Shown here piece after piece: positions 1 to 64,000 of a stretch of 64,000 nucleotides of DNA. Position numbers and translations under genes: made by a program. Positions within the stretch are counted from its first letter, which is position 1, and every line of letters begins with the position of its first letter. The notes beneath the pieces were generated by a model. The model saw only the letters and a program-made list of their open reading frames with translations. It searched no databases and was not told the DNA's origin. Source of the DNA: Tepidanaerobacteraceae bacterium (GTDB taxonomy: Bacteria > Bacillota > Thermosediminibacteria > Thermosediminibacterales > Tepidanaerobacteraceae); contig JANLFP010000001.1 of NCBI GenBank assembly GCA_024655905.1, positions 124,001 to 188,000 of the forward strand, written 5' to 3'.

Positions 1-583
1 TATAAGCGTTCTGTTCAACTATCAATATGGCTGTTCCGCTTTTGTTTATCTCTTTCAGGATTTCAAAAATCTGATTTACAATTATAGGAGCAAGCCCCAG
101 CGACGGTTCATCCAGGAGCAGCAATTTGGGATGAGCCATAAGCCCTCTGCTTATGGCAAGCATTTGCTGTTCTCCGCCGCTCAATAATCCGCCGTATTGA
201 TGCTGCCTTTCTTTCAATCTCGGAAACAATGTATAGACCCATTCGAGATCCTGATTTATCCCATTTTTGTCATTTCTCAAAAAAGCCCCAACCATTAAGT
301 TTTCATAAACCGTTAGGTTTGGAAAAATCTGCCTTCCTTCAGGCACGTGGACAATGCCGCATTGAACCACCAGATAAGGAAAAGAAGGTATTTTTCTATC
401 GCAAAATGTTATACTGCCCGATACCGGCTTCATTACCGCGGAGATTATTTTCAACAGCGTGGATTTGCCGGCGCCGTTTGCTCCAAGCACCGCCACGCAT
501 TCTCCCGGTTTTACTTCTATGCTGACGCCCCTTAAGGCTTTTATTCCTCCGTAAGCCGCATGAAGGTTGTCTATTTTCAACAC
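1..583 (-). CDS. livF: Branched-chain amino-acid ABC transporter ATPase LivF (3' end outside window)
   Basis: This is one of the two cytoplasmic ATPases that power a LivFGHMJ importer. About 194 residues are visible and the C-terminus lies beyond the left edge. The Walker A motif GANGAGKS is near residue 35, the LivF-type signature LLSGGEQQ is followed by Walker B LLLLDEPS, and a switch-region VEQN appears near the edge. I chose the GTG at 583 because GGAGGTG lies just upstream. It overlaps the end of livG by 7 bases, so translation is probably coupled. It is the last visible gene of a five-gene set transcribed leftwards. The family call is firm. The substrate (leucine-like, other amino acid or amide) cannot be read from sequence. 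Confidence 0.95.
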   Translation of the reverse strand, partial: MLKIDNLHAAYGGIKALRGVSIEVKPGECVAVLGANGAGKSTLLKIISAVMKPVSGSITFCDRKIPSFPYLVVQCGIVHVPEGRQIFPNLTVYENLMVGAFLRNDKNGINQDLEWVYTLFPRLKERQHQYGGLLSGGEQQMLAISRGLMAHPKLLLLDEPSLGLAPIIVNQIFEILKEINKSGTAILIVEQNAY

Positions 584-1353
584 GCTGCATCTTCACCTCC
601 AAGGTAGGCTTCCCTGACCAGTTTGTTTGTTTGGATTTCTTTCGCCGTGCCTTCCGCAATTGTTTTGCCGAAATTCAATACTGTTATCCTCCTGCAGATG
701 CTCATAACCACATCCATGTGGTGTTCTACCATCAGGATTGTCAATTTGAATTTCTCTTTCAGCTCATTAATGAACTCCACCAATTCCTTTGACTCATCCC
801 GGTTCATTCCCGCCGCCGGTTCATCGAGAAGAAGAAGTTTGGGTCTTAGCGCCAGTGCCCTAGCTATTTCCAGTTTCCTTTGATGACCGTAAGGCAGACT
901 TCCGGCCTTTTCGTTCAACTTGTCTGAAAGGCCCAGGATTTTCAGCAATTCTATACAGTTTTCTCTTAAGTATTTTTCTTTTTTGCCAAACTTGTTCAGG
1001 CGCAATATCGCTGCAAAAAGGTCATAATCCGCGTCCATATGACCCGCTATAAATACATTTTCAAGCACTGACAGCTGGCTGAATAACCTTATATTTTGAA
1101 AAGTCCTGCCTATGCCTTGCTGAGCCACCTGGTACGGTTTTTTGTTTGTAATGTCTTTGCCCATAAATTCTATTGTCCCGCCGGTGGGCTTGTAAATACC
1201 CGTTATTGTATTGAATATGGTCGTTTTCCCAGCCCCATTGGGCCCTATCAGGCCGTGAACGGTTCCTTCCTCAAGGGTGACAGAAAAATTGTCGATGGCG
1301 CATACTCCTCCGAATTTTTTTGTAAGATTGGCTATTTTCAAGATTTCTTTCAC
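577..1353 (-). CDS. livG: Branched-chain amino-acid ABC transporter ATPase LivG
   Basis: This 258-residue cytoplasmic ATPase is the partner of LivF. It shows Walker A GPNGAGKT, the LivG-typical degenerate signature LPYGHQRKLEIARAL, and Walker B LLLLDEPAAG followed by MNRDE and the switch His in VEHHMD. I chose a GTG at 1353: it sits inside the livM stop (TA-GTG overlap) with AGAGGTGG in front. A longer ATG reading at 1374 would start inside livM without a ribosome-binding site. The tight overlaps on both sides indicate one transcript with livM and livF. Confidence 0.95.
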   Translation of the reverse strand: MKEILKIANLTKKFGGVCAIDNFSVTLEEGTVHGLIGPNGAGKTTIFNTITGIYKPTGGTIEFMGKDITNKKPYQVAQQGIGRTFQNIRLFSQLSVLENVFIAGHMDADYDLFAAILRLNKFGKKEKYLRENCIELLKILGLSDKLNEKAGSLPYGHQRKLEIARALALRPKLLLLDEPAAGMNRDESKELVEFINELKEKFKLTILMVEHHMDVVMSICRRITVLNFGKTIAEGTAKEIQTNKLVREAYLGGEDAAC

Positions 1354-2237
1354 TATGCCACCTCTTTTCTGCATCTAAACATGCGCCTTACCTGAATCGG
1401 AAGGTTTTTTATCCAGCTTGCCGACAGTTCTTTATACCCCATCAGTCCGTTCGGCCTGAGGGTTATTATCAATACAACGGCTATACCGTAAAACAGCATC
1501 CTGTAATTGGCCACCGACCTCAATACTTCGGGCAGCAGCGTGAGTACTGTGGTCGCTATTACAGAGCCGGTCAAGCTTCCAAGGCCGCCGATAACCACGG
1601 TGATGGTGAGTTCCGATGATTTGTCCAGGTTAAACATTGCTGGTGTTATGAACATATAGTAATGAGCGAACAATGCCCCGGCCCATCCAGCATAGATGGC
1701 GCTCACCGTAAATGAGAGCTGTTTGAACCGCGCAGTATCTATTCCCACCGCATCGGCGGCTATTTCCTGTTCCCTTATGGCCTTAAGGTTTCTGCCGTAT
1801 TTTGAATTAAGGAGATTTCTTGCCACAGTTATGGCGAGCGCTACAGAAATCAGCACTATAAGCAACGTGGTTTTCTGTGGGATTCCGGCATAACCGCGGG
1901 CACCGCCGGTTATGGGATCCAAAAATTCGATCAAAACCCGCGTACACTCGCCGAAACCCAACGTCGTTATTAAAAAATAATCCCCTTTGAGGCCCAGGGT
2001 TAATTTGCCCAGTGCCAGACTTATAAGAGCCGCCATTAACATTCCGCCCAACAGCGAGATTAAAAACGGCATATTGAATTTAGTGGTGAGAATGGCGGAT
2101 GCATATGCTCCTATGGCCATAAATCCGGCATTTCCAAATGAGAACAGGCGCGTAAAACCTGTCAGGATGGAAACCCCCAGGACCGCAATGATGTTTATAC
2201 CTATTAAAATAATTACCCCTTCAACATATCCGGACAT
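1353..2237 (-). CDS. livM: Branched-chain amino-acid ABC transporter permease LivM
   Basis: This is a 294-residue integral membrane permease of the LivM type with about eight to nine hydrophobic segments. The family EAA-like loop appears as NLKAIREQEIAADAVGIDTARFK in the middle; this region contacts the ATPases. The family motif VIGGLGSLTGSVIATTVL is near residue 215. It pairs with LivH to form the membrane channel. The gene lies 15 bases downstream of livH and overlaps livG. Its length is normal for the family. The basic C-terminal tail is slightly longer than the membrane domain needs. Confidence 0.94.
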   Translation of the reverse strand: MSGYVEGVIILIGINIIAVLGVSILTGFTRLFSFGNAGFMAIGAYASAILTTKFNMPFLISLLGGMLMAALISLALGKLTLGLKGDYFLITTLGFGECTRVLIEFLDPITGGARGYAGIPQKTTLLIVLISVALAITVARNLLNSKYGRNLKAIREQEIAADAVGIDTARFKQLSFTVSAIYAGWAGALFAHYYMFITPAMFNLDKSSELTITVVIGGLGSLTGSVIATTVLTLLPEVLRSVANYRMLFYGIAVVLIITLRPNGLMGYKELSASWIKNLPIQVRRMFRCRKEVA

Positions 2238-2252
2238 TAAAACACCCGCTTT

Positions 2253-3125
2253 CTAGGCTTTATCCTGAATATCTATGCCGAACAAACCGCTCGGCTTTAT
2301 CAATAAAATCGCAATCAGCAATCCAAAAGTAAACAAATCTCTCAATCCAGATGTGATAAAACCGGAGACAAACACTTCCATAATGCCGATTAAAAAAGCC
2401 CCCACGATGGCTCCCCTGACGCTGCCCAAACCTCCGAAGACAGAAGCGATAAAAGCTTTCAAAGAAACATTTCCCATCTGGGGATATACAGTATACTTTA
2501 ATCCCAGAAGAACTCCCCCGGCTCCGGCAAGAGAACCCGCCAGCAAGAACACTAGAGTGATGTAAAAGTCGATATTTATCCCCATAAGCGAAGCCGTAAT
2601 CATATTCGATGATGCCGCTCTGATAGCCAGACCGAACTTGGTTTTTGTTATCAGCAATTCCAGCAGCATCATGGCAATTATTACAATAATCATGGAAAAC
2701 ATATCCAAGACGCCTATTTTAATGCTCCCGAGCGATATGGACTTGACCGGAATCACGGGGGGATAGGTTCTAAATTTGGGGCCTAAAAATACGATTACCA
2801 TGTTCTGAAAGGTTACCGACAACCCCATCGCCGCAATCATCAAAAACATAGTGGGAGCATTGTTGCGTCTTATGCGGCGATATGCCAGCCTTTCATTCAT
2901 TATGCTGATGGCGCCGGCTCCGAGCAGTGCGGTAAGGGCCGACAACCAGAACGGCATTTTAACCGCGGCCACGCACAAAAAACCGATATAAGCGCCCAGC
3001 ATGGCCACATCACCATGGGCCCAATTCGAAAAGCCCAATAGGCTGTAAATCAATGCATAACCCGTTGCCATCAAAGCATAAATTCCCCCAATGGATACGC
3101 CGTTGACCAGTTGCTGAACAAACAT
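2253..3125 (-). CDS. livH: Branched-chain amino-acid ABC transporter permease LivH
   Basis: This is a membrane permease of about 290 residues. The N-terminus reads FVQQLVNGVSIGGIYALMA, the classic LivH opening, and the end carries VFGGLGSVRGAIVGAFLIG. I prefer the ATG at 3125, with GGGTGAT upstream. A GTG at 3134 is the alternative and would add three residues. It lies 64 bases after the binding-protein gene and 15 bases before livM in one operon. LivH and LivM are distinct paralogues, as usual for this importer. Confidence 0.93.
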   Translation of the reverse strand: MFVQQLVNGVSIGGIYALMATGYALIYSLLGFSNWAHGDVAMLGAYIGFLCVAAVKMPFWLSALTALLGAGAISIMNERLAYRRIRRNNAPTMFLMIAAMGLSVTFQNMVIVFLGPKFRTYPPVIPVKSISLGSIKIGVLDMFSMIIVIIAMMLLELLITKTKFGLAIRAASSNMITASLMGINIDFYITLVFLLAGSLAGAGGVLLGLKYTVYPQMGNVSLKAFIASVFGGLGSVRGAIVGAFLIGIMEVFVSGFITSGLRDLFTFGLLIAILLIKPSGLFGIDIQDKA

Positions 3126-3189
3126 TTCAATCACCCTGCCCCTTGTGGTTTACAAGGGAGAACATTGTGTTCTCCCTTGCTTACATTCC

Positions 3190-4356
3190 TTATGGAGTAA
3201 AATCGCCCACGTATTCAAATTGCGAGGATTTAATCTGATACACGCTGCATGGTTTGGTAGGGTTGTGCGTAGCGGGGTCCACTGTTATGGAACCCATCAA
3301 TCCCTTGAAATCTTTCGTATTTTCCAGGGCATCTTTCAGCGCTGCGGGATCGACTTTCCCGGCCCTTTCCAGCGCATCCTTTATCCAATACAAACCGTCA
3401 TGTCCAAACAGCGCTTCGGTTTCGGGATTTATGCCGAATTCTTTTTTATAAGCCTCGGCATAGGGCTTGGTAACCGGATTTGCAAAGGAAGGCTGAGAAG
3501 TGTAGTAGCAGCCCTCCAGCGCAGGACCAGCCATTGTCAGCAGTTCCTTGGAATCCCAGCCGTCGCCGCCCAATAGTGTAGCCTTGATGCCCAGTTCTCG
3601 CGCCTGATTCGCTATCAATGCCACGTCTTTATATATCCACGGCACCAGCACCACATCGGGATTCAAAGGGGCGATTTTGCTGAGCTGAGCTCTAAAATCA
3701 TTATCGCCGGAATGTGCATCCACTTTTATCAATACTTTTCCGCCATTTTCTTCAAACTGCTTTATAAAGTACTCGGTCAAACCGGTGGAATAATCTGAAC
3801 CAATGTCCGTGATTACTGCAGCAGTTTTTGCCTTTAGTTTATTGGTTGCAAAGGTTGCGAGTACTTTGCCCTGGAAAGGATCTATAAACCCTATTCTGAA
3901 AGAGTAGGGATGCAGTTTCCCGTTTTCATCCACGGTAACTTTTGGGTTGGAGCACGCAGTGCCTATGAGAGGTATCTTTTTCTGGTCGGCTATTGGCGCC
4001 ATCGCTATATTGCAGCTGGAAAAATTGGTGCCTATGACCGCAATAACCTTTTCTTCATCGACCAGTTTGTTGAATGCATTTACCGAATCCACAGGATTTC
4101 CTCTTCCGTCGAGCCCTATTACTTCAACTTTCTTTCCCAGAATGCCGCCTTTTTCATTTATTTCCTTTGCGGTTAGTTTCATTCCGTTCAATCCGGCCTG
4201 GCCCCATACCGCAGTATCGCCGGAAAGCGCTCCTACATACCCTATTTTAATGACATCATCTTTTGCCTGCTTTGAACCGCATCCGGATAAGCTTGATGCG
4301 ATAATCAGCAACATCAAAGCCAAGTACAACATCCCTGTCAATTTTTTAATTTTCAA
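3190..4356 (-). CDS. livJ: Branched-chain amino-acid ABC transporter substrate-binding lipoprotein
   Basis: This 388-residue extracytoplasmic binding protein belongs to the LivJ/LivK type I periplasmic-binding family. A lipoprotein signal peptide ends in LSGC near residue 26, so the protein is probably lipid-anchored to the outer face of the membrane. The mature part opens with KIGYVGALSGDTAVWGQAGLNGMKL, the typical first strand and helix of the fold. The start is TTG at 4356, eight bases after AAGGAGG. It heads the liv gene set and is preceded by the SorC regulator. Ligand identity is not resolvable; branched-chain or aromatic amino acids and short amides all occur in this family. Confidence 0.93.
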   Translation of the reverse strand: MKIKKLTGMLYLALMLLIIASSLSGCGSKQAKDDVIKIGYVGALSGDTAVWGQAGLNGMKLTAKEINEKGGILGKKVEVIGLDGRGNPVDSVNAFNKLVDEEKVIAVIGTNFSSCNIAMAPIADQKKIPLIGTACSNPKVTVDENGKLHPYSFRIGFIDPFQGKVLATFATNKLKAKTAAVITDIGSDYSTGLTEYFIKQFEENGGKVLIKVDAHSGDNDFRAQLSKIAPLNPDVVLVPWIYKDVALIANQARELGIKATLLGGDGWDSKELLTMAGPALEGCYYTSQPSFANPVTKPYAEAYKKEFGINPETEALFGHDGLYWIKDALERAGKVDPAALKDALENTKDFKGLMGSITVDPATHNPTKPCSVYQIKSSQFEYVGDFTP

Positions 4357-4391
4357 CCGCTTTTCCTCCTTTTTTTCTATTTTTTTATTTT

Positions 4392-5366
4392 TTAAATTAC
4401 CACTTTTTCTTTATTTTCACCCCCCTCGTCCAGTTCAATAATCTTTTCGGCTGTAATTTTATCGGTAACCAAAACATCTGGTATCTTTCCCCTTAGAGCC
4501 CCAAGGATAGCATGCGCTTTGTGAGTGCCCCCCGCGATACAAATGACCGAACGAACTTTTTTCAATGAATTCAGCGATATCCCCATGATTAAATCATCCA
4601 GCCCCGAATTGCACGGAGAGCCGTCTTCCATATAAAATCTCATGCATACGTCTCCGACGGCGCCTCTTTTAATCAACTCCGAACGCCAATGCGACGAAAG
4701 ATGGCCTTTTTTAAACAGTATCGAATCGGAAGAAATAGTGCCTATTCCTATTAAAGCTATAGTGGCTCTGGCGCCCAATTCCAGAATCTCTTTTATGTTT
4801 TTATCTTCCAAAAGACCTTTTTTAACTTCAGGATTGGTAACCACAGCGGGGCAATGGAGCAAGACCGGGCTGCTGTTAAACACCATGCTCAGCCTTCTGG
4901 TAAGCTCGGCTGCCTCCAGATTCTCGGCTCCGTTGTTCAGCCCTCCTACCAGCTGAACCACTTTTGTCCCTTCAACGCCGAAAGGCTGCAGTTGATTTAC
5001 CAGTTCGAACAGAGTATGACCCCAGGAAATTCCTATGATGTCATCAGGTGTCACTATTCTTTTTAGATAATCTGCACCCGCCTGACCCAAAATCTGCAAA
5101 ACATTGTCGTCATCCTGCGCATTTATGATTATGGCTTCCCTCAAATGAAACCTTCGTTCAAATTCGGTTTCCAGACTATTGCACGACATTATTGGCTGAA
5201 TAATATTTATCTGAACTATTCCCATGGTTCTTGCTTCAGCAATCAACCTGAAAACTTTGGATGTTGAAAGCTGTAGTTTTTCGGCTATCTCCCGCTGGGA
5301 TTTCCCTTCAATATAATAAAGGGTTGCGGCTTTGGCTCTCAATCTCTCATGTTCGTTCCAGTACAT
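4392..5366 (-). CDS. SorC/DeoR-family transcriptional regulator
   Basis: This DNA-binding regulator has a sugar-isomerase-like effector domain. Residues 1-55 hold a winged helix-turn-helix (YYIEGKSQREIAEKLQLSTSKVFRLIAEA). The rest is the SorC effector domain, with GISWGHTLFELV and a late CIAGGTHKAHAILGALRG segment that forms the phosphosugar pocket in relatives. The start is uncertain. ATG at 5366 gives a normal length of about 324 residues, while in-frame starts run up to 5444 without a ribosome-binding site. It lies 35 bases upstream of the binding-protein gene on the same strand, so it may control the liv operon. A sugar-type regulator before an amino-acid importer is slightly unexpected. 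Confidence 0.87.
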   Translation of the reverse strand: MYWNEHERLRAKAATLYYIEGKSQREIAEKLQLSTSKVFRLIAEARTMGIVQINIIQPIMSCNSLETEFERRFHLREAIIINAQDDDNVLQILGQAGADYLKRIVTPDDIIGISWGHTLFELVNQLQPFGVEGTKVVQLVGGLNNGAENLEAAELTRRLSMVFNSSPVLLHCPAVVTNPEVKKGLLEDKNIKEILELGARATIALIGIGTISSDSILFKKGHLSSHWRSELIKRGAVGDVCMRFYMEDGSPCNSGLDDLIMGISLNSLKKVRSVICIAGGTHKAHAILGALRGKIPDVLVTDKITAEKIIELDEGGENKEKVVI

Positions 5367-5626
5367 TTGAACTGTCGCCACCTTCACAAATTGATTCAAT
5401 GTGATTAGTTTTTTTCTATCAAAAAATAATAAAATTTTTTTCATGAATGAATTATTTTTTATGATATTAAATATTCTACATAACTTTTCAATTTCCTTCT
5501 TTTATAAAATATTTTTTTCTATCCAATCCTGCTAATTGATGTCAGATTTTGCCGCATTAATCTGCAGGATTTTTCGCTTTATTTCTAGAACTACTAATTG
5601 ACTTTAATTGCCCGGGGGTGAATAGT
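5367..5626. promoter_or_regulatory. Divergent intergenic region between SorC-type and PucR-type regulators
   Basis: The two regulator genes point away from each other, so their promoters must lie here. The stretch is AT-rich with no clear extra gene. CTAATTGA occurs twice, at 5533-5540 and 5593-5600, and a related TTTAATTG follows at 5603-5610. The repeats are candidate operator sites for PucR or SorC, but nothing in the sequence proves it. Confidence 0.35.
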
Positions 5627-6763
5627 ATGGGAATAACCGTTGGAGAAGCTCTAAAACTAAAGGGGCTTGACAGGGCTAAGTTGATAGCGGGAGAAAGGGG
5701 GATTGGCAGATTCATAAAAAGAGTGAGCGTGATAGAATGCCCCGAGTCCCCCGAACTATTCACGGAGGGAGATTTTTTTATAACCGCCTTTTTTGCTCTT
5801 AAAGGAGACGATGATGCCCAGCTTTCCATGATTAAGGCTCTCGTCGAAGCCGAATGCAGCGGGCTGTGCATTATAGATATGTATCTTTCGGACCTTTCCG
5901 AAACCGTAAAGCGGTTTGCCGATGAAGCACGCTTTCCGGTAATGATTCTTCCAAATGATGTGCCCTATGCCGAAATAATCACGAATGTCATGGATGCTAT
6001 CATTAAGAGCAAGGACGATATCATAAACGAGATGAATGTAGATACTCTGCTGGCGGCGGGAAAAACCGAAAGAGAAATAATCGAAACCGCAAAAAAGATA
6101 AATGCGAGCTTCAAGGATAAAATTACGGCAGCATTTTATGAAAATGCATCGCTTGCTGCTGAAGATGTATTGAAAAAATTGAAAAACAGCGCAGATTTTC
6201 CCGAATGCTGGTCATTGCTAAAATATAAAAAAGGCGTTCTGACCATCATGAGCTTTGGAAATGAATCAAAAAAAAGCATCGATTTGCGCATGGAAGAATT
6301 TTTAAAAGCAGCCGAAAGAACCGGAGGAAAATACAGACTCGGAATCGGCAATCTGCACCCGGCTCTTTCCCAAATCAATCTGTGCATTAAAGAAGCCCTT
6401 CTGGCCAACGACGCAGCACGCGCCATGGGGGATAAAAATATCGTATTTTACAAAGACCTGGGGATTTACAGGCTTTTGATGCTTTTGAAAAACGAGCCGG
6501 AACTTAAAAATTACATGAATGAAATAATTAATCCCGTAGAGGAATATGACAGAAAATACCGCACCAGGCTTCTGGATACTGTAATTTCTTACGTGGAAAA
6601 CGACGGAGACATCTCGAGGACGGCAGAAGCTCTGTTTTTGCATGTAAACACCATAAGGTACCGCATACAAAAAGTTAGGGAAATTCTCCACATGGAACAT
6701 CTCGAAGGTGGTTTTTATGAACAGATTTCCATGGCTGTTAAAATCCATAAGCTTTATAAATAA
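5627..6763 (+). CDS. PucR-family transcriptional regulator
   Basis: This is a 378-residue regulator. The N-terminal PucR ligand-sensing domain (about 1-120) opens with MGITVGEALKL, nearly the same opening as the second PucR protein in this window. The C-terminal PucR helix-turn-helix (about 315-370) contains FLHVNTIRYRIQKVREIL. PucR proteins usually activate nearby catabolic genes in response to a small metabolite. I chose ATG 5627, with GGGGGTG six bases upstream; a GTG at 5618 lies inside that site. The gene is followed by DUF917, M29-like and Dpp genes on the same strand, so it most likely controls that cluster. Confidence 0.9.
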   Translation: MGITVGEALKLKGLDRAKLIAGERGIGRFIKRVSVIECPESPELFTEGDFFITAFFALKGDDDAQLSMIKALVEAECSGLCIIDMYLSDLSETVKRFADEARFPVMILPNDVPYAEIITNVMDAIIKSKDDIINEMNVDTLLAAGKTEREIIETAKKINASFKDKITAAFYENASLAAEDVLKKLKNSADFPECWSLLKYKKGVLTIMSFGNESKKSIDLRMEEFLKAAERTGGKYRLGIGNLHPALSQINLCIKEALLANDAARAMGDKNIVFYKDLGIYRLLMLLKNEPELKNYMNEIINPVEEYDRKYRTRLLDTVISYVENDGDISRTAEALFLHVNTIRYRIQKVREILHMEHLEGGFYEQISMAVKIHKLYK

Positions 6764-6764
6764 A

Positions 6765-6822
6765 ACAAAAAATGGTGTTATTTTTTGTATATTTTACAAA
6801 GGGAATCCCTCCTTTTTATAGA
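6765..6822 (+). promoter_or_regulatory. Candidate promoter and operator in front of the DUF917 gene
   Basis: Just after the PucR stop there is an AT-rich hairpin (ACAAAAAAT ... ATTTTTTGT, 6765-6788). A second inverted repeat overlaps it (TTTGTA, five bases, TACAAA, 6784-6800). TTTACA at 6793-6798, an 18-base spacer and TATAGA at 6817-6822 fit a sigmaA-type promoter. The inverted repeat covers the -35 element, so it could be a PucR site. The first hairpin might instead act as a weak terminator. Confidence 0.45.
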
Positions 6823-6861
6823 ATATAAAATAAAATTTTAAATATTTAAGGGGTGATTCCA

Positions 6862-7944
6862 TTGAAGATTTTGACGCCGCAGGAACTGGAAGATATCCTT
6901 TACGGCTGTACCATCCTTGGAACCGGAGGCGGCGGAGACCTCAACAAAGGTTTGAAGTTAATCGAAAAAGACCTCGCCAGCGGCAGAGAATTTAAATTGA
7001 TAGGATTCGACGAGCTTGACGAAGGCGAGTGGGTGGTATGCCCTTACATGTGCGGTGCAGTGACGGAAGAAGAGCAGTTTTCTGACGAACTTGAGCAGCC
7101 GAGCATAGTCACCGCGGTCAATGCGCTGGAAAAATACTTGAAGAAGTCCTTTAAAGCCGCTGTGGCCAGCGAGATGGGAGGCATGAATACTGCCGTCGCC
7201 CTGTCAGCCGCGGCAAATCTGAACCTGCCCATTGTGGACGCTGACGCTGCCGGAAGGGCAGTGCCCGAACTCCAGCATTCCACTTATTATATAAACAACG
7301 TATCCATAGCGCCAATGGGCCTGGCCACCGAATTCGGCGATGTGGCCGTGTTGGAAAAAGTGCGGGACGACTTCAGGGCTGAAGCTCTGGTCAGGGCAAT
7401 GGCGGCTGCCAGCAAAAATTCCATAGCGGTGGCGGACCATCCGGGTCCCTGGTCATACATCAAGAAGGCTCTGGTTCCAAATACCATAAGCTATGCCGCC
7501 CATCTGGGCAGAATCCGGCGGGAAGCGCTGCATGCCGGCAAAGATGCCGTGGCGCAAATATGCAATGCTGGAGGCGGCAAAATTCTCTTCAAGGGAATTA
7601 TTAAAAAACATGACTGGGAGATAAGGGAAGGATTCACATACGGCGAAATTTTTATAGAAGGCATGGCTGAAGATACTGGTCACGAATACCACATCTGGTA
7701 CCAGAATGAAAACATCGTGGCAAAAAAAGACGGCAAATTCCATGTGACCATTCCCGATCTCATAACTCTCCTTGACGAGAATGCGGCGCCTGTCACAAAT
7801 CCCGGAGGGAAACCCGGCATGAAAGTCACCGTCATAGGTCTGCCGGCGCCGGATATGTGGACCACGCCAAAGGGCATAGAAACCTTTGGACCGAGGTATT
7901 TCAGATTTGATACTGATTATGTTTCCATATCCTCGGCTAGATAA
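6862..7944 (+). CDS. DUF917 (S-methylthiohydantoin-desulfurase-like) protein
   Basis: This 360-residue protein is of the DUF917 family, whose domains are now named after S-methylthiohydantoin desulfurase. The N-terminal domain starts LTPQELEDILYGCTILGTGGGGD, a glycine-rich opening typical of the family and related to hydantoinase HyuA-like proteins. It continues with GGMNTAVALSAAANLNLPIVDADAAGRAVPE. The C-terminal domain (about 245-360) contains TIPDLITLLDENAAPVTNP. I chose the TTG at 6862, preceded by AAGGGGTG at a good distance; GTG 6853 overlaps that site. The neighbours (PucR, M29-like, Dpp importer) suggest a role in degrading a small imported heterocycle or modified amino acid. The exact reaction is unknown. 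Confidence 0.85.
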   Translation: MKILTPQELEDILYGCTILGTGGGGDLNKGLKLIEKDLASGREFKLIGFDELDEGEWVVCPYMCGAVTEEEQFSDELEQPSIVTAVNALEKYLKKSFKAAVASEMGGMNTAVALSAAANLNLPIVDADAAGRAVPELQHSTYYINNVSIAPMGLATEFGDVAVLEKVRDDFRAEALVRAMAAASKNSIAVADHPGPWSYIKKALVPNTISYAAHLGRIRREALHAGKDAVAQICNAGGGKILFKGIIKKHDWEIREGFTYGEIFIEGMAEDTGHEYHIWYQNENIVAKKDGKFHVTIPDLITLLDENAAPVTNPGGKPGMKVTVIGLPAPDMWTTPKGIETFGPRYFRFDTDYVSISSAR

Positions 7945-8079
7945 ATGGTTAAGCTTCTTCTATGCCGCCGAAAATCGCCATGTCTTTAAATTTGCAAAAT
8001 CTTATTTAAGCGTTTCCATATAGCCGGGGAGAAGTTGTTTTTCAAGCCTTGGGTTCATGGGTAATTAAACAAAGTGCTA

Positions 8080-8093
8080 TTTAACATGTTAAA
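8080..8093. promoter_or_regulatory. Perfect 14-bp palindrome before the M29-like gene
   Basis: TTTAACATGTTAAA reads the same on both strands. It sits about 8 bases before the AGAGGTG ribosome-binding site of the downstream gene, in a 168-base gap with no other gene. It could bind a dimeric regulator. No second copy was noticed in the window. Confidence 0.4.
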
Positions 8094-8112
8094 ATGCTGA
8101 AGAGGTGATATG

Positions 8113-9147
8113 ATGAAGTATGAACTGGAGATATACCGTGGCGCCCGCCACATAATGGAATGCCTTGCGGTTGCGCCGGGGGAAACGGTTGCAATAACAG
8201 CCGACACGGAATCCGATGAGGATGTAGTAAAAGCCTGCGCGGCTATGGCTCATGCCGCCGGAGCAAAGCCCCTGGTGCTTTACATGCCGGCCCCCTGCGG
8301 TGTGGGCAAAGCCGCCGATCCATATCTTCCGCTTTCTCCTCTGACAGAGGCCCTTGCCCATTCGGACGTATGGATTGAGTTCAACAATGAGTGGCTCCTG
8401 TATTCCACGGCTTATGAGAAGGCCTTTGAAAAAAACCCAGGTATCCGTTACCTGTGTCTGGTCGGCATGGATAAAGACATGCTCGTCAGGACGGTGGCGA
8501 GGGTGGATTTTTTGAAACTCAGGCAATTCATGGGCAGGATAACCGATATTACCAGAGCAGCAAAGCATGTAACAATTGAAAATGCTGCAGGCACTCATGT
8601 GGAATTTGACAATGACGAGAAAAATCCTTTTGCCAATGATGACGGAAGCGCCTCAGGCTCGGGCATGCATTTTCTAGGGGGCCAGATAAGCTGGTGCCCG
8701 AAATTCGATACCATCGAAGGCAGGATAGTTTTCGACGGTTCTATCACCCCGCCGGTGGGCCTTTTATCAGCTCCGGTGGAGCTGATTGTAGAAAAAGGAG
8801 TCATAGTGGACATCAAAGGTGGAAAGGAAGCGGCGGTGTTTAGAAACTGGCTTTCTTCCTTCAATCATCCCAACATGTTCAGAATGGCGCATGTCTGTTA
8901 CGGTTTCAACCCGGGTGCGAGACTTACGGGAAATGTCCTCGAGGATGAAAGAGTATGGGGATGCACCGAATGGGGCATCGGCTATATGAACAAATTCGAC
9001 GCCCCTCCCCACGGCATTGACGCTCCGTCGCACTGCGACGGCATCTGCCTGAATTCTACAGTTATGCTGGACGGCAGGATGATTCTGAAAGACGGCAGGG
9101 TTGCAGATGATGAATTGAAAAGTCTAAGCCTTGGTCTTGAGCCATAA
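8113..9147 (+). CDS. M29-aminopeptidase / NicX-like metalloprotein
   Basis: This 344-residue protein has the aminopeptidase T (M29) fold shared with the non-haem iron enzyme NicX. The N-terminal half contains the nucleotide-like domain VAPGETVAITADTESDEDVV. The C-terminal half holds the metal site: AHVCYGFNPG, then EDERVWGC, then SHCDGI. Compared with classical M29 enzymes, a His replaces the first Glu ligand and a Glu sits where a His is expected, while the final HxD is kept. I chose ATG 8113, five bases after AGAGGTG; ATG 8110 is possible. It lies between DUF917 and the Dpp operon. It could be a peptidase, a ring-cleaving enzyme or another hydrolase. Confidence 0.8.
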   Translation: MKYELEIYRGARHIMECLAVAPGETVAITADTESDEDVVKACAAMAHAAGAKPLVLYMPAPCGVGKAADPYLPLSPLTEALAHSDVWIEFNNEWLLYSTAYEKAFEKNPGIRYLCLVGMDKDMLVRTVARVDFLKLRQFMGRITDITRAAKHVTIENAAGTHVEFDNDEKNPFANDDGSASGSGMHFLGGQISWCPKFDTIEGRIVFDGSITPPVGLLSAPVELIVEKGVIVDIKGGKEAAVFRNWLSSFNHPNMFRMAHVCYGFNPGARLTGNVLEDERVWGCTEWGIGYMNKFDAPPHGIDAPSHCDGICLNSTVMLDGRMILKDGRVADDELKSLSLGLEP

Positions 9148-9170
9148 ATATATTTATTGGAGGTTGAACA

Positions 9171-10778
9171 ATGAAAAAAATAAGTGTAATCATCGCTTTG
9201 TTGCTGACACTGGCAATGATAATCACGGGCTGCGGCGGCGGTCCGAACAGCGGGCAAAACCAGAATCAGGGGCAGAAAAGCAGCGCCGCTCCCACAAAAA
9301 ATGACGTGGCCGTTTACGGCATTCACATCGAGCCCATGGTTTTCTGGGACCCCAGCGACAGCTATTCCAACGAGATAATAGTGCTGCAGAACGTATATGA
9401 GACTTTGCTGAGATATGATCCTGCCAACGACAAATTCATCCCCGTGCTGGCAGAAAGCTATACCAAATCTTCCGACGGTCTTACATGGACTTTCAAAATT
9501 CGCAAAGGGGTAAAGTTCCACACCGGCACGGAACTCAGCGCTCAGGTCGTTAAGGCTTCTATAGAAAGGACTATAAATCGCGGCAAGGGAGCTGCCTTCA
9601 TATGGTCTCCGGTGAAAGAAATCAAGACGCCGGACGATTCCACAGTCGAGTTCGACCTGAGTTATCCCGCTCCATTGGATATCATAGCATCTTCCAGCTA
9701 CGGCGCCTATATTTTCGACGCCAAAACCCTAGACGAAAAGGGTGAGGATTGGCTCAAGCAGGGAAACGACGTGGGTTCGGGGCCGTATGCCATCAAACAG
9801 TGGAAAAACGGCGACAGCCTGCTTCTGGCAAAATTCACTGATTACTGGCAGGGGTGGAATGGCAAGCACGTGGAAAATGTACTTTTCAAGGTGGTCCCCG
9901 AAAGCTCAACCGCAAGGCAGATGTTGGAAAGCGGCCAGCTTGATTTTGTGGGGTACTCGCTGCCAGTTGAAGACATCGAGGCCATGAAAAACAACCCCAA
10001 GCTGGAAATAGTCGATAAACCTTCCTTCCAGAATCTTATCGCTTTTTATAATACAAAGAAGGCTCCCTTGAACAACGAGCTGGTTAGAAAAGCAATAAAC
10101 TACGCCATCCCGTACGACAACATAATACAGTACGTCAAGGGTGGCTACGCCGTAAAAAGCTCCGGTCCGATACCCAAAGGCATGTGGGGTCACAGAGACG
10201 ACCTGGCGGTATATGACTACAATCTCGATAAGGCAAGGGAATTGCTGAAGCAGGCGGGATACGGAAACGGCGGACTCAAGCTGCTCATCACCGTCAACTC
10301 CGGAGACGAGAGCGAACGCAAAGTGGCGGAGCTCATGAAAGCGGAACTTTCCAAGATAGGGGTGGATTTGGAGATACAGATAATGCCCTGGGACGCCCAA
10401 TGGGCTCTTGCAAAGTCAAATGATCCCAAACAGCGTCAGGATATTTTCGTGATGTACTGGTGGCCCGATGTTTGCGATCCGTACAGCTGGATGAAGAGCC
10501 TCTTCTACAGCGAAAAGGAAATCGTTTTCAACATGTCGTATTTTGAAGACAGCGAATATGACAGACTGGTGGATGAAGCTCACACTCAGGCCGGCATAGA
10601 CAGGAATAAGGCAGCAAAGATATACGGCGATGCCGAAAAGATACTTGTGGACAAGGCGGCGGCTGCGTTTTTATACGACCAGAAAAACGTATGGGCCAAA
10701 TCCGCTTCACTTAAAGGATTTGCAGACAATCCTGCCTATCCTGGAGTGGTGTTCTTCTACGACACATACAAAGAGTGA
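9171..10778 (+). CDS. Family-5 (peptide/nickel/glutathione type) ABC substrate-binding lipoprotein
   Basis: This is a 535-residue extracytoplasmic binding protein of solute-binding family 5. A lipoprotein signal ends in ITGC near residue 21, followed by a Gly/Asn/Gln-rich linker. The body carries LAESYTKSSDGLTWTFKIRKGVKFHTG, the family hallmark, and VGSGPYAIKQWKNGD. It is the first gene of a complete importer (binding protein, two permeases, two ATPases) that runs to 14656. The gaps are short or overlapping, which indicates a single operon. The ligand is unknown. The DUF917 and M29-like neighbours suggest a small peptide or modified amino acid. Confidence 0.93.
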   Translation: MKKISVIIALLLTLAMIITGCGGGPNSGQNQNQGQKSSAAPTKNDVAVYGIHIEPMVFWDPSDSYSNEIIVLQNVYETLLRYDPANDKFIPVLAESYTKSSDGLTWTFKIRKGVKFHTGTELSAQVVKASIERTINRGKGAAFIWSPVKEIKTPDDSTVEFDLSYPAPLDIIASSSYGAYIFDAKTLDEKGEDWLKQGNDVGSGPYAIKQWKNGDSLLLAKFTDYWQGWNGKHVENVLFKVVPESSTARQMLESGQLDFVGYSLPVEDIEAMKNNPKLEIVDKPSFQNLIAFYNTKKAPLNNELVRKAINYAIPYDNIIQYVKGGYAVKSSGPIPKGMWGHRDDLAVYDYNLDKARELLKQAGYGNGGLKLLITVNSGDESERKVAELMKAELSKIGVDLEIQIMPWDAQWALAKSNDPKQRQDIFVMYWWPDVCDPYSWMKSLFYSEKEIVFNMSYFEDSEYDRLVDEAHTQAGIDRNKAAKIYGDAEKILVDKAAAAFLYDQKNVWAKSASLKGFADNPAYPGVVFFYDTYKE

Positions 10779-10796
10779 TTCCGGGAGTTGATCAAA

Positions 10797-11807
10797 TTGT
10801 GGCAGTACATTGTAAGAAGACTGGCTATAGGTATTATTATCCTGTTCGGCATATCTTTCATTACCTTTTCAGTAACCATGGTGCTGCCCGCCGACCCGGC
10901 CGCGCGCTGGGTCGGCTCAAGGGCCACCGCGGAACAGATTGCTCAGGCCCGGGTGGAACTGGGCCTTGACAAACCGCTGCTGACGCGATATGCCATTTAT
11001 ATTACAAATCTGCTTCACGGCAACTGGGGCCTTTCCATCAGGACACACCAGCCGGTGCTCAAAGAACTGATGACGTACCTTCCCCCAACGCTGGAACTCA
11101 TCATAGCCGGCATGCTGTTCGCCCTGGCCCTGGGCTTGCCTCTAGGCATAGCGGCGGCCACCCGCCGGGACGGATGGCTGGACCAGCTGTGCCGTACGGT
11201 TTCTGTAGCGGGCGTTTCATTCCCCACGTTCTGGCTGGGAATGATTCTGCAGCTTATATTTTTCAGGTATCTTCACATTTTACCCCTGGGCGACAGGCTG
11301 GATACCATGCTGGACATGCTGTCGCCAATAAAGCACTACACCGGATTTTTGCTGCTGGACTCCCTTTTTTCGGGCAACATTGCCGTTTTCATCAATGCCC
11401 TTTCACACATAATCCTCCCGGCAATGACCCTTGCCGCATACCCCATTGGCCTGGTGGCGAGGCAGAGCAGGGCGTCGCTTCTGGAAGTGCTAAACGAAGA
11501 TTATGTGAAAGCGGCCCGGGCTTACGGAATAAAGGAGAGAACGGTGCTCTACACCTACGCTCTGAGAAATGCCATGGGGCCCACCATAACGGTGCTGGCC
11601 CTCTCCGCAGGATACAGCCTTACAAATACTTTTCTCATAGAAGCCCTTTTCAACTGGCCCGGTCTCGGCAATTATACCAGCAGCGCCATTATTACAATGG
11701 ATTACACCGCCATAACGGGCATAACCATACTGGTTGCCATTGCATATCTCATTCTTAATCTTGCTGTAGACCTCATACTTGCCCTGGATCCCAGGGTGAG
11801 ATACTAG
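10797..11807 (+). CDS. dppB: Dpp/Opp-type ABC permease (DppB-like)
   Basis: This is a 336-residue membrane permease. The N-terminus WQYIVRRLAIGIIILFGISF is the standard DppB/OppB opening with TM1. The inner-membrane loop DYVKAARAYGIKERTVLYTYALRNAM is the EAA motif that contacts the ATPases. I chose TTG 10797, nine bases after CGGGAG; TTG 10788 abuts that site. About six transmembrane segments are visible. It pairs with the DppC-like permease that follows after 12 bases. Confidence 0.93.
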   Translation: MWQYIVRRLAIGIIILFGISFITFSVTMVLPADPAARWVGSRATAEQIAQARVELGLDKPLLTRYAIYITNLLHGNWGLSIRTHQPVLKELMTYLPPTLELIIAGMLFALALGLPLGIAAATRRDGWLDQLCRTVSVAGVSFPTFWLGMILQLIFFRYLHILPLGDRLDTMLDMLSPIKHYTGFLLLDSLFSGNIAVFINALSHIILPAMTLAAYPIGLVARQSRASLLEVLNEDYVKAARAYGIKERTVLYTYALRNAMGPTITVLALSAGYSLTNTFLIEALFNWPGLGNYTSSAIITMDYTAITGITILVAIAYLILNLAVDLILALDPRVRY

Positions 11808-11819
11808 GGGGTGAGGCAA

Positions 11820-12707
11820 ATGATAGCATTCAAAGAAACAGCAGAAAAAAATATGAACAAAAAAGCGGGCTATTATATTTATTTGTTGAAGAAAAGCCCT
11901 TTGACCACCGCGGGTCTCATCATCATAGGAATTTTGGTAGCGCTGGCGATATTTGCGCCCCTTATTGCGCCTTATCCCCAGGATGCGGCGGGGATAACCC
12001 ATGTGAGCGAAAAGCTTTTGCCTCCCGGCGCATCCCACCTTTTCGGAACGGATGAACTTGGCAGGGATATGTTCAGCCGCGTTATCTACGGCACCAGGAT
12101 TTCCCTTGGAGTGGGAACCCTGGTGGTGTGCCTCTCCCTGGCTATAGGCGTCCCTCTTGGGCTTGCGGCCGGATATGCCGGCGGTATTATCGATGAAGTC
12201 ATAATGAGGATTACAGATATCTTTTTGAGCTTTCCCCCGATGCTTCTCGCCATAGTCATCGCCACTTTCCTGGGGAGAAATCTCACAAACGCCATGATAG
12301 CCATAGCGATTTCCTGGTGGCCCTGGTACACCAGGCTCATCCGGTCTGAAGCCATCTCGCTGAAGCAGAGGCCGTTTATAGAAGCGGCCAAGGCAATGGG
12401 CACCTCCAGATTTAAAATCATGTTCCGCCATATCCTTATTAATTCCTGGAGCCCGATTATTGTCCAGGCTTCCATGGACTTCGGCTCGGTCATACTGACG
12501 TCGGCGGCCCTGAGTTTTTTGGGTCTGGGCGCCCAGCCCCCCCAGCCAGAGTGGGGCCTGATGCTTAACACAAGCAGGAATTACTTTCTGACGGCACCGT
12601 GGTACAGCGTATTTCCAGGAATTTTCATGTTTATAACGGTGCTTGCCTTTAATTTTGTGGGAGACGGGCTCAGGGAATTCATGGACCCAAAGCTCAGGAG
12701 ATTGTGA
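11820..12707 (+). CDS. dppC: Dpp/Opp-type ABC permease (DppC-like)
   Basis: This is a 295-residue membrane permease. The first transmembrane segment follows KKSPLTTAGLIIIGILVALA, and a long outside loop contains HLFGTDELGRDMFSRVIYGTR, the DppC signature. The EAA loop is PFIEAAKAMGTSRFKIMFRHIL. It ends with PQPEWGLMLN and a final helix typical of the family. I chose ATG 11820 after AGGGGGTGAGG; GTG 11811 overlaps that site. It forms the transport channel with the DppB-like subunit. Confidence 0.93.
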   Translation: MIAFKETAEKNMNKKAGYYIYLLKKSPLTTAGLIIIGILVALAIFAPLIAPYPQDAAGITHVSEKLLPPGASHLFGTDELGRDMFSRVIYGTRISLGVGTLVVCLSLAIGVPLGLAAGYAGGIIDEVIMRITDIFLSFPPMLLAIVIATFLGRNLTNAMIAIAISWWPWYTRLIRSEAISLKQRPFIEAAKAMGTSRFKIMFRHILINSWSPIIVQASMDFGSVILTSAALSFLGLGAQPPQPEWGLMLNTSRNYFLTAPWYSVFPGIFMFITVLAFNFVGDGLREFMDPKLRRL

Positions 12708-12717
12708 GGTGAACCCT

Positions 12718-13701
12718 ATGGAAAACATACTGGAAATAAAAAACCTGAAGGTTGATTTTGCAACATTCAGAGGCACAGCTCATGTGCTGGACATAGAAGA
12801 CCTCTGCGTCAGGGAAGGCGAAATATACGGCATTGCCGGAGAAAGCGGCTCCGGAAAGAGCATACTGGCTCTTTCAATCTTAAACCTGATCACCCCTCCG
12901 GGAAGGATTGCGCAGGGACAGGTTATTTTTTCCGGAAGGGACCTTCTCAAACTTCACCCGAGGGAAATGAACGGGATAAGAGGGGAAGAAATAGCCATGA
13001 TCTTTCAGGATCCCATGGCTTCTCTCAATCCGGTGCTGACAGTAGGTCAGCAGATGGTGATCACCATAAGACAGCACAGGAAAATCAGCGCCAAAGAGGC
13101 CGAAAAGGAGGCCAAGAGGCGCTTCGAAGATGTAAAACTGCCCGACCCCGACACCACTTTTAAAAAATATCCGCATGAACTTTCGGGAGGAATGAGGCAG
13201 AGGGTTCTGATTGCACTGGCCCTTTCATGCGGTGCAAAACTTCTGATTGCCGATGAAGCCACCCGGGCCCTTGATGTCACCATACAGGCTGGAATCCTGG
13301 ACCTTTTGAGAGAGCTCAGGAAAAACAACGGCACAACTATTCTTCTCATAACAAACAGCCTTGGGGTTGCCGCCCAGATGTGCGACAGAGTGGGCATATT
13401 ATACACCGGCAAAATACTCGAAGAGGCTCCTGTCAGGGATATTTTTAAAAAACCATCGCACCCTTATACAAAAGCCCTGATAGACGCGGTTCCCACGGCA
13501 AACCTCAAAGACCAGAGGCTTCCGAATATCGGTGGTTTTGTTCCCGATCCCATAGACCTTCCCGCGGGGTGCACTTTTGGTCCCAGATGCCCGCATGTCA
13601 TGGAAGTCTGCCGGAGGACAAAACCGGAAAGAATCGGAATAGGCCCCGATCATTTTGCATCCTGCCACCTCGCAAAGAAAAGCGGTGATGATAATGGCTG
13701 A
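12718..13701 (+). CDS. dppD: Dpp/Opp-type ABC transporter ATPase (DppD-like)
   Basis: This is a 327-residue cytoplasmic ATPase. It shows Walker A GESGSGKS near residue 41, the Q-loop IFQDPMASLNP, signature LSGGMRQRV and Walker B LLIADEATRALD. The last 60 residues form the oligopeptide-transport C-terminal domain with a Cys-rich segment, CTFGPRCPHVMEVC. In DppD relatives this segment binds an iron-sulfur cluster. ATG 12718 follows GAGGTGA. One oddity is that the D-loop and H-loop region reads LLITNSLGVAAQ, with Asn-Ser where His-Asp is usual. Thus the catalytic switch His appears replaced. Confidence 0.93.
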   Translation: MENILEIKNLKVDFATFRGTAHVLDIEDLCVREGEIYGIAGESGSGKSILALSILNLITPPGRIAQGQVIFSGRDLLKLHPREMNGIRGEEIAMIFQDPMASLNPVLTVGQQMVITIRQHRKISAKEAEKEAKRRFEDVKLPDPDTTFKKYPHELSGGMRQRVLIALALSCGAKLLIADEATRALDVTIQAGILDLLRELRKNNGTTILLITNSLGVAAQMCDRVGILYTGKILEEAPVRDIFKKPSHPYTKALIDAVPTANLKDQRLPNIGGFVPDPIDLPAGCTFGPRCPHVMEVCRRTKPERIGIGPDHFASCHLAKKSGDDNG

Positions 13702-14656
13702 ACTTCTTAAGACAGTAAATTTGAAAAAATATTTTCCGGTCCGGGGAGGGCTGTTCCAAAGACCCGTAGCATGGGTCCATGCCCTCGATGGGGTCAGCAT
13801 TCAGATAGACGAAGGCGAGTCCCTAGGAGTCGTGGGAGAGTCCGGCTGCGGCAAATCAACCCTTGCCAGGGTTATCACAGGCATTTATGATGCCACATCG
13901 GGCGACATTCTGTTCAAAGGCAAAAGCATATTTTCGAAAGGTGCGACTCATTACAAAAGCATAAGGGAAGATGTGCAGATAGTGTTTCAGGACCCTTACT
14001 GGTCTTTAAACCCGAGACTTCGGGTCATGGACATACTGTATGAACCCCTGGAAAATTCCAAAAAATACAGGGGGGTAAACAAAGCCGCAAAAGCCCGGGA
14101 ACTAATGGAATTGGTGGGACTGGACCCGGAAAAGGCCGGCGAATATCCACACGAATTTTCCGGCGGCCAAAGGCAGAGAATCGCCATTGCAAGGGCCCTT
14201 GCCACGGACCCGAAACTTTTAATACTGGATGAGCCCACTTCAGCGGTGGATACCCTTTCCCAGGCCCAGGTCCTGAACCTCCTGGCCGACCTTTACAGAA
14301 CTCGAAATGTATCATACATGCTAATATCCCATGATTTGGCCGTGGTTCAGTACATCTGCAGGACCATCGCCGTAATGTATTTGGGTCAGGTGGTGGAGTC
14401 GGGCAGGATAGAGGATGTGTTTGAGAACCCCCTTCACCCCTATACCATGGCTCTGTTTTCCGCCATCCCCAGCATAAGCCCCGATAATACTCGAGAAAGG
14501 ATAATCCTTGAGGGCAACGTACCCAGTGCCGTGAATCCGCCGAAGGGCTGCAGGTTCCACACCAGGTGCCCGGAAGCAAAACCCGAGTGTTCGAACGTGG
14601 TTCCGGAACTGAAGGACTACGGCAACGGCCATAGTGCAGCGTGCATAAGGATTTGA
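13694..14656 (+). CDS. dppF: Dpp/Opp-type ABC transporter ATPase (DppF-like)
   Basis: This is a 320-residue cytoplasmic ATPase. It has Walker A GESGCGKS, Q-loop VFQDPYWSLNP, signature FSGGQRQRI, Walker B LLILDEPTSAVD and a normal switch His in LISHDLAVV. The C-terminal peptide-transport domain has a CRFHTRCPEAKPEC cluster motif. It overlaps the preceding ATPase gene by eight bases (ATG 13694 within its end), so it is translationally coupled. It carries the intact switch His that the partner appears to lack, which would make this an asymmetric ATPase pair. A terminator follows. Confidence 0.94.
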   Translation: MAELLKTVNLKKYFPVRGGLFQRPVAWVHALDGVSIQIDEGESLGVVGESGCGKSTLARVITGIYDATSGDILFKGKSIFSKGATHYKSIREDVQIVFQDPYWSLNPRLRVMDILYEPLENSKKYRGVNKAAKARELMELVGLDPEKAGEYPHEFSGGQRQRIAIARALATDPKLLILDEPTSAVDTLSQAQVLNLLADLYRTRNVSYMLISHDLAVVQYICRTIAVMYLGQVVESGRIEDVFENPLHPYTMALFSAIPSISPDNTRERIILEGNVPSAVNPPKGCRFHTRCPEAKPECSNVVPELKDYGNGHSAACIRI

Positions 14657-14672
14657 AAAATGATGGAAATGA

Positions 14673-14707
14673 AAGAAGGCGGGCCTTTGCACCACCTTCT
14701 TTTTTTG
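14673..14707 (+). terminator. Rho-independent terminator after the Dpp operon
   Basis: AAGAAGGCGG at 14673-14682 pairs with CCACCTTCTT at 14692-14701, with one mismatch, around a nine-base loop. A run of T follows. It ends the rightward operon and separates it from the leftward DUF4914 gene. Confidence 0.85.
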
Positions 14708-14719
14708 CTTTAAAATTTT

Positions 14720-16603
14720 TTACAGTTTCATGGGAATAAATTCCGCATAGTCTTTGAGCGTGCCTTCATAAATGCAGCATTCGATGATTTTTTTGCCCAA
14801 GGGTTCTAAGTCCGGTGACAGAAATTTTTCCAGCTCTTTTTTGAAAAAATCTTTTAATATCTTTGCTCCAGCATCATAGCCTTCATCTCCCACCTCCGGC
14901 TGATGATTAACCTCCAGAAAACCTTTGGGCAAATAAGTTCCGTCTACCTTAATGCTCGCTAAAGAATATCCCAATAGAGCGCATCTAGATTCTACCAGTT
15001 GTTCCGGTTTGAATTTGGCGCTGCCGCGCCTTGCCAGGTATTCCCTTGCTATCCATTGAGGCATAAATCCAACTTTATAAGCGCCTATATGCTGATTTGG
15101 AACCAGTATATATCTCGTATTAGTTGTATCGATAATCTGCCTTAATAAAAGATTTGCCTGGTCAACCATTTTTCCGGTTGCAAAAGGCCAATAGGACCCG
15201 ACACCTTCGCTGCTTATTCCAACAGTATCTATAATGCTGGGATTGTCATGCCCCCGGGGAGCTACTAGACGCCACAGCCACGCAAGTGCAGGAGGCAAAA
15301 TATGGAATAATCCCAAAATACCGTAGGTCGGCTTTTCCTTAGTGCACGGGGGAGTTCTTACCCCGAAACTTCTTACATCTATTTCTACAGGCTCGTCAAC
15401 TACGCTGGGGACAAAACGTCTCGGCATTATCACCCTCGGATTGGGGCATGGTTTGCCCGGTTCATCCATGGTGTGTTCCCAAATCAGGCATGTCGATCCT
15501 GGTACGCCATCGATGTTCAAAAATATCAAAGGTTCTTTCGGGTGAATGGTGAGCTTCTCCAAATGAGGGTCTGTGCCATATTTCGTAATATGATCTATTC
15601 TCAAAAACCATCCCTGTTCTGCATCTTTTACTATCAGCTTTTTGTTGTCCTTTTGCAAAGAAGGATGGCACATTGCCATATCATCGGTTACCGGCTGAAG
15701 TTCGCATGTCTCTTTTAAATCGAGATACAGCTTTTCGCCGGTTTTTAGATTTTTTCCCACCAGTATCCTGCCGTCCGGTTCTTTGTGCAGCTGCTCAATC
15801 ATTTCACTTTTCCCGCTGCCGCTGGCGCCTTCATGCATGATCGCTATAATATTCTCATACGGCGTTATAACTCTAACCGTCGAAGCGTGGACAGTTACCC
15901 AACCTTCCGATTCTCCTATGTTCAGCAGAACCCCATATATTCCTTTTTTTGCGCTCGGGCCCGGATACAAATTGTATGAAAAAAGTTCATGCACATCATT
16001 CAGCCTGTTATGGACAACCACCTGTTTGCCATCAAAATGCGTATGCCTGAACGGAGGTGCAAGATATATTATGGCTTTTGGCTTGAATCCATCCGGAATG
16101 CCGTGTTTGGGAATAAAACCCTGCAAATCAGCGAGACCCGCAGCAAAAAAGCCTGCATTTGCCGGTGCTACAAGGAGAGCGGGATATCCGAATTCTTCTC
16201 CTCCTGCCATAAACGGCATAACTATAAGGTCTTGCTGCTTGAGCCACTCAAAAGTTGTTTTCCTCAATGAAGAAAAGTCCTCTCCATATCTATCGCGATA
16301 CCTCGGTTTGTCAGTATCTCCTCTATCAGCAACAACCATACAATCGGGATCTCTTCTTCTCATATAAATATCCGCATAATTTACTGCAGCACCATTTTTG
16401 CAGCGCGCCACAGTAGCCTCAACTACTCTGCCATTACCCGGTATGTCATAAGCCACCTCAAAAATACCATATTCTTCTTTTCCGAATGCAAGATTTAATA
16501 ATTCGCTTCTGCTATCGGGCACTATTACTTTCTTGCTCTCATTATTCAAAATATCCTTCAACTCATCAGATAGAATAAACTTCTCCAATAATGTATTTTC
16601 CAT
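14720..16603 (-). CDS. DUF4914 family protein, PEPCK/HPr-kinase-like P-loop
   Basis: This 627-residue protein fits the uncharacterised DUF4914 family. Its most informative feature is a P-loop GASGSGKSEM at about 259-268. The pattern resembles HPr kinase (GxSGxGKSE) and phosphoenolpyruvate carboxykinase rather than ordinary kinases. Upstream lies a beta-rich region including HVHELF-like and LAPPFRHTHFDGK segments. Downstream is RTPPCTKEKPTYGILGLFHILPPALAWLWRLV with a hydrophobic stretch. It is probably an ATP- or PPi-dependent enzyme acting on a carboxylate or protein, but no function is known. It stands alone on the minus strand with its own promoter region (16610-16690). Confidence 0.72.
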   Translation of the reverse strand: MENTLLEKFILSDELKDILNNESKKVIVPDSRSELLNLAFGKEEYGIFEVAYDIPGNGRVVEATVARCKNGAAVNYADIYMRRRDPDCMVVADRGDTDKPRYRDRYGEDFSSLRKTTFEWLKQQDLIVMPFMAGGEEFGYPALLVAPANAGFFAAGLADLQGFIPKHGIPDGFKPKAIIYLAPPFRHTHFDGKQVVVHNRLNDVHELFSYNLYPGPSAKKGIYGVLLNIGESEGWVTVHASTVRVITPYENIIAIMHEGASGSGKSEMIEQLHKEPDGRILVGKNLKTGEKLYLDLKETCELQPVTDDMAMCHPSLQKDNKKLIVKDAEQGWFLRIDHITKYGTDPHLEKLTIHPKEPLIFLNIDGVPGSTCLIWEHTMDEPGKPCPNPRVIMPRRFVPSVVDEPVEIDVRSFGVRTPPCTKEKPTYGILGLFHILPPALAWLWRLVAPRGHDNPSIIDTVGISSEGVGSYWPFATGKMVDQANLLLRQIIDTTNTRYILVPNQHIGAYKVGFMPQWIAREYLARRGSAKFKPEQLVESRCALLGYSLASIKVDGTYLPKGFLEVNHQPEVGDEGYDAGAKILKDFFKKELEKFLSPDLEPLGKKIIECCIYEGTLKDYAEFIPMKL

Positions 16604-16691
16604 TCCATCTCACTTCCTTTTGCTAGATATATAATTTTTGATTTTAAAAAGATACTTTATTATCAAGGCATTCGGATAAAAAAATGTAAAC

Positions 16692-16749
16692 AAAAAAGCC
16701 AATATTTACTAACTCTCTCGAGTCAATAAATATTGGCTTACGCTGCGAC
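16692..16749 (-). terminator. Rho-independent terminator after the MpsC-like gene
   Basis: AGCCAATATTTA and its complement TAAATATTGGCT form a long stem (16696-16749) with a loop of about 28 bases. Read on the minus strand, a T run (GGCTTTTTTG) follows. It lies just downstream of the MpsC-like gene and separates it from the DUF4914 promoter. Confidence 0.8.
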
Positions 16750-16784
16750 TGGTATTTTACAACCCTTCGCTCGGTCTTCCAAAG

Positions 16785-17147
16785 TTATTTGTTAAATTTT
16801 TCCTCCAGGTTTTCATCCACGGTTATTACAATTATCTTTTCACCCGTTTTTGTGCTTACATCGGAATGAGTGCTTATTATATTCACATCAATTACTTCTT
16901 TAATCAAAGTCTCAAAATATTCTCTTGCGTTTTCAAACAACGTAGTTCGCAGCTTCTTAATCAATTCTACGCCTTGAATACTCTCGGCCAGTTTCTGTTC
17001 CGACTTGCTCAAAAACCCCTTTAGCCTTACTATTATGAGGTCCTGAATAATTACAGTCCTGATCTGTTTTGGACCCCTTCCCATAAACTCCACTTCAAAT
17101 TTACTAACTGCCTCGCTTATCTTCGCTTCAATCTGCCCTTTAGTCAT
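16785..17147 (-). CDS. MpsC-like (DUF2294) protein
   Basis: This small soluble protein of about 120 residues matches the DUF2294 family, renamed after MpsC of the staphylococcal MpsABC system linked to sodium transport and bicarbonate supply. The start TKGQIEAKISEAVSKFEVEFMGRGP is typical, as is the alternating hydrophobic second half with VDVNIISTHSDVSTKTGEKIIVI. I chose the internal ATG at 17147 because family members begin at this motif; ATG 17171 would add eight residues and has no ribosome-binding site. No MpsA or MpsB homologue lies beside it, so it may do something different here. It is followed by a strong terminator and is probably monocistronic. Confidence 0.72.
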   Translation of the reverse strand: MTKGQIEAKISEAVSKFEVEFMGRGPKQIRTVIIQDLIIVRLKGFLSKSEQKLAESIQGVELIKKLRTTLFENAREYFETLIKEVIDVNIISTHSDVSTKTGEKIIVITVDENLEEKFNK

Positions 17148-17370
17148 TTGCGCGATACCTGCTTTATGCATGAAAATTCACTGTTTATTAAATACTAATT
17201 TTTAATTGTTAAATATAATAACATGTTTTTTTAAAAAAAGCAATACCACAAAAAATTGAGCCGCTTATGATGCCTATGCCTCCCATCATGCTAGTACCGC
17301 ATATGACGCATGAAGCTAGCTTTTAGAATTATAATTGGCTTAAGTGCCCAACACCGAGAATATCCTTTGA

Positions 17371-18768
17371 TTAAAATACCCATGGTGTAGATAATGAAAA
17401 CCAAATAGCAGCTATTAATATCCAAAATACAGTCATGCATATACCCACTCTAGCAAGCTCACTGATCGTAAAAAAACCCTTCGTATAGGGTATAAGAAAA
17501 ACTGCGTTTAAAGGCAATAGTGATGAATTAGATGCAAACATAGCTACAATAATGACAATCATTACTGGAGTTTTGCTGAATTTTTCAGCCATCAAATATG
17601 CAGGGATTGTCAGCATAGATACCATAGCGGGACCAACTGGAATTGCCATTAACAGTAAAGATACAAGAGCCGCTACTACTGAGATCAATACGAATGCATT
17701 GATACTTGAAAACCCGTCGGTAACCGTGTCGATGATTAAAGTAATGAGCTTAGTATTTACCGAAACTGACCCTAGTGCGATCGTAGCACCACCCATCAGT
17801 GGAAGTTCCCAAGGCATCGCATCTCTAAATTCTTTCCAGGTAAATGCTTCTATGCCCGGCATCATTAATATGGCTAAACCGATGATAGCAACAATCGTCG
17901 TATTCAGAACAGGCACCCAGGAGCTTGCTACCCATGCAACGATAATAGCAGCCAATACTGCTAAAATGATCTTTTCATTCTTTAAATCGGTCATCTTTAA
18001 TTTTGTCTTATTTGCAAAATTAGCGAGAAGCATGTGATCCAGATTTTTAGTCGGATAAAACATTATTAATAAAAACCATGATATGAAAAGCATTACAATG
18101 GAAACAGGCATTCCTAATATCATCCATTGAATAAACGTAACGTCTATTCCGCTATAATTCTTTAAAATATTTAGCGCCATAATATTGATCGTCGAACCGA
18201 CAGGGGTTGCCGTGCCACCAAGCAAAGAGGATATAGGTATGCCAAGCAATACCTGTCTGCCGAACGTATTTTTCTGAGCCGTATCATTAATCAAGTTTAT
18301 CAGTTCCATCGCAAAACCTACGCCAATAATCACCGCCGTTATATCACTCATAACGGTCGACAACATATATATCAAAATCATAAATACTAAAGTTATTTTA
18401 TTTGCATCTCCATTGCATAGTTTCAACAGATGATTTAGAATATTTTGTGAAAAATTGGTTTTTATAAGTGCCAATCCAAAACCAAAAGATGCTATTACAA
18501 AATAGTTTGCAGGATTTGAGTACCCTTCAAAAGCGTCATTCAATGTTTTAGTCAAACCTAATAGTGGCATTAAAGAAACTACAAACAAACTTGTAATTCC
18601 AATGGGAATAGGATGGAAAACCCATAGCATTACCGCCATAATAATTAAGCACATGGTGCTAACCATGGACTTTGTTAAAGCGGCATAGCCGGGTAAAAAA
18701 ATTGCCGCGAGAAGCAACACGGCAGCAATGATCAATATAATAATATTAGATTTCATTGAAGTCTTCAT
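17371..18768 (-). CDS. SLC13/DASS-family anion permease
   Basis: This 465-residue membrane protein has about 11 to 12 hydrophobic segments and fits the divalent anion:sodium symporter group (dicarboxylates, sulfate, related anions). Family features are LLGGTATPVGSTINIMALNIL (the substrate/sodium SNT-like loop in the first half) and the repeat-like GPAMVSMLTIPAYLMAEK in the second half. It starts at ATG 18768 after a weak GAGGG. Two tandem dyads upstream (18823-18857) could be its operator. It may serve the methyltransferase cluster to its right by importing an acidic methylated substrate, but the gap leaves this open. Confidence 0.85.
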   Translation of the reverse strand: MKTSMKSNIIILIIAAVLLLAAIFLPGYAALTKSMVSTMCLIIMAVMLWVFHPIPIGITSLFVVSLMPLLGLTKTLNDAFEGYSNPANYFVIASFGFGLALIKTNFSQNILNHLLKLCNGDANKITLVFMILIYMLSTVMSDITAVIIGVGFAMELINLINDTAQKNTFGRQVLLGIPISSLLGGTATPVGSTINIMALNILKNYSGIDVTFIQWMILGMPVSIVMLFISWFLLIMFYPTKNLDHMLLANFANKTKLKMTDLKNEKIILAVLAAIIVAWVASSWVPVLNTTIVAIIGLAILMMPGIEAFTWKEFRDAMPWELPLMGGATIALGSVSVNTKLITLIIDTVTDGFSSINAFVLISVVAALVSLLLMAIPVGPAMVSMLTIPAYLMAEKFSKTPVMIVIIVAMFASNSSLLPLNAVFLIPYTKGFFTISELARVGICMTVFWILIAAIWFSLSTPWVF

Positions 18769-18822
18769 TTAACGTTCCCTCTATCTCTAATTAATTTGCC
18801 GTTCTAAGCTTAGCAGAAGTGC

Positions 18823-18857
18823 TTCTTAAGTAATTAAGTAATATTCTTAAGTAATTA
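18823..18857 (-). promoter_or_regulatory. Tandem dyads before the SLC13 permease gene
   Basis: TTCTTAAGTAATTA occurs at 18823-18836 and again at 18844-18857, exactly 21 bases apart, which is two helical turns. Each copy holds a dyad CTTAA-GTAA-TTAAG (the second ends TTAGG). This is how paired operator sites on one DNA face look. The second copy overlaps the end of the 51-residue ORF. Confidence 0.45.
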
Positions 18858-19002
18858 GGAAAACAAGCAACTCAAATAATGCTTCCTCAGGGCCTTGAAT
18901 ACTTTCTTTTGCTTTTGCAATTGCTTCTATGGGTATGCAATATTTTTCTAGGTTTTCTTCTAGAGTCTTATAATATTCTGACTTCAATTCAATTTCGCTC
19001 AT
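18847..19002 (-). CDS. Small protein of unknown function in the corrinoid methyltransferase cluster
   Basis: This is a 51-residue ORF starting at ATG 19002 with a good GGAGG six bases upstream. The protein is acidic, predicted helical and soluble, beginning MSEIELKSEYYKTLEENLEK and ending in a hydrophobic LFELLVFLIT tail. I do not recognise a family. It is co-directional with the UroD-type methyltransferase, MFS transporter and corrinoid protein genes, separated from the methyltransferase by 172 bases. Its leader carries the same hairpin type as the MFS gene, which supports it being expressed and linked to them. It could be a small accessory or regulatory subunit. Confidence 0.55.
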   Translation of the reverse strand: MSEIELKSEYYKTLEENLEKYCIPIEAIAKAKESIQGPEEALFELLVFLIT

Positions 19003-19013
19003 TTTAGCCTCCA

Positions 19014-19040
19014 TTCCGCCGCTGCTATTGGCGGCACAAG
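19014..19040 (-). promoter_or_regulatory. Leader hairpin, copy 1, before the 51-residue ORF
   Basis: CCGCC (19016-19020) and GGCGG (19030-19034) enclose a nine-base loop just upstream of the ribosome-binding site of the small ORF. The same structure with a compensated base pair is found before the MFS gene (21894-21920). It is probably an RNA element acting on translation or mRNA stability. Confidence 0.5.
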
Positions 19041-19174
19041 TATAATGATAATGATAAAATTATATTTCAAGCTATATGATCCCTTTCACAATGTGGGTTT
19101 ATAAAAAATAGATCTTTTATCCTCAATTAATTTCATACAATTAATTTCAGAAATTTAAATGCGATTCCTTCAAA

Positions 19175-20344
19175 TTAATAGACCCCATACTCTCTTATGC
19201 ATTTCAATAATGTCTGCAAATTTTCCACTTTCGCATCGCTTGCTCTGAGAATACCTTTATCCAGATTAAAAATATAGTTTCCTCCTGGTGCTAGGATATC
19301 TATCAACTCCTTGGTTTTTCTTTCAACTTCTTGGATACTGCCCGTTCTTAACAAAGAAATTGGAAAAAGGCCTTCTATAATATGTTTATCGCCGAGCTTT
19401 TGTTTAATAATTTTTGGTTCGCCATATTCAAATTGCATCTCACATCCTGCGGGCAATTCTTTTAGGTAATCCAAATATCTCATCCAGTCGTCTTCACAGA
19501 ACATATAAACACCAAATCCGGCTTCCGTGATATATTCAACCATTCGTTTATAAGTCGGCCACCAGAATTTTGCAAAATCTTTTTCTCTCATGAAGGTAGG
19601 CATGTGCAATGCGATTCCTACACGAATTGTTTTGGATGGCTTTTCAGCGGGAATACCCATTTTCAAAACAAGAGGCAATAATGCTTCACAGGCTTCAAGA
19701 ACCTTTTGGGGATATTTTCTAATATCTATGCTTATACCTGTAAAAGATCTAAAAGTATCCGCAAGTAAATCAAAAGGTGCTCTCGTTCTTTTGCTGTAAA
19801 ATTTTTGTGTCACCTTCCCATATTTTGCTGCTATATGTGCGGCGGCAGGGCCTATTTTTGCCATGACATTTTTCATAGAAACGTACATCTTAAGTAAAGC
19901 AATCATATTATAAGGTGCTGGTTTTGCCAATTCAGAATAAAATTTAGGAATCACCTTTTCCCAGCATACTTTAACAGGATCATTAATCAATTCATCATAA
20001 TCTTCAGGCTCTATTCCATTGATATTTGGGTGTTGCATAAACCCGTCTCCGCCCATAACATAATTTCTTGCTCCCAAAATTTTATAATATGATGGTAATC
20101 TGGATGAAAAACCCACTACAAGATCTGTATCAAATAATCCATTTGTATAGTCCATAGCTTCAATCATTTCATCAGCACTATATTGATCTAAAATTAGATT
20201 TTTACCTGCATACTCAAGCGCTGCAGCCCCATCTATGTTTATGGCTATAGGTATTTTCTTCGGCATTCTACCCTCATAAATATCAATAAAGTTCTGATTT
20301 CTTTGCTGCGATTGTTCAATCATTACTTTATTCGCATGATCCAT
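19175..20344 (-). CDS. Uroporphyrinogen-decarboxylase-family (corrinoid-dependent) methyltransferase
   Basis: This 389-residue TIM-barrel protein belongs to the UroD superfamily, which besides haem enzymes includes cobalamin methyltransferases such as MtaA, MtbA and CmuA. The presence of a corrinoid protein gene in the same cluster favours methyl transfer over haem synthesis. Visible family segments are MGGDGFMQHPNINGIEPEDYDELI and ISLLRTGSIQEVERKTKELIDILAPGGNYIF near the end. The zinc motif HxC of MtaA is not obvious; the matching place reads FCEDDW. ATG 20344 follows GGAGGG; an earlier in-frame ATG lacks one. It could demethylate the substrate or move the methyl group to a final acceptor. 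Confidence 0.83.
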   Translation of the reverse strand: MDHANKVMIEQSQQRNQNFIDIYEGRMPKKIPIAINIDGAAALEYAGKNLILDQYSADEMIEAMDYTNGLFDTDLVVGFSSRLPSYYKILGARNYVMGGDGFMQHPNINGIEPEDYDELINDPVKVCWEKVIPKFYSELAKPAPYNMIALLKMYVSMKNVMAKIGPAAAHIAAKYGKVTQKFYSKRTRAPFDLLADTFRSFTGISIDIRKYPQKVLEACEALLPLVLKMGIPAEKPSKTIRVGIALHMPTFMREKDFAKFWWPTYKRMVEYITEAGFGVYMFCEDDWMRYLDYLKELPAGCEMQFEYGEPKIIKQKLGDKHIIEGLFPISLLRTGSIQEVERKTKELIDILAPGGNYIFNLDKGILRASDAKVENLQTLLKCIREYGVY

Positions 20345-20399
20345 CAAAATCCCTCCAAAACAATGTATAAAACAATCCGGACCTCTCATAGAAAAGGTT

Positions 20400-21881
20400 C
20401 TATACTTCAGTCAACACTTTTTCATTTGCTAAACTGCCAACTCGGCCCGCATCAATTTCCTCTTTTATTTTTGCAATTTTTTTGTCATTTAAGGGGTAAA
20501 ATATAAGAACTATGGCAAATGCTATTACTGCCAACAAAAAAGGATACAGGCTTTGTAGATTGATTAATGTATTTATAACTTTTTGCGTGGGAACTGCACC
20601 CTTTGCATATGCAGCACCATTATACCCTGCTACTGCAAGAATGGATGTCCTTATTAATGTTGAAAGAGTTAATCCTACCCTTACAGATAATGAATAAACT
20701 GCCATAGTTATAGCATCTGTTCTTTCTCCGGTTTTCCATAAAGCCCAATCAGCTGCTGCTGCAAACATCGGCATTAAATATGCCTCAATTACACCCGCAA
20801 AGAAACTGGCTACTGCCACTAATGCAATAAATGCGCCTGTAGAAAAATTTGTAAAGAATAATCTGAGAACGCCTAAGACAGCAATATGTACCATGCCTGC
20901 TGCGATAAATGATCTCTTTGAGTCTTTGAAAATTTTAAGCCAAACCACTCCAAACATTGCTCCTACAACGGCACTTAAATTGTATAGCAACATATATGTT
21001 CCCAACGCGCTAAAATTATTCGCTACATATTTAAAGAAATATGATGCAGTTAATAATTGAAAGAAATAATAAATTTTATGTATTGACAAGAAAAGAAATA
21101 CCGTTAAGAGAGCTTTATTCATAACTACTCCTTTTAATATTGTTGATAGTGGCACTTGGCGTTTTTTCTTGGCTTGAATTTCACCTTTAGCAGCAATAGC
21201 CTCTCTCTCAATAAATGAACTTTTTAATATGAAAGCGTATATAAAGTTTAATGCAATTGCAAAGATACCAATTACATAAGCTGTTGCCGCCCAACCAGCT
21301 GCTTCCGATCCTCCTTTAGCAATAAAATATACCAAAAGGCCCGGTACAATCAAACCCCAAAGAGTTTTACCGCCATCTCGACCAACCTTCTGACTTATTG
21401 CTAGAAAAGATCTTCCCTTTGGATCGGTTGCCAATCTTGGATAAAATCCAACAATAGCTGTTGCACTAATCGATTCATTTGCTGAAGCTATTATTCCTAA
21501 AAGAAAAACAAGTAATGCCAAGTTTTGGGGAGATTCAGATATTGAAGGTAATGCAAATGTTATGATGTTTGCGACATTTGAACCCAATACACCAACCACT
21601 ATCCATATCCAGTATTTCCCTATCCTTGTGGTTACCCGATCCAGAAAAATCCCAAAGCTAGGACCTGCAAACCAAGCAATAAGAGCTCTTATTGTTTCCA
21701 AAGCCCCGGATAGGGCTACGGGCATCATATAAATATCGGTAAATAACATTGGAAGATACGATGAGAAATATGACATTGGAGCTGAGGTGCCTAGACTTGG
21801 AAGAATGTATAGATATCTTGTTAACTTATCTATCGTGGCTTGTTGGTTTGACGTTTTGGTATATTTATCCAAGCTGATCAT
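20400..21881 (-). CDS. MFS transporter of the GPH (sugar:cation symporter) type
   Basis: This is a 493-residue membrane transporter with about 12 segments. The N-terminal half contains GPSFGIFLDRVTTRIGKYWIWIV, the GPH version of the loop 2-3 MFS motif with D-R-T-x-x-x-G-K-x-R/Y. The centre has a basic cytoplasmic loop (EIQAKKKRQVPLSTIL). It lies 55 bases upstream of the methyltransferase gene and 83 bases downstream of the corrinoid gene on the same strand. It probably brings in the methylated substrate, as similar transporters do beside other O-demethylase genes. Its ribosome-binding site is preceded by the shared hairpin. Confidence 0.85.
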   Translation of the reverse strand: MISLDKYTKTSNQQATIDKLTRYLYILPSLGTSAPMSYFSSYLPMLFTDIYMMPVALSGALETIRALIAWFAGPSFGIFLDRVTTRIGKYWIWIVVGVLGSNVANIITFALPSISESPQNLALLVFLLGIIASANESISATAIVGFYPRLATDPKGRSFLAISQKVGRDGGKTLWGLIVPGLLVYFIAKGGSEAAGWAATAYVIGIFAIALNFIYAFILKSSFIEREAIAAKGEIQAKKKRQVPLSTILKGVVMNKALLTVFLFLSIHKIYYFFQLLTASYFFKYVANNFSALGTYMLLYNLSAVVGAMFGVVWLKIFKDSKRSFIAAGMVHIAVLGVLRLFFTNFSTGAFIALVAVASFFAGVIEAYLMPMFAAAADWALWKTGERTDAITMAVYSLSVRVGLTLSTLIRTSILAVAGYNGAAYAKGAVPTQKVINTLINLQSLYPFLLAVIAFAIVLIFYPLNDKKIAKIKEEIDAGRVGSLANEKVLTEV

Positions 21882-21893
21882 CTTAACCTCCTT

Positions 21894-21920
21894 TCTGCCG
21901 CTATTGCTGGCAGCACAAAA
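21894..21920 (-). promoter_or_regulatory. Leader hairpin, copy 2, before the MFS gene
   Basis: CTGCC (21895-21899) and GGCAG (21909-21913) enclose a nine-base loop just upstream of AGGAGG of the MFS gene. It matches the element at 19014-19040 in position, loop size and flanks, and one stem pair changes from C-G to T-A on both sides. Confidence 0.5.
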
Positions 21921-21964
21921 ATAGTAAAGTTAAATTTTCGATCTTTCTAGTAAATCATAAATGA

Positions 21965-22603
21965 TTATCTTACCCAACCCTGGCAGATTTTTACGCCTGC
22001 AGCGGCATTGCTTGTAAAGGCATCGGCTCCTACATATTCGCACGCTTCTTTTGTCACTGGGTTTCCGCCTATTATTATTCTTACCCCGTCGCGCAAACCT
22101 GCCTTCTTGAGTCCATCTATGGTATCCTTCATGGATTCTATGGCCAGTGTCAGCACACCGCTCATTCCCACTATGTCCGGATTTACTTCTTTTACTTTTT
22201 CCACAAAATTGCTAACCGGCTGGTCAGTCCCAAGATCATGGACCACAAATCCTGCCGCTTCGGCCATGCTTCTAAAAATGTTTTTGCCGATATCGTGAAG
22301 ATCTCCGTGAACCGTGCCGAGAACTATAGTCCCCACTTTTGATGCGCTTTTGCCGCCTATGACTGGTTTTAAGGTGTTGATGGCTTCGGTCAGCAGTTGC
22401 CCGGCGAAGATAAGATCTCCCACAAAGTATTCACCCTTCTCAAACAGGTCTCCGACTATTCCCATCCCCTGCTGGCATGCGTTGACTACTTCCTGAGCCT
22501 CGTTCTCGGTAGGTTTTGAATATACAAACTCCGCCAGCATTTCCATTACCTTTTCTTCATCCAAGTCGCCTATCGCCTGGGTCAACTCATTTAGAACTAT
22601 CAC
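21965..22603 (-). CDS. Corrinoid-binding methyl-carrier protein
   Basis: This 212-residue protein of the MtaC/MtbC/MtvC type shuttles a methyl group on cobalamin between methyltransferases. Residues 1-85 form the helical cap domain. The Rossmann-like domain carries GTVHGDLHDIGKNI, where His103 in DxHxxG is the lower cobalt ligand, followed by MSGVLTLAIESMKDTI and IIGGNPVT, the SxL and GG parts of the binding site. GTG 22603 follows GGGAGG. It is the first gene of the cluster. The corrinoid function is firm; the methyl donor is unknown. Confidence 0.93.
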   Translation of the reverse strand: MIVLNELTQAIGDLDEEKVMEMLAEFVYSKPTENEAQEVVNACQQGMGIVGDLFEKGEYFVGDLIFAGQLLTEAINTLKPVIGGKSASKVGTIVLGTVHGDLHDIGKNIFRSMAEAAGFVVHDLGTDQPVSNFVEKVKEVNPDIVGMSGVLTLAIESMKDTIDGLKKAGLRDGVRIIIGGNPVTKEACEYVGADAFTSNAAAGVKICQGWVR

Positions 22604-23071
22604 GACATGCGCCTCCCGATAATATAATTTTCCGACTAATTATACTGGTTCACAACTAACTTTATTTCCATGCCGGTTTTCAAAATTATACTTTTAAATT
22701 CAAAGAAGCCAAAATGCACGAGTTAATTTGTGCTTGTGTCCACCGCCTTAATCATTGATTTATAATACCCGTTATAGTATGATAAAAGTGTGTGATATTG
22801 TCCCCCGGTATTTTTTTGTGCGTTTTTTTCGCCGAAACCGGGGAAGAGATGGATTAAAAGGCCTGTTTCATCATCACCTCCGGCAAAATGATTAAAGAAA
22901 TTTTTAAAATCAAATATATTATAGACTTTTTGCCTAATTTTAGTCAAATTGTCTAAATGCGGTTATGGCCTATATAGTTGATTCAAGTCAGATTATCTTC
23001 ATTTATGTCTATAAATCTTATTTTTTATAGGCATTTTGTCTAAATTTAGATTATACGAGTGTGGTTTTAAG
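22604..23071. promoter_or_regulatory. Divergent region between corrinoid and Xre genes with direct repeats
   Basis: No convincing gene lies in these 468 bases. A -10-like TATAAT (minus strand, 22639-22644) may serve the corrinoid gene. TTGTCTAAAT occurs twice on the plus strand, at 22949-22958 and 23036-23045, 87 bases apart. The second copy is just upstream of the Xre gene, so the repeats may be its own operators. No cobalamin riboswitch core was seen. Confidence 0.4.
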
Positions 23072-23443
23072 ATGAAAGAAATAGGGAAAAAAATAGATAT
23101 CCTCAAAGGCAAGCTGACCTACCAGGAATTTTCTAACAAAATATTGGAAAAGACAGGTGTCCACATTCATTACACCAGCTTGCAAAAATATGTTAAAGGC
23201 ATCAGAAAACCTTCCATAAAGATACTCAAGGCTCTTTCCGAATATTCGCAAAAGCCGCTGAGCTGGTTTTTGGAAGACAGTGAGCTCAACGATATCCGCA
23301 CGGATACTAACTTCGAAGATGAAACTTGTGACATTGAAGAATATAAAGAGGTATTTAAACTGGCAAAGAGCAAAAAAATTCCTCCCGAAGCCATCAATCT
23401 TTTTATTCAAGCCGTTTATGAAACAAGAAAAACAAAAGAATAA
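23072..23443 (+). CDS. Xre-family helix-turn-helix regulator
   Basis: This is a 123-residue DNA-binding protein. Residues 1-60 form an Xre domain (LTYQEFSNKILEKTGVHIHYTSLQKYVKGIRKPSIKILKALSEYS) with an extended loop before the recognition helix. The rest is an acidic linker and a short helical tail. I chose ATG 23072 because it begins just before the domain; a TTG at 23036 lies inside the putative operator. It stands alone between the methyltransferase and sugar loci, so its target is unclear. The repeats upstream suggest autoregulation. Confidence 0.78.
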   Translation: MKEIGKKIDILKGKLTYQEFSNKILEKTGVHIHYTSLQKYVKGIRKPSIKILKALSEYSQKPLSWFLEDSELNDIRTDTNFEDETCDIEEYKEVFKLAKSKKIPPEAINLFIQAVYETRKTKE

Positions 23444-23452
23444 GCAAGCTAA

Positions 23453-23480
23453 AAAGCCGCGGCTTTACGCGGCTTTAATT
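23453..23480. terminator. Bidirectional terminator between convergent Xre and SIS genes
   Basis: AAAGCCGCG (23453-23461) pairs with CGCGGCTTT (23468-23476) around a six-base loop. T-rich sequence follows on the minus strand (TTTTT) and, more weakly, on the plus strand. It lies between two convergent stops. Confidence 0.8.
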
Positions 23481-23489
23481 TATTTATGT

Positions 23490-24530
23490 CTATTCCCTTC
23501 TTGTCACCTTTTCTCCCCATCGAAATTCTCCGACTTTCAAGCCCTTTTTTTCGGCTATAAGATTGTCGAGATACTGAATCGGAAGTATGTAAAAAATGGG
23601 TGTTAAATGCTCATCGCAAAAGTCCATTTTTATGCGTATAATATTATTTTTATCAAGACTCTCTTCCACATCCGTGAGTAGGATTGCCTTGCCGCCATAC
23701 TTTGAAATATCTTTCGCAAGGTTTACGTTCAAATCGCAAGTAAATCCCGAAGGCGATACTATGATTCCTCTGAAACTGTCATCCACGATTTCCAGGGGGC
23801 CGTGTCGGAATTCCGCCGCATCCATGCCGTATGCCGGAAATTTGGAAAGTTCTTGTATAAATAACGCTCCCGCGTAAGCCGTCCCGATATTGTAGCCCCT
23901 GGCAAGAAGCGTAATATAGCTTGCGCCATTCAAAAACTCCAGCAATCTGTCTTTGTTTTCTTCACATGTTTTAACAGCATTATCGATGCTTTCGACCGCG
24001 CGTATAAAATAATCTCTGGTTTCATCATTCAACTTTCCAAGAATCGAGTACGATAACAGCAAACATAAAATTACGCTGGAAATATATGTGCGGGTTGAAA
24101 CAGACTTTTCGGGCTTTACGTTCAGATTCAAAAGAATGTCTGCCCTATTCGCAAGGGGGCTTTTCTCATTGTTTGTTATTCCTACGACTTTTACGCTTTT
24201 TCCTATCCTGTCAATTAATCGGACAATTTCGGCGCTTTCGCCAGATTGCGATATGGCAATAACCAGAGTACTTTTACCAATGGAATTATACTCATAGTGC
24301 AGCAATTCGCCGGCCGATATGACACGGCTTTTTACTCCGTTGCTGTTCAAATATGCCGAAGCGCTGCAGGCACAATAATGCGAACTTCCCATACCGGTGA
24401 AAATCACATTATCAAAAACCAAATTTTGAATCAGGGTGAGCTTTGCAATATTTTCTTCATTGAAGTAATAATTTACAGCCTCTGCAATATCTTCAGGCTG
24501 ATTTAATACATCTCTCAAATATTCGTTCAT
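23490..24530 (-). CDS. Double-SIS-domain sugar isomerase/deglycase
   Basis: This is a 346-residue cytoplasmic enzyme with two SIS domains, like the isomerase half of GlmS without the glutaminase. Domain 1 contains FTGMGSSHYCACSASAYL and ISQSGESAEIVRLI. Domain 2 contains ARGYNIGTAYAGALFIQELSKF and AEFRHGPLEIVDD, where the His-Gly-Pro loop forms the active site in relatives. Likely roles are deglycase of a fructosamine-6-phosphate (FrlB-like) or an amino-sugar phosphate isomerase/deaminase. I chose ATG 24530, seven bases after AAAGGTGA. It follows the PfkB kinase gene by 13 bases and so probably uses its product. Confidence 0.86.
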   Translation of the reverse strand: MNEYLRDVLNQPEDIAEAVNYYFNEENIAKLTLIQNLVFDNVIFTGMGSSHYCACSASAYLNSNGVKSRVISAGELLHYEYNSIGKSTLVIAISQSGESAEIVRLIDRIGKSVKVVGITNNEKSPLANRADILLNLNVKPEKSVSTRTYISSVILCLLLSYSILGKLNDETRDYFIRAVESIDNAVKTCEENKDRLLEFLNGASYITLLARGYNIGTAYAGALFIQELSKFPAYGMDAAEFRHGPLEIVDDSFRGIIVSPSGFTCDLNVNLAKDISKYGGKAILLTDVEESLDKNNIIRIKMDFCDEHLTPIFYILPIQYLDNLIAEKKGLKVGEFRWGEKVTRRE

Positions 24531-24543
24531 TTTCATTCACCTT

Positions 24544-25641
24544 TCATTTGTTTTTAATATACTCAATCAATTGCTCAAGGGACGGACTGGTGCCATTTTT
24601 GATGTAGAAGGAAGCGCACGCCCGGCCGATATACACACATTTATCCAGCGGAAGGTCCATAATCAAACCGGCGCAAAAACCGGCATTGAAATTATCTCCT
24701 CCTCCTGTCGATAATACAGGATTTTCCACATGGAAATCATCAACTTTTATAATGTTTTTATCATCGAACAACAATGCGTATTTGTTCGGATGAATCACCA
24801 GCAAATCGGGTTTTAAGACATCGAATATATTTTCGGCAATTTTAACCATGTCTCCGGTATCCTCAAAAAAGCATCGATTTATTATCCTTGCTTCATTTTC
24901 ATTGAATGAAAATACAGTCTTAAAATATTTTTTGAAACCTGCCATCAGATTTAAGCTTTCAACAATATCATCCGTGCTTCTCCGGGACGGATCGGCGATG
25001 TCAAAAAAAACATATTTTGACAAACGGCCGCCGTCTGATACAATACCGCTTAGCTCGGATATTATACCTTTCAGTATATCGTTCAATCCGTATAAAGAAC
25101 TCCAGTTGGTTACTGCCAAAATAAAACTATCCGAGATTAATTTTTTTAATAAGTCTTTTCCTAGAATATTTTTTATACGGTCCCATGTAACCTCATTAAG
25201 GTTCTCATTTTTCCCGAACATTATTTTGCCGTCCTGGAACTCAAATGCGGTCGAATATCCCGGATTTGCCATCGAATATATCTTTATGCCGCTGTCAAGT
25301 TGTTTGAAACAATCTTCCACTTCGGGATATCCAAAGGCTCCGACGGCAAAGGTTCTTACACCCAAAGCGCTCAGCGCATTGGCCATAATAGGCGCATTGC
25401 CGCCGATCTTGACAGCCTGGGATATTATTTCTATATCACAGGCGCTTCTTGCGGCAGCTAAAATTTTTTGGGCAAATTCTTCCATCGTCTTGAAAAAAAT
25501 TGTTTCATTGTTTTCCTTGAGCTTCACCGGCCTTACAATTTCGTCCACATATCCGTCAAATCCCACCGTAATCTTTTTCTGGCCAAGCTTATTTTTGTTT
25601 TTTTCAATTGACTCGATTATTTCAACTTTTGTATACGGCAT
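24544..25641 (-). CDS. PfkB-family carbohydrate kinase
   Basis: This is a 365-residue cytoplasmic kinase of the ribokinase/PfkB family. Early motifs are ITVGFDGYVDEIV and KIGGNAPIMANALSALG, and the catalytic segment near the end reads LSTGGGDNFNAGFCAGLI, where the Asp is the general base. ATG 25641 follows GGGAGGAG; a longer reading would cross a REP-like repeat and is unlikely. It would phosphorylate the imported sugar or amino sugar for the SIS enzyme downstream. Confidence 0.88.
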   Translation of the reverse strand: MPYTKVEIIESIEKNKNKLGQKKITVGFDGYVDEIVRPVKLKENNETIFFKTMEEFAQKILAAARSACDIEIISQAVKIGGNAPIMANALSALGVRTFAVGAFGYPEVEDCFKQLDSGIKIYSMANPGYSTAFEFQDGKIMFGKNENLNEVTWDRIKNILGKDLLKKLISDSFILAVTNWSSLYGLNDILKGIISELSGIVSDGGRLSKYVFFDIADPSRRSTDDIVESLNLMAGFKKYFKTVFSFNENEARIINRCFFEDTGDMVKIAENIFDVLKPDLLVIHPNKYALLFDDKNIIKVDDFHVENPVLSTGGGDNFNAGFCAGLIMDLPLDKCVYIGRACASFYIKNGTSPSLEQLIEYIKNK

Positions 25642-25664
25642 ATACTCCTCCCTTTTTAATGTTA

Positions 25665-25720
25665 GGGGACGCACCTCCTTTTCTTGGGCAGTCAACTGGG
25701 GGAGGCAGAGGAACGTCCCC
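25665..25720. repeat. REP-like palindromic element
   Basis: GGGGACG (25665-25671) and CGTCCCC (25714-25720) bracket a 56-base element with a second inner pair, CCTCC and GGAGG. It fills the short gap between the ROK and PfkB genes. Elements of this look are mobilised by IS200-like REP transposases in other Firmicutes. Only this copy was seen in the window. Confidence 0.55.
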
Positions 25721-25726
25721 AATATA

Positions 25727-26896
25727 TTAGTCGATATCCCAGTTTTCAAAAACAAGCTGATTGCACCCTATAAAAATCAAATTGTTTTTTTCAATGGTTC
25801 TGGCAATCTCTATATTTCTATAATTGTTCATCAATGTTCTCTTCTTCATCTCGGAATTGGCGAAAGCATATATATAATCATATATATCATCAATAATGCC
25901 CCCAATATAGACAATGGAAGGGTCGAATATGTTTGCCAGAATAGATATAACCTTTCCGAGCAGCATACCCTCATGCTCCACTACCTCCAGCGCTCTTTTA
26001 TTTCCGGCTTTTACTTCGCATACAAAATGCGCCCAATCCTCCTGCGTAAATTCTTCCCTTTCTCCATAAAAATACCTTAAAAACCCCTTGAAGCTCAACT
26101 CCTGCTCAATGCAACCTTCATTGCCGCAGCCGCATTTAAATTTTCTGTCTCCCAGAGGCATGTGGCCTATTTCCGCACCCATCCCCCTGCTTCCGGTCAA
26201 TAATCTGTCATTCGAAATTATTCCAACTCCAAGACCTTCGCCTACAAATATATAAATTAAATCCGAATTGCTTTCGCCGCGGCCATTATTTATCTGCTGG
26301 GCGGCTTTAGCCAGCAGGTTGGATTCGTTCTCGATATGGCAATTAAACCCAAAAATTTTGCCGGCTTCTTCTTTTAGCTCAACTTCTTCAAAAAGAGGGA
26401 TGGTAGAGTTCAAAACTTTGCCGCTCTTTTTGTCGTATATGCCGGGAATTGCAACGCCTATCCCCGGAATTATGGAGCCGGGATATTTATGCTTTACTTC
26501 TTCCACCACATTCCGGACCATATTAAGAATAGCATTTATATCGCTTTTTTTGTCATATAAAACCTTTCCGGCAAAAATGATGTCATTTTTTAGATTAATT
26601 GCTCCCACAGACACATGACCGCTCACCGTCAAATCTATCCCGATGGAAAGCCAGGAATCGTTTTTTATCCTGAAAGCGGTGGGGACTCTTCCCCCTTCCG
26701 ACTCAAGCATCTTATCCGTTTCAATGATATTTCTTTCCAATAAATAATTGCAAATATTTGAAGCGGTGGCAAAACTCAGGTTCAGGCTTTCTGCTATTCC
26801 TTTTTTCGTCTCAAAAGGCTGCTGCCTGAAACGGTTTATTACAAGTTTTGTATTGGCTTTTCTCAATTCAAGAGTATTTTTTATGCTAAATGTCAT
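25727..26896 (-). CDS. ROK-family transcriptional repressor (NagC/XylR type)
   Basis: This 389-residue regulator has an N-terminal helix-turn-helix (KKGIAESLNLSFATASNICNYLLE) and a ROK sugar-binding domain. The domain has the zinc motif CGCGNEGCIEQE near residue 260 and GAEIGHMPLGDR just before it. It sits inside the sugar locus, upstream of the kinase gene. The 25-bp palindrome next to the binding-protein promoter (30166-30190) is the natural candidate for its operator. Binding of an intracellular sugar would release it. ATG 26896 follows AAGGAG. Confidence 0.9.
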   Translation of the reverse strand: MTFSIKNTLELRKANTKLVINRFRQQPFETKKGIAESLNLSFATASNICNYLLERNIIETDKMLESEGGRVPTAFRIKNDSWLSIGIDLTVSGHVSVGAINLKNDIIFAGKVLYDKKSDINAILNMVRNVVEEVKHKYPGSIIPGIGVAIPGIYDKKSGKVLNSTIPLFEEVELKEEAGKIFGFNCHIENESNLLAKAAQQINNGRGESNSDLIYIFVGEGLGVGIISNDRLLTGSRGMGAEIGHMPLGDRKFKCGCGNEGCIEQELSFKGFLRYFYGEREEFTQEDWAHFVCEVKAGNKRALEVVEHEGMLLGKVISILANIFDPSIVYIGGIIDDIYDYIYAFANSEMKKRTLMNNYRNIEIARTIEKNNLIFIGCNQLVFENWDID

Positions 26897-26930
26897 ATCA
26901 CTTTCTCCTTACCGATTTGTCGATAAGCCG

Positions 26931-27788
26931 TCATCCTTTTATGGCCCCCGAGGTTAGGCCGCTGACAATATATTTTTGCAGCGCCAGCGCAACGAGCAGC
27001 GGAGGCAGAGCCGAAAGCAGCCCGCCCGTCATCATGAGCCCGTAATCGATCATGTGCCTTGTAGTAAATTCTGAAATAGCCACGGTCAATGTTTTGGCCT
27101 GATATGTAGATGTCATAATCAGCGCAAACAGGAACTCGTCCCATGCTGTAAGCAGCGTAAAAATTGCCGTTGTAATCAATCCCGGCAGGGAAAGAGGCAT
27201 AATTATTTTGAAGAAAATACCCAGTCTGCTCAAACCATCAATGGAAGCAGCATCCTCCAATTCAACCGGTATTGCTTCAAAATAGCTTTCCATCATCCAG
27301 ATGACAAAAGGAAGGGTAAAAGAAGTATATACCAGTATTAATCCCAGGAGCGTATTGTTTAAACACAATTTCTTCATTATTATATATAGCGGGACTACCG
27401 TAACTATTTCCGGCAGCATTCTCAATGCAATGATGGCAATAAAAAGCTGGTTTGAAAGGAAAAAATTCATTCTGCCAAAAGCATAAGCCGCAAGGCTGCC
27501 TACGGTTATGCAAATCAGAGTAGTGACTCCGGCGACTATAATGCTGTTTTTAACGGCCGTCCCAAAAGGCGGCACTTCTCCCCCGCTTATATTAAGCCCG
27601 CCCTGAAATATCTTCGTGATATTTCCAAGATAGATTTTCTCTGGAAACCAGTGTACAGGAACCGACAGAAGTTCGGCTTTTGATGAAAATGCCGATACTA
27701 CAAGCCAGTAAAAAGGGGCGAGGATTATCAACGCAAACAGGATCGCAAAAAAGTATAAAAAAAACTCATCAAGCGGTTTTCTTTTCAT
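26931..27788 (-). CDS. Sugar ABC transporter permease (MalG/UgpE type)
   Basis: This 285-residue membrane protein has about six segments. The EAA loop IPVELEDAASIDGLSRLGIFFKIIMPLSLPGL is the hallmark that docks to the ATPase. It follows the MalF-type permease gene by 22 bases. No ATPase gene lies in the locus, so a shared MsmK-like ATPase elsewhere in the genome is likely, as is common in carbohydrate uptake family 1 importers. Confidence 0.92.
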   Translation of the reverse strand: MKRKPLDEFFLYFFAILFALIILAPFYWLVVSAFSSKAELLSVPVHWFPEKIYLGNITKIFQGGLNISGGEVPPFGTAVKNSIIVAGVTTLICITVGSLAAYAFGRMNFFLSNQLFIAIIALRMLPEIVTVVPLYIIMKKLCLNNTLLGLILVYTSFTLPFVIWMMESYFEAIPVELEDAASIDGLSRLGIFFKIIMPLSLPGLITTAIFTLLTAWDEFLFALIMTSTYQAKTLTVAISEFTTRHMIDYGLMMTGGLLSALPPLLVALALQKYIVSGLTSGAIKG

Positions 27789-27810
27789 AAGCCACCGTCC
27801 TTTTGACGCT

Positions 27811-28689
27811 TCAGGATTTTTTATACAGAATCTTTATGTAGACTAGTGCAAATATGAGTATCACCAGGGATACAATATAGGATAGGGCCGCTCCATAGCC
27901 GTATTTTGAATATTGAAAGGAGTTAATGTAAGTGTAATACGATATGACCTGAGTGCCGTTGGCCGGCCCGCCCTTTGTCATGATGTATATGATATCAAAC
28001 ACTTTAAAGGCTTCCATCGTTCGAATGACGACGGCCACCAGAATTGCAGGCCTCAAAAGCGGCAAAGTAATGTAAAAGACGTTCTTCAACCTGCTTGCCC
28101 CATCGATTATGGCCGCTTCGTAATAGTCTTTTGGAATGTTCTGCATGGCAGCAAGGAGAACCATTGCAATAAAGGAAGTGTTTTTCCATACATCGGCCAC
28201 AATGACGGCGTTCATGGCGTTAAAAGCAGTGCCTAGCCAGTTTTTATACTGGGATATTATGCCAAGGCTTTTCAAAAGAGCATTCAATGCTCCGTAATTG
28301 GGGTCATATATCCAGGTCCACAAAACCCCGTTGACAACGGTAGGCAGAGCCCACGGCAATATCAGAAGCGTTCTGGCAAAGCTTCGGCCTTTAAACTCCT
28401 GGTTTAACAGCAACGCCACAAGGAATCCGAGAACAAGTTCCAAGCCCACAGATATCACGGTAAAATAAGTGGTCCTGCCCATGGACTGCCAGAAGTAGTC
28501 GCTTTTGAAAATATCCATATAGTTCTTTAAACCGATGAAGGGCGGATGTTTGGTAAAAATATTAAAATCAAAAAAACTGATATACACGGAATATAAAAGC
28601 GGAAAAATTATAATTCCGATTATGAACAGCATGGCAGGCAATATGAAAAAATATGCCGTTTTATTTTCCCGATAGGTTTTTGCGCTCAA
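27811..28689 (-). CDS. Sugar ABC transporter permease (MalF/UgpA type)
   Basis: This is a membrane protein of about 292 residues. The first transmembrane segment follows ENKTAYFFILPAMLFIIGI, and the EAA loop is IPKDYYEAAIIDGASRLKNVFYITLPLL. I prefer TTG 28689, with GCGGGG in front; an earlier in-frame start at 28752 would add a Cys-rich stretch with no family match. It pairs with the MalG-type permease. It lies downstream of the binding-protein gene with a strong hairpin between them. Confidence 0.9.
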   Translation of the reverse strand: MSAKTYRENKTAYFFILPAMLFIIGIIIFPLLYSVYISFFDFNIFTKHPPFIGLKNYMDIFKSDYFWQSMGRTTYFTVISVGLELVLGFLVALLLNQEFKGRSFARTLLILPWALPTVVNGVLWTWIYDPNYGALNALLKSLGIISQYKNWLGTAFNAMNAVIVADVWKNTSFIAMVLLAAMQNIPKDYYEAAIIDGASRLKNVFYITLPLLRPAILVAVVIRTMEAFKVFDIIYIMTKGGPANGTQVISYYTYINSFQYSKYGYGAALSYIVSLVILIFALVYIKILYKKS

Positions 28690-28796
28690 TGTAATACCCC
28701 GCTTTACAAGCTTTTTATAACGATTGCGACAGCATGCCGCACAAAGTTTCAAAAAAGCTACCGCTATTTAATGATTATTTAATGAAAGCTTTTTTT

Positions 28797-28834
28797 AAGG
28801 GCCGGACTTTATTAAAATCCGGCCCCTTTTTTTA
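28797..28834. terminator. Strong hairpin between binding-protein and permease genes
   Basis: GGGCCGGA (28799-28806) pairs with TCCGGCCC (28818-28825) right after the binding-protein stop. The T run lies on the plus-strand side. Read in the direction of the operon the hairpin is followed by TTAAAAAAAG, so it is not a normal terminator for that direction. It may protect the 3' end of the binding-protein message and so keep it in excess over the permeases. Confidence 0.6.
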
Positions 28835-30148
28835 ATATTTTCCGCCGTAATTATTCATTATCTCATCGATTTTTTTCTGAGCATCATCGAGTGCCTGCTG
28901 CGGTGTTTTCGATTTGTTCAAGGCGTTCTGTATCTCCACCTGAAGAGCATTGGAAAACTCGTTGTACCAGACTATTGACGGCCTGTTGTAAGCCGTATCC
29001 AATTGAGCCGACATTTCCTTCAATGCGGGATGCTGCTCCTGAAGCTCTTTATCGTCATACAGGGATTTCCATATGGGCAGCGCTCCTGCGGTTATTGCCT
29101 GTTTTTTTTGTATATCCTTGCCGGCAAGAAACTCTATGAATTTCCATGCTTCGTCCGCATGTTTCGATGTGGACGTTACGGCAAGACCCATGGAGCCGGC
29201 GCATGTGGCGCTTTTTACTTCGGGAGTCCCGGCCGGTGCAAGACCCACTTTTATTTTGTTCACAACTTTTGATTGATTGGCATCATTAAACACGCTCCAG
29301 GCAAAAGACCAGTTCATGCCGAACGGCACCCTGCCCTGGCTGAAAACGTTCAACATTTGCCTGTCGTCATAAGTTATAGAGGCAGGGTCCACAACCTTGT
29401 TGGCGATGGAATCCACCATGAATTGCAGCGCCTTGACATTTTGCGGCGTATTGACTGCAGGTTTGCCGGAACTGTCTACCAGATCTCCACCAAAGCTGTG
29501 CGCCAACGCCGTATAATAGCAGATCAATCCCTCCGCCTGGGCCCAACCCCATACCATGCCGTAATCGATCAGCCCTTTTTGCTTCATCAAGTTCGTCTGC
29601 TGTATCAGCTCATCCCAGGTCTTCGGAGGTTCATTTATACCGGCCTGCTTCAACAGATCTTCATTATAGTAGAAGAACAGTACATCATTGAACATGGGAA
29701 GACCGTAATAATTGTCTTTATATTTGAGAATATCCAGCGCTGCAGGCACTATGTCATCTTTCATTTCCTGGGTTATCCTGTCATTCACCGGGATAATATA
29801 GCCTTTGGTCACATACTCCGGAGTCCAGATACAATCCACATCTATCACGTCGTATGTATCTCCGCCGGATTCCAGAGCGGTAACTTCCTTTTGATGCAGC
29901 GAATCATAGCCTACCGACATAAAATTCACTTTGATGTTGGGATATTTTGCTTCAAATTCCGGAATAACACTTTTCCTGAACCCCGCAAAATCGTCGCTGG
30001 AAAGAACATTGATGGTGACGGGCTGCGACTCATTTTTCGCATCCGAGCCCCCCTGATTTTTGGAGGGATTCCCACCACAAGCGGCGAGCAGTGCACTTAC
30101 AGTCAGCAAGATAACAACAAACACAACTAACCCCTTAGAAATTTTCAT
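28832..30148 (-). CDS. Sugar ABC transporter substrate-binding lipoprotein (family 1)
   Basis: This is a 438-residue extracytoplasmic binding protein. The lipoprotein signal peptide ends in LLAAC near residue 24, and a Gly/Ser/Asn linker follows. The body contains VTINVLSSDDFAGFRKSVIPEFEAKYPNIKV and PMFNDVLFFYYNEDLLKQAGINEPPKTWDELI, the family-1 hallmark. ATG 30148 follows GAGGAGG. It is the first gene of the sugar locus, with its promoter and a palindromic operator directly in front. The ligand is probably an oligosaccharide, amino sugar or glycosylated amine, given the SIS/PfkB genes. Confidence 0.94.
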   Translation of the reverse strand: MKISKGLVVFVVILLTVSALLAACGGNPSKNQGGSDAKNESQPVTINVLSSDDFAGFRKSVIPEFEAKYPNIKVNFMSVGYDSLHQKEVTALESGGDTYDVIDVDCIWTPEYVTKGYIIPVNDRITQEMKDDIVPAALDILKYKDNYYGLPMFNDVLFFYYNEDLLKQAGINEPPKTWDELIQQTNLMKQKGLIDYGMVWGWAQAEGLICYYTALAHSFGGDLVDSSGKPAVNTPQNVKALQFMVDSIANKVVDPASITYDDRQMLNVFSQGRVPFGMNWSFAWSVFNDANQSKVVNKIKVGLAPAGTPEVKSATCAGSMGLAVTSTSKHADEAWKFIEFLAGKDIQKKQAITAGALPIWKSLYDDKELQEQHPALKEMSAQLDTAYNRPSIVWYNEFSNALQVEIQNALNKSKTPQQALDDAQKKIDEIMNNYGGKY

Positions 30149-30165
30149 TTTTGTCCTCCTCTCAA

Positions 30166-30190
30166 ACTTATTATAAGTCTTATAATAAGT
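30166..30190 (-). promoter_or_regulatory. 25-bp palindromic operator, probably for the ROK repressor
   Basis: ACTTATTATAAG (30166-30177), one central base and CTTATAATAAGT (30179-30190) form a perfect inverted repeat. It abuts the -10 element of the sugar operon and covers the start site. A repressor bound here would block transcription. The ROK regulator inside the locus is the likely partner. Confidence 0.72.
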
Positions 30191-30219
30191 ATTATACGTT
30201 ATCATTCTCATCATTGCAA
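30191..30219 (-). promoter_or_regulatory. SigmaA-type promoter of the sugar operon
   Basis: Read on the minus strand, TTGCAA (30219-30214), a 17-base spacer and TATAAT (30196-30191) form a good promoter. The palindromic operator follows immediately. Confidence 0.75.
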
Positions 30220-30311
30220 TGCTATTAAATGTTAAAAAATCTATTAATTTCACCATATTCTTAATAAATCTTTTGAAAATATATTCCTTTCTTATTATAT
30301 TTCTTGTTTAT

Positions 30312-30815
30312 CTATGCCTCTTCTCCCTCTCCCTTTAAAATCACGCCATCCTCGGAAAAAATCGGTGCGCATGCGAGCCCCTTTACGGGTGCCGTGGCAT
30401 TGTTTTTCTCGGCGTGCTCCCACATAATGCGGGAATATTCCGTACAGATCTGGTGCCCGAAGCCGCGGCTGCCCGTGTGTATTAAAACATAAAGGTGCTT
30501 TGGGTATAAGCCAAATTTGGAAGCTATTTCTTTGTCAAACACACGGCTCACCCTGCCGATCTCGATAAAATGGTTGCCGCCTCCTATGGTCCCTAGCTGG
30601 TCAGACCTGTTTTGCGCGGTAGTCGGAATGCAGGAAGCGTCGGCTCCCTTTATGCAACCTCCATCATCCTCTATCCTTTCCAAATCCTCCTTCCATCCGT
30701 AGCCCATCTTTATGAAGTAGCCGGCTCCTTCCGAAGCAATCGCTTCTAAAGGCGGTTTCCTCAGATGTTTTAACGCGCTGGATTTTCCCACGCCGGAAGG
30801 CACCCTGGTGAAACG
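30312..30815 (-). pseudogene. rtcB: Internal fragment of RNA ligase RtcB
   Basis: About 165 codons match the middle of RtcB, the GTP-dependent RNA 3'-phosphate ligase (full length near 480 residues). The recognisable segments are VPSGVGKSS, DDGGCIKGADASCIPTTAQNRSDQLGTIGGGNHFIEI and HTGSRGFGHQI. Both the N-terminal part, with its first metal ligands, and the whole C-terminal half with the guanylation His are missing. It is therefore a remnant and not a working enzyme. Homology begins near 30815, just before the HEPN gene promoter, which suggests that insertion of the HEPN-MNT module truncated it. Confidence 0.82.
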
Positions 30816-30870
30816 GCATCAAATTTTTTAATCTTCTTGACATGATACTGCTTAGCTTTTTTATCGTAAT

Positions 30871-30880
30871 TTGATATAAT
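30871..30880 (+). promoter_or_regulatory. Extended -10 promoter of the HEPN-MNT pair
   Basis: TTGATATAAT at 30871-30880 is a TATAAT box with the upstream TG of an extended -10 element. The -35 region is poor. The second MNT-HEPN pair has the same TTGATATAAT (40599-40608). Confidence 0.45.
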
Positions 30881-30917
30881 AGAGATGTACATTAGTTCAT
30901 TGAAGGAGTTGTTTTGA

Positions 30918-31304
30918 TTGCGCCAGGAAGTTAAAGATTGGATAGAAAGCTCCGAATACGATTTTGAAACTGCTAAGGCTATGTTTAAAGCCGGAAGATA
31001 CAATTACTGTATCTTTATGTGCCACCAGGCTGTAGAAAAATTATTGAAGGCACTTATTATTTTTCTAAATAAAGAATTTCCGCCAAAGACGCACAACCTG
31101 ATTATCCTATTAGAAGAGATTGATCACTACCCCGATAAAGAGATGCAAACGATTATTTTAAAATTAAATCCACATTATATGGTTTCAAGGTACCCGGACG
31201 CCGCCGGAGGACCCAGTCACAAAATGTACAATGATCAAATCGCTTCAGAGTTTTTAAAGGACACTGAGAAGGTGATGGAATGGTTAAAACAAAAGATGAA
31301 ATAA
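30918..31304 (+). CDS. HEPN-domain protein (putative toxin of a HEPN-MNT pair)
   Basis: This is a 128-residue helical HEPN protein. Core segments are WIESSEYDFETAKAMFKAGRYNYCIFMCHQAVEKLLKALI, the usual first two helices, and SRYPDAAGGPSHKMYN. No RX4-6H motif of HEPN ribonucleases is visible, so RNase activity is uncertain. The start is TTG 30918, after AAGGAG. The gene overlaps the nucleotidyltransferase gene by 25 bases. HEPN-MNT pairs are known toxin-antitoxin systems in which the transferase modifies the HEPN protein with AMP. Confidence 0.84.
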   Translation: MRQEVKDWIESSEYDFETAKAMFKAGRYNYCIFMCHQAVEKLLKALIIFLNKEFPPKTHNLIILLEEIDHYPDKEMQTIILKLNPHYMVSRYPDAAGGPSHKMYNDQIASEFLKDTEKVMEWLKQKMK

Positions 31305-31609
31305 TTAAAATAATTAATGATTATATAAAAAACCTTAATAATCATGTGAAAATAGACAGAGTTATCCTGTTTGGCTCATATGCAAGAAACGAAGCTTTGA
31401 GCTCCAGCGATGTAGATTTTTTAATCGTATCCGATGACTTTAGCGGTATGAGTTTTTTTGAAAGGCTAGAATTCCTTCAAAAGTTCTGGAATTATAACGT
31501 AGGTGCCGATATACTGGGATATACTCCAGGGGAAGTTGAAGAAATGTCGAAAAAAATAAGTTTTGTATCGGAAATTGTTAAAACAGGAATTGATATAAAA
31601 GCTGAATAA
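31280..31609 (+). CDS. Minimal nucleotidyltransferase (putative antitoxin of a HEPN-MNT pair)
   Basis: This 109-residue MNT-fold protein has the motif GSYARNEALSSSDVD (GS, ten residues, DxD), which binds metal and nucleotide. A third acidic residue is in GADILGYT. It overlaps the HEPN gene by 25 bases. In characterised pairs it neutralises the HEPN partner by attaching AMP. It ends 11 bases from the convergent AroM gene, at a 14-bp palindrome AATAAAGCTTTATT (31609-31622). Confidence 0.86.
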   Translation: MVKTKDEIIKIINDYIKNLNNHVKIDRVILFGSYARNEALSSSDVDFLIVSDDFSGMSFFERLEFLQKFWNYNVGADILGYTPGEVEEMSKKISFVSEIVKTGIDIKAE

Positions 31610-31620
31610 ATAAAGCTTTA

Positions 31621-32286
31621 TTACAATAATTCGCTTACCACTTTGGCTACAATGGAACGGGCTAGAATTACAGGTTTTTTAACATGCTGCAGCACTACAT
31701 CTTTCATCTGCAGAGTATATCCCATACAGTCCATTACCACAAGATCAACCCCCGATGTCGCAAGCAATTTTGCCGCTTTTTCTATATTCTCCATTCCTGC
31801 GTACGGCGACCCCGGTTCCACGATTACCTTTGACGCTACCGTAGACCACCGTTCTTTTGCGGAAACCACCTGGCGTTCATCGGGTATGATTATCCCCAGC
31901 GTCAGGCCTTCGGCCAGGGAACTTACCACGTGGTGCAGTACTTTCTGCGGTCGGACTATAAGGGAAGCTGAATCAAATGATGGGAATTCTCCCGTGCAAG
32001 CCAGAAATATAGTGTTAATTCCTTCTGCTTCCAGATTTTTTATCTTTTCTTTCAACCGCGGAAATATTTCTCTTTCCGCCACTTTAACCTCAGTCCCGTC
32101 AGCCATCCGGGTGACCAGGACCTCGTCATCCTGCCGGGGATAAAGGGCTTCTACTTCTTTTATTGTGAGTCCGTCAAGAGCCCCTCTTTCAATGATTTCT
32201 ACATCTTCTCCCAGAACTGTTTTGATTTCAGGAACGAGATCTACCCTTGGAGCCTGGCCTATGGTTAAAAGACCTATTTTTTTCAT
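31621..32286 (-). CDS. aroM: AroM family protein
   Basis: This is a 221-residue cytoplasmic protein of the AroM family, related to Asp/Glu/hydantoin racemases. It opens with IGLLTIGQAPRVDLVPEI and has paired Cys segments, FLACTGEFPSF and VMDCMGYTLQM. The two cysteines sit where racemases keep catalytic residues. AroM was named from an operon in E. coli and its function is unknown. ATG 32286 follows GAGGTGA; GTG 32295 overlaps that site. It is the last gene of a cluster with DUF1177, M29-like and PepV genes, which suggests amino-acid or cyclic-amide metabolism. Confidence 0.84.
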   Translation of the reverse strand: MKKIGLLTIGQAPRVDLVPEIKTVLGEDVEIIERGALDGLTIKEVEALYPRQDDEVLVTRMADGTEVKVAEREIFPRLKEKIKNLEAEGINTIFLACTGEFPSFDSASLIVRPQKVLHHVVSSLAEGLTLGIIIPDERQVVSAKERWSTVASKVIVEPGSPYAGMENIEKAAKLLATSGVDLVVMDCMGYTLQMKDVVLQHVKKPVILARSIVAKVVSELL

Positions 32287-32387
32287 AGCATTCACCTCGC
32301 ATTTATTTTGTTTTTATGAGAATAAAAACACGATAAATGATAGGTACAACCCGGGGAACCAGGGCTGCACTCTTTTAAGTTGTGCCC

Positions 32388-33335
32388 TCATACCATCAAC
32401 CTGCCTTTATCCATGATTAATCGGCCATCTATAAAAACCGTCGGTTCCAGAACTACGGCATCCATGTGCACACCCGCACTGACTTTACCGCCAAATGTAT
32501 TGTTGCTTCCAAAGGCCACATGGATTGTACCCAAAATCTTTTCATCTTCTAATATATTTCCGGACAATATGGCATTTGGATTTGTCCCGATTCCAAACTC
32601 AGCTACATTTCTGGCGGTATTGGAACTCCCCAGCATTTCCAGCCATTCCCCGGCACCTTCTCCCTGGGCGTCCGTCAAAAGCCCCTTCCTTATTTCAAGC
32701 AATATGGGCGACTTGAGCCTTCCAATGCCAACGATACTTCCATCCACCAGAATATCTCCGAAGGCCGAACCCTCCACAGGTGCGATATAGGCTTCACCCG
32801 ACGGCAGGTTCCCCGATTGACCTTTTTCAAGATACCTGCCGGTGCTTTCAATGCCTTTTCTTCCTTCAATGCTCATCTCCAGCTTATAACCGTCTTTCTT
32901 TATGACAACACTGCTTCCAAGAGTTAAAATTTCAGCAATTTCTTTGGTTAACTTTTCAACTTCACTGTAGTCCGCCGTAATGGCGCCTCTCAGAAACATC
33001 TCTTTTGTAATCCCCGGCATGGTGGCTATTCTTGCCCCCGCTGCAGCGGCTTCCTTTTTAGCCCGGGTGTGGGTCAGCGAGTGCTGGGTTATGCATATAA
33101 CCACATCGGAATTCTTCATGGCCTCCGCCGCCGCTTCCGGCGGTTCCTCCCCGGATTTTGAAAGGGCTGGTATCTTGAAGAACATTGAAATCATGCCCAA
33201 TTCCTGCCCTGCTTTATATAGATGCTCTGCTAGGTCTTCTTTATAATCATCGGTGAGCACCAGTAATTTCTCTCCGGGCTTTGCTCCTAGGCAGCCAAGC
33301 AGCAATTTTTTTGATATGTCAATAATGTCGCTCAT
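32388..33335 (-). CDS. M29-type aminopeptidase-like metalloprotein
   Basis: This 315-residue protein is the shortest M29-like paralogue here. All five classical metal ligands can be placed: Glu in AEFGIGTNP, Glu in LEDEKILG, His in GTIHVAFG, and His and Asp in GVHMDA. This matches aminopeptidase T and so differs from the three other paralogues in the window. The mid-region LPSGEAYIAPVEGSAFG is the usual M29 substrate loop. It starts five bases after the DUF1177 stop. It probably cleaves an N-terminal residue or an amide in the same pathway. Confidence 0.82.
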   Translation of the reverse strand: MSDIIDISKKLLLGCLGAKPGEKLLVLTDDYKEDLAEHLYKAGQELGMISMFFKIPALSKSGEEPPEAAAEAMKNSDVVICITQHSLTHTRAKKEAAAAGARIATMPGITKEMFLRGAITADYSEVEKLTKEIAEILTLGSSVVIKKDGYKLEMSIEGRKGIESTGRYLEKGQSGNLPSGEAYIAPVEGSAFGDILVDGSIVGIGRLKSPILLEIRKGLLTDAQGEGAGEWLEMLGSSNTARNVAEFGIGTNPNAILSGNILEDEKILGTIHVAFGSNNTFGGKVSAGVHMDAVVLEPTVFIDGRLIMDKGRLMV

Positions 33336-33340
33336 TTTAC

Positions 33341-34273
33341 CTATTCCCTTCCCAGTGTCTTTAAATGTTCCATGGAACCGTATAGTCTTTTAATGATTTC
33401 CCACTCTTTCTCGTCGTAAAACTTGCATATCTTCCTGCCAAAGTTTTTGGCGACTTCCAGGGCAAACCTTGCAGCAAGCTCTATATCTACTTCATGGGAA
33501 GCTCCCGTGGCACATCCGGGCACCGCGGTTTCGGCAGTTATGGCCACCCCTACCACGGGACTGGAAGTTGCGGTACATGGCTGGACGAGGCTGTTTATAT
33601 GAAAAATCCCATTGCCATACGGAGTTATGTCCTGTATCGTTATTGGTAAAACTACCGGCAGTTTTCCTGTTACTATCTGCATGATATCGAGAAGCGAATC
33701 GCTTATTTTAAGTATATAACCGTCTTTAATAGTCGGAGTAATGGCAAATCCCCTCTGGTTGACAATCCTGTTGCCTTTTGTTGTATCAATGGAGAGAATG
33801 GCATCCATCCGGGGATCTACTTCCATTTTATTCATCATTTGCATATCCACCGGCGAACCCATAAACGGCACAGGGTCGTGGGGCTCCGTAGGCGCATCGG
33901 GGCAAATGTGAGTGGCAATGATTACATCGCCATCGAGAAAGTCGCCTTTTGAATTCATGTCGGCCAGTTTCAGCGCCACCGAAAGGGCCGCAGCGGCTCC
34001 GTCGCCATCCGACACATATCCTATCATTTCCGGCCTTGCACCGATTCCGCCAAGCCTTCCTATGATACCCAGAGTCGGTGCATCTCCACCGGAGAGTTTC
34101 CCTCGGGTACCTTTAACTACTATTTTTACAAAGTCGGTCTTGCCAACTTCACCCTTTACCTCTTCTACAAGTATGTCATCAAGACCTCTTTTTGATAAAA
34201 ACTCCTTGACTTTTTGCCCATTTACCCTGGCATCATCTAAAATATCTATTATTTCCAGGACCTGTTTTAACAT
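33341..34273 (-). CDS. DUF1177 protein
   Basis: This 310-residue soluble protein belongs to the uncharacterised DUF1177 family. Features are LGIIGRLGGIGARPEMIGYVSDGDGAAAALS, a His-rich IATHICPDAPTEPHDPVPFMGSPVD and PCTATSSPVVGVAITAETAVPGCATGASHEVDIE. The conserved His, Asp and Glu residues look like a metal-dependent hydrolase site, but this is only inference. ATG 34273 follows GGAGGG; a longer reading lacks one. It lies in a tight run: 22 bases after the DUF917-like gene and five before the M29-like gene. Confidence 0.82.
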   Translation of the reverse strand: MLKQVLEIIDILDDARVNGQKVKEFLSKRGLDDILVEEVKGEVGKTDFVKIVVKGTRGKLSGGDAPTLGIIGRLGGIGARPEMIGYVSDGDGAAAALSVALKLADMNSKGDFLDGDVIIATHICPDAPTEPHDPVPFMGSPVDMQMMNKMEVDPRMDAILSIDTTKGNRIVNQRGFAITPTIKDGYILKISDSLLDIMQIVTGKLPVVLPITIQDITPYGNGIFHINSLVQPCTATSSPVVGVAITAETAVPGCATGASHEVDIELAARFALEVAKNFGRKICKFYDEKEWEIIKRLYGSMEHLKTLGRE

Positions 34274-34295
34274 TAGTATCCCTCCATTTTTCGTA

Positions 34296-34679
34296 CTAAA
34301 AGACATAATCTATTATTTTTTTGCCTACCGCTTTTTCACATGCATAAAAAAGCTCAGGATCTTGCAATCCTGCACCTAATTTTATTTTCTCCTTTTCCAC
34401 CTTTAATACGGCGATTTTCTGGCGTTCTCTTATTTCGGCTGAAGTGACCGGAATTCCGGTGTCTGCATCCAGTGTCATTATAAGGTCGGGGAAAGTGGCA
34501 AGCCGCTCTCCCGATTTTTCCAAAGTCATATATTCGTTCCAGAATGTAATTTCATAATCTTTTTCTAAGACAACCTTCCCTACATCAAAGCCACCTGTTG
34601 ATTCCAGATAAACTTTTTCTACGGTGCCGGAAACTATCAACTCACCTTTTAGATAATCACAATTATATTCCCAGTTCAC
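34296..34679 (-). CDS. Stand-alone DUF917 C-terminal domain protein
   Basis: This 127-residue protein resembles only the last third of DUF917/S-methylthiohydantoin-desulfurase-like proteins. Its EKVYLESTGGFDVGKVVL and ATFPDLIMTLDADTGIPVTSAEI parallel GEIFIEGMAEDTGH and TIPDLITLLDENAAPVTNP of the full-length protein at 6862-7944. It lacks the glycine-rich N-terminal domain. The start (GTG 34679) lies 17 bases inside the upstream M29-like gene, so translation is coupled. It may act as a substrate-binding subunit for the M29-like protein, or it may be a decaying fragment. The intact frame and coupling favour the first. Confidence 0.65.
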   Translation of the reverse strand: MNWEYNCDYLKGELIVSGTVEKVYLESTGGFDVGKVVLEKDYEITFWNEYMTLEKSGERLATFPDLIMTLDADTGIPVTSAEIRERQKIAVLKVEKEKIKLGAGLQDPELFYACEKAVGKKIIDYVF

Positions 34680-35718
34680 TGCAAAGTTTTACTAGCTCTG
34701 GATGAACATATTTGCCTTCTTTTTCTATGACTTCTCCATCAAAAATTATCGTTGGATTTAACACTATTCCGTCGGTGTGGGAAGCGCTTTTCCATGTCTT
34801 GCCCTTTATCTGAGGTCCCTGGCTTCCAAGACCCATTTCAATGCATCCGAATACCCTTTCGTCTTCGACGATCCTCCCGGTGGGTTTAGTTACGCCTGGA
34901 TTGAATCCCAGAGAATAATGGGCAAGCCAGTACATGGTAGGATCGTTAAAGCTTGCCAGCCACCTTTCAAAAATTTTCGCTTCCGCCCCTCCTTCGATAT
35001 TTTTCACCACTCCGTTTTCAAGAGTAAGCTCAACCGGTGAACGCAATAGACCCAATTCAGCAGGGGGCCACAAAGCACCGTCGAATACCAGCTTCCCATT
35101 GATAGTCTCTTCAACCGGACACCAGGATACCTGTCCGCCAAGCATTATGGGTTCGCCTTTGGTATCTGCCAGCTTACCAGATTGTCTTACCTTTCTGCCT
35201 CTATTGTAAGCTTTTAAATCTGTTCCCGCCGGGCTTTGAATTATCACCTCATCGGCATTTTCGGCTAATTGCCGCAATTTTTCACCCAGCTCCAGCATCT
35301 TAGAATAATTAACCCTGCCGATAGTATTCACCATCATTAAAGCATCCATACCGGTCAGGCAGATATAACGGCAGCCTTCGTCCAAAGCACGTCTCCAGGC
35401 CTGGGTATGAAGTATATATGCGTACGAAAACTCTATCCAGACGTCCGCATTTTTTACGGCTCCCGCAACTACCCTGGGAGGTTCTACTACAGCGGTAGGC
35501 CTTGTATCATACCATACTACTGTAGGTACTGCTCCTGCAGAGTATGCTGCCTTGGCCACTTCTTCTATAACTCGCCTATCTGAGGAAGTATCTCCTGAAA
35601 TTACTACTTCTTCACCCTCTTTTACTAGCATTATGTCTTCCACTAATTTTCTTGCACTTTTCGCAAGTTCTAAGAATAAAAATTCATCTCTTGTTTCAAT
35701 GCCTATGTTTAATTCCAT
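34663..35718 (-). CDS. M29/NicX-like metalloprotein, tandem copy 1
   Basis: This is a 351-residue paralogue of the protein at 35845-36909; both open with MELNIGIE and share most motifs. The metal site reads LAHYSLGFNPG, EDERVFGCIEMG and SHTDGI: His, Glu, Glu, His and Asp. The order differs from classical M29 peptidases and fits NicX, whose iron is held by two His and one Asp. The mid-domain contains LGGQVSWCPVEETINGKLVFDGALWPP. ATG 35718 follows AAGGAAGG. Substrate and reaction are unknown. An anaerobe would not be expected to use a dioxygenase, so a hydrolytic role is more likely. Confidence 0.8.
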   Translation of the reverse strand: MELNIGIETRDEFLFLELAKSARKLVEDIMLVKEGEEVVISGDTSSDRRVIEEVAKAAYSAGAVPTVVWYDTRPTAVVEPPRVVAGAVKNADVWIEFSYAYILHTQAWRRALDEGCRYICLTGMDALMMVNTIGRVNYSKMLELGEKLRQLAENADEVIIQSPAGTDLKAYNRGRKVRQSGKLADTKGEPIMLGGQVSWCPVEETINGKLVFDGALWPPAELGLLRSPVELTLENGVVKNIEGGAEAKIFERWLASFNDPTMYWLAHYSLGFNPGVTKPTGRIVEDERVFGCIEMGLGSQGPQIKGKTWKSASHTDGIVLNPTIIFDGEVIEKEGKYVHPELVKLCSELGI

Positions 35719-35844
35719 AAATATTACCTTCCTTTCATACATTAGTAAGATAAAATCTGACTTTAAAAATAAATTCATCATATTAATCGTAGCACTAAAA
35801 TCATAAATATTTTTAATTACGTAAGAAAAAATTCCGAGATTACA

Positions 35845-36909
35845 TCAATACCCCGCCACATTTAATCTCCTACATATCTCTCTTGCTTCCGGCAGCTGAT
35901 ATATGCCGTTTTCTTCAAAAACCTTGCCGTCAAGAATAATCGTTGGTTTTAATAAAATTCCATCAGTGTGTGAAGCGGCCGACCAGCATTCTCCCATGAT
36001 TGATGCTCCCTGACTGCCGATGCCGAATTCCATGCAGCCGAATACCCTCTCGTCTTCCACTATCCTGCCGGTGGGTCTTGTTACACCGGGGTTGAAGCCC
36101 AGAGAATAGTGCGCAAGCCTGTACATATTCAGGTCATTCATCGATTTCAGCCAGTTTTCAAAGATCTTCGCTTCCACATCTCCGTCTATGCTCACCACCC
36201 GGCCTTCCTTTAATTCCAATTTGACTGGATTCTTGAGTAACCCCAGCTCCAGCGGCGGCCACAGAGCTCCATCAAAGACCAGTGTCCCGTTAATGGTGCT
36301 CTCTACCGGACACCAGCTTATCTGGCCGCCCAGCATGATGGGATAGCCTTTTTGAGTGGCCTTCTGCCCTGAATGGCGCACCCTCCTGCCACGATTATGA
36401 GCTGTCAGATAAGTGCCATTATCGCTTTTAACTATTATTTCATCCGCAGATTGTATCGTATCTTTAAACAACTCTCCCAACTCAATAAGCAGGTCATAAT
36501 CCACTCTCGTAATCGTCTTCACCAGCATTTCCACATCCATACCGGTAAGACATATATACCTGCAACCGTTTTCCAGAGATTTTTTCCAGGAGGGCGAGTG
36601 CATGACATAAGAATAAGTGTATTCTATCCAGACATCCGCTTTCGCAACTGCTCCTCCCACAGGAGCAGGAGGTTCAATACACGCATTGGGTGCAGTGGGG
36701 TAATATAATACAGTTGGCATCGCCCCTATGGTGTAAACCGCATTGGCCGTAGCCTCAACTACTCTTCGATCAGTGGAAGAATCGGCGGTTATAACGACAT
36801 TCTCTCCTTCTTTAACCAGCATAACGTCTTTAACCAGTTTTAGAACACCTTTTGCAAGTTCGAAGCTCAAATATTCTTTTGCCGGTTCTATCCCGATGTT
36901 CAACTCCAC
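35845..36909 (-). CDS. M29/NicX-like metalloprotein, tandem copy 2
   Basis: This 354-residue protein has the same architecture and metal motifs as its neighbour (LAHYSLGFNPG, EDERVFGCMEFG, SHTDGI). The pair probably arose by tandem duplication, with clear divergence since then. The start is GTG 36909, after AAAGGATGA, at the same MELNIGIE position. It follows pepV by 65 bases and precedes copy 1 by 126 bases. Two copies could form a hetero-oligomer or have different substrates. Confidence 0.8.
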   Translation of the reverse strand: MELNIGIEPAKEYLSFELAKGVLKLVKDVMLVKEGENVVITADSSTDRRVVEATANAVYTIGAMPTVLYYPTAPNACIEPPAPVGGAVAKADVWIEYTYSYVMHSPSWKKSLENGCRYICLTGMDVEMLVKTITRVDYDLLIELGELFKDTIQSADEIIVKSDNGTYLTAHNRGRRVRHSGQKATQKGYPIMLGGQISWCPVESTINGTLVFDGALWPPLELGLLKNPVKLELKEGRVVSIDGDVEAKIFENWLKSMNDLNMYRLAHYSLGFNPGVTRPTGRIVEDERVFGCMEFGIGSQGASIMGECWSAASHTDGILLKPTIILDGKVFEENGIYQLPEAREICRRLNVAGY

Positions 36910-36974
36910 AGTGAATCATCCTTTCTTTAGAAATAAAAGTTTTTTAACAGAAAATCTTAAAATCAAACTGATTT

Positions 36975-38372
36975 TTATTTTATTAACTCATAAATTGCCT
37001 GAACATAAATTTTAGCTATCCTTCTCAGGTCTTCCAGAGCAATATACTCATCCTTCTGATGGGCCAGTTCTTTTTGTCCGGGAAAAACGGGTCCGAAAGA
37101 AACAGTATTTTTTACATTTCTGCAGTATGTGCCCCCTCCTATGGACAGGAGCTTTGGTTCGTCACCAGTCATCTCTTTATATACGCCCTGCAGTTTTTTT
37201 ATAAATCCGTTTTCCGGCTCGACATATAGAGGCAATTTGTGCTGGTTTATCAAAAATTCCGCTCCCAGATCGTCGAAAGCTTTTTTGAGATTTGCAATTA
37301 TATCGTTTCCGTCTTCCGTTACAGGATACCTTATGTCAAACTTAAGGCTCCCCCGTTTTTCATAAAAATCCGCTACGCCCAGATTTATTGTTAGAGCTCC
37401 CGAAATCTCGTCGCTGCAGGATATTCCAAGAGTTTTTCCATCTGACTCCATTTTCAATCGGCCGGCTACCGCATCAATGAAAGTTTTTGCCTCTTTACCG
37501 CCAAAATCAATCAGTGTTAGGAAATTCAGGAGTATTTGAATGGCGTTTTCTCCGTCTCCCGGGTAACTGGCATGGGCAGAGATACCTTTTGCCTTTAAAA
37601 TGACGCCTTCCAGCGACTTCTCTATATATATTTTGCCTGCAAGCCCATGTTCTCTAATTTTAGATTCTATTTTCTGATCATCCACACCTTCTATTACAGC
37701 TTCCGCATAATCGGGCACCACATTTACCCGGGTTCCGCCTCTTATTTTTTTCAGAATTACTTCGGATCCTGGACTATCGTCAAAGTTTTTTATCAGTTCA
37801 AAGCGCAGAATGCCCTTTTCCGCATATATAATGGGAAACTCGGCATCCGGGGAAAATCCGCATACAGGCTGTTCTTCCTTTTCAAGATAATGCTTTATGC
37901 ATCTTGCACCGGTCTCCTCGTCGGTTCCTATGATAAACCGCGCTCTCTTTGAAACCGGCAGATGGGAATCTTCTATAGCTTTTAAAGCATATAAAACCGC
38001 GAGAGTCGGGCCTTTATCATCTATGGAACCCCTGCCATACAGTTTACCTTCTTTAATCTGCCCTTCGAAAGGATCCACTGACCAGCCCGTCCCCGCTGGG
38101 ACTACATCTATATGACCCAATATCCCTACCATCTCAGGGCCGTTACCTATCTCAACATATCCTGCATACCCGTCCACATTTTTTGTTTTTAATCCCAGCT
38201 CTTCGCCTTTTTTTAATATCCATCTAAGGGCTTCATCTATTTTGGGCCCGAAGGGAAAACTTTCATCCATCTTTTCTTCATCCAAAACGCTTGGAATCTT
38301 TATAAACTCTTGAAGATTCTTTACCAACTCATCAAAATACTCGTCGATTTTTATATTTAGAATATGCTCCAC
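36975..38372 (-). CDS. pepV: M20 family dipeptidase (PepV type)
   Basis: This is a 465-residue cytoplasmic metallopeptidase. The metal-binding motifs are GHIDVVPAGTGW, GRGSIDDKGP and TDEETGA, followed by FSPDAEFPIIYAEKG; a late GGGTYCRNVKNTVSFGPVFPG completes the site. The length and the inserted lid domain match PepV/Sapep dipeptidases. GTG 38372 follows AAAGGAG. It probably releases amino acids, or a D- or beta-amino acid, from dipeptides produced by this cluster. Confidence 0.91.
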   Translation of the reverse strand: MEHILNIKIDEYFDELVKNLQEFIKIPSVLDEEKMDESFPFGPKIDEALRWILKKGEELGLKTKNVDGYAGYVEIGNGPEMVGILGHIDVVPAGTGWSVDPFEGQIKEGKLYGRGSIDDKGPTLAVLYALKAIEDSHLPVSKRARFIIGTDEETGARCIKHYLEKEEQPVCGFSPDAEFPIIYAEKGILRFELIKNFDDSPGSEVILKKIRGGTRVNVVPDYAEAVIEGVDDQKIESKIREHGLAGKIYIEKSLEGVILKAKGISAHASYPGDGENAIQILLNFLTLIDFGGKEAKTFIDAVAGRLKMESDGKTLGISCSDEISGALTINLGVADFYEKRGSLKFDIRYPVTEDGNDIIANLKKAFDDLGAEFLINQHKLPLYVEPENGFIKKLQGVYKEMTGDEPKLLSIGGGTYCRNVKNTVSFGPVFPGQKELAHQKDEYIALEDLRRIAKIYVQAIYELIK

Positions 38373-38463
38373 GATATCGCTCCTTTAGTATTGCGTTTTG
38401 ATTCTTAATTTTATCATATTGTATACTTGTATTTCATTATGCATTTATCACAAATAACATAGT

Positions 38464-38571
38464 CTATTTTATGCATTTTGCAAAGCAAGGCAATTTGATA
38501 ATTTCGGCTTCCAATTCCACCTCTTTGTTCCATATATGTGTAGATACGGGCACAATTATATCTAATATCAT
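38464..38571 (-). pseudogene. Short ORF resembling the N-terminus of an Asp/Glu racemase family protein
   Basis: A 35-codon ORF starts at ATG 38571 after a strong AAGGAGGG. Its opening MILDIIVPVSTHIWNKEV looks like the first strand and helix of Asp/Glu/hydantoin racemase family proteins. It ends at a TAG with no continuation in other frames that I could follow. It is probably the stub of a racemase gene that once headed this cluster. It could instead be a short leader peptide for pepV, which begins 91 bases on. Confidence 0.45.
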
Positions 38572-38671
38572 CAAATCCCTCCTTTGCCGTATAATTTTTA
38601 TAATATTGCTACCATACTGTTATTTTTAATTTTAACACAATAAAATATGTTTAACCTATTGCATTAATAAT

Positions 38672-38724
38672 AAAAAACAGCTTCTTAATTGTGCAAAATG
38701 CCCAATAAAGAAGCTGTAGTTTTT
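38672..38724. terminator. Bidirectional terminator between PucR and the racemase-like stub
   Basis: ACAGCTTCTT and AAGAAGCTGT (38678-38717) form a ten-base-pair stem. On the minus strand it is followed by TTTTTTA and on the plus strand by GTTTTT. It ends the PucR transcript. Confidence 0.8.
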
Positions 38725-38779
38725 CAAAAAAATCTTGAATAAATTTATACCCCGGGATTAAGAATCAAAGATTCTTTTA

Positions 38780-40438
38780 TTATAATAAGTTAGCTATTTT
38801 TAAACCAATCTCGAGCCTCAACCTAGTGGAAGGGTCGTTCAGGTCGCAGTCGAGTATCTCTCTTATCTTGTTTAATCTGTAATTTAAGGTGTTCCGGTGG
38901 ATAAAAAGCTTTTCGGCGGCCATATTATGTTTGCCCGTGCAATCAAGATAAACTCTCAGGGTGTTTAGTAAATTTTCTTCTTTGTTTTTTGAATCGTATT
39001 CGATGAGTTTGAAAAGTCTTCTATCGCAGAATTTTTTAAGATTTTCGTTTTCCTTACAGCTTAAAATAAAATCATATATCCATACATCTTTATAAAACAC
39101 TATGCTGCCGGTGCCATTTTTTAACATATTCGCAAGTTCCAGGGACTTTTTTGCCTCAATATATCCTTCAGATATTTTTGCTACATCGTCATGAAAATCG
39201 CTGATACCAAATCTTATCTCTTTTATGCCTCCCAGTGTCTTTAAAATATTTTTGCACAGAATATTTATTTCATTATATTTTCCGATGGTCCTGCCATCGG
39301 AGAAACTGCAAATTATTATTATATCTTCACCCTTTCTCAATATAACATGTCCGTGCAAAAACGGCGCCATTGCGCTTTCAAGGACCTTGAAATCTTCTTC
39401 TTCCGCTTTCAAAGCGCTTTTATAATTCATATGGATGACTATCACGGCAATATCCCCTTTAAAATTTACGACATAATATTTCAGCCGACTTTTTATCTGT
39501 GAAACATCCCGTATATTTCCTTCAAGGATATTTTCGAAAAATTCCCTTTTTACTTTTCCTTCGGCCTGCTTTACCGCCTGCTTTTTCATGATCTCAAGTG
39601 CGGCGATTGTTGCCGCCTGTTCAGCGGCTATCAAATCGAAATCGCCAAATCGCGAGTCGTTTTCAATTAAAGTGATATAACCGCATATTTCGCCTTTAAT
39701 TATAATGGGCGCTATTACTCTTGTATAACAGTTATTTCTACTCCTTATATTCACCCTCACGGGCTTTTTAAATGTTTTTATCTTATTAAATATTCCTTTT
39801 TTATCCATCTCTTCAATCACGTCAAGAGGAATCCTGCCGTTTTTTATTATCTCCAGGCTTAATGCATCGCAGGCACCACGGCAGTTTGAGAAGGATAAAA
39901 GATTAAAACTTTCGTCTTCTATAAAAACATTGCAGTTTAAAAGATAGGAAAGAGTGCCGGCAACAGCCGCCAGATCTCCACCCTGCAGCGCAACCTTCAT
40001 GAGCTCATCGTGTATTTCAAAGGAACGCTTTATAATGCCTGCTTCTTTATTCAAAATTTCCAGCATGATAGGATTTACTATATCATGCCAGGCTACATAT
40101 ACCGGCAGTTCAATAATTGGAAAATTTTTTTCATTTGCGGGCTCTATTATCTGCGGTGGAATTTTGTCAATAAATCTTCCGGGTTTTATGGCAAGAGCAG
40201 AACAATTTCTTTCGACCAAATCATAAACGAAGGTTTTCTCCATATTGGGATTATTCATAAAAACATACGCCGCTGTAAGCAAAAGTTCATTTCCTCTGAT
40301 CCACTTGGCAGCATCAGGAACATCCATCGTTATTACATAGTTGACAATCCTATCGAGGCCCTTTTCACCCGCTACTACCTTTGCATTTTTCAATTCACCT
40401 ATTTGAAGTGCTTCCCGCACCGTAATTCCCATACTCAT
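38780..40438 (-). CDS. PucR-family transcriptional regulator with long middle domain
   Basis: This 552-residue regulator has an N-terminal PucR domain (about 1-125, opening MGITVREALQIGE), a middle GAF-like/GGDEF-related region (about 160-400) and a C-terminal PucR helix-turn-helix (FIHRNTLNYRLNKIREILDC). It is longer than the first PucR protein because of the middle domain. It is transcribed towards the AroM/M29/DUF1177 cluster but ends in its own terminator. It is the obvious regulator of that cluster. ATG 40438 and ATG 40432 are both possible starts. Confidence 0.88.
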   Translation of the reverse strand: MSMGITVREALQIGELKNAKVVAGEKGLDRIVNYVITMDVPDAAKWIRGNELLLTAAYVFMNNPNMEKTFVYDLVERNCSALAIKPGRFIDKIPPQIIEPANEKNFPIIELPVYVAWHDIVNPIMLEILNKEAGIIKRSFEIHDELMKVALQGGDLAAVAGTLSYLLNCNVFIEDESFNLLSFSNCRGACDALSLEIIKNGRIPLDVIEEMDKKGIFNKIKTFKKPVRVNIRSRNNCYTRVIAPIIIKGEICGYITLIENDSRFGDFDLIAAEQAATIAALEIMKKQAVKQAEGKVKREFFENILEGNIRDVSQIKSRLKYYVVNFKGDIAVIVIHMNYKSALKAEEEDFKVLESAMAPFLHGHVILRKGEDIIIICSFSDGRTIGKYNEINILCKNILKTLGGIKEIRFGISDFHDDVAKISEGYIEAKKSLELANMLKNGTGSIVFYKDVWIYDFILSCKENENLKKFCDRRLFKLIEYDSKNKEENLLNTLRVYLDCTGKHNMAAEKLFIHRNTLNYRLNKIREILDCDLNDPSTRLRLEIGLKIANLL

Positions 40439-40579
40439 TCCGCCCTGTTCATAATTATCTTAAATTATTTATTTATTTTATCACTATCAAGGGAGAAATG
40501 AAATAACCTGAATTGCCGAAAATAATCAATGACATGCAAAAAAGCTTCAAAACCATGTGAAATGTGGCTTGCGCAACCA

Positions 40580-40608
40580 TTGCTTTATATTTTTTTGATT
40601 GATATAAT
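40580..40608 (+). promoter_or_regulatory. Extended -10 promoter of the MNT-HEPN pair
   Basis: TTGCTT (40580-40585), a 17-base spacer and TATAAT (40603-40608) preceded by TTGA. A second TATAAT follows at 40613. The -10 region is the same as that of the first HEPN-MNT pair. Confidence 0.5.
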
Positions 40609-40655
40609 AAGGTATAATATATAATAAAAAACGGATACTAAAAGCTGGTGATTAT

Positions 40656-41192
40656 ATGGTATTTATTGAAAATACCAAAATCTGCATTTCCCAACTTAAG
40701 ACTTTTTCGCAGCTACATCAGCAATATCTTAATTGCGTGCTGACGCGTATACATGATTACTATGGAGATTTGCTCCTGGGTCTGGCAATTTTTGGTTCAT
40801 ATGCACGGCTTGAAAACCGAAAAAATTCCGACCTGGATTTGCTGATAATTTTAAAAAAAGTTCCGGGTTTCAGCAAACGCATTCGGGACTTCATCAACAA
40901 TGTAGAACTCGAATTTGATTTTTTAGCTCAGAAAATATATGAAGAAGACAATATAATGTGCGAGCTTTCCCCTTATATTCTATCAAAGGAAGAATCGCTT
41001 AAATTTCAACCCATCTATTTTGATCTGGTTGAGTATAATAATATCTTGTATGATCCCGAAGGCATCATATCTCGCATTATCGAATCTACAAAGAGTTTAA
41101 TAATCCGATGTGGCGCAAAAAAGGTTAGATGCGGCAACTTCTGGGAGTGGGGAACAGAAAAAGGTGAATTTTTAGGAGGTACTCAATTATGA
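40656..41192 (+). CDS. Nucleotidyltransferase-domain protein (MNT-HEPN pair 2)
   Basis: This 178-residue protein has the MNT motif GSYARLENRKNSDLD and a third acid in LEFDFLAQ. It is longer than the first MNT protein, with a C-terminal extension ending GEFLGGTQL. It overlaps the following HEPN gene by four bases (ATGA). The order here is MNT then HEPN, the reverse of the first pair. It is probably the antitoxin that modifies the HEPN partner. Confidence 0.82.
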   Translation: MVFIENTKICISQLKTFSQLHQQYLNCVLTRIHDYYGDLLLGLAIFGSYARLENRKNSDLDLLIILKKVPGFSKRIRDFINNVELEFDFLAQKIYEEDNIMCELSPYILSKEESLKFQPIYFDLVEYNNILYDPEGIISRIIESTKSLIIRCGAKKVRCGNFWEWGTEKGEFLGGTQL

Positions 41193-41602
41193 AAATTGAT
41201 GCCTTAACTTTAGCTTATCTGGAAAAAGCAAGGATTCGATTCAAGGCGCTGGGTTTTTACAGCGAAAATTGTTCTTATTCTGACGTAGTCAGAGAAGCCC
41301 AAGAAATGGTGGAATTATTATTAAAGGCCGTTCTGAGAGCCATAGGTGTGGAAGTGCCAAAAATACATGACGTTGGCCGCATACTTGAAAAGCATAAGGA
41401 TTCCCTTCCTGCCCTCTTACAACAACGACTTGAAGATATCAAAAAGATATCAAAACGCCTGCGGAAGGAAAGAGAACTTAGTTTTTACGGCGCTGATGAT
41501 TTTATACCTACTGAAGAATATGGCCCCGAAGATGCTAAAATGGCTATTGAAGATGCGGGATTCGTTCTAAAAACCGTTGAGGAAGCATTTAATAATACCT
41601 GA
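41189..41602 (+). CDS. HEPN-domain protein (MNT-HEPN pair 2)
   Basis: This is a 137-residue helical HEPN protein with SYSDVVREAQEMVELLLKAVLRAIG and KIHDVGRILEKHKDSLP, the central helices of the family. The RX4-6H ribonuclease motif is not visible. AAGGAGGT-like GGAGGT lies seven bases upstream of ATG 41189 inside the partner gene. It may be a toxin or a metabolite/nucleotide-binding partner of the MNT protein. Confidence 0.8.
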   Translation: MKIDALTLAYLEKARIRFKALGFYSENCSYSDVVREAQEMVELLLKAVLRAIGVEVPKIHDVGRILEKHKDSLPALLQQRLEDIKKISKRLRKERELSFYGADDFIPTEEYGPEDAKMAIEDAGFVLKTVEEAFNNT

Positions 41603-41667
41603 ATCCGTGACAAACAACAAAAACACTTATATAAAATATACAAAATAGAATAATAATATAAAAAAAC

Positions 41668-41693
41668 AGAAAAAGCTGCGGAAAACCGCAGCT
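41668..41693 (-). terminator. Terminator after the chemoreceptor gene
   Basis: AGCTGCGG and CCGCAGCT with a four-base loop (41674-41693), followed on the minus strand by TTTTT. It lies 45 bases after the chemoreceptor stop. Confidence 0.85.
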
Positions 41694-41737
41694 CAATATT
41701 TTACTTTCAGTATTTATACTTCAGAATTATATAACAC

Positions 41738-43771
41738 CTATACTTTAAACTTTCCTACCTGTTCTTCCAGGTGTTTTGCCACCCTCATTATCTCTTCGGT
41801 TGAAGAGGCTATCTCCTCAGTCGAAGCCGAAAGTTGCTGTGCAGAAGCAGATATCTCCTCAGCCGCAGCAGACGTTTCCTCCGACACGGAGCTTATGCTC
41901 TGGACTCGCTCAATCATAACATCTTTCGCCTTTACGGTGCCGTCCACCTGTCGGTATGTTTCTTCTATCATGGGGGCTATAGCAATGGTCGATTCGAGTA
42001 TATCATCAAAAGCCTTTACAGTAGTTTCAATTTTGTTTAACTGCCCGATTACCTGCTTGGCTACATGTTCGGAGGTGTTTACCACTCTTTTCGTCTCCGA
42101 TGTAATGTTGCCCAGAAGCCCCTTTATTTTATCGGATGAAATCCGGGATTGCTCCGCCAGTTTTCGCACTTCTTCAGCCACCACCGCAAAGCCTCGGCCC
42201 GCTTCTCCTGCCCGGGCGGCTTCAATAGCGGCGTTTAACGCAAGAAGATTTGTCTGATCGGTTATATCATTAATTACCTGTAAAATTTCCCCAATTTGAT
42301 TCATCGAACCGTCAAGAGCTGCTAGCTTTTGGGCAACTTCATTAAATGAATTTCGCACGCTTTCGATTGAACTTACCAACTCATCCAGCTCCTTTTTGCC
42401 GATATCGGTAAGGCCCGCAGTTTTCTCGCTGTTTTGTCGCACATTGCCGAGTTCCTCAAATACCTTCTCCAGGCTGGAAGTAATATTGTCCGCAAGCCTC
42501 AAAATGTCCTGCAGGTGTCCCGCCTGATCCGAGGCGCCCGAAGCCACCTCCTGTATGGCCTGCGCCACTTCCTGGGAAGAAGATGCAATTTCTTCTGAAG
42601 TGCTGTTCAAGATTTCCGAACTGCTGGCCAGCTGCGCGGCGTCTTTTTTCAAATTCGAAAGCAGCGGCCTTATATTCGCCTGAAGCTGTGCAAGCGCGGC
42701 TGCAAGTTTTCCGGTCTCATCCTTCATGCGCATAAATTTTTCCGGCACTGTTACAGTAAAATCTCCGGCAGCCACATTCCCCAGAAATAATACAGCCATT
42801 GTCAGCGGATTTGTTATGCTGGCAGAAAAAGCATATGTGACCGCGAGAGCCAATAATATGATAATCGTAGAAGCAATCAGAGCCCAGCGTTTCAAACTCG
42901 ATGTTTTTTCCATCACTTCGCTCTCCGGCGCCGCAACAGCCAGCGACCAGCCGGTGCTTTTAAGCGGCGCATAGGCGATTATGTACTTCTGGTCCTGAAG
43001 CTCATATGTTTCAACCCTCTCGTCCCCCTGAATCATATTTTTTACAGCAGAAGCAAAAGAAGCCAGCGAAGAATCGGTTTTTACCTTTTCAGTAACATTT
43101 TCCTGCTCCAGCACTTTGTTCGAATCTTTGTGGGCTACTATTTTCCCCCTGTTATCCACCGCAAAGGCATAACCGCTGCGTCCGTAAGTTATATTCCCTA
43201 CCAGGTCGCTGATTTTTTCGGCACTCACCAGCCCTATAACAACGCCGGCAATTTGCTTGCTGGCTCCGTTTTGCAGCGGGGAAGCCGCTGCAAAAATTAC
43301 CGAGCTGTCAAGTTTGCTGACAATGGTGCTTGATATATTAGTTTTGCCTTCTAAAGCCGTTTTAAAATAGTCTCTATCGGATACATTAGCCTTGCTGCCG
43401 TCCGAAAAGACAGCATTTCCGTTTCTATCGGCAATTCCCAGCTGCTTGAAGCCTATATCCTGTGCCCATTTGAGTTCGTCTTTAAGAATCGTCAGAATTT
43501 GCTCCCCGGAGATATCCGACGATTCCGAAACGCTTCGAAGCAAGCTCATGTTGCTGATGGCATCCATCACATATAGCCGCGCATTTATACGGCTTTCCAC
43601 GGTATCGGCAGCCTGCTTGGCCGCCCTGAGCATCGCCTCCTTTGCTTCGCTTTCAAGAGCTATAGACGCCCTTTGCTCCGTAACAAGGGTAAGAGCAAGG
43701 CAGCCGATGAGAACTACCATGCCGAAGGCCACTGTCATCTTCAGTCTCAAACTTCCAAAAACCTTCCCCAT
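41738..43771 (-). CDS. Methyl-accepting chemotaxis protein with dCache domain
   Basis: This is a transmembrane chemoreceptor of about 677 residues. TM1 is near 12-31; the extracytoplasmic dCache sensor (about 35-290) contains [20 protein letters not shown]2 is near 294-314; then come HAMP and the signalling domain. The signalling tip is the highly conserved [20 protein letters not shown]. No CheR-tethering pentapeptide ends the protein. dCache receptors often sense amino acids, which would suit the neighbouring genes. ATG 43771 has a poor ribosome-binding site. A good GGGAGG lies 40 bases upstream in front of small overlapping reading frames, so coupling is possible. Confidence 0.93.
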
Positions 43772-44156
43772 CAAAACTCGATTGCCGGATTATAATAGAA
43801 TCGGCAATCATACCTCCCTTTCCTTTCCGAATATTTTGTACCACAAAAAAATCCGCGGAATACAGCAGATTTTTGCAGTGATGTTTTAATTATTCTACCA
43901 AAAATGACAAATTACGACAAGGGGCATTTTAAAAAATTATGAGCATGTGATTTATTTGTAATTCTGTGTTAATCTTGAATTTAACATATGGCAGAATATA
44001 TACACATGCAAAAAAATATATACACATACAAAAAAATAATCCCCCGCAAATAATCAATTGAACATAAAACTATATCGCAAAAGCAGGGGGGAGCAAGATA
44101 TTTCTATCTAAATAAAATCTTTTATATCATTTAACACTATTCAGCACACAAGAACA
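43772..44156. repeat. Intergenic region with a 20-bp tandem repeat
   Basis: No gene is supported in these 385 bases. A 20-bp unit, ATATATACACATGCAAAAAA, is repeated once with one change (43996-44015 and 44016-44035). A GC hairpin follows (see the terminator at 44034-44092). The strong GGGAGG at 43813-43818 belongs to the chemoreceptor leader. Confidence 0.55.
44034..44092 (-). terminator. Candidate terminator after the ProX-like gene
   Basis: On the minus strand CCCCC-TGC pairs with GCGGGGG over a loop of about 36 bases (44041-44092), then ATTATTTTTTTG follows. The loop is longer than usual, so this is a probable and not a certain terminator. Confidence 0.5.
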
Positions 44157-44648
44157 CTAAATCCAAACATACACCACTTTATTCTTACACCAGGCCAAAT
44201 ATTTCTCAAAATCCCTGTAGGAAATTGTCAATGTCGCGGTGTTTATGTTGGGGTGAAAGCTGACTTCACCCATGCTTTCCAAGTCCTTATCTACCGCGAC
44301 AATAACCTCTTTCCCGCTGTCGTTGATTAAGCCAAAGGGGGAAACCGATCCGGGCTTTAGGCCTAGATATTTTTCCAGTCTCTTTTCCGAAGCAAAGCTA
44401 AGCTTGCCGCTACCTATCTGTTCCGCAAGTTTTGCCAGGTCCGCCTTTTTTGAATGCTCCAGTATGACGAGGTAATGCCTGTCCCCTTTCTGATTGCGCA
44501 CAAAAAGGTTTTTACATACCGATTTGGGCATGTTCCCAATCTTTTCGAATTCTTCAATGGTGAATACGGGAATGTGCTCGATTCTGGTGTATGGAATGTT
44601 TAATTCTTCAAGGACATCTAACACCCTTTTTTCTTCCGGGGTTATCAT
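44157..44648 (-). CDS. YbaK/ProX-type aminoacyl-tRNA deacylase
   Basis: This is a 163-residue cytoplasmic editing enzyme. The domain begins with VLDVLEELNIPYTRIEH and contains MPKSVCKNLFVRNQKGDRHYLVIL, where the KNLF segment with its Lys is characteristic of ProX/PrdX proteins that clear mischarged tRNA-Pro. GSVSPFGLINDSGKEVIVAVD is the usual second half. ATG 44648 follows GGAGG; a longer reading lacks one. PrdX-like proteins accompany proline-reductase genes in clostridia, and this copy is near prdF, which fits the proline theme. Confidence 0.88.
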   Translation of the reverse strand: MITPEEKRVLDVLEELNIPYTRIEHIPVFTIEEFEKIGNMPKSVCKNLFVRNQKGDRHYLVILEHSKKADLAKLAEQIGSGKLSFASEKRLEKYLGLKPGSVSPFGLINDSGKEVIVAVDKDLESMGEVSFHPNINTATLTISYRDFEKYLAWCKNKVVYVWI

Positions 44649-44767
44649 ATTTACCTCCATTATTCTTTCATACTTTGTTCTCATTTTCCTGCGGCAAATG
44701 CTGCCATCTCCGGCAAAGTTCAAGCTGCACCTTATCAATGCTCTGCGGTAAGTCACAACATGCCGCT

Positions 44768-44793
44768 TTATTTTAAAATGTTATTTTAAAATG
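44768..44793. repeat. Two tandem copies of a 13-bp AT-rich unit
   Basis: TTATTTTAAAATG occurs twice in a row. Each copy contains the palindrome ATTTTAAAAT. It lies between the OCD and ProX genes and could be an operator or a slippage product. Confidence 0.5.
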
Positions 44794-44803
44794 CCGGCAA
44801 TCG

Positions 44804-45820
44804 TTAAACCCATTTTGGGTTGTCCCACAAATGAAGCACGCTGCCGATTCCAAGGTCTTTAGCCCTTTTGTAAATATAATCCGCCACCATTATGTCAAGG
44901 CAACCCATTCCCCGGGATTTAAAGAAAATAAATTCGTCGCCTTGTCTACCGGGTGATTCTTTACTTATTATATTGTACAGCGGGGTCACATCTTCGTCGC
45001 GCAGTTTGCCGCTTTTTATCAATGGCTGAAATACGGAGAATGGATCATGTTTTATGGGTTCCCAATCGTCCACTACTATCCTGTCGGCACCCGCCGGAAT
45101 TTCTTCATGGGCTTCAAAGGAACCCACCTGTAAAAATAACCTTGCTCTGTTCACCCATTCTTTTTTTACAAAAGGCTTCTGGCTTGTGGTCATGGTTACA
45201 ACTATGTCGGCATCTTTTACGGCTTCCTCGATACTGCCCGCAATTTCTATGTTCACTTTTCCCTTGAATTCTTCCGCAAGTTCATGCGTTTTTTTCGCAT
45301 TCAGGTCAAATAATTTAACCTTTTCCAGTTGAGTTAAAACCCTGCTCAAAGCCCAGATGGTGGTCCTGCCGATTATTCCGGCGCCTATGCATCCTGCGGT
45401 TTTTGCATCGGGTTTTGCAAGATATTTTGCAGCAACGGCCGTAGAGGCTCCCGTCCTCATGGCGGTAATCAGCGTTCCGTCCATTATGGCCACCGGCAGC
45501 ACAGTATCCGGATTGCTCAGAACAACCATATCTATGCCCATCGGCAAAAGTCCCGTCTTTTGATTAAGCGTGGACTCCGCCGCCCATTTTATCCCGGCTC
45601 TGTTTATATCGCCGCCTATGTATACCGGCATGGACATGAACCTGCTCTTCCAGACTCCTTCATCGGAATCAAGGCTTATCATAGTCTTGGGCGGATTCTT
45701 GATTTCGCCTTCGGCGTACATACAATAAGCCTTTTCTACCATTTCCAGTACCCCATCCATATCCATAAGGCCTGCATTCAATACATCTTCCTGCTTCAAA
45801 AATAAAATATCCGGCACCAA
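44804..45820 (-). CDS. Ornithine cyclodeaminase / mu-crystallin family protein
   Basis: This is a 338-residue NAD(P)-dependent enzyme. The Rossmann motif is GCIGAGIIGRTTIWAL near residue 140, followed by VKLFDLNAKKTHELAEEF. The early KAYCMYAEGEIKNPPKTMISL and AAESTLNQKTG segments form the substrate pocket. The family includes ornithine cyclodeaminase, alanine dehydrogenase and Pyr2C reductase. Near aconitase X and prdF, delta-1-pyrroline-2-carboxylate reductase is the most attractive role. TTG 45820 or GTG 45817 follow GGAGTG. Confidence 0.82.
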   Translation of the reverse strand: MVPDILFLKQEDVLNAGLMDMDGVLEMVEKAYCMYAEGEIKNPPKTMISLDSDEGVWKSRFMSMPVYIGGDINRAGIKWAAESTLNQKTGLLPMGIDMVVLSNPDTVLPVAIMDGTLITAMRTGASTAVAAKYLAKPDAKTAGCIGAGIIGRTTIWALSRVLTQLEKVKLFDLNAKKTHELAEEFKGKVNIEIAGSIEEAVKDADIVVTMTTSQKPFVKKEWVNRARLFLQVGSFEAHEEIPAGADRIVVDDWEPIKHDPFSVFQPLIKSGKLRDEDVTPLYNIISKESPGRQGDEFIFFKSRGMGCLDIMVADYIYKRAKDLGIGSVLHLWDNPKWV

Positions 45821-46055
45821 TTTAACACTCCTTTTGGTTAAATAATAAATTGCTCTGGATGTAATTTCCTGTATAATTGTGTCAAAGATTAACAATAGTA
45901 TGGCTTTTCAGATAGTCTCTATTTTATATTCTTTTTACATTTTAACGTATATTCCTTTTAAGTTCAACCCTCCGAATGCGTAAAAAATGTTGATATATAT
46001 ACAATAATGTATTACAATATATATATATATATATAACTGGAGGTGTTGATGAAAT

Positions 46056-46346
46056 ATGTATGTAAATCGGGATGATAAAAAGACTAAATTGATCTCGATA
46101 AGATTCCCCCTGGCCCTGCTTAAAAAGATAGATGCTCTGGTGGAAAATGGTTGCAGGAGCGATTTTATCATTTCGGCTACTGAAAACGAGCTAAAGCGTA
46201 TAAACGCAAAGATAGCACTGGAAAAATCTTTCGGAACATGGAGCGATGAAAACCACCCCGACCTAAAGGACTCCGATGCGATTGCCAAATGGGTGGCGGA
46301 AAACAGAACCGCTTATGATTATTTGCGGAATACCAAAGGAGAATAA
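46056..46346 (+). CDS. Ribbon-helix-helix antitoxin (VapB-like)
   Basis: This is a 96-residue DNA-binding protein. The N-terminal KTKLISIRFPLALLKKIDALVENGCRSDFI is a ribbon-helix-helix domain. The C-terminal half, rich in charged and aromatic residues, likely wraps the PIN toxin. The gene is six bases upstream of the toxin. Just before it lies a TA dinucleotide run (46018-46035) with GGAGG at the start. It probably represses its own operon. Confidence 0.82.
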   Translation: MYVNRDDKKTKLISIRFPLALLKKIDALVENGCRSDFIISATENELKRINAKIALEKSFGTWSDENHPDLKDSDAIAKWVAENRTAYDYLRNTKGE

Positions 46347-46352
46347 TTAATT

Positions 46353-46745
46353 ATGCTGTATAAAAACTATCTTCTTGACACCACCGCTATTATTGAAGTA
46401 CTGCGGGGAAATAAGAGCATAAAAAAACTCATTGAACGCTGGCTTGACGAAGGTAACAATATATGCTATTCGATATTATCAGTTTATGAAGTATATAGCG
46501 GTATGCGGGAAGGAGAAGAGAAAGGCATCAAGGCTTTCTTTGAAGGTTTTTCATGTTGCAATTTAACCCCGCCCATTGCAGAACAAGCCGGTAAATGGAC
46601 TATATACTACAGGAAAAAAGGCATTACCATTAGCGGTTTTGATGCTCTAATCGGCGCTACGGCATACCTGAATAAATGCATACTTGTCACTGCTAATGTA
46701 AAACATTTTCCAATGCTGGAAGAAAATCAGATTTATAAACACTGA
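46353..46745 (+). CDS. vapC: PIN-domain ribonuclease toxin (VapC type)
   Basis: This 130-residue toxin carries the PIN acidic residues: Asp9 in YLLDTTAI, Glu46 in SVYEVYSG and Asp in SGFDALIGATAY, with TANVKHFP near the end. PIN toxins cleave tRNA or mRNA and are held inactive by the antitoxin encoded six bases upstream. It ends eight bases before the partial prdF copy. Confidence 0.9.
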   Translation: MLYKNYLLDTTAIIEVLRGNKSIKKLIERWLDEGNNICYSILSVYEVYSGMREGEEKGIKAFFEGFSCCNLTPPIAEQAGKWTIYYRKKGITISGFDALIGATAYLNKCILVTANVKHFPMLEENQIYKH

Positions 46746-46752
46746 ACTTTCC

Positions 46753-46864
46753 CTTATCTCAAAGAAAATCCGTATTTTAGCGGGTCTTCCTCATCTATCA
46801 TATAGTGGTTCACGCCGGTGATAAAGGCCCTTCCGGTAATTTCCGGAATTACCGCGTCAAAATC
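46753..46864 (-). repeat. Partial prdF copy: 112-bp perfect direct repeat (left)
   Basis: These 112 bases are identical, same strand, to 54359-54470. They encode the last 36 codons and stop of prdF. The left copy is only this fragment; no start or upstream part is present. The two copies bracket 7.5 kb with the relB gene, transposase remnant, sigma54 regulator, flavoenzyme and aconitase-X genes. Confidence 0.95.
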
Positions 46865-46924
46865 CCCAACTTTTGCCTATCCCCGGCCTTTAAGTCCTTT
46901 TTAAATCTTCCCGTTGCCAGAATC

Positions 46925-47212
46925 TCATACTTTATTCTGAACCTCCGCTACCAGTTCTTCAAAACTTGAATAGCGTTTTGCATTTGGGTCGCGGCTTATT
47001 TTATCGGCTTCTTCCATAGCAGCTATTGTTTCGGCATTTGGAACATTCAGGGAAATTTCAAAGGGTATTTTCCCCTGCCGCACAGCTTGACGGACAAAGA
47101 TGTTAAATGCTGTCGTCATATTCATACCCAATTCAGAAAAAAGCTTTTCCGCCTGCTCTTTCAGTTCCTTATCCATGCGGATGCTTAAATTTGTCGTTTT
47201 GGCCACGTGCAA
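46925..47212 (-). CDS. RelB/DinJ-family antitoxin without a toxin
   Basis: This 95-residue protein has the ribbon-helix-helix start TTNLSIRMDKELKEQAEKLFSELGMNMTTAFNIFVRQAV and the typical tail RDPNAKRYSSFEELVAEV. The RelE/YafQ toxin normally follows immediately downstream. Here the next sequence is the prdF fragment, with no toxin frame. It is thus an orphan, probably left after rearrangement. It has a good GGAGG at the start. Confidence 0.88.
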   Translation of the reverse strand: MHVAKTTNLSIRMDKELKEQAEKLFSELGMNMTTAFNIFVRQAVRQGKIPFEISLNVPNAETIAAMEEADKISRDPNAKRYSSFEELVAEVQNKV

Positions 47213-47447
47213 TCCCTCCTCTACGATTCATTTATATACATTTTAACACAAAATATGTGCAATGTAAATATATCGTATATATTATTCCCGCATTATTCTT
47301 TCTTCTGCTTTTAAAATAAGTTACAACTATATAGGCTTACTTTCTTTGCCGCAGAATCTCTCCGTAACTTATATGAAAAGCGAAATGGCATAGCCTTTCG
47401 GCTGCAACGTTTGCTCAAATCTCATACTTCTTTATTGTGGGCCGCTT

Positions 47448-47645
47448 CTATTTTGAGACAGCCCCTGTTAAGTAGTTCTCACCGGTTTTCCTGATCGTTT
47501 TCTGAGATAAAAGATGTTCTTCCTGTTCCTGCGCTTGCTTATCAGTTTCGCTAAAATCAATAGTAACTTTCTTTTCCTCTCTGGGAGTGGTAACAACTAC
47601 CTCTCCTGTCTTATTGTCAATATTTAAAGCGGCGTCCCATATCAT
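47448..47645 (-). CDS. Truncated ORF of unknown function
   Basis: This is a 65-codon ORF, with the same frame open (without a start) to about 47700. The protein is charged and rich in Glu/Thr (KKVTIDFSETDKQAQEQEEHLL). No family is recognised. Its end runs through TGAGACAGCCCC (47455-47466), which looks like an insertion-sequence end. It is probably a piece of a gene cut by an IS element and not a working gene. Confidence 0.35.
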   Translation of the reverse strand: MIWDAALNIDNKTGEVVVTTPREEKKVTIDFSETDKQAQEQEEHLLSQKTIRKTGENYLTGAVSK

Positions 47646-47725
47646 TTTTATTTCGCTTTGCAGTGCTTCGTACTCTGAGCTAATTGCTATGTTCCAAGAC
47701 CTAGACTATATAATGGCATGGTGGC

Positions 47726-48682
47726 ATGCAAAAAATAATTTTATCCCATAAAAAAACGGCAAAACGGGCTCTGGCGATTGATAGCAAAGCCATAAGCTCC
47801 ATTGCAGCAGGCATAAACAAAAACCAAAAAACAGACGGCCGCAGAGACAACGATGCCACTTGGGGCAAAAAAGAATATCGAGGCGTCAGAGAAGACGGAA
47901 GCGCATGGGAAAAGATCGTAAAGTGGTTTGGATATAAGCTGCACCTGATCGTAGATGCGAACTATGAACTTCCTGTAGCCTACAGAGTAACAAAAGCTTC
48001 GGAGTCGGATATCAACGAAGCTCACCGGATGATTGACAAACTTGAGGAAGAACGGCCGCAGATTCTTAAACACTGCGATACAATGGAAGCAGACCGGGGC
48101 TATGATGATACCAAACTAATAAAAAAACTTTATGACCAGCATAAAATCAAGCCTGTGATAGACATCAGGAACATGTGGAAAGATCCGGACGAGACCCGGC
48201 AATTACAAGGGTATGAAAATGTGATATACAACTACAAAGGCAATGTATACTGCTGCTGTCAGGAAACCGGCAAAGAGAGAGAAATGGCTTCAGGAGGATT
48301 TGAAAAAGACAGAAAGACACTAAAAAAACTATGCCCTGCAAAGCAATATGGAATCGACTGCAAATGCATAAATACATGTCCTTCAAAAAGGGGGGGGAAT
48401 AAGAATAAAAATAGATACAGACAGGAGAATATTTACACCTATAGACCGGTCTAGCTACAAATAGAAAAGATATTACAACAAAAGGACAGCAGTAGAAAGA
48501 GTAAACAGCAGCCTGGACGAATCCTTTGGATTTGAGAACTAAAGAAAATGAGAGTAAAATCCGGTATAGCATTATGCGTAATGCTGGCAATGGCAGTAGG
48601 GCGAATAAAAGAAAAGCAGGCAGAAAAAATGCGCAGTCTTGTAAAACCGGTTCAAAAAGGAAAGGTCCAAACCGCTGCATAA
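47726..48682 (+). pseudogene. Degenerate DDE transposase (IS5/IS1182-like)
   Basis: The recognisable core is KWFGYKLHLIVDANYELPVAYRVT and EADRGYDDTKLIKKLYD, with the DDE-type Asp residues. The N-terminal part is missing. After a run of eight G near 48390 the frame shifts. The rest (AVERVNSSLDESFGFE and MLAMAVGRIKEKQAEKMRSL) continues in another frame with two further stops. It is therefore inactive. It lies between the orphan relB and the sigma54 regulator. Confidence 0.85.
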
Positions 48683-48938
48683 TGAATTAAAATATCAAGA
48701 GGCGCAGTTCTTTACCAGGGCATGAAAATAGCCCTCTTTGATGTAAGCGAGGGAATTGTTATAATTTTAGCAGGACTTTCCCCATAAAAAATAGAATTAT
48801 ATAAATAAGCATGCAAAGGATCCAAACCCCGTTCAGACCATCGTTCAAAGCTCCGGCATCAAAACGAGGCGGGCCAGACGACAAAAAGTCAAATGCAGGC
48901 TTAGAAATAAATATTTCTTAATTATAGGGAGATATCTT
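48683..48938. promoter_or_regulatory. Upstream region of the sigma54 activator gene
   Basis: These 256 bases separate the transposase remnant from the regulator gene. They probably hold its promoter, but no clear -35/-10 pair, riboswitch or small gene was found. GGGAGAT precedes the start at 48939. Confidence 0.3.
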
Positions 48939-50342
48939 ATGAACGCCGTTTACAACGAATTGGTATTCACAAGAGAACAACTAAATGCCATACTGGAGTC
49001 CAGTTATGATGGGATTTATATCACCGACGGGCAAGGGCGATTTTTGAATATCAACAACAGGCTATTGAAAATGACGGGATTTAAAAAAGAAGATGTAATA
49101 GGAACATATGCCCAGGACCTGGTTAAAACAGGAGTCATAAATAAGTCGATAGTCGAAATGGTCATAAAACGAAAGGAACGAATTACAATAAATCAAAGCG
49201 TAAAAGGCATGACAATAAAAGAAATCATGGTAACGGCCACACCCATTCTGGATGAAAAAGGGAATATAAAATTCATCGTGGCAAATGTGCGGGATATGAC
49301 GGATTTGATTTATCTGGAAAATGAATGCAACAAAGCCCAATCCCTATCAAAACAGTATTATTCGGAGCTAATAAAAGAAAGAGGGTTCTCCGGGAAAATA
49401 ATCGCCGAAAGTGAAGAAATGAAAAAGATATTGCAGGCGGCATATCGCCTGGCGCAGGTAGATTCCAATATTTTGCTGGAGGGGGAATCCGGCACGGGAA
49501 AGGAAGTGGTGGCAAGATTTATCCACGAAATGGGCCCCCGAAGCAGGGCCCCCTTTATTTCCATAAATTGTGCCGGTATACCCGAGTCGCTGTTGGAGGC
49601 TGAACTGTTCGGCTATGAAGAAGGCGCTTTCACCGGAGCAAAAAAAGGCGGAAAATTGGGATTGATAGAGCTGGCCGATGAAGGCACGCTTTTTCTAGAT
49701 GAATTGAATTCCTTTCCGATCGGCCTGCAAGGAAAGCTCCTGAGAGTCCTTGAGACCTTTGAAATTACCAGGCTGGGCTTTGAAAAACCGAAAAAAATCA
49801 ACTTCAGGCTCGTGGCATCGGCCAACAAGGGCTTAAAAGAACTGGTGAAAAGAGGATTGTTCCGAGAGGACCTGTACTTCAGGGTAAACACGGTCCCCAT
49901 ATTTCTGCCGCCACTCCGGCAGAGGAAGAAAGACATAATCCCCCTGGCACTTCATTTCCTCCAGTATTTCAATAAAAAATACAATGCCCGCAAGGATTTG
50001 TCCGCAAAAATCTTCAAGCATCTTGAAGCATACAATTGGCCGGGGAACGTGCGAGAATTAAAAAATACCATTGAGCGGCTTGTGGTCATGACGGAAAGTG
50101 ATTTGATCACCGAAAAAGACCTTCCCGACGAATTCATAAACTGCTCAAGCAATGATAAATTCCAGATTATAGTCAGAGATGTGGTGCCCTTGAAAGATTT
50201 AACAGATGAGGCGGAACTGAAGCTGATCAAAATGGCCATGGAACACTTCGGCTCTACCAGGGAAGCGGCAAAGGCTCTGAAAATCAGCCAGACTTCGGTG
50301 GTGAGAAAGTATAAAAAGGCACGGGAAAAGACCATGGCATGA
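48939..50342 (+). CDS. PAS-domain sigma54-dependent transcriptional activator
   Basis: This is a 467-residue enhancer-binding protein. It has a PAS sensor (about 12-115), then an AAA+ domain with Walker A GESGTGKE (about 182-189), the sigma54-contact loop GAFTGA (about 233) and Walker B GTLFLDELN. A C-terminal Fis-type helix-turn-helix (STREAAKALKISQTSVVRKYKKA) follows. It resembles PrdR-like activators of proline catabolism. A sigma54 promoter stands in front of the next operon, so that operon is the likely target. The PAS ligand is unknown. Confidence 0.92.
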   Translation: MNAVYNELVFTREQLNAILESSYDGIYITDGQGRFLNINNRLLKMTGFKKEDVIGTYAQDLVKTGVINKSIVEMVIKRKERITINQSVKGMTIKEIMVTATPILDEKGNIKFIVANVRDMTDLIYLENECNKAQSLSKQYYSELIKERGFSGKIIAESEEMKKILQAAYRLAQVDSNILLEGESGTGKEVVARFIHEMGPRSRAPFISINCAGIPESLLEAELFGYEEGAFTGAKKGGKLGLIELADEGTLFLDELNSFPIGLQGKLLRVLETFEITRLGFEKPKKINFRLVASANKGLKELVKRGLFREDLYFRVNTVPIFLPPLRQRKKDIIPLALHFLQYFNKKYNARKDLSAKIFKHLEAYNWPGNVRELKNTIERLVVMTESDLITEKDLPDEFINCSSNDKFQIIVRDVVPLKDLTDEAELKLIKMAMEHFGSTREAAKALKISQTSVVRKYKKAREKTMA

Positions 50343-50346
50343 ATCA

Positions 50347-50444
50347 TCTGCGGTTCATGCGAACCATTAATAAATCACTCTGAAAAGCGCATGATGAATT
50401 CTTCTTGATCAAGGAGAAGCCGGTTTGAACTATTTGCGGCTCAT
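50347..50444. promoter_or_regulatory. Two candidate enhancer sites for the sigma54 activator
   Basis: TCTGCGGTTCAT (50347-50358, within a dyad GGTTC-ATGC-GAACC at 50352-50365) and TTTGCGGCTCAT (50432-50443) are similar repeats 85 bases apart. They lie 75-170 bases upstream of the sigma54 promoter, the usual distance for enhancer sites. Confidence 0.5.
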
Positions 50445-50461
50445 ATAGGCTTCTCCTTTTT
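50411..50461 (+). terminator. Terminator after the sigma54 activator gene
   Basis: AAGGAGAAGCC (50411-50421) pairs with GGCTTCTCCTT (50448-50458), then TTTTT. The 26-base loop holds one of the putative enhancer sites. Confidence 0.85.
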
Positions 50462-50516
50462 GCTGGTTGAATTCCCGCAAGCTTTAAACAAAGCCATGTC
50501 AGACAGTATTAAAAAG

Positions 50517-50533
50517 CTGGCATGCTAATTGCA
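50517..50533 (+). promoter_or_regulatory. Sigma54 promoter of the flavoenzyme / aconitase-X operon
   Basis: CTGGCATGCTAATTGCA matches the sigma54 consensus TGGCAC-N5-TTGCW, with GG and GC in the right spacing and only one change. The start site would be about 50545, 40 bases before the first gene. The sigma54 activator gene is directly upstream. Confidence 0.85.
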
Positions 50534-50583
50534 TGTGCAATATGTAACAATCCGTCAATATATAAATTGAGGAGGTTTTAAAA

Positions 50584-52581
50584 ATGCCAAAAAAACACTC
50601 CAAACTGTTTGAGCCCTTCAAGATCGGAAAACTGGAGATTAAAAACAAGTTTGTAATGGCCCCCATGGGACCGGGGGGACTGTCGACTCCTGACGGCGCT
50701 TTTAACGAAAGAGGCGTTGAATATTATGTAGAACGGGCAAAAGGCGGGACGGGCCTAATAATCACAGGAATATGCTATGCAGAAAATGAAGTTGAAAAAA
50801 AAGCCATGCCCACCATGCCCTGTCCCACCCTAAATCCCGCTAGCTTCATCAAGTCTGCCGCACAGATGACCGAAAGGGTGCACGCCTATGACTCAAAAAT
50901 ATTCCTGCAGCTTACAGCAGGCTTTGGAAGAGTGGGAATACCCGCCATACTGAGGGGCGAAGCCGTGGCTCCATCACCCGTGGAGAACTTCTGGAATCCC
51001 AAAATCATGTGCCGGGAGCTGACCACCGAAGAAGTCGAATTCATTGTGAAAAAGTTCGCCGAAGCTTCGGTAGTCGCTAAAATGTCCGGTTTTGACGGTG
51101 TGGAGATCCATGCCGTGCATGAAGGATATCTCCTCGACCAGTTTACAATAGCGCTGTTCAACAAAAGGACGGATAAATACGGCGGAGACCTGATGGGAAG
51201 ATTGAGATTCCCCATAGAAATAGTCAAAGCCATTAAAAAAGCCTGCGGCGACGATTTTCCCGTATCGCTGCGATACAGCGTAAAGAGCTATATAAAAGGC
51301 ATTAGGCAGGGAGGGCTTGCCGAAGAAGAATTTATTGAACTGGGCCGTGATACCGAAGAAGGTCTTGAAGCGGCTAAAATACTGGAACAAGCCGGATACG
51401 ATGCCTTCAATGCCGACGCGGGGACGTACGATTCTTGGTATTGGAACCATCCGCCAATGTATCAAAAGAAGGGACTTTATCTGCACTTAACCAAAGAGTT
51501 AAAGAAGGCGGTAAAAGCTCCCGTGCTTGTTGCGGGAAGAATGGAGGACCCGGATCTGGCCAGCAGAGCACTGGATGAAGGCAAGGCCGATGCGATAGTA
51601 ATCGGTCGGGGACTTCTGGCAGATCCTCATTTGCCCAATAAGATAAAATCGGAGCAAATAGATGACATCCGGCCATGCCTTTGCTGCCACGACGGCTGCA
51701 TGGGCAGGATAGCCCAGGTAAAACCGCTGTCATGCGCTGTCAATCCCCAAGCCGGCAGGGAAGCCGAATACGGGCTTAAGCCTGTCGAAAAGGCAAAAAA
51801 AGTTATGGTAATAGGTGGCGGAGTGGCAGGCATGGAAGCCGCCAGAGTCTGTGCCCTGAGAGGGCATGAAGTCAGCCTTTATGAAAAGAGTGATAATCTG
51901 GGCGGAGTCATTCTGGCTGGAGGAGTACCTGATTTTAAGGAGGCTGATATCAGGCTGGTACACTGGTATGAGAAACAGCTCAGCGATCTCAAAGTAAATG
52001 TGCATTTGAATACACAGGTCACAAAAGAGCTGGTGGATGCGATAAAGCCCGAGACAGTGATTGTGGCCACCGGTTCCATTCCAAAGCAGCCTAACATATC
52101 GGGCGTCGAAAAAACCCTGCAGGCCACAGATGTGCTGCTGGGCAAAAAGAATGTGGGAGATAAAGTCGTGGTAGTCGGCGGTGGTCTTGTTGGATGCGAA
52201 CTGGCCTTATGGCTTGCAAAACAGGGCAGGCAGGTCGTCATTGTGGAAGCGTTGAAAAACATCCTGTCAGCCGGTTTGCCGATACCGCATATGAATTCGG
52301 CAATGCTGGAGGATTTGTTGGCATTTTACCATGTTGAAATAAGGACCGGCGCTTCCATCGCCTCTATCAATGATACCGGTGCCGTCATAAAGACCGAATC
52401 TGGCGAAGAGACCATACCGGCAGACAGCATTGTAATTGCCATAGGATACAGCCCGAATAACGCTCTTTACAAGCAAATAGCGCAGGACATCGCTGAAACT
52501 TACCTCCTGGGCGATGCGAGAAAAGTGCAGAATATTATGTATGCCATCTGGGATGCTTATGAAGTAGCCCGGAACATTTAA
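50584..52581 (+). CDS. FMN/FAD/[4Fe-4S] NAD(P)H-dependent oxidoreductase (2,4-dienoyl-CoA reductase family)
   Basis: This is a 665-residue cytoplasmic flavoenzyme. Residues 1-355 form an old-yellow-enzyme barrel (FMN), with KNKFVMAPMGPGG and GFDGVEIHAVHEGYLLDQF. The Cys cluster CLCCHDGC...C (about 360-382) binds [4Fe-4S]. The last third has two dinucleotide motifs, VMVIGGGVAGMEAARV and VVVVGGGLVGCELALWL. The family includes dienoyl-CoA reductases, enoate reductases and N-methylproline demethylases. Beside aconitase X and prdF, a role in demethylating or reducing a proline derivative is plausible. It follows the sigma54 promoter and has a good GGAGG. Confidence 0.9.
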   Translation: MPKKHSKLFEPFKIGKLEIKNKFVMAPMGPGGLSTPDGAFNERGVEYYVERAKGGTGLIITGICYAENEVEKKAMPTMPCPTLNPASFIKSAAQMTERVHAYDSKIFLQLTAGFGRVGIPAILRGEAVAPSPVENFWNPKIMCRELTTEEVEFIVKKFAEASVVAKMSGFDGVEIHAVHEGYLLDQFTIALFNKRTDKYGGDLMGRLRFPIEIVKAIKKACGDDFPVSLRYSVKSYIKGIRQGGLAEEEFIELGRDTEEGLEAAKILEQAGYDAFNADAGTYDSWYWNHPPMYQKKGLYLHLTKELKKAVKAPVLVAGRMEDPDLASRALDEGKADAIVIGRGLLADPHLPNKIKSEQIDDIRPCLCCHDGCMGRIAQVKPLSCAVNPQAGREAEYGLKPVEKAKKVMVIGGGVAGMEAARVCALRGHEVSLYEKSDNLGGVILAGGVPDFKEADIRLVHWYEKQLSDLKVNVHLNTQVTKELVDAIKPETVIVATGSIPKQPNISGVEKTLQATDVLLGKKNVGDKVVVVGGGLVGCELALWLAKQGRQVVIVEALKNILSAGLPIPHMNSAMLEDLLAFYHVEIRTGASIASINDTGAVIKTESGEETIPADSIVIAIGYSPNNALYKQIAQDIAETYLLGDARKVQNIMYAIWDAYEVARNI

Positions 52582-52596
52582 GGAGGCAGATAAGCC

Positions 52597-53904
52597 ATGA
52601 GGCAGTATAAAATGGAACTAACCGATGAAGAAAAGGAGATTCTGGAAGGAAAACACGGCGAAGTGATGAGAAAGATTCTGGAATCAGTGGTGCTTTACGG
52701 AGAAGCCTTTGAAGCCAAAAGGCTTCTCCCCATAGACGGCCCGGTGCATCTGGTTACATCATTCGGGCTTGCGGGGATAGAAATCGTGTTTGACATGATG
52801 GAAGAACTAATCGATGCGGGGTTGAAGACAAAAGAAGCTTTCACTGCAGACCCTAGGCCTATAGATTACGACAATGTAGAATGCACCGAGATGCAAAAAA
52901 AGATATTCAGCGCCATGTACAGAAATCAGGAAAGGTATGAGGCGCAGCTTAAAAAATTGGGCCTGAAAGATGACAATGCATTCACATGTACCTGTTACAT
53001 GCCGGAAGTGGGAAACATCCCCAAAAATGGTCAAATCCTTTCATGGGCCGAATCCTCGGCCGTAGTTTATGCCAACTCGGTAATCGGCGCCAGGACCAAC
53101 AGGACCTCCGGCATAATAGAACTCCTGTGCGGCATCATCGGCAAAGTCCCGGAGTTCGGGCTTGTGACCGATGAAGGAAGGCGGGCCCGGTGGCTGGTGG
53201 AATTAAAAACTTCCGAACTTCCCAACGCTCAGGTTCTTGGGAGCGCCATCGGCATGAAAGTTGTGGAAGACGTGCCCTATATAGTGGGCCTGGACAGATT
53301 TCTGGGAAAAGGCATCAACAACATTACAGCAGATTATCTTAAGGATATGGGTGCTGCCAGCGCTTCAAACGGCGCCGTAGGCCTTTACCATGTGGAAAAC
53401 ATAACCCCGGAAGCGGTGGAGCAGGGCAGAGCTCTTTTGATTAGAGACTTTCTCACATATACCATAGATGATAACGAAATCAAAAGAGTTATCGATTCCT
53501 ACCCGGTCCTCTGGACAGATTTGAATGCAAAGCCCGCCATGTGCTTCATAGGATGCCCGCACCTTTCCCTCCGGCAGATTTATGATTGGATTGAAAGGAT
53601 TTCCCGGAAACTTTCAGAAGCCGGAAAGGATAATGTCTCAATAAACACCGTACTGTGCGCCGCCCCGGACGTCATTTTGAGATTCAAGTCGGACGGCGAG
53701 GCGTATAAAAAATTGACCGACATGGGGTTGCATCTGACTTATATATGCCCGCTCATGTACATGAGCAATGCGGAATGTGCCAGACAGCCAATCATAACAA
53801 ATTCCAACAAATTGAGGACTTATTCTACTGCAAGATTCTTCCCGGACGATGAAGTGCTGGACATAATAGTAGTCGGGAATATGCAAGGGGGAAATAGGAT
53901 ATGA
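52597..53904 (+). CDS. Aconitase X large subunit (probable cis-3-hydroxyproline dehydratase)
   Basis: This is a 435-residue catalytic subunit of the two-subunit bacterial aconitase X type. It opens with ELTDEEKEILEGKHGEVMRKILE and contains FTCTCYMPEVGNIPKNGQILSWAESSAVVYANSVIGARTNR, the family metal/substrate region, plus IGCPHLSLRQIYDW. Characterised bacterial aconitase X dehydrates cis-3-hydroxy-L-proline to delta-1-pyrroline-2-carboxylate; archaeal forms act on phosphomevalonate. The neighbours (prdF, OCD family) favour the proline route. It overlaps the small subunit by four bases. Confidence 0.92.
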   Translation: MRQYKMELTDEEKEILEGKHGEVMRKILESVVLYGEAFEAKRLLPIDGPVHLVTSFGLAGIEIVFDMMEELIDAGLKTKEAFTADPRPIDYDNVECTEMQKKIFSAMYRNQERYEAQLKKLGLKDDNAFTCTCYMPEVGNIPKNGQILSWAESSAVVYANSVIGARTNRTSGIIELLCGIIGKVPEFGLVTDEGRRARWLVELKTSELPNAQVLGSAIGMKVVEDVPYIVGLDRFLGKGINNITADYLKDMGAASASNGAVGLYHVENITPEAVEQGRALLIRDFLTYTIDDNEIKRVIDSYPVLWTDLNAKPAMCFIGCPHLSLRQIYDWIERISRKLSEAGKDNVSINTVLCAAPDVILRFKSDGEAYKKLTDMGLHLTYICPLMYMSNAECARQPIITNSNKLRTYSTARFFPDDEVLDIIVVGNMQGGNRI

Positions 53905-54344
53905 CACGCACATTCAAAGGAAGGGTTATCCTCGGTGGAAACCTGTGCGGAGAAAGCATCGTAACCCATCAGGGCCTAAACATTCTCGCATCATATTTAA
54001 AAGCCCTGAGCGAAAGAAATGGGACGGCCATATGTTCGGATCAGAACAACAGCGATCTTTACGGTAAGGAATTGGCAGGCAAAATAATATGCCTCCCGCA
54101 AACCATCGGTTCCACCACCGGAGGCATGATCCTGCAGAGTGTTGCGAAACAGGGCATAGGCCCAAAAGCCATGCTCTTTTCAAAGCATATAGATTCCCTG
54201 GCTGCCGCCGGGATTATACTTTGCGATGTATGGAACCAAAAAAGAATAGTGACCATCGACCAGCTGGGAGACGAATTTTTAGAATTTGTAAAAGACGGAC
54301 AGCGTATTGAAATAAAAGAAGACGGCACTGTGACCGTAAGCTGA
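53901..54344 (+). CDS. Aconitase X small (swivel) subunit
   Basis: This is a 147-residue swivel-domain subunit (old DUF126). It begins TRTFKGRVILGGNLCGES, contains KIICLPQTIGSTTGGMILQSVAKQGIGPKA, where the Ser/Thr/Gly loop closes the active site, and ends in an IEIKEDGTVTV tail. It starts in the four-base overlap with the large subunit and so must be co-translated. It ends 15 bases before the convergent prdF stop. Confidence 0.92.
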   Translation: MTRTFKGRVILGGNLCGESIVTHQGLNILASYLKALSERNGTAICSDQNNSDLYGKELAGKIICLPQTIGSTTGGMILQSVAKQGIGPKAMLFSKHIDSLAAAGIILCDVWNQKRIVTIDQLGDEFLEFVKDGQRIEIKEDGTVTVS

Positions 54345-54358
54345 GTCTATCATATGTT

Positions 54359-54470
54359 CTTATCTCAAAGAAAATCCGTATTTTAGCGGGTCTTCCTCAT
54401 CTATCATATAGTGGTTCACGCCGGTGATAAAGGCCCTTCCGGTAATTTCCGGAATTACCGCGTCAAAATC
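54359..54470 (-). repeat. 112-bp perfect direct repeat (right), within prdF 3' end
   Basis: The partner of 46753-46864, 7606 bases away and in the same orientation. The border lies one base beyond the prdF stop codon. Confidence 0.95.
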
Positions 54471-55367
54471 GCCCACTCTGGTTTTCCCCACCAGGCGGCC
54501 GGTAAAGAGAGTTCCCAGGATGCTCTCGTGGACAAAATCCTGATGCAGGCCCAGCTCACCCTTGAAATAAAGATCCGCCATCTTGGCGCATGTGCCGGTG
54601 CCGCAGGGCGAACGATCCACTGATTTTTTTCCGAAAACCACAATATTTTTTGCATGGGCTTCGGGATGGGAAGGCGCATCGGAAATCTCGGCCAAATCTA
54701 TGGTCTTTATGTGAGGTTTTTCCGGATGGTAAACCTCAACTTTTTTATTGGCTTCGTCCCGGACTTTCAAGCCTATATCTATCAATTCATGAATATTTTC
54801 TTTAGCGACCTTTATCCCCAGATCCCTGGCCTTTACAATGGCAAAAAAGCTGCCCCCGAAAGCGATATCGGCTCTAATTTTTCCGTAAGGATGCAACTCC
54901 AGTTCAATCCCTTCTTTAAACAAAAAAGAAGGTACATTTTGAAAGGTGACGCCTTTAGCCTTTCCATTTTCCACTCTGACCCGGGCTTTTACCAGCCCTG
55001 CCGGAGCCTCCAGCACCACATGAGTTTCCGGCTCTTTTACTGCCACAAGCCCCATCTCCACAGCCACCGTAGCGGCGCCTATGGTGCCGTGGCCGCACAT
55101 GTTCAGATAGCCTCCGGTGTCCATGAATATTATCCCGAAATCGGCTTCAGGCATCGTGGGAGAGGTTATAATGGAGCCGAACATGTCGTCATGCCCTCTG
55201 GGCTCCAGCATGAGAGCCCTGCGCAGGTGGTCCATATGTTCCTCAAGGTAGTGCTTTTTCTCGGGCATGCTTTTGCCGGGTATGTGCGGAATGCCTCCAA
55301 TGACCACCCTGGTGGGTTCCCCCATGGTGTGGGAATCCACTGCTATGATGGAACGGGAAATGTTCAT
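54360..55367 (-). CDS. prdF: Proline racemase
   Basis: This is a 335-residue cytoplasmic cofactor-free racemase. Both catalytic cysteines are present: Cys91 in GGYLNMCGHGTIGAA and Cys255 in DRSPCGTGT. This rules out the dehydratase subtype, which lacks the first. The opening (SRSIIAVDSHTMGEPTRVV) and the end (NHYMIDEEDPLKYGF) closely resemble clostridial PrdF as I remember it. One small difference is DSHTMGE for the usual DSHTAGE. It would interconvert L- and D-proline, the substrate of D-proline reductase, which is not in this window. 4-hydroxyproline epimerase is the alternative. Its 3' end is copied at 46753-46864. Confidence 0.9.
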   Translation of the reverse strand: MNISRSIIAVDSHTMGEPTRVVIGGIPHIPGKSMPEKKHYLEEHMDHLRRALMLEPRGHDDMFGSIITSPTMPEADFGIIFMDTGGYLNMCGHGTIGAATVAVEMGLVAVKEPETHVVLEAPAGLVKARVRVENGKAKGVTFQNVPSFLFKEGIELELHPYGKIRADIAFGGSFFAIVKARDLGIKVAKENIHELIDIGLKVRDEANKKVEVYHPEKPHIKTIDLAEISDAPSHPEAHAKNIVVFGKKSVDRSPCGTGTCAKMADLYFKGELGLHQDFVHESILGTLFTGRLVGKTRVGDFDAVIPEITGRAFITGVNHYMIDEEDPLKYGFSLR

Positions 55368-55459
55368 AACAACCGCTTCCCTCCCAATTGTTTTTAAATT
55401 GCTGTCATCTAAATATTATCATATGTTTTCTCTATTTCCAAATATTTTTTTCTACTATG

Positions 55460-56128
55460 TCAGGTTTCCACAAGATTGTGCTTGATTGCAAACAGCACGG
55501 CCTGGGTGCGGTCCGTAACACCGATTTTCTGGAATATGTTGGTCAGGTGGTTCTTTACCGTCTTTTCGGTTATATAAAGATTTTCGGCTATCTCCCTGTT
55601 GGAAAGCCCCATGGAGATCTGCTGCAGCACCTCCATTTCTCGCTCTGTCAAGTCAAAATGATGTCGAGATTCTTCTTCCTTTTTTTTCGAAAGCCGGTTG
55701 AGTTCTTTGAAGACCTTTGGGGTGAGTGCAGGAGGAATAAAGGCCTGTCCTTCCGCCACACACCGGATGGTCTTCACAAGTTCCTGGGGCCTGACATCCT
55801 TTAAGACGTAGCCGGAAATACCGCTCCTTATAAGCTCAAACAAATACTCTTCCTGGTCGTGAATCGTGAGGGCTATTATATTTATCTCCGGCTTTTCCGC
55901 TTTTATTATTTGCGTGGCTTTTATGCCGTTAACATTGGGCATGTTTATATCCATCAGTATGATGTCGACCTCGGTATTCCTCGCAAGCTCTATCACCTGG
56001 TCGCCGTCTTCGGCTTCCCCCACCACGGCAATATCCGGTTCCAGCGAAAGGATTTTTATTATGCCCTCCCGAAGAAGGGCATGGTCATCGGCAATAATTA
56101 CTTTAATTTGTTTTTTGCTTTCCTGCAA
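55460..56128 (-). CDS. degU: DegU-like NarL/FixJ response regulator
   Basis: This is a response regulator of about 222 residues. The receiver domain has IKVIIADDHALLREG, the phospho-acceptor Asp in ILMDINMPNVNG and the conserved Lys in VLKDVRPQEL. The LuxR-type domain reads LTEREMEVLQQISMGLSNREIAENLYITEKTVKNHL. TTG 56128 follows GGAGAGGTGA; a GTG at 56137 is possible. It overlaps the kinase gene by 26 bases. It likely regulates surface functions such as the neighbouring pilus operon. Confidence 0.9.
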   Translation of the reverse strand: MQESKKQIKVIIADDHALLREGIIKILSLEPDIAVVGEAEDGDQVIELARNTEVDIILMDINMPNVNGIKATQIIKAEKPEINIIALTIHDQEEYLFELIRSGISGYVLKDVRPQELVKTIRCVAEGQAFIPPALTPKVFKELNRLSKKKEEESRHHFDLTEREMEVLQQISMGLSNREIAENLYITEKTVKNHLTNIFQKIGVTDRTQAVLFAIKHNLVET

Positions 56129-57302
56129 CGCACTCACCTCTCCGAACTCCAGCCAGACCATTTTCCTCATGGGCCGTCGGCACGCTTAAAATCACTTCCG
56201 TCCCGTGGCCCGGGGAAGATTTTACTTCAAACTTGCCTTTTAGCAACTGAATTCGCTCCCTCATCCCGATAAGCCCAAAGGCCATGCCGCTTTTTTCGGC
56301 CAGCACTTTTTCTACGTCAAAACCGCAGCCGTTGTCCCGAACGACCACATTTATCCTGTTTTTCAAGAATTCGATTTTTATCAATACTTCCGTGGCCTTG
56401 GCGTATTTCCTGATATTTGTCATGGATTCCTGGATGACCCGAAAAAGGGCCACCACAAGCGACGAGGAAAGTTCGTATTCCCTGCCCATCAATATTATTT
56501 CAACATAAATACCATAGTCCTTCATATATTGTTCAACGTAGCGCTTGAGGGCGGGTACGAGGCCCAGATCATCGAGGGCCATGGGGCGAAGGTCGAAAAT
56601 TATTTTCCGCACGTCCTGAAGGCTCCTGCGCACCAGGTCCATCAAACCGTACAGTTCATCCTTCAGCATCGACGGATTGACTTCCATCAGCTTCATACAG
56701 AACTCCGCCCTCATTACTATATTTGCCAGGCTCTGGGCGGGCCCGTCGTGAATCTCCCTGGCCACCCGCTTGCGCTCTTCCTCCTGTGCCATGATAACAG
56801 AAAGGCCCAGAGCCTGTATTTGCTGCATTTCCCCTATCTTGTTGCCGATGGACTCAAGATCGTTGCTCAATATCTTTAACACCATTCCTACGTTTGCAAT
56901 CAATTCTTCCGAACGCTTTATGGTAACTTCCAGGCTTTTCAGGTTCCTTTCAAGGTGGTCCCTATGCAGGCGAAGCAATTTTTCTTTCTCACGCTTGCTC
57001 AAAAGCTCTATCTGTTTTTTATTGGCTTCTTCGTAAGCTTCTTTAATCTGTTCTTCGCTGTAATGTTTAAAATCCCGGCTGACTTCCATTAAACGAATTC
57101 TAGATTGAGTGTAAACTTTTTCCAGGTCGTCAACCTCTTTAATAATACTCGCTATCTCCTTTTTTACCGACTCCAGTTCCTGCTTTGTCCTCTCATATTC
57201 CAGCCTTGCGCTCTCTCCCAGCCGGTAGAGTTCCTCTTTGCTCTTTTCCACAATTCTTCGCGTCTTCTGTATTATCTTCTCAAGGTTTTCGATGTTGATC
57301 AA
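56103..57302 (-). CDS. degS: DegS-like sensor histidine kinase (cytoplasmic)
   Basis: This is a 399-residue soluble kinase with no membrane segment. Residues 1-170 form a long coiled coil (DegS sensor). The HisKA_3 motif EEERKRVAREIHDGPAQSLANIVMR holds the phospho-His. The ATPase domain has RDNGCGFD and GLIGMRERIQLL. ATG 57302 is preceded by AAAGGATGAAAAGC. It overlaps the regulator gene and forms a cognate pair with it. The input signal is unknown. Confidence 0.92.
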   Translation of the reverse strand: MINIENLEKIIQKTRRIVEKSKEELYRLGESARLEYERTKQELESVKKEIASIIKEVDDLEKVYTQSRIRLMEVSRDFKHYSEEQIKEAYEEANKKQIELLSKREKEKLLRLHRDHLERNLKSLEVTIKRSEELIANVGMVLKILSNDLESIGNKIGEMQQIQALGLSVIMAQEEERKRVAREIHDGPAQSLANIVMRAEFCMKLMEVNPSMLKDELYGLMDLVRRSLQDVRKIIFDLRPMALDDLGLVPALKRYVEQYMKDYGIYVEIILMGREYELSSSLVVALFRVIQESMTNIRKYAKATEVLIKIEFLKNRINVVVRDNGCGFDVEKVLAEKSGMAFGLIGMRERIQLLKGKFEVKSSPGHGTEVILSVPTAHEENGLAGVRRGECVAGKQKTN

Positions 57303-57438
57303 AGCTTTTCATCCTTTAATATAAATTGATTTATTCAGGAGCCTTCATTATATAATATGCGAAATAATTTGTATAAATTTTAGGGTTTTTTATAACAACT
57401 TATAAAAAATGCATATAAATTATATATTAGTCTGCATA

Positions 57439-58389
57439 TTAGTTTTCCGTCTTAAACTGCAGTGCCAATGAGTTGAGCTGTTCGCTTGTACGGGCAAGGC
57501 GCCTGGCGCATGAGTTAATTTCCTTTATCAATTCCGTCTGCCGGTCAGGGTCCATGTTACCGGAGTCTTTTTCGAAAAGTTCCGAATGCCTTGCAATGAG
57601 TTTTGAAGTTGAGCACATGTCGCCTACAATGCTTTTTATGGAATTAAACAGAACTCCCAGCTCCCCGCTCATGGCATTAAAAGCCCTGGCCAGCCGTCCC
57701 AGTTCATCCCCGGTGGCTACAGGCAGCTTGTACGAAAAATCGCCGATGGCTACCCTCTCGGTTGCCAGCAGCAGCCCTTTTATCGGGCGGCCCACGGCCC
57801 TGATGATTATCAGGCGCGCCAGCAGGAGACCCGCTAGAGTTGCCAGCACAAAGTTAAAAATAATATTGTAGACCGTTTGCCGCAGGTAACTTTCAACAAA
57901 ACTGAAATCCGTCAGAATATAAATATGGCCGACGGATTTGCCGCCGCTGTCTGAGATGGGCGATGTAAATGCAACAGCGGTCACCTTCCCTTTGCCGTCC
58001 TTTATCGGCGTAAGCTTTCTTACGTCTGCCGCTGTTGCCATATCCTTTGCTCTGGCCGAAACTCCCCTCTCAAAGCCGCAGGACGCCACTATATCGCCGT
58101 TTTTGTCAAAAACTCCGGCTTCAAGGATTGAACCGTCGGCGTGCAGATCTTTCATCACCTCGCCAAGCACGCCATAATTTCCCGACATCATAGCCTCGGA
58201 CGCCACCGTATTGACAAGACGCACCATGGCCCACCCCCGCTCTACAACTCCGTTTATAAACACATTGCGTTCTCTCACATATATGGAAAAACCTACAGCC
58301 CCCATCAAAAAAGTTATGAGCAGCGTAAAACCAAGACTCAACCGGAAGGTGAGAGAAAAGCCTCCACCCCTATATGAGCTTTTTGCCAT
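57439..58389 (-). CDS. Membrane protein with extracytoplasmic sensor and HAMP domain
   Basis: This 316-residue protein has TM1 (about 14-38), an extracellular sensor of Cache size (about 45-165, with EAGVFDKNGDIVASCGF), TM2 (about 170-195) and a HAMP domain (GRPIKGLLLATERVAIGDF). The C-terminal part is helical with no kinase, cyclase or MCP signalling module. The output is therefore unclear; it may signal by contact with the DegS-like kinase or the pilus machine. ATG 58389 has GGAGG ten bases upstream, and ATG 58398 overlaps the DUF192 stop. It is the last gene of the Tad operon. Confidence 0.75.
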   Translation of the reverse strand: MAKSSYRGGGFSLTFRLSLGFTLLITFLMGAVGFSIYVRERNVFINGVVERGWAMVRLVNTVASEAMMSGNYGVLGEVMKDLHADGSILEAGVFDKNGDIVASCGFERGVSARAKDMATAADVRKLTPIKDGKGKVTAVAFTSPISDSGGKSVGHIYILTDFSFVESYLRQTVYNIIFNFVLATLAGLLLARLIIIRAVGRPIKGLLLATERVAIGDFSYKLPVATGDELGRLARAFNAMSGELGVLFNSIKSIVGDMCSTSKLIARHSELFEKDSGNMDPDRQTELIKEINSCARRLARTSEQLNSLALQFKTEN

Positions 58390-58394
58390 TTTTA

Positions 58395-58745
58395 TCATTC
58401 CTCCAAAATAAATTCAATCACATCGCCAATTTCCGTGCCTGTGGCCCTGCACACCCCGGCAGGCAGTTCCAGCACTTTTGCGGCCCCTCTTACCACCGGG
58501 CCAATCCGAAAGGGCGGTATGGATTGTGCCACCCTTAAGATCCGGTTGCCGCGGTCCAGAAAAACCACATCGATCGCGTATCTCATGAACCATGTATGTA
58601 CGGATGAACACGGCATGATAAGCAGAGCCATGCCGGTTTTAAAATTCGTTGTGAAAATTAATCCCACCAGCCTTCTTGTGAAATTCATGGCGGTCTCAAC
58701 CTTTTCTGCCAGGACCGTTTTCCTGGTTGAATTAATCGCCTTCAA
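58395..58745 (-). CDS. DUF192 family protein
   Basis: This is a 116-residue protein of the DUF192 family. It contains RLVGLIFTTNFKTGMALLIMPCSSVHTWFMRYAIDVVFLDRGNRIL and a final GVCRATGTEIGDVIEF, all typical. Function is unknown, though the family is often found with pilus and secretion genes in Firmicutes. There is no signal peptide. TTG 58745 follows GGGGAG. It lies between tadC and the HAMP protein gene with tight spacing, so it belongs to the operon. Confidence 0.88.
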   Translation of the reverse strand: MKAINSTRKTVLAEKVETAMNFTRRLVGLIFTTNFKTGMALLIMPCSSVHTWFMRYAIDVVFLDRGNRILRVAQSIPPFRIGPVVRGAAKVLELPAGVCRATGTEIGDVIEFILEE

Positions 58746-58758
58746 AATTTCTCTCCCC

Positions 58759-59682
58759 CTAAAAACCGAAGACCCTCATAATCTGTATTGCCGCCGGTCC
58801 CAGTAAGACGATGAACACAGCGGGAAAAATAAACATTACCATGGGTATGAGCATTTTTACAGGGGCCTTCATAGCCGTCTCTTCCACATGCTGACGGCGC
58901 TTCTGTCGGGATTCCTTTGACTGCAGGCGCAGCACATTCCCTATGCTCACCCCCAGCTGCTCGGCCATGATGATTGAACCCACAAAATTAGACAGGTCGT
59001 CGACGGCAACTCTCTCAGCCATTTCACGCAAAGCTTCTCTCCGGGGCTTTCCCATCCTTATTTCCTGTAAAACCTGATACAGCTCGTCAGCAAGGACTCC
59101 TCCGGACTTTTCCACCACCTTTGCCAGTGCGGCGTCAAAACCCAGCCCCGCTTCCACGCACACGGTGATAAGATCCAGCACATCGGGCAGATTTTTTTCC
59201 ACCTGCCCTTTGCGCTGCCGTATTTTGTAGTTAATTACCACATCCGGCAACATCCACCCGGCAATGCACCCTGCAAAGGCCATTACCGCGGACTGTATCG
59301 CCGATTGTCCCAAAAGTTTCCACAATTCTATTAAAATAAGGGCACCCATTCCCGACAGCACATACTTTACCGCCAGCAGCTCCCGTGGGGAAAGATTCCA
59401 CGGCCTGCCCGCTTCCAAAAGCCTTTTTTCAAGCGTCTCCGTTCCGGCTGCGGGCATATATCGCGCCAGAGCTCTGGTCATACCGGTCAGAATGGGTTTT
59501 ATGAATCTCTGAAAAAAAGGAAATGATAATTCCTGCTGTCTGATTGGTATCGGGGCGGAGCCTACCACTTCGGTCACTCTCTTGCTCATTCTTATGCTTT
59601 CTCCGAAGACCCATCGGTATAAAAGCAGTGTAATTGTGGACGCACTGCCAAAGACTCCGATCAGAACCAAAATTAATGCCAT
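58759..59682 (-). CDS. tadC: Tad pilus inner-membrane protein TadC (GspF family)
   Basis: This is a 307-residue membrane protein with an N-terminal helix, a cytoplasmic GspF domain (LPDVLDLITVCVEAGLGFDAALAKVVEKSGG) and two or three C-terminal helices. It pairs with TadB to form the assembly platform moved by the CpaF/TadA ATPase. ATG 59682 follows AAGGAGGG. It starts 16 bases after the tadB stop. Confidence 0.93.
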   Translation of the reverse strand: MALILVLIGVFGSASTITLLLYRWVFGESIRMSKRVTEVVGSAPIPIRQQELSFPFFQRFIKPILTGMTRALARYMPAAGTETLEKRLLEAGRPWNLSPRELLAVKYVLSGMGALILIELWKLLGQSAIQSAVMAFAGCIAGWMLPDVVINYKIRQRKGQVEKNLPDVLDLITVCVEAGLGFDAALAKVVEKSGGVLADELYQVLQEIRMGKPRREALREMAERVAVDDLSNFVGSIIMAEQLGVSIGNVLRLQSKESRQKRRQHVEETAMKAPVKMLIPMVMFIFPAVFIVLLGPAAIQIMRVFGF

Positions 59683-59698
59683 GGTGTAATTGCCCTCC

Positions 59699-60658
59699 TT
59701 AAAACTTGATGTCCACGATCTTCTTTATAATCAGCATACCGGTGAACTCTCCCACAATGGCCAGCATCATCATAGTCAATCCCGCTCTGGAGGAAAAAAG
59801 TTGCATTATATATGAAGGTTTTACCACCATCATAAAGCCCCCGAGGATCAGCGGCAAAAGTCCTATGATAAGGCCCGAGATACGACCCTGGGCGGTAAGG
59901 GTCCGGATTTCCCGCTTAATGCGTATGCGGTCCCGGATGGTTTCCGCAATATTGTCCAGCACTTCCGAAAGGTTACCCCCTACCTGTCTCTGAATAAGGA
60001 CCGCAGTGATCACCAGATCCAGGTCTTCGCTGTTCACCCGTTTTGCCAAGTTTTCGAGGGCTTCTTCAGTTGGGGTCCCCAGGTTTATTTCTTTTAATGT
60101 CCTTGTAAACTCTTTTTTTATAGGATCCGGCAGTTCTTTTCGCACCATGTCCATACTCTGCAAAAAGCTGAAACCGGAACGAAGGGAGTTGGCCATAATG
60201 GTCAGGGCGTCGCAGATCTGGGCGTTAAAGTTTGAAAGTCGTTTGTTTCTGGCGGCGTTGAGAACCGCAAACGGTATCAAGGCGGCCGTAAGCCCCAGAA
60301 TAATACTTCCTGCAGGATTTAGAGTTATTGTAAACGAAACAAACGACGAGGTGAGGGCACATGCGATTACAATAACCACAAATTCCCCTCCCCGGAGCAA
60401 TATATCGGCTTCTTCCAGTTTTCTATCTACAAGAAGTCCTATGCGACGCGTCAAAGATAAGCCACCAGCCCAGGTCAACAATTTTCGCCATAATTCCACA
60501 TGACGCCGGACGGCAGGCGCCTCTTCTCCCCGGGCGTCCCTTGAAGCAATTTTTTTAATTCGCATCATCACCTGCCTCTGGTCCGAGGATAGGGCTTCGC
60601 TTATCCCCAGAACCGTCAAAAAACTTGCCAGAAAAACCAGTACGCTTACGGTTTCCAT
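59699..60658 (-). CDS. tadB: Tad pilus inner-membrane protein TadB (GspF family)
   Basis: This is a 319-residue membrane protein. A first transmembrane helix is followed by a cytoplasmic loop with KRIGLLVDRKLEEADI, then the GspF domain (FNAQICDALTIMANSLRSGFSFLQSMDMV) and C-terminal helices. ATG 60658 follows GGGAGG; an in-frame longer reading starts inside the upstream gene. It lies 19 bases after the cpaF stop. Confidence 0.92.
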   Translation of the reverse strand: METVSVLVFLASFLTVLGISEALSSDQRQVMMRIKKIASRDARGEEAPAVRRHVELWRKLLTWAGGLSLTRRIGLLVDRKLEEADILLRGGEFVVIVIACALTSSFVSFTITLNPAGSIILGLTAALIPFAVLNAARNKRLSNFNAQICDALTIMANSLRSGFSFLQSMDMVRKELPDPIKKEFTRTLKEINLGTPTEEALENLAKRVNSEDLDLVITAVLIQRQVGGNLSEVLDNIAETIRDRIRIKREIRTLTAQGRISGLIIGLLPLILGGFMMVVKPSYIMQLFSSRAGLTMMMLAIVGEFTGMLIIKKIVDIKF

Positions 60659-60677
60659 GCCTTCTGTCCTCCCAAAT

Positions 60678-62036
60678 CTATAAAATCGAAGGTTCAAAAA
60701 CATTCGGAGGCAGTTTGATACCACAGGCTTCAAGAATTTCCATGAACTTAGGCCGGATCCCGGTACAGGAAAAATACCCCTTTACCTTTCCGTCGCGATC
60801 TATCCCGGTCTGACGGAAGGTGTATAAATCCTGTAATACAATTACCTCCCCTTCCATTCCCAGCACTTCGGTAATGTGTGTAATACGCCGCGAACCATCT
60901 CTAAAGCGGCTTTGCTGTATGATTAAATCAATGGCCGAAGAAATTTGTTCCCGGATGGCGCGCACCGGCAGATCCATCCCGGCCATCAGCACCATGGTTT
61001 CCAGGCGGGAAAGCATGTCTCGAGGCGAATTGGCGTGGCCGGTGGTGAGAGACCCGTCATGGCCAGTGTTCATTGCCTGCAGCATATCCAGTGCCTCGCC
61101 GCTGCGTACCTCTCCCACTATTATCCGATCTGGCCTCATGCGAAGAGCATTCCGCACCAGGTCTCGAATTGTTATAGCTCCTTTGCCCTCGATGTTCGGC
61201 GGACGGCTCTCCAGCGCGACCACATGGGGCTGGCGCAGCTGCAACTCCGCCGCATCTTCTATGGTGACTATCCTTTCCGAAGGCGGGATGAATGAAGACA
61301 GCACGTTTAGCGTGGTTGTTTTGCCGCTGCCGGTGCCGCCGGATACGACGATATTGAGTCTCGCCCTGACGCAGGCTTCGAGAAAGGCCGCCATTGGGGG
61401 TGTCAGTGTGCCGAAATTAATCAGGTCTTCCACAGTAAAAGGATCCCTTGAAAATTTTCGAATAGTAATGACAGGACCGTTTAAAGAGAGAGGAGGTATA
61501 ATGGCATTTACCCGGGATCCATCCGGCAGTCGGGCATCCACCATGGGCATGCTTTCGTCTATGCGCCTTCCGAGAGGTGACACTATTCTGTCGATGATAT
61601 TCATGACATGGTCGTTGTCCCTGAAAAAGACGTCCGTAAGTTCCAGTATACCGTTTCGTTCCACATAAACCTGGTCGGGGCCGTTGACCATTATTTCGCT
61701 GACTTCGGGGTCGTTCAGAAGAGAGGTTATCGGTCCGTACCCCATTATTTCGTCGACTATTTCTCCGGCTATCCGGAGCCTTTCCGGCCGGGGAATGCGG
61801 TTTTCGCCGTCGGAAGTCAAATAACGCTCCACCAGTTCCTCTATGCGTTTTGCCATGAATCTGTTGTCCCCTTCTTCGGATTCTTTAACGTCCTTGAGCT
61901 CGTCGACCAACTTTTTGTGCAGGCCGGCCTTCAACGAGGCATAAGGGTCCCGGACAAAATGGCTTTGAGTTTTTCGTTCCTCCCGGTTTACATCCTCCGT
62001 CGCCTTTTTGCTTTCAAGCCTCTTCAATAACGACAT
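60678..62036 (-). CDS. cpaF: Tad pilus secretion ATPase CpaF/TadA
   Basis: This is a 452-residue cytoplasmic type II/IV secretion ATPase. Walker A is GGTGSGKTTT, followed by the Asp box VTIEDAAELQLRQPHVVALE, Walker B-like RPDRIIVGEVRSGEALDMLQAMNTGHDGS and a late His box. It hexamerises to power pilus assembly and retraction. ATG 62036 follows GGGAG. It lies 71 bases after the CpaE gene. Confidence 0.95.
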   Translation of the reverse strand: MSLLKRLESKKATEDVNREERKTQSHFVRDPYASLKAGLHKKLVDELKDVKESEEGDNRFMAKRIEELVERYLTSDGENRIPRPERLRIAGEIVDEIMGYGPITSLLNDPEVSEIMVNGPDQVYVERNGILELTDVFFRDNDHVMNIIDRIVSPLGRRIDESMPMVDARLPDGSRVNAIIPPLSLNGPVITIRKFSRDPFTVEDLINFGTLTPPMAAFLEACVRARLNIVVSGGTGSGKTTTLNVLSSFIPPSERIVTIEDAAELQLRQPHVVALESRPPNIEGKGAITIRDLVRNALRMRPDRIIVGEVRSGEALDMLQAMNTGHDGSLTTGHANSPRDMLSRLETMVLMAGMDLPVRAIREQISSAIDLIIQQSRFRDGSRRITHITEVLGMEGEVIVLQDLYTFRQTGIDRDGKVKGYFSCTGIRPKFMEILEACGIKLPPNVFEPSIL

Positions 62037-62107
62037 CTTCAGTCACTCCCCAATCAGTGTTCGGATTTCAGCGGTCAGATTAAGTCGGATTTGCCGAAAA
62101 GGCAAAT

Positions 62108-63331
62108 CTAAAAACTGAACATTCTTGTCACAAAAGACTTTTTGGCAACCGTTTCCCGGCCCTCATCCACCTTGGCCAGGTCCAGCAGGCCGATCATGTC
62201 TTTCACTGCGGCCGACACTTTAGTATAAGGCTGTCCCATAACAAAAGGCACCCCTTTGTTGATGGCACTCTGCACCGTTTTACCGTCGTCGGGCACCGCA
62301 GCCGTTATGGCGGTATTCAACGTCTTTTCCAGTTCCTTGACCTTCAGTCCTTCGTTGCTTTGCTGGTTCAGAATAATCCTCACTTTAGACTCGCAGTTCA
62401 GTGTTTTCATGATGTCAAGAGCGGTTTTGACGTGTTTCAGGGTGGTCAGGTCCTGGTTTAAAACAAGCGCTATCCTATCACACGCTTCCAGCACCTCAAG
62501 ATTGATATCGCTATAAAGCGGTGCGGTATCCGCAATGACATAATCGAAATTCTCCCTTAATATTTTCAAGAGCTGTTCCACATGCGGCGGGTGTATCAAT
62601 TCCGCCTGCTCCGGAGAAAGCGGCGCCGGGAGTAATCTTGCTCCCGACAGGTGTGGAATAAGAAACACGTCCACCAGTTGAAAATCCATTACATCCTGTT
62701 CCTGTACCAGATCGGCTATGGTGTTTCTGGCGTTGATGTTGAGCATAACTGCAGCGTCGCCCGCAGTAAGGTCCAGATCCAGCAGAGCCACTTTTTTCCC
62801 GGTCTCCTGCGCCAGAGCTACGGCCAGGTTGCAGGCCAGGGTCGTCTTGCCCACGCCCCCCTTGGTGCAGAAAAATGCGATTATTTTGCCGCGCTTTTGC
62901 TTGAAGCCCTGCGAGGCATTAGAGGGCGTTTGCGGCGCAAGGTTCAAGTTGCGCCGTTTCTGAGATTCGTCGACCCGGCGGATGGCGTTGGCCAGTTCAT
63001 TGGCGGAGAAGGGCTTTACCAGATATTCCCTGGCTCCGGCAGCCATGGCCTTGCGAAGGTATTCCTGCTCCCCCTGTATGGAAATTATAATGATGGCGCA
63101 CTGGGGCAAATTCACGGAAATCTGCTCCGTAGCGCCGATGCCGTCCAGGCGGGGCATATTTATATCCATCAATATAACGTCGGGTTTCAGTTCCTCAGCC
63201 ATGGAAACTGCTTCATGGCCGTCGCCGGCCTCGCCCACCACCTCTATGTCGTCCTCAAAATAAAGCAGGCGTTTTATGTCTTCACGCGTGGTAGCTATGT
63301 CGTCCGCTATTAAAACCCTGATGGGTGCCAT
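62108..63331 (-). CDS. cpaE: CpaE/TadZ-type localisation ATPase with receiver domain
   Basis: This is a 407-residue protein. Residues 1-125 form a receiver domain with intact acidic residues (IADDIATTRED and ILMDINMPRLDG) and Lys in YLVKPFS, so it may be phosphorylated. Residues 150-400 form a MinD/ParA-like ATPase with the deviant Walker A CTKGGVGKTT and LLDLDLTAGDAA. CpaE/TadZ places the pilus machine at a cell pole or patch. ATG 63331 follows GGGGAGG. The receiver domain could receive phosphate from a kinase such as DegS. Confidence 0.92.
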   Translation of the reverse strand: MAPIRVLIADDIATTREDIKRLLYFEDDIEVVGEAGDGHEAVSMAEELKPDVILMDINMPRLDGIGATEQISVNLPQCAIIIISIQGEQEYLRKAMAAGAREYLVKPFSANELANAIRRVDESQKRRNLNLAPQTPSNASQGFKQKRGKIIAFFCTKGGVGKTTLACNLAVALAQETGKKVALLDLDLTAGDAAVMLNINARNTIADLVQEQDVMDFQLVDVFLIPHLSGARLLPAPLSPEQAELIHPPHVEQLLKILRENFDYVIADTAPLYSDINLEVLEACDRIALVLNQDLTTLKHVKTALDIMKTLNCESKVRIILNQQSNEGLKVKELEKTLNTAITAAVPDDGKTVQSAINKGVPFVMGQPYTKVSAAVKDMIGLLDLAKVDEGRETVAKKSFVTRMFSF

Positions 63332-63346
63332 ACAAAAACCTCCCCA

Positions 63347-64000
63347 CTATCGCATTAAATGTTCCGGTATGCTCGTGCGAAGCTGTACGATATCTGAATC
63401 TTCCGGCGAGCGCAGCGCCAGTTGAATGCTTCCCTGCTGGATGGCCAGGGCTATCTGTTGAGCTTGTTCCGGTTCCACCATAACGGTGACGGTCTGGGGC
63501 TCCTGTTTCGATGCTCCTTCTGTCGCAAGATTCCCATTGACGGCCAGAACCGGCACATTTTGAATTATGGTGGATGTGGCTGGAGTTTTTTGTTCACCCG
63601 GCGCGTTGAAAGTTACCAGCACGTCCACACGATCTCCCGCATTGATGAGCCCGTGCATGGCGGTTATGTTGTTGACCGGAATGGAAACAGCCCGCCTGCC
63701 CTTTTCCACTTTCGCCGAAAGACCCGCAGCGGCATCGGTTCTCGCCACCAGTTTGTTGCTCAGGATCACCTCTCCCGGATAAATATCGCCGCGCGCCATT
63801 TTGCCCGTCGCATCTTTGACGTCCACCACCGTACCCGGCAGTACGTATTCCACGGGCATTTCTTTGAATTCCAGCATATCGCCGCTTATGACCGTCCTGG
63901 CCGCGATTTTCTGTTTCGCCGTAGCCACCCGGGTGAAATTCCCGGATGTCCTGTAGGTTCTTTTTAAATCTTCCATATAATTGTATACGCCAAAAGCAGC
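63347..64000 (-). CDS. cpaB: Tad pilus assembly protein CpaB/RcpC (5' end outside window)
   Basis: At least 217 residues are visible. The frame is open to the edge, with the end of a membrane segment (AAFGVYNYMEDLK) just before. It then has the SAF domain (VATAKQKIAARTVISGDMLEFKEMPVEYV) and RAVSIPVNNITAMHGLINAGDRVDVLVTF, typical of CpaB/RcpC. The ATG at 63976 is an internal Met and not the real start. It is the first visible gene of the pilus operon, 15 bases before cpaE. Confidence 0.92.
   Translation of the reverse strand, partial: AAFGVYNYMEDLKRTYRTSGNFTRVATAKQKIAARTVISGDMLEFKEMPVEYVLPGTVVDVKDATGKMARGDIYPGEVILSNKLVARTDAAAGLSAKVEKGRRAVSIPVNNITAMHGLINAGDRVDVLVTFNAPGEQKTPATSTIIQNVPVLAVNGNLATEGASKQEPQTVTVMVEPEQAQQIALAIQQGSIQLALRSPEDSDIVQLRTSIPEHLMR

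What the first reader, a model, noticed from the sequence alone, without database searches (positions are those of the whole stretch)
19014..21920. Covarying hairpin placed just before two ribosome-binding sites of the methyltransferase cluster
Two 27-base elements (19014-19040, 21894-21920) share flanks (TTC-GCCGCT and GC-GCACAA), loop size and position. One stem pair is C-G in one and T-A in the other, a compensatory change that supports selection for RNA structure. It may be a translational control element or protein-binding site specific to this cluster.
Basis: seen in the sequence. Interest (0 to 1): 0.64.

Follow-up and report, generated by a model that had tools for sequence, protein, structure and literature searches.

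The report
Start-codon-targeting miniature insertion sequence
The two hairpins are copies of a tiny mobile DNA element, derived from an RNA-guided IS110-type insertion sequence, that inserts four bases before the start codon of unrelated genes and brings its own ribosome-binding site, so the gene can presumably still be translated.

Summary
The hairpins are real, at the stated places, each just before a GGAGG and a start codon. They do not belong to the methyltransferase cluster. They are two of about 29 dispersed copies of a 62-75 bp element in this genome, and the family is widespread in Clostridia. Filled/empty site comparisons show clean insertions 4 nt upstream of start codons, between the native Shine-Dalgarno (SD) and the ATG. 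Both ends of the small element are the two termini of a full-length IS110-family IS (1.67 kb, PF01548+PF02371): the hairpin plus SD is its left end. The non-coding left end of 15 full or partial IS copies holds a guide, (U/C)AU-NNNN, that pairs with that copy's own host target NNNN-AUG (100 of 105 bases; 0 of 20,000 shuffles). So the IS appears to carry a bridge RNA with an anti-start-codon guide, and the 62-bp copies are its non-autonomous derivatives. IS900 of Mycobacterium is a known precedent for the target preference. New here: guide-RNA evidence for start-codon targeting, miniature derivatives, and termini that rebuild the ribosome-binding site. The role of the hairpin (translational re-coupling versus transposition) is not settled, and no mobilising IS was found in this assembly.

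The parts
19007..19074 (-). Copy 1: miniature non-autonomous IS110 derivative (68 bp; TAGCTTGAAATATAA...GGCGGAATGGAGGC)
   Evidence: 80% match over the whole 69-nt family consensus (L050); termini equal to those of the full IS110 element
19016..19038 (-). Hairpin of copy 1 (CCGCC/GGCGG stem); the IS left-end hairpin
19008..19012 (-). Shine-Dalgarno GGAGG carried by the element, 5 nt before the ATG
19003..19006 (-). Target flank TAAA (core TA + 2 nt) between the element and the host start codon
18847..19002 (-). Host gene of copy 1: 51-aa ORF (MSEIELKSEYYKTLEENLEK...), ATG exactly 4 nt from the element
   Evidence: L050
18999..19070 (-). Leader frame inside copy 1 (TTG; LKYNFIIIIILVPPIAAAEWRLK*), whose TGA overlaps the host ATG
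   Evidence: translation of it is inferred
19081..19086 (-). Likely original SD (AAAGGG) of the host gene, now upstream of the element
   Evidence: inferred from the filled/empty pairs
21886..21945 (-). Copy 2: older, decayed copy (distal end uncertain)
21895..21917 (-). Hairpin of copy 2 (CTGCC/GGCAG stem)
21887..21891 (-). Shine-Dalgarno GGAGG of copy 2, 5 nt before the ATG
20400..21881 (-). Host gene of copy 2: 493-aa transporter-like ORF (MISLDKYTKTSNQQ...)

Best explanation
Each hairpin-SD is one end of a 62-75 bp non-autonomous derivative of an IS110-family insertion sequence. In a circular intermediate the IS joins its right end (..CAAGC-TA) to its left end (TA-ACCTCC..). Its non-coding left end encodes a bridge/seek RNA whose target guide, (U/C)AU-NNNN, pairs with NNNN-AUG of a gene's start region, and whose donor guide (CACGCUA, CAAGCUA or ACACUA) pairs with the element's own right end. 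The recombinase (DEDD + Transposase_20 domains) inserts the element at the dinucleotide 4 and 3 nt upstream of the start codon. The native SD then precedes the element's own NTG codon, and the element's terminal GGAGG sits 5 nt before the host ATG. A short leader frame runs from the native SD through the hairpin, in many copies to a TGA overlapping the host ATG, so ribosomes on the native SD could open the hairpin and reinitiate, leaving the insertion close to silent. Small copies, lacking transposase and guide RNA, are moved in trans. Shown: copies, insertion, position, identity of both ends with IS110 termini, the IS110 proteins, the guide/target and guide/donor matches. Inferred: RNA expression and recombinase activity, trans-mobilisation, translational re-coupling.
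For: Dispersed copies with sharp ends in front of unrelated genes. Filled/empty sites between congeners: YqhQ ACAAGGTGA|TAAAATG versus the same site with a clean insertion, also GerMN, patatin and GerC. Seven G000 genes have no element in family relatives, for example ubiD TTAAAGGGTGA|TAAAATG in a congener. Nested and tandem insertions between an older copy's SD and the ATG. Two near-identical IS110 copies in G005 begin AAAGGAGGAT|TAGCTTGAAAAATAAC and end ...TTTTCATTACTATTTGTG-hairpin-GGAGGT|TAGT-GTG, i.e. exactly the two halves of the 62-bp element. ORF = PF01548 (3.7e-20) + PF02371 (1.4e-19). In 299 genomes all 5 with a >=70% identical transposase carry the element, against 22 overall. Target guide versus own host target over 15 IS copies: 100/105 paired, shuffles mean 82.1, maximum 96 of 20,000; it is also the best column of the whole left-end RNA. 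Donor guide matches the right ends of 6 elements at 6-7 of 7 bases; no other assignment of ends scores as high.
Against: No matching full-length IS was found in the G000, G009, G040 or G145 assemblies that hold small copies, so the mobiliser there is inferred. One IS (L097) does not sit at a start codon. The guide that would read the SD side is only suggested (GAGGUGA), and if real its order relative to the start-codon guide is reversed from IS621. The 15 IS copies are not independent (three from one species share one target type). Circle formation, RNA expression and transposition were not observed.
Confidence: 0.88

Rival explanations
1. The hairpin-SD is a genuine cis-regulatory RNA (riboswitch, RNA thermometer or protein-binding site) that controls a regulon; the repeats are a conserved regulator site.
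For: Stem kept with two-sided changes in 4 of 10 pairs; the SD can be paired with the conserved UUUGU; nearly invariant UUUGUG/AAUGGAGG; before start codons across Clostridia.
Against: No functional coherence among targets; absent at orthologous genes in relatives; patchy, 22 of 299 genomes; no Rfam family; ends coincide with IS110 termini.
Confidence: 0.05
2. Mobile element as above, but the hairpin is conserved for transposition (end recognition by the recombinase, or the 5' stem-loop of the guide RNA) and not for translation of the host gene.
For: The hairpin is part of the left end in relatives with a different hairpin sequence (CCTTGAGCG..GCGAAAGG); it is kept in every small copy; an IS110-type mini-IS moved with only 29 bp of left end and 16 bp of right end (PMC11187229), so end sequence of this size can be what matters.
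Against: The SD and its 5-nt spacing to the host ATG are nearly invariant; the UUUGU/AUGGA pairing makes sense only on the gene strand.
Confidence: 0.4
3. The element is a conserved short leader-peptide gene (MKNxFSLLFVPP..AEWRLK) that controls the next gene by ribosome stalling or coupling.
For: Start codon varies ATG/GTG/TTG at one place after a native SD; +6 nt variants keep frame; stop overlaps the host ATG.
Against: Frameshifted copies (L035, L037, L039, L046); the peptide tail differs in G145; substitutions are not concentrated at third positions; the NTG is explained by the donor end.
Confidence: 0.05
4. REP-like repeat moved by the RAYT/Y1 transposases present in the same genomes.
For: RAYT genes in G000, G009, G040, G145; one copy lies directly before a RAYT gene.
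Against: Where ends are visible those RAYT genes are flanked by a different repeat (GGGGACGGTTCT...), not by this element; no PF01797 match in element-bearing G006, G010, G074; IS110 termini match exactly.
Confidence: 0.02

Closest known systems
IS900 (IS110 family, Mycobacterium avium subsp. paratuberculosis)
   Same: IS110 family, no terminal inverted repeats or target duplications (PMC8141618); reported to target translation initiation signals (Doran et al. 1997, title cited there), between SD and ATG (details from memory).
   Different: Different phylum; no guide-RNA basis for that targeting and no miniature copies were found in the papers searched here; here the left end carries a hairpin-SD placed to serve the host gene.
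IS621 and bridge-RNA IS110 elements (Durrant et al. 2024, PMC11208160)
   Same: DEDD recombinase with PF01548 + PF02371, long non-coding left end, guides for target and donor that share a core dinucleotide.
   Different: IS621 targets REP elements with a CT core; here the core is mostly TA and the target guide reads the start codon; the exact loop structure was not resolved.
seekRNA IS110/IS1111 elements (Siddiquee et al. 2024, PMC11187229)
   Same: Non-coding region upstream of the transposase; IS110-type mini-IS with 29 bp left and 16 bp right ends move, similar in size to the natural 62-bp element (about 46 + 16).
   Different: Theirs were engineered; here natural miniature copies have spread.
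Bacterial MITEs
   Same: Short, multicopy, non-autonomous, ends shared with a full IS.
   Different: No terminal inverted repeats, so the name MITE fits only loosely.

Membership tests
IS110-family insertion sequence (parent element) | Recombinase with DEDD (PF01548) and Transposase_20 (PF02371) domains | tested here: met
   both above the curated cut-offs
IS110-family insertion sequence (parent element) | No terminal inverted repeats, no target duplication beyond a core | tested here: met
   only a TA-like core is shared by both junctions
IS110-family insertion sequence (parent element) | Long non-coding left end, short right end | tested here: met
   about 305 nt from left terminus to ATG, right end about 100 nt
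IS110-family insertion sequence (parent element) | Guide RNA with target and donor guides | tested here: met
   sequence level only: target guide 100/105, donor guide 6 of 6 elements at 6-7 of 7 bases; expression not tested
IS110-family insertion sequence (parent element) | Bridge RNA with target-binding and donor-binding internal loops | tested here: inconclusive
   one search shows conserved helices but not a clear IS621-like two-loop layout
IS110-family insertion sequence (parent element) | Circular intermediate and RNA-guided recombination | not testable with these tools
   needs an experiment
MITE | Non-autonomous, ends shared with a full IS, multicopy, filled/empty sites | tested here: met
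MITE | Terminal inverted repeats | tested here: not met
   ends TAGCTTGAAAAA and ..GGCGGAATGGAGGT are not inverted repeats
Riboswitch or other Rfam cis-regulatory RNA | Match to a described family | tested here: not met
Riboswitch or other Rfam cis-regulatory RNA | Kept at orthologous genes or a coherent regulon | tested here: not met
IS900-like start-site-targeting IS110 | Insertion between SD and start codon | tested here: met

The most novel reading that the evidence does not exclude
A clade of IS110 elements in Clostridia carries guide RNAs that hold a fixed anti-start-codon plus four lineage-specific bases, so that any gene start is a target. Its ends are built to be translationally silent: the right end supplies a start codon for the displaced native SD, and the left end supplies a hairpin-gated SD for the host gene. 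This let miniature copies spread to tens per genome.
Probability: 0.55. Interest if true: 0.82.

Novelty: new variant of a known kind. Interest (0 to 1): 0.72.

Why it matters
It gives a mechanism for an old observation (IS900 targets translation initiation signals): RNA-guided recombinases can use the start codon itself as the invariant part of their target, which gives many sites while sparing coding sequence. It describes natural miniature IS110 elements of about 62 bp, useful as a guide to minimal ends for bridge-RNA tools. It also explains a widespread hairpin before ribosome-binding sites in Clostridia that could be mistaken for a regulatory RNA, and may affect start-site annotation there.

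Tried and rejected
Cluster-specific regulator: rejected. Rfam family: none. Conserved leader peptide: considered because of in-frame TTG/GTG/ATG frames, rejected as the main reason because several copies are frameshifted, the tail is not conserved and substitutions do not favour third positions. IS200/IS605-type target at the left flank: no fixed tetranucleotide on the native side (my reading). RAYT as mobiliser: rejected. A first guess that the target guide was ACACUA at column 37 of A2, and that a GAGGUGA loop reads the SD: the column scan put the start-codon guide elsewhere (column 93) and leaves the SD-side guide unproven. Resemblance of the hairpin to 16S helix 18: judged chance because the loop is not conserved across taxa. 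Literature by sequence and by topic found no description of this element. Viral contigs: no exact match to the hairpin pattern.

Full report
Observation. The genes here are on the minus strand, so the RNA sense is the reverse complement: UGUGCCGCC-loop-GGCGG-AAUGGAGG-CUAAA-AUG and UGUGCUGCC-loop-GGCAG-AAAGGAGG-UUAAG-AUG. They are the only two exact matches to the hairpin pattern in the window. The C-G to T-A change is correct.

Not a cluster feature. The first copy finds 20 places in its own genome. A family consensus of 69 nt, TAGCTTGAAAAATAACTTTTCATTACTATTTGTGCCGCCAGCGGTAGCGGCGGAATGGAGGTTAAAATG, finds 28 places at E<=5e-5, and copy 2 makes 29. In 22 of 29 an ORF of at least 50 aa starts at one fixed place, 5 nt after the GGAGG position; several others have an ATG at that place that opens only a short frame. 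The genes are unrelated: fmt, pyrB, thiI, ubiD, mutS2, hemB, ybjQ, sugar and ABC transporters and others, some in mid-operon. There is no Rfam match.

Wide but patchy. Of 112 copies with enough sequence, 97 have an ORF start within 2-12 nt of the GGAGG, 67 of them at exactly 5 nt, against 30% within 2-12 nt for all GGAGG in the same loci. A covariance model of the hairpin finds it in 22 of 299 genomes of the phylum.

It moves. G040 and G145 are one genus. At YqhQ, G040 reads ACAAGGTGA|TAAAATG and G145 has the same flanks with a clean insertion; GerMN and patatin likewise, and GerC is filled in G040 and empty in G145. For seven genes of G000 the relatives have no element; a congener has TTAAAGGGTGA|TAAAATG at ubiD where G000 has the insert. 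In L057 a new copy lies between the SD of an older copy and the ATG, and L145 and L170 carry tandem copies. The insertion point is 4 nt upstream of the start codon, and the native SD stays on the far side.

What it comes from. Upstream of many copies in other genomes lies, divergently, an IS110-type transposase. G005 holds two near-identical elements (1673 bp, and one with a 142-bp internal deletion). In gene orientation they start AAAGGAGGAT|TAGCTTGAAAAATAAC and CGAGGTAA|TAGCTTGAAAAATAAC and end TTTTTCATTACTATTTGTG-hairpin-GGAATGGAGGT|TAGT followed by GTG or ATG. The 62-bp element is exactly these two ends joined. The ORF has PF01548 and PF02371 above cut-off. In the 299-genome sample the five genomes with a transposase at least 70% identical (G005, G212, G272, G074, G128) all carry the element; by chance with 22 of 299 this is about 1e-6 (my arithmetic), and in four of them the ORF-to-element gap is 254-259 nt. 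More distant relatives (47-55% identity) have another hairpin (TTTTGTGCCTTGAGCG..GCGAAAGGAATG) at the same end, and several likewise sit just upstream of gene starts. Other Clostridia have longer small copies (about 140-200 bp) with the same two ends and an SD upstream.

How it finds start codons. Eight left-end regions align well, with 13 pairs showing compensatory changes. A scan of every column for pairing with each element's own target (the 7 bases from core to start codon, which belong to the host) puts one column clearly first: mean 6.86 of 7, next best 5.86. The sequence there is (U/C)AU followed by four variable bases: UAUAAAA for TTTT-ATG, UAUUCUA for TAGA-ATG, UAUCUUA for TAAG-ATG, UAUGUUA for TAAC-ATG, UAUGAUA for TATC-ATG. 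Over 15 IS copies 100 of 105 positions pair, G-U counted; shuffling targets among copies gives a mean of 82.1 and a maximum of 96 in 20,000. A second site matches the right end of the same element in 6 of 6 cases with known right end (CACGCUA with TAGCGTG, CAAGCUA with TAGCTTG, ACACUA with TAGTGT), and no other assignment of ends scores as high. These are the target and donor guides expected of a bridge or seek RNA (PMC11208160; PMC11187229). The guide for the SD side is not established.

What the hairpin does. On the gene strand UUUGU can pair with AUGGA and cover part of the SD. Stem pairs are kept in 95.8% of cells with 12 two-sided changes, more than in any shuffle or slid control, but the set was chosen by pattern, so this is modest support. 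I favour a translational role: the native SD drives the element's NTG leader frame through the hairpin and, in many G000 copies, to a TGA overlapping the host ATG. This is inference. The rival, that the hairpin serves transposition, is nearly as likely.

Known and new. IS900 is an IS110 element reported in 1997 to target translation initiation signals (cited in PMC8141618). Bridge and seek RNAs are known since 2024. I found no report of start-codon guides in Clostridia, natural miniature IS110 elements, or ends that rebuild the ribosome-binding site; the library lacks many subscription papers. I rate it a new variant of a known kind.

Limits. The parent IS is missing from the assemblies with small copies. 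Many genomes are MAGs. The counts of copies per genome are capped at 18. No step of movement or translation was observed.

Noticed in passing
G000 C11:324329-325000 (locus L314): One copy of the element lies directly before a RAYT/Y1 transposase gene and its leader frame runs into that ORF; several RAYT genes in these genomes have their own GGGGACGGTTCT/AGAACCGTCCCC ends.
   Followed up: partly
L350 versus L351 (G005): One of the two full IS110 copies has a 142-bp deletion in the left end that removes the guide region but keeps the transposase ORF open.
   Followed up: partly
L179 (Pelotomaculum propionicicum): A 276-bp internal-deletion derivative with both IS110 ends; an ORF resembling a group II intron reverse transcriptase starts about 24 nt downstream.
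   Followed up: no
L057, L145, L150, L170: Tandem or nested insertions, each new copy inserted between the SD of an older copy and the start codon.
   Followed up: partly
L032 (G000) and L089/L155 (Herbinix): The same small gene (YbjQ-like) carries the element in two distant lineages, independent hits or transfer.
   Followed up: no
L087, L092, L094, L113, L151, L183 (Fusibacter ferrireducens): Contigs end about 70-80 nt upstream of the hairpin, consistent with full-length IS copies collapsing in the assembly.
   Followed up: no
A2 columns 48-107: If the GAGGUGA segment is the SD-side guide, the order of the two target guides is reversed relative to IS621 although the non-coding region is upstream as in IS110.
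   Followed up: partly
loci: ATG in AATGGAGG is in frame with the true start in most copies, so automatic annotation may place starts 12 nt too early (MEVKM..., MEDNM...).
   Followed up: no

Follow-up and report, generated by a model that had tools for sequence, protein, structure and literature searches.

On balance, the gene cluster at positions 31621–40438 of the window (the whole stretch of 64,000 nucleotides that was analysed) appears to be a deletion derivative of a conserved cassette, controlled by PucR or IclR, that imports and hydrolyses a peptide-like compound. The core of this cassette is a real conserved unit across bacteria and archaea, and the window holds it in a damaged form. 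The chances that the substrate class is peptide-like are about even, and confidence in any particular substrate is low.

The cluster comprises eight open reading frames on the minus strand, all present and all belonging to the families named by an earlier, sequence-only reading of this DNA. At the head stands a PucR-family transcriptional regulator of 552 aa (38780..40438; PF07905 6e-32, HTH_30 8e-24), which occupies the same position in two genomes of the same family, L021 and L022. The genes had been described as tightly packed on one strand: the single strand stands, but PucR is not packed with the rest, being about 400 bp away from PepV. This gap contains a terminator-like hairpin 3' of PucR (38660..38745, minus strand; MFE -22.9, z = -5.1 relative to shuffled sequences, with a U run after it), a predicted element that parts PucR from the operon, and the first ~23 codons (MILDIIVPVSTHIWNKEVELEAE...) of a deleted racemase gene, rac1 (38495..38571, minus strand). 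A consensus promoter scan gave scant excess over shuffles (29 vs. 23.1, sd 4.4). PepV, a PepV/Sapep-type M20 dipeptidase of 465 aa (36975..38372), passes the cut-off of the NCBIfam equivalog NF005591 (541.3 bits, cut-off 435) and falls under that of TIGR01886 (372.9 of 632). It is followed by two NicX-like proteins of the M29 superfamily, M29A (35845..36909, 354 aa) and M29B (34663..35781, an ORF of 372 aa with the homologous start at 35718), which share 62% identity. Then come a C-terminal remnant of DUF917 (S-Me-THD; 34296..34679, 127 aa), DUF1177 (33341..34306, 321 aa, start probably at 34273; PF06675 2.5e-139), the M29-like protein M29C (32388..33335, 315 aa; PF02073 4.5e-8) and AroM (31621..32295, 224 aa; PF07302 1.5e-78), a member of the Asp/Glu-racemase superfamily.

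L021 and L022 carry the syntenic locus in the same context, with DNA ~93% identical in one of them, and there it adjoins RtcB and genes of a sugar ABC transporter, as in the window. Their clusters are longer by four intact genes, in the order PucR, rac1, PepV, two NicX-like genes, an OPT-family transporter, rac2, full DUF917, DUF1177, the M29-like gene and AroM. The first racemase thus follows PucR (a complete PF01177 gene in L021, present in L022 too), and the transporter, the second racemase and full-length DUF917 lie between M29B and DUF1177. Aligned with L021 by blastn, the window shows 91–95% DNA identity over most cluster segments and three breaks. At 38494–38502 some 609 bp of rac1 are gone (L021 1494/2103). 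At 34653–34661 the loss is ~3242 bp (L021 5946–9188) and comprises the OPT transporter, rac2 and DUF917 codons 1–237; this junction is supported by blastn, by the junction sequence and by the absence of the missing segment elsewhere in the genome. At 30340–30345, ~575 bp of RtcB are missing. A family search and a protein search found no OPT gene elsewhere in the window genome, a result that is reasonable when the two are taken together, the family search being weak alone (the L021 transporter itself scores below the Pfam reporting threshold) and the protein search having had no positive control. The genome likewise has no close DUF917 elsewhere, its other DUF917 genes being remote paralogues at 28–31% identity. 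Genome completeness is rated 99.98%. The deletions are read from the assembly, in which an error is conceivable; the architecture and its differences from the relatives carry high confidence. A complete cassette is made up of a transporter, rac2, DUF917, DUF1177, AroM and M29C; of these the window copy lacks the transporter, rac2 and all but the end of DUF917, and the earlier proposal to describe the window set as a whole unit fails on the loss of the transporter, both racemases and most of DUF917.

The 127-aa DUF917 ORF had been taken for a C-domain gene of its own, and it could be a true stand-alone protein within a complete, self-sufficient unit that degrades hydantoins or diketopiperazines. 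In favour of this, its frame is open and runs into the neighbouring genes, and the other genes are all intact and mostly under apparent purifying selection. It corresponds, however, to residues 237–358 of the 358-aa L021 gene at 96% identity, and the homology begins exactly at the junction, which marks it as a deletion scar. It matches only S-Me-THD_C (PF20906, profile positions 66–163 of 190), S-Me-THD_N being absent, and most conserved polar residues of DUF917 fall in the missing part. As the transporter has also gone from the cluster, we regard self-sufficiency as very improbable. A likelier possibility, though still an unlikely one, is that the locus is decaying DNA in which the genes left after the loss of uptake, racemases and DUF917 are non-functional relics. 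At least three deletions in the stretch (rac1, OPT-rac2-DUF917 and RtcB) and many nonsynonymous changes in M29C speak for decay. Against it, seven full-length ORFs remain without stops or frameshifts, DUF917 and rac1 being the only broken genes in the cluster. Parsimony counts of changes on the window branch, with L022 as outgroup, give 16 synonymous and 1 nonsynonymous for DUF1177 (N/S 0.06), and 18/4 and 17/3 for the NicX-like proteins A and B (N/S about 0.2), which points to purifying selection on these three retained genes, with selection before and after the deletion inseparable in such counts. The corresponding values are 23/17 for PepV, 17/9 for PucR and 4/2 for AroM; M29C, with 7 synonymous and 9 nonsynonymous changes, hints at relaxed constraint. 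Single-gene counts are to be read with care, since the patchy similarity along the cluster, with AroM of the window more like that of L022 than that of L021, is a sign that strains have exchanged DNA. Together they suggest that function was kept for most of the window branch.

Conservation of the cassette was assessed in two samples. Among 101 relatives, not picked on the basis of DUF1177, this gene occurs in 16 (the window's own genome included) and full AroM in 14; 13 have both, 3 have DUF1177 alone and 1 has AroM alone (Fisher p=9e-13). The two genes lie within 2.1 kb of each other in 12 of the 13 genomes that have both. The other sample, drawn from GTDB genomes, consists of 80 loci with DUF1177, biased in that they were picked by query similarity, and ranges over Bacillota, Spirochaetes, Thermococcus, Bathyarchaeota, Aminicenantes, Anaerolineales, Serratia and others. 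On the same strand and no more than 6 kb from DUF1177, AroM is found in 59 loci, rac2 in 35, M29C in 34, DUF917 in 33, OPT in 32, dppB in 22 and PucR in 13, counts that are minima given the many short contigs (49 loci have full flanks) and the few reference proteins per marker. Many loci miss some genes, and 16 of the 80, partly on short contigs, have none of five core genes near DUF1177. The co-occurrence is far beyond chance, and the suggestion of a conserved unit is borne out. It does not extend to PepV (3 loci) and the NicX-like genes (5 loci), which had been counted with the rest and are lineage-specific extras instead.

The transporter gives a clue to the substrate. Within 6 kb of DUF1177, 31 of the 80 loci have only OPT, 21 only Dpp and 1 both (p=3e-5); the two stand in for each other, which points to an imported substrate that is peptide-like. 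Taken singly the transporter can look family-less, but its wider family is OPT: 29 of 29 members tested match PF03169, and the structure closest to the model is that of barley YS1 (TM 0.73). OPT proteins such as YS1 carry metal chelates too, which leaves peptide import less than certain. On that ground the cassette could serve the uptake and recycling of a metal-chelate or opine-like compound, an amino-acid chelator being processed by AroM, racemases and hydrolases. YS1 was, however, the sole OPT-type structure returned with confidence, so that the match says little about the substrate, and Dpp peptide transporters take the place of OPT in other cassettes; we consider a chelate improbable. Oxidative catabolism of an N-heterocycle of the pyridine type by the NicX-like proteins is slightly less probable still. 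It draws on NicX, a 2,5-dihydroxypyridine dioxygenase (PDB 7cn3; PMC7910607), as the closest solved structure to M29A and M29B, which fall below the Pfam M29 cut-off and match it in a PDB profile search (E=3.3e-25). The M29A residues H267, H314 and D316 align with the NicX ligands H265, H318 and D320 and are invariant in 15 of 15 M29A/B homologues. The ligand pattern, Gln, His, Glu, His, Asp (Q196, H267, E294, H314 and D316 in M29A), is of NicX type and not of peptidase type. Yet the position of NicX Ser302, a ligand whose mutant is inactive (PMC7910607), holds an invariant Gly (Gly296), with an extra Glu (E294) close by. The host genome has neither COX1/heme-copper nor bd terminal oxidases in searches that returned their positive controls, which makes O2-dependent, NicX-type chemistry unlikely, and the neighbours are peptidases and racemases. 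On these ligand and host grounds oxidative catabolism is set aside in favour of a cassette for a peptide-like compound.

The third M29-like protein forms a group of its own, as M29C passes the Pfam M29 cut-off. Its residues E181, E246, H272, H290 and D292, conserved in 44–45 of 45 sequences, are what we take to be the full M29 metal-ligand set (Glu, Glu, His, His, Asp). M29C would thus have the two Glu, two His and Asp of the M29 aminopeptidases PepS, AmpS and AmpT (4icq, 1zjc, 2ayi), and two of these residues, E181 and E246, stand opposite Glu positions of PepS in the alignment. In contrast to these enzymes it is ~100 residues shorter, and its profile scores NicX (9e-17) higher than PepS (2e-10). 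DUF1177 has a predicted zinc-exopeptidase-like fold: its AlphaFold model (pLDDT 85, pTM 0.89) retrieves exopeptidases of families M28, M17 and M20, together with glutaminyl cyclase, in Foldseek (best E 6e-9, prob 1.00), but with TM-scores of only ~0.5. D100, D102, H143, D174 and H236 are invariant, but the sequence has no obvious HxD motif of zinc peptidases.

AroM and rac2 each carry paired cysteines (C100 and C190 in 65 of 65 AroM sequences, two cysteines in 40 of 40 rac2 sequences), as expected of putative two-base racemases. AroM had been linked with a "racemase-like stub", which does not describe it, the gene being intact with both cysteines kept. The rac2 of the Thermococcus cassette (L043) has an apparent orthologue in the Pyrococcus hydantoin racemase-like structure 2eq5 (E=9.5e-102), whose name, "hypothetical hydantoin racemase", comes from annotation alone; the window itself has lost rac2. 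The complete DUF917 of L021 aligns end to end with the (S-methyl)thiohydantoin desulfurases (NF058529, NF058532), below both cut-offs (326 bits against 440, 284 bits against 450). The window ORF, with only the last third of DUF917, is a remnant and not a member enzyme.

The idea that the cassette degrades an amino acid or peptide in modified or cyclic form fits the chemistry of racemases, DUF917 and peptidases and the peptide-type transporters. The substrate class and the order of steps are those we infer. The substrate may be an amide that is cyclic or of hydantoin type, or a peptide that contains D or isomerised residues. Where the cassette is complete, it would be taken up by the OPT transporter, and in other genomes by the Dpp ABC transporter. 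The two-cysteine racemases rac2 and AroM would act by inverting a stereocentre, and DUF917, like the M29/NicX-like proteins, by attacking the ring or amide; DUF1177 and M20/PepV would release amino acids. In the window genome, one deletion removed rac1, and another took the transporter and rac2 with most of DUF917; PepV, both NicX-like proteins, DUF1177, M29C and AroM are intact. The remaining enzymes may still work on substrate from other import routes, or may be drifting towards loss. A second PucR locus, 17 kb away on the plus strand (5618..14656), encodes PucR, an intact DUF917, a NicX-like M29 protein and a complete Dpp/Opp ABC transporter, and could possibly provide both uptake and the DUF917 step in trans. 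More broadly, and more tentatively, DUF1177, AroM, rac2, DUF917 and the M29C/NicX-like proteins may form an undescribed bacterial and archaeal pathway for one class of peptide-derived compound, with interchangeable OPT and Dpp importers, DUF1177 as signature hydrolase and the NicX-like branch acting as O2-independent hydrolases. A gene set kept together in bacteria and archaea without an assigned reaction suggests real nutrient use that biochemistry has yet to name. A natural deletion strain beside intact close relatives makes its function testable by comparison.

A literature search on AroM with DUF917 or PucR returned one relevant match. In that study, gene clusters around CDO-like genes are enriched in PF01177 (hydantoin racemase), DUF917, AroM, OPT or ABC peptide transporters and peptidases, hydantoin- or allantoin-related substrates are suggested, and the AroM family is described as uncharacterised (PMC11055893, Nat Commun 2024). 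These families are the same as in the present cassette. In contrast to those clusters, no CDO-like pair is seen in the window cluster, and nitroreductases account for 2 of 54 non-core neighbours surveyed. In the L091 neighbourhood, a candidate for such a pair turned out to be of the nucleotidyltransferase-HEPN kind. The main text of that paper leaves DUF1177 unmentioned, and a search on DUF1177 returned nothing related, its place in the association of racemase, DUF917, AroM and OPT not being found there. The locus gives this family, which has no assigned function, a predicted fold, a set of partners and a transporter clue. New relative to PMC11055893 are two kinds of member, DUF1177 and the M29-like proteins, as well as the exchange of OPT and Dpp, a fold prediction for DUF1177, and the finding that the window copy is a deletion form.

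The PucR-AroM cluster is bordered on both sides by a HEPN and nucleotidyltransferase (MNT) pair on the forward strand (window 30918-31609 and 40656-41602), an arrangement that is toxin-antitoxin-like. Beyond the first pair lies RtcB (30312-30803, reverse strand), which an internal deletion has shortened to 163 aa; L021 and L022, the loci of same-family genomes with a longer syntenic cluster, both carry an intact version of 477 aa. The interval between AroM and RtcB in L021 contains no ORFs of at least 90 aa. An MNT-HEPN pair also adjoins AroM in an Aminicenantes genome (L091:11275-12241). In the relative G005, NicX-like A is divided between two ORFs of 133 and 211 aa (L021:3694-4756), probably reflecting a frameshift.

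A second PucR cluster (5618-14656, forward strand) encodes PucR, a full DUF917, a NicX-like M29 protein with no Pfam match and a complete Dpp/Opp ABC transporter, and is followed by DUF4914 (14720-16603, reverse strand). A PIN-domain protein (46353-46745) and a DDE transposase fragment (47726-48454) lie elsewhere on the forward strand.

Among the compared loci, a family of ~275 aa proteins, c13, had no Pfam match when its L018 member (L018:10705-11529) was tested. It neighbors DUF1177, AroM or M29C in about nine loci (those named are L018, L019, L039, L040, L054, L064, L078, and L088).
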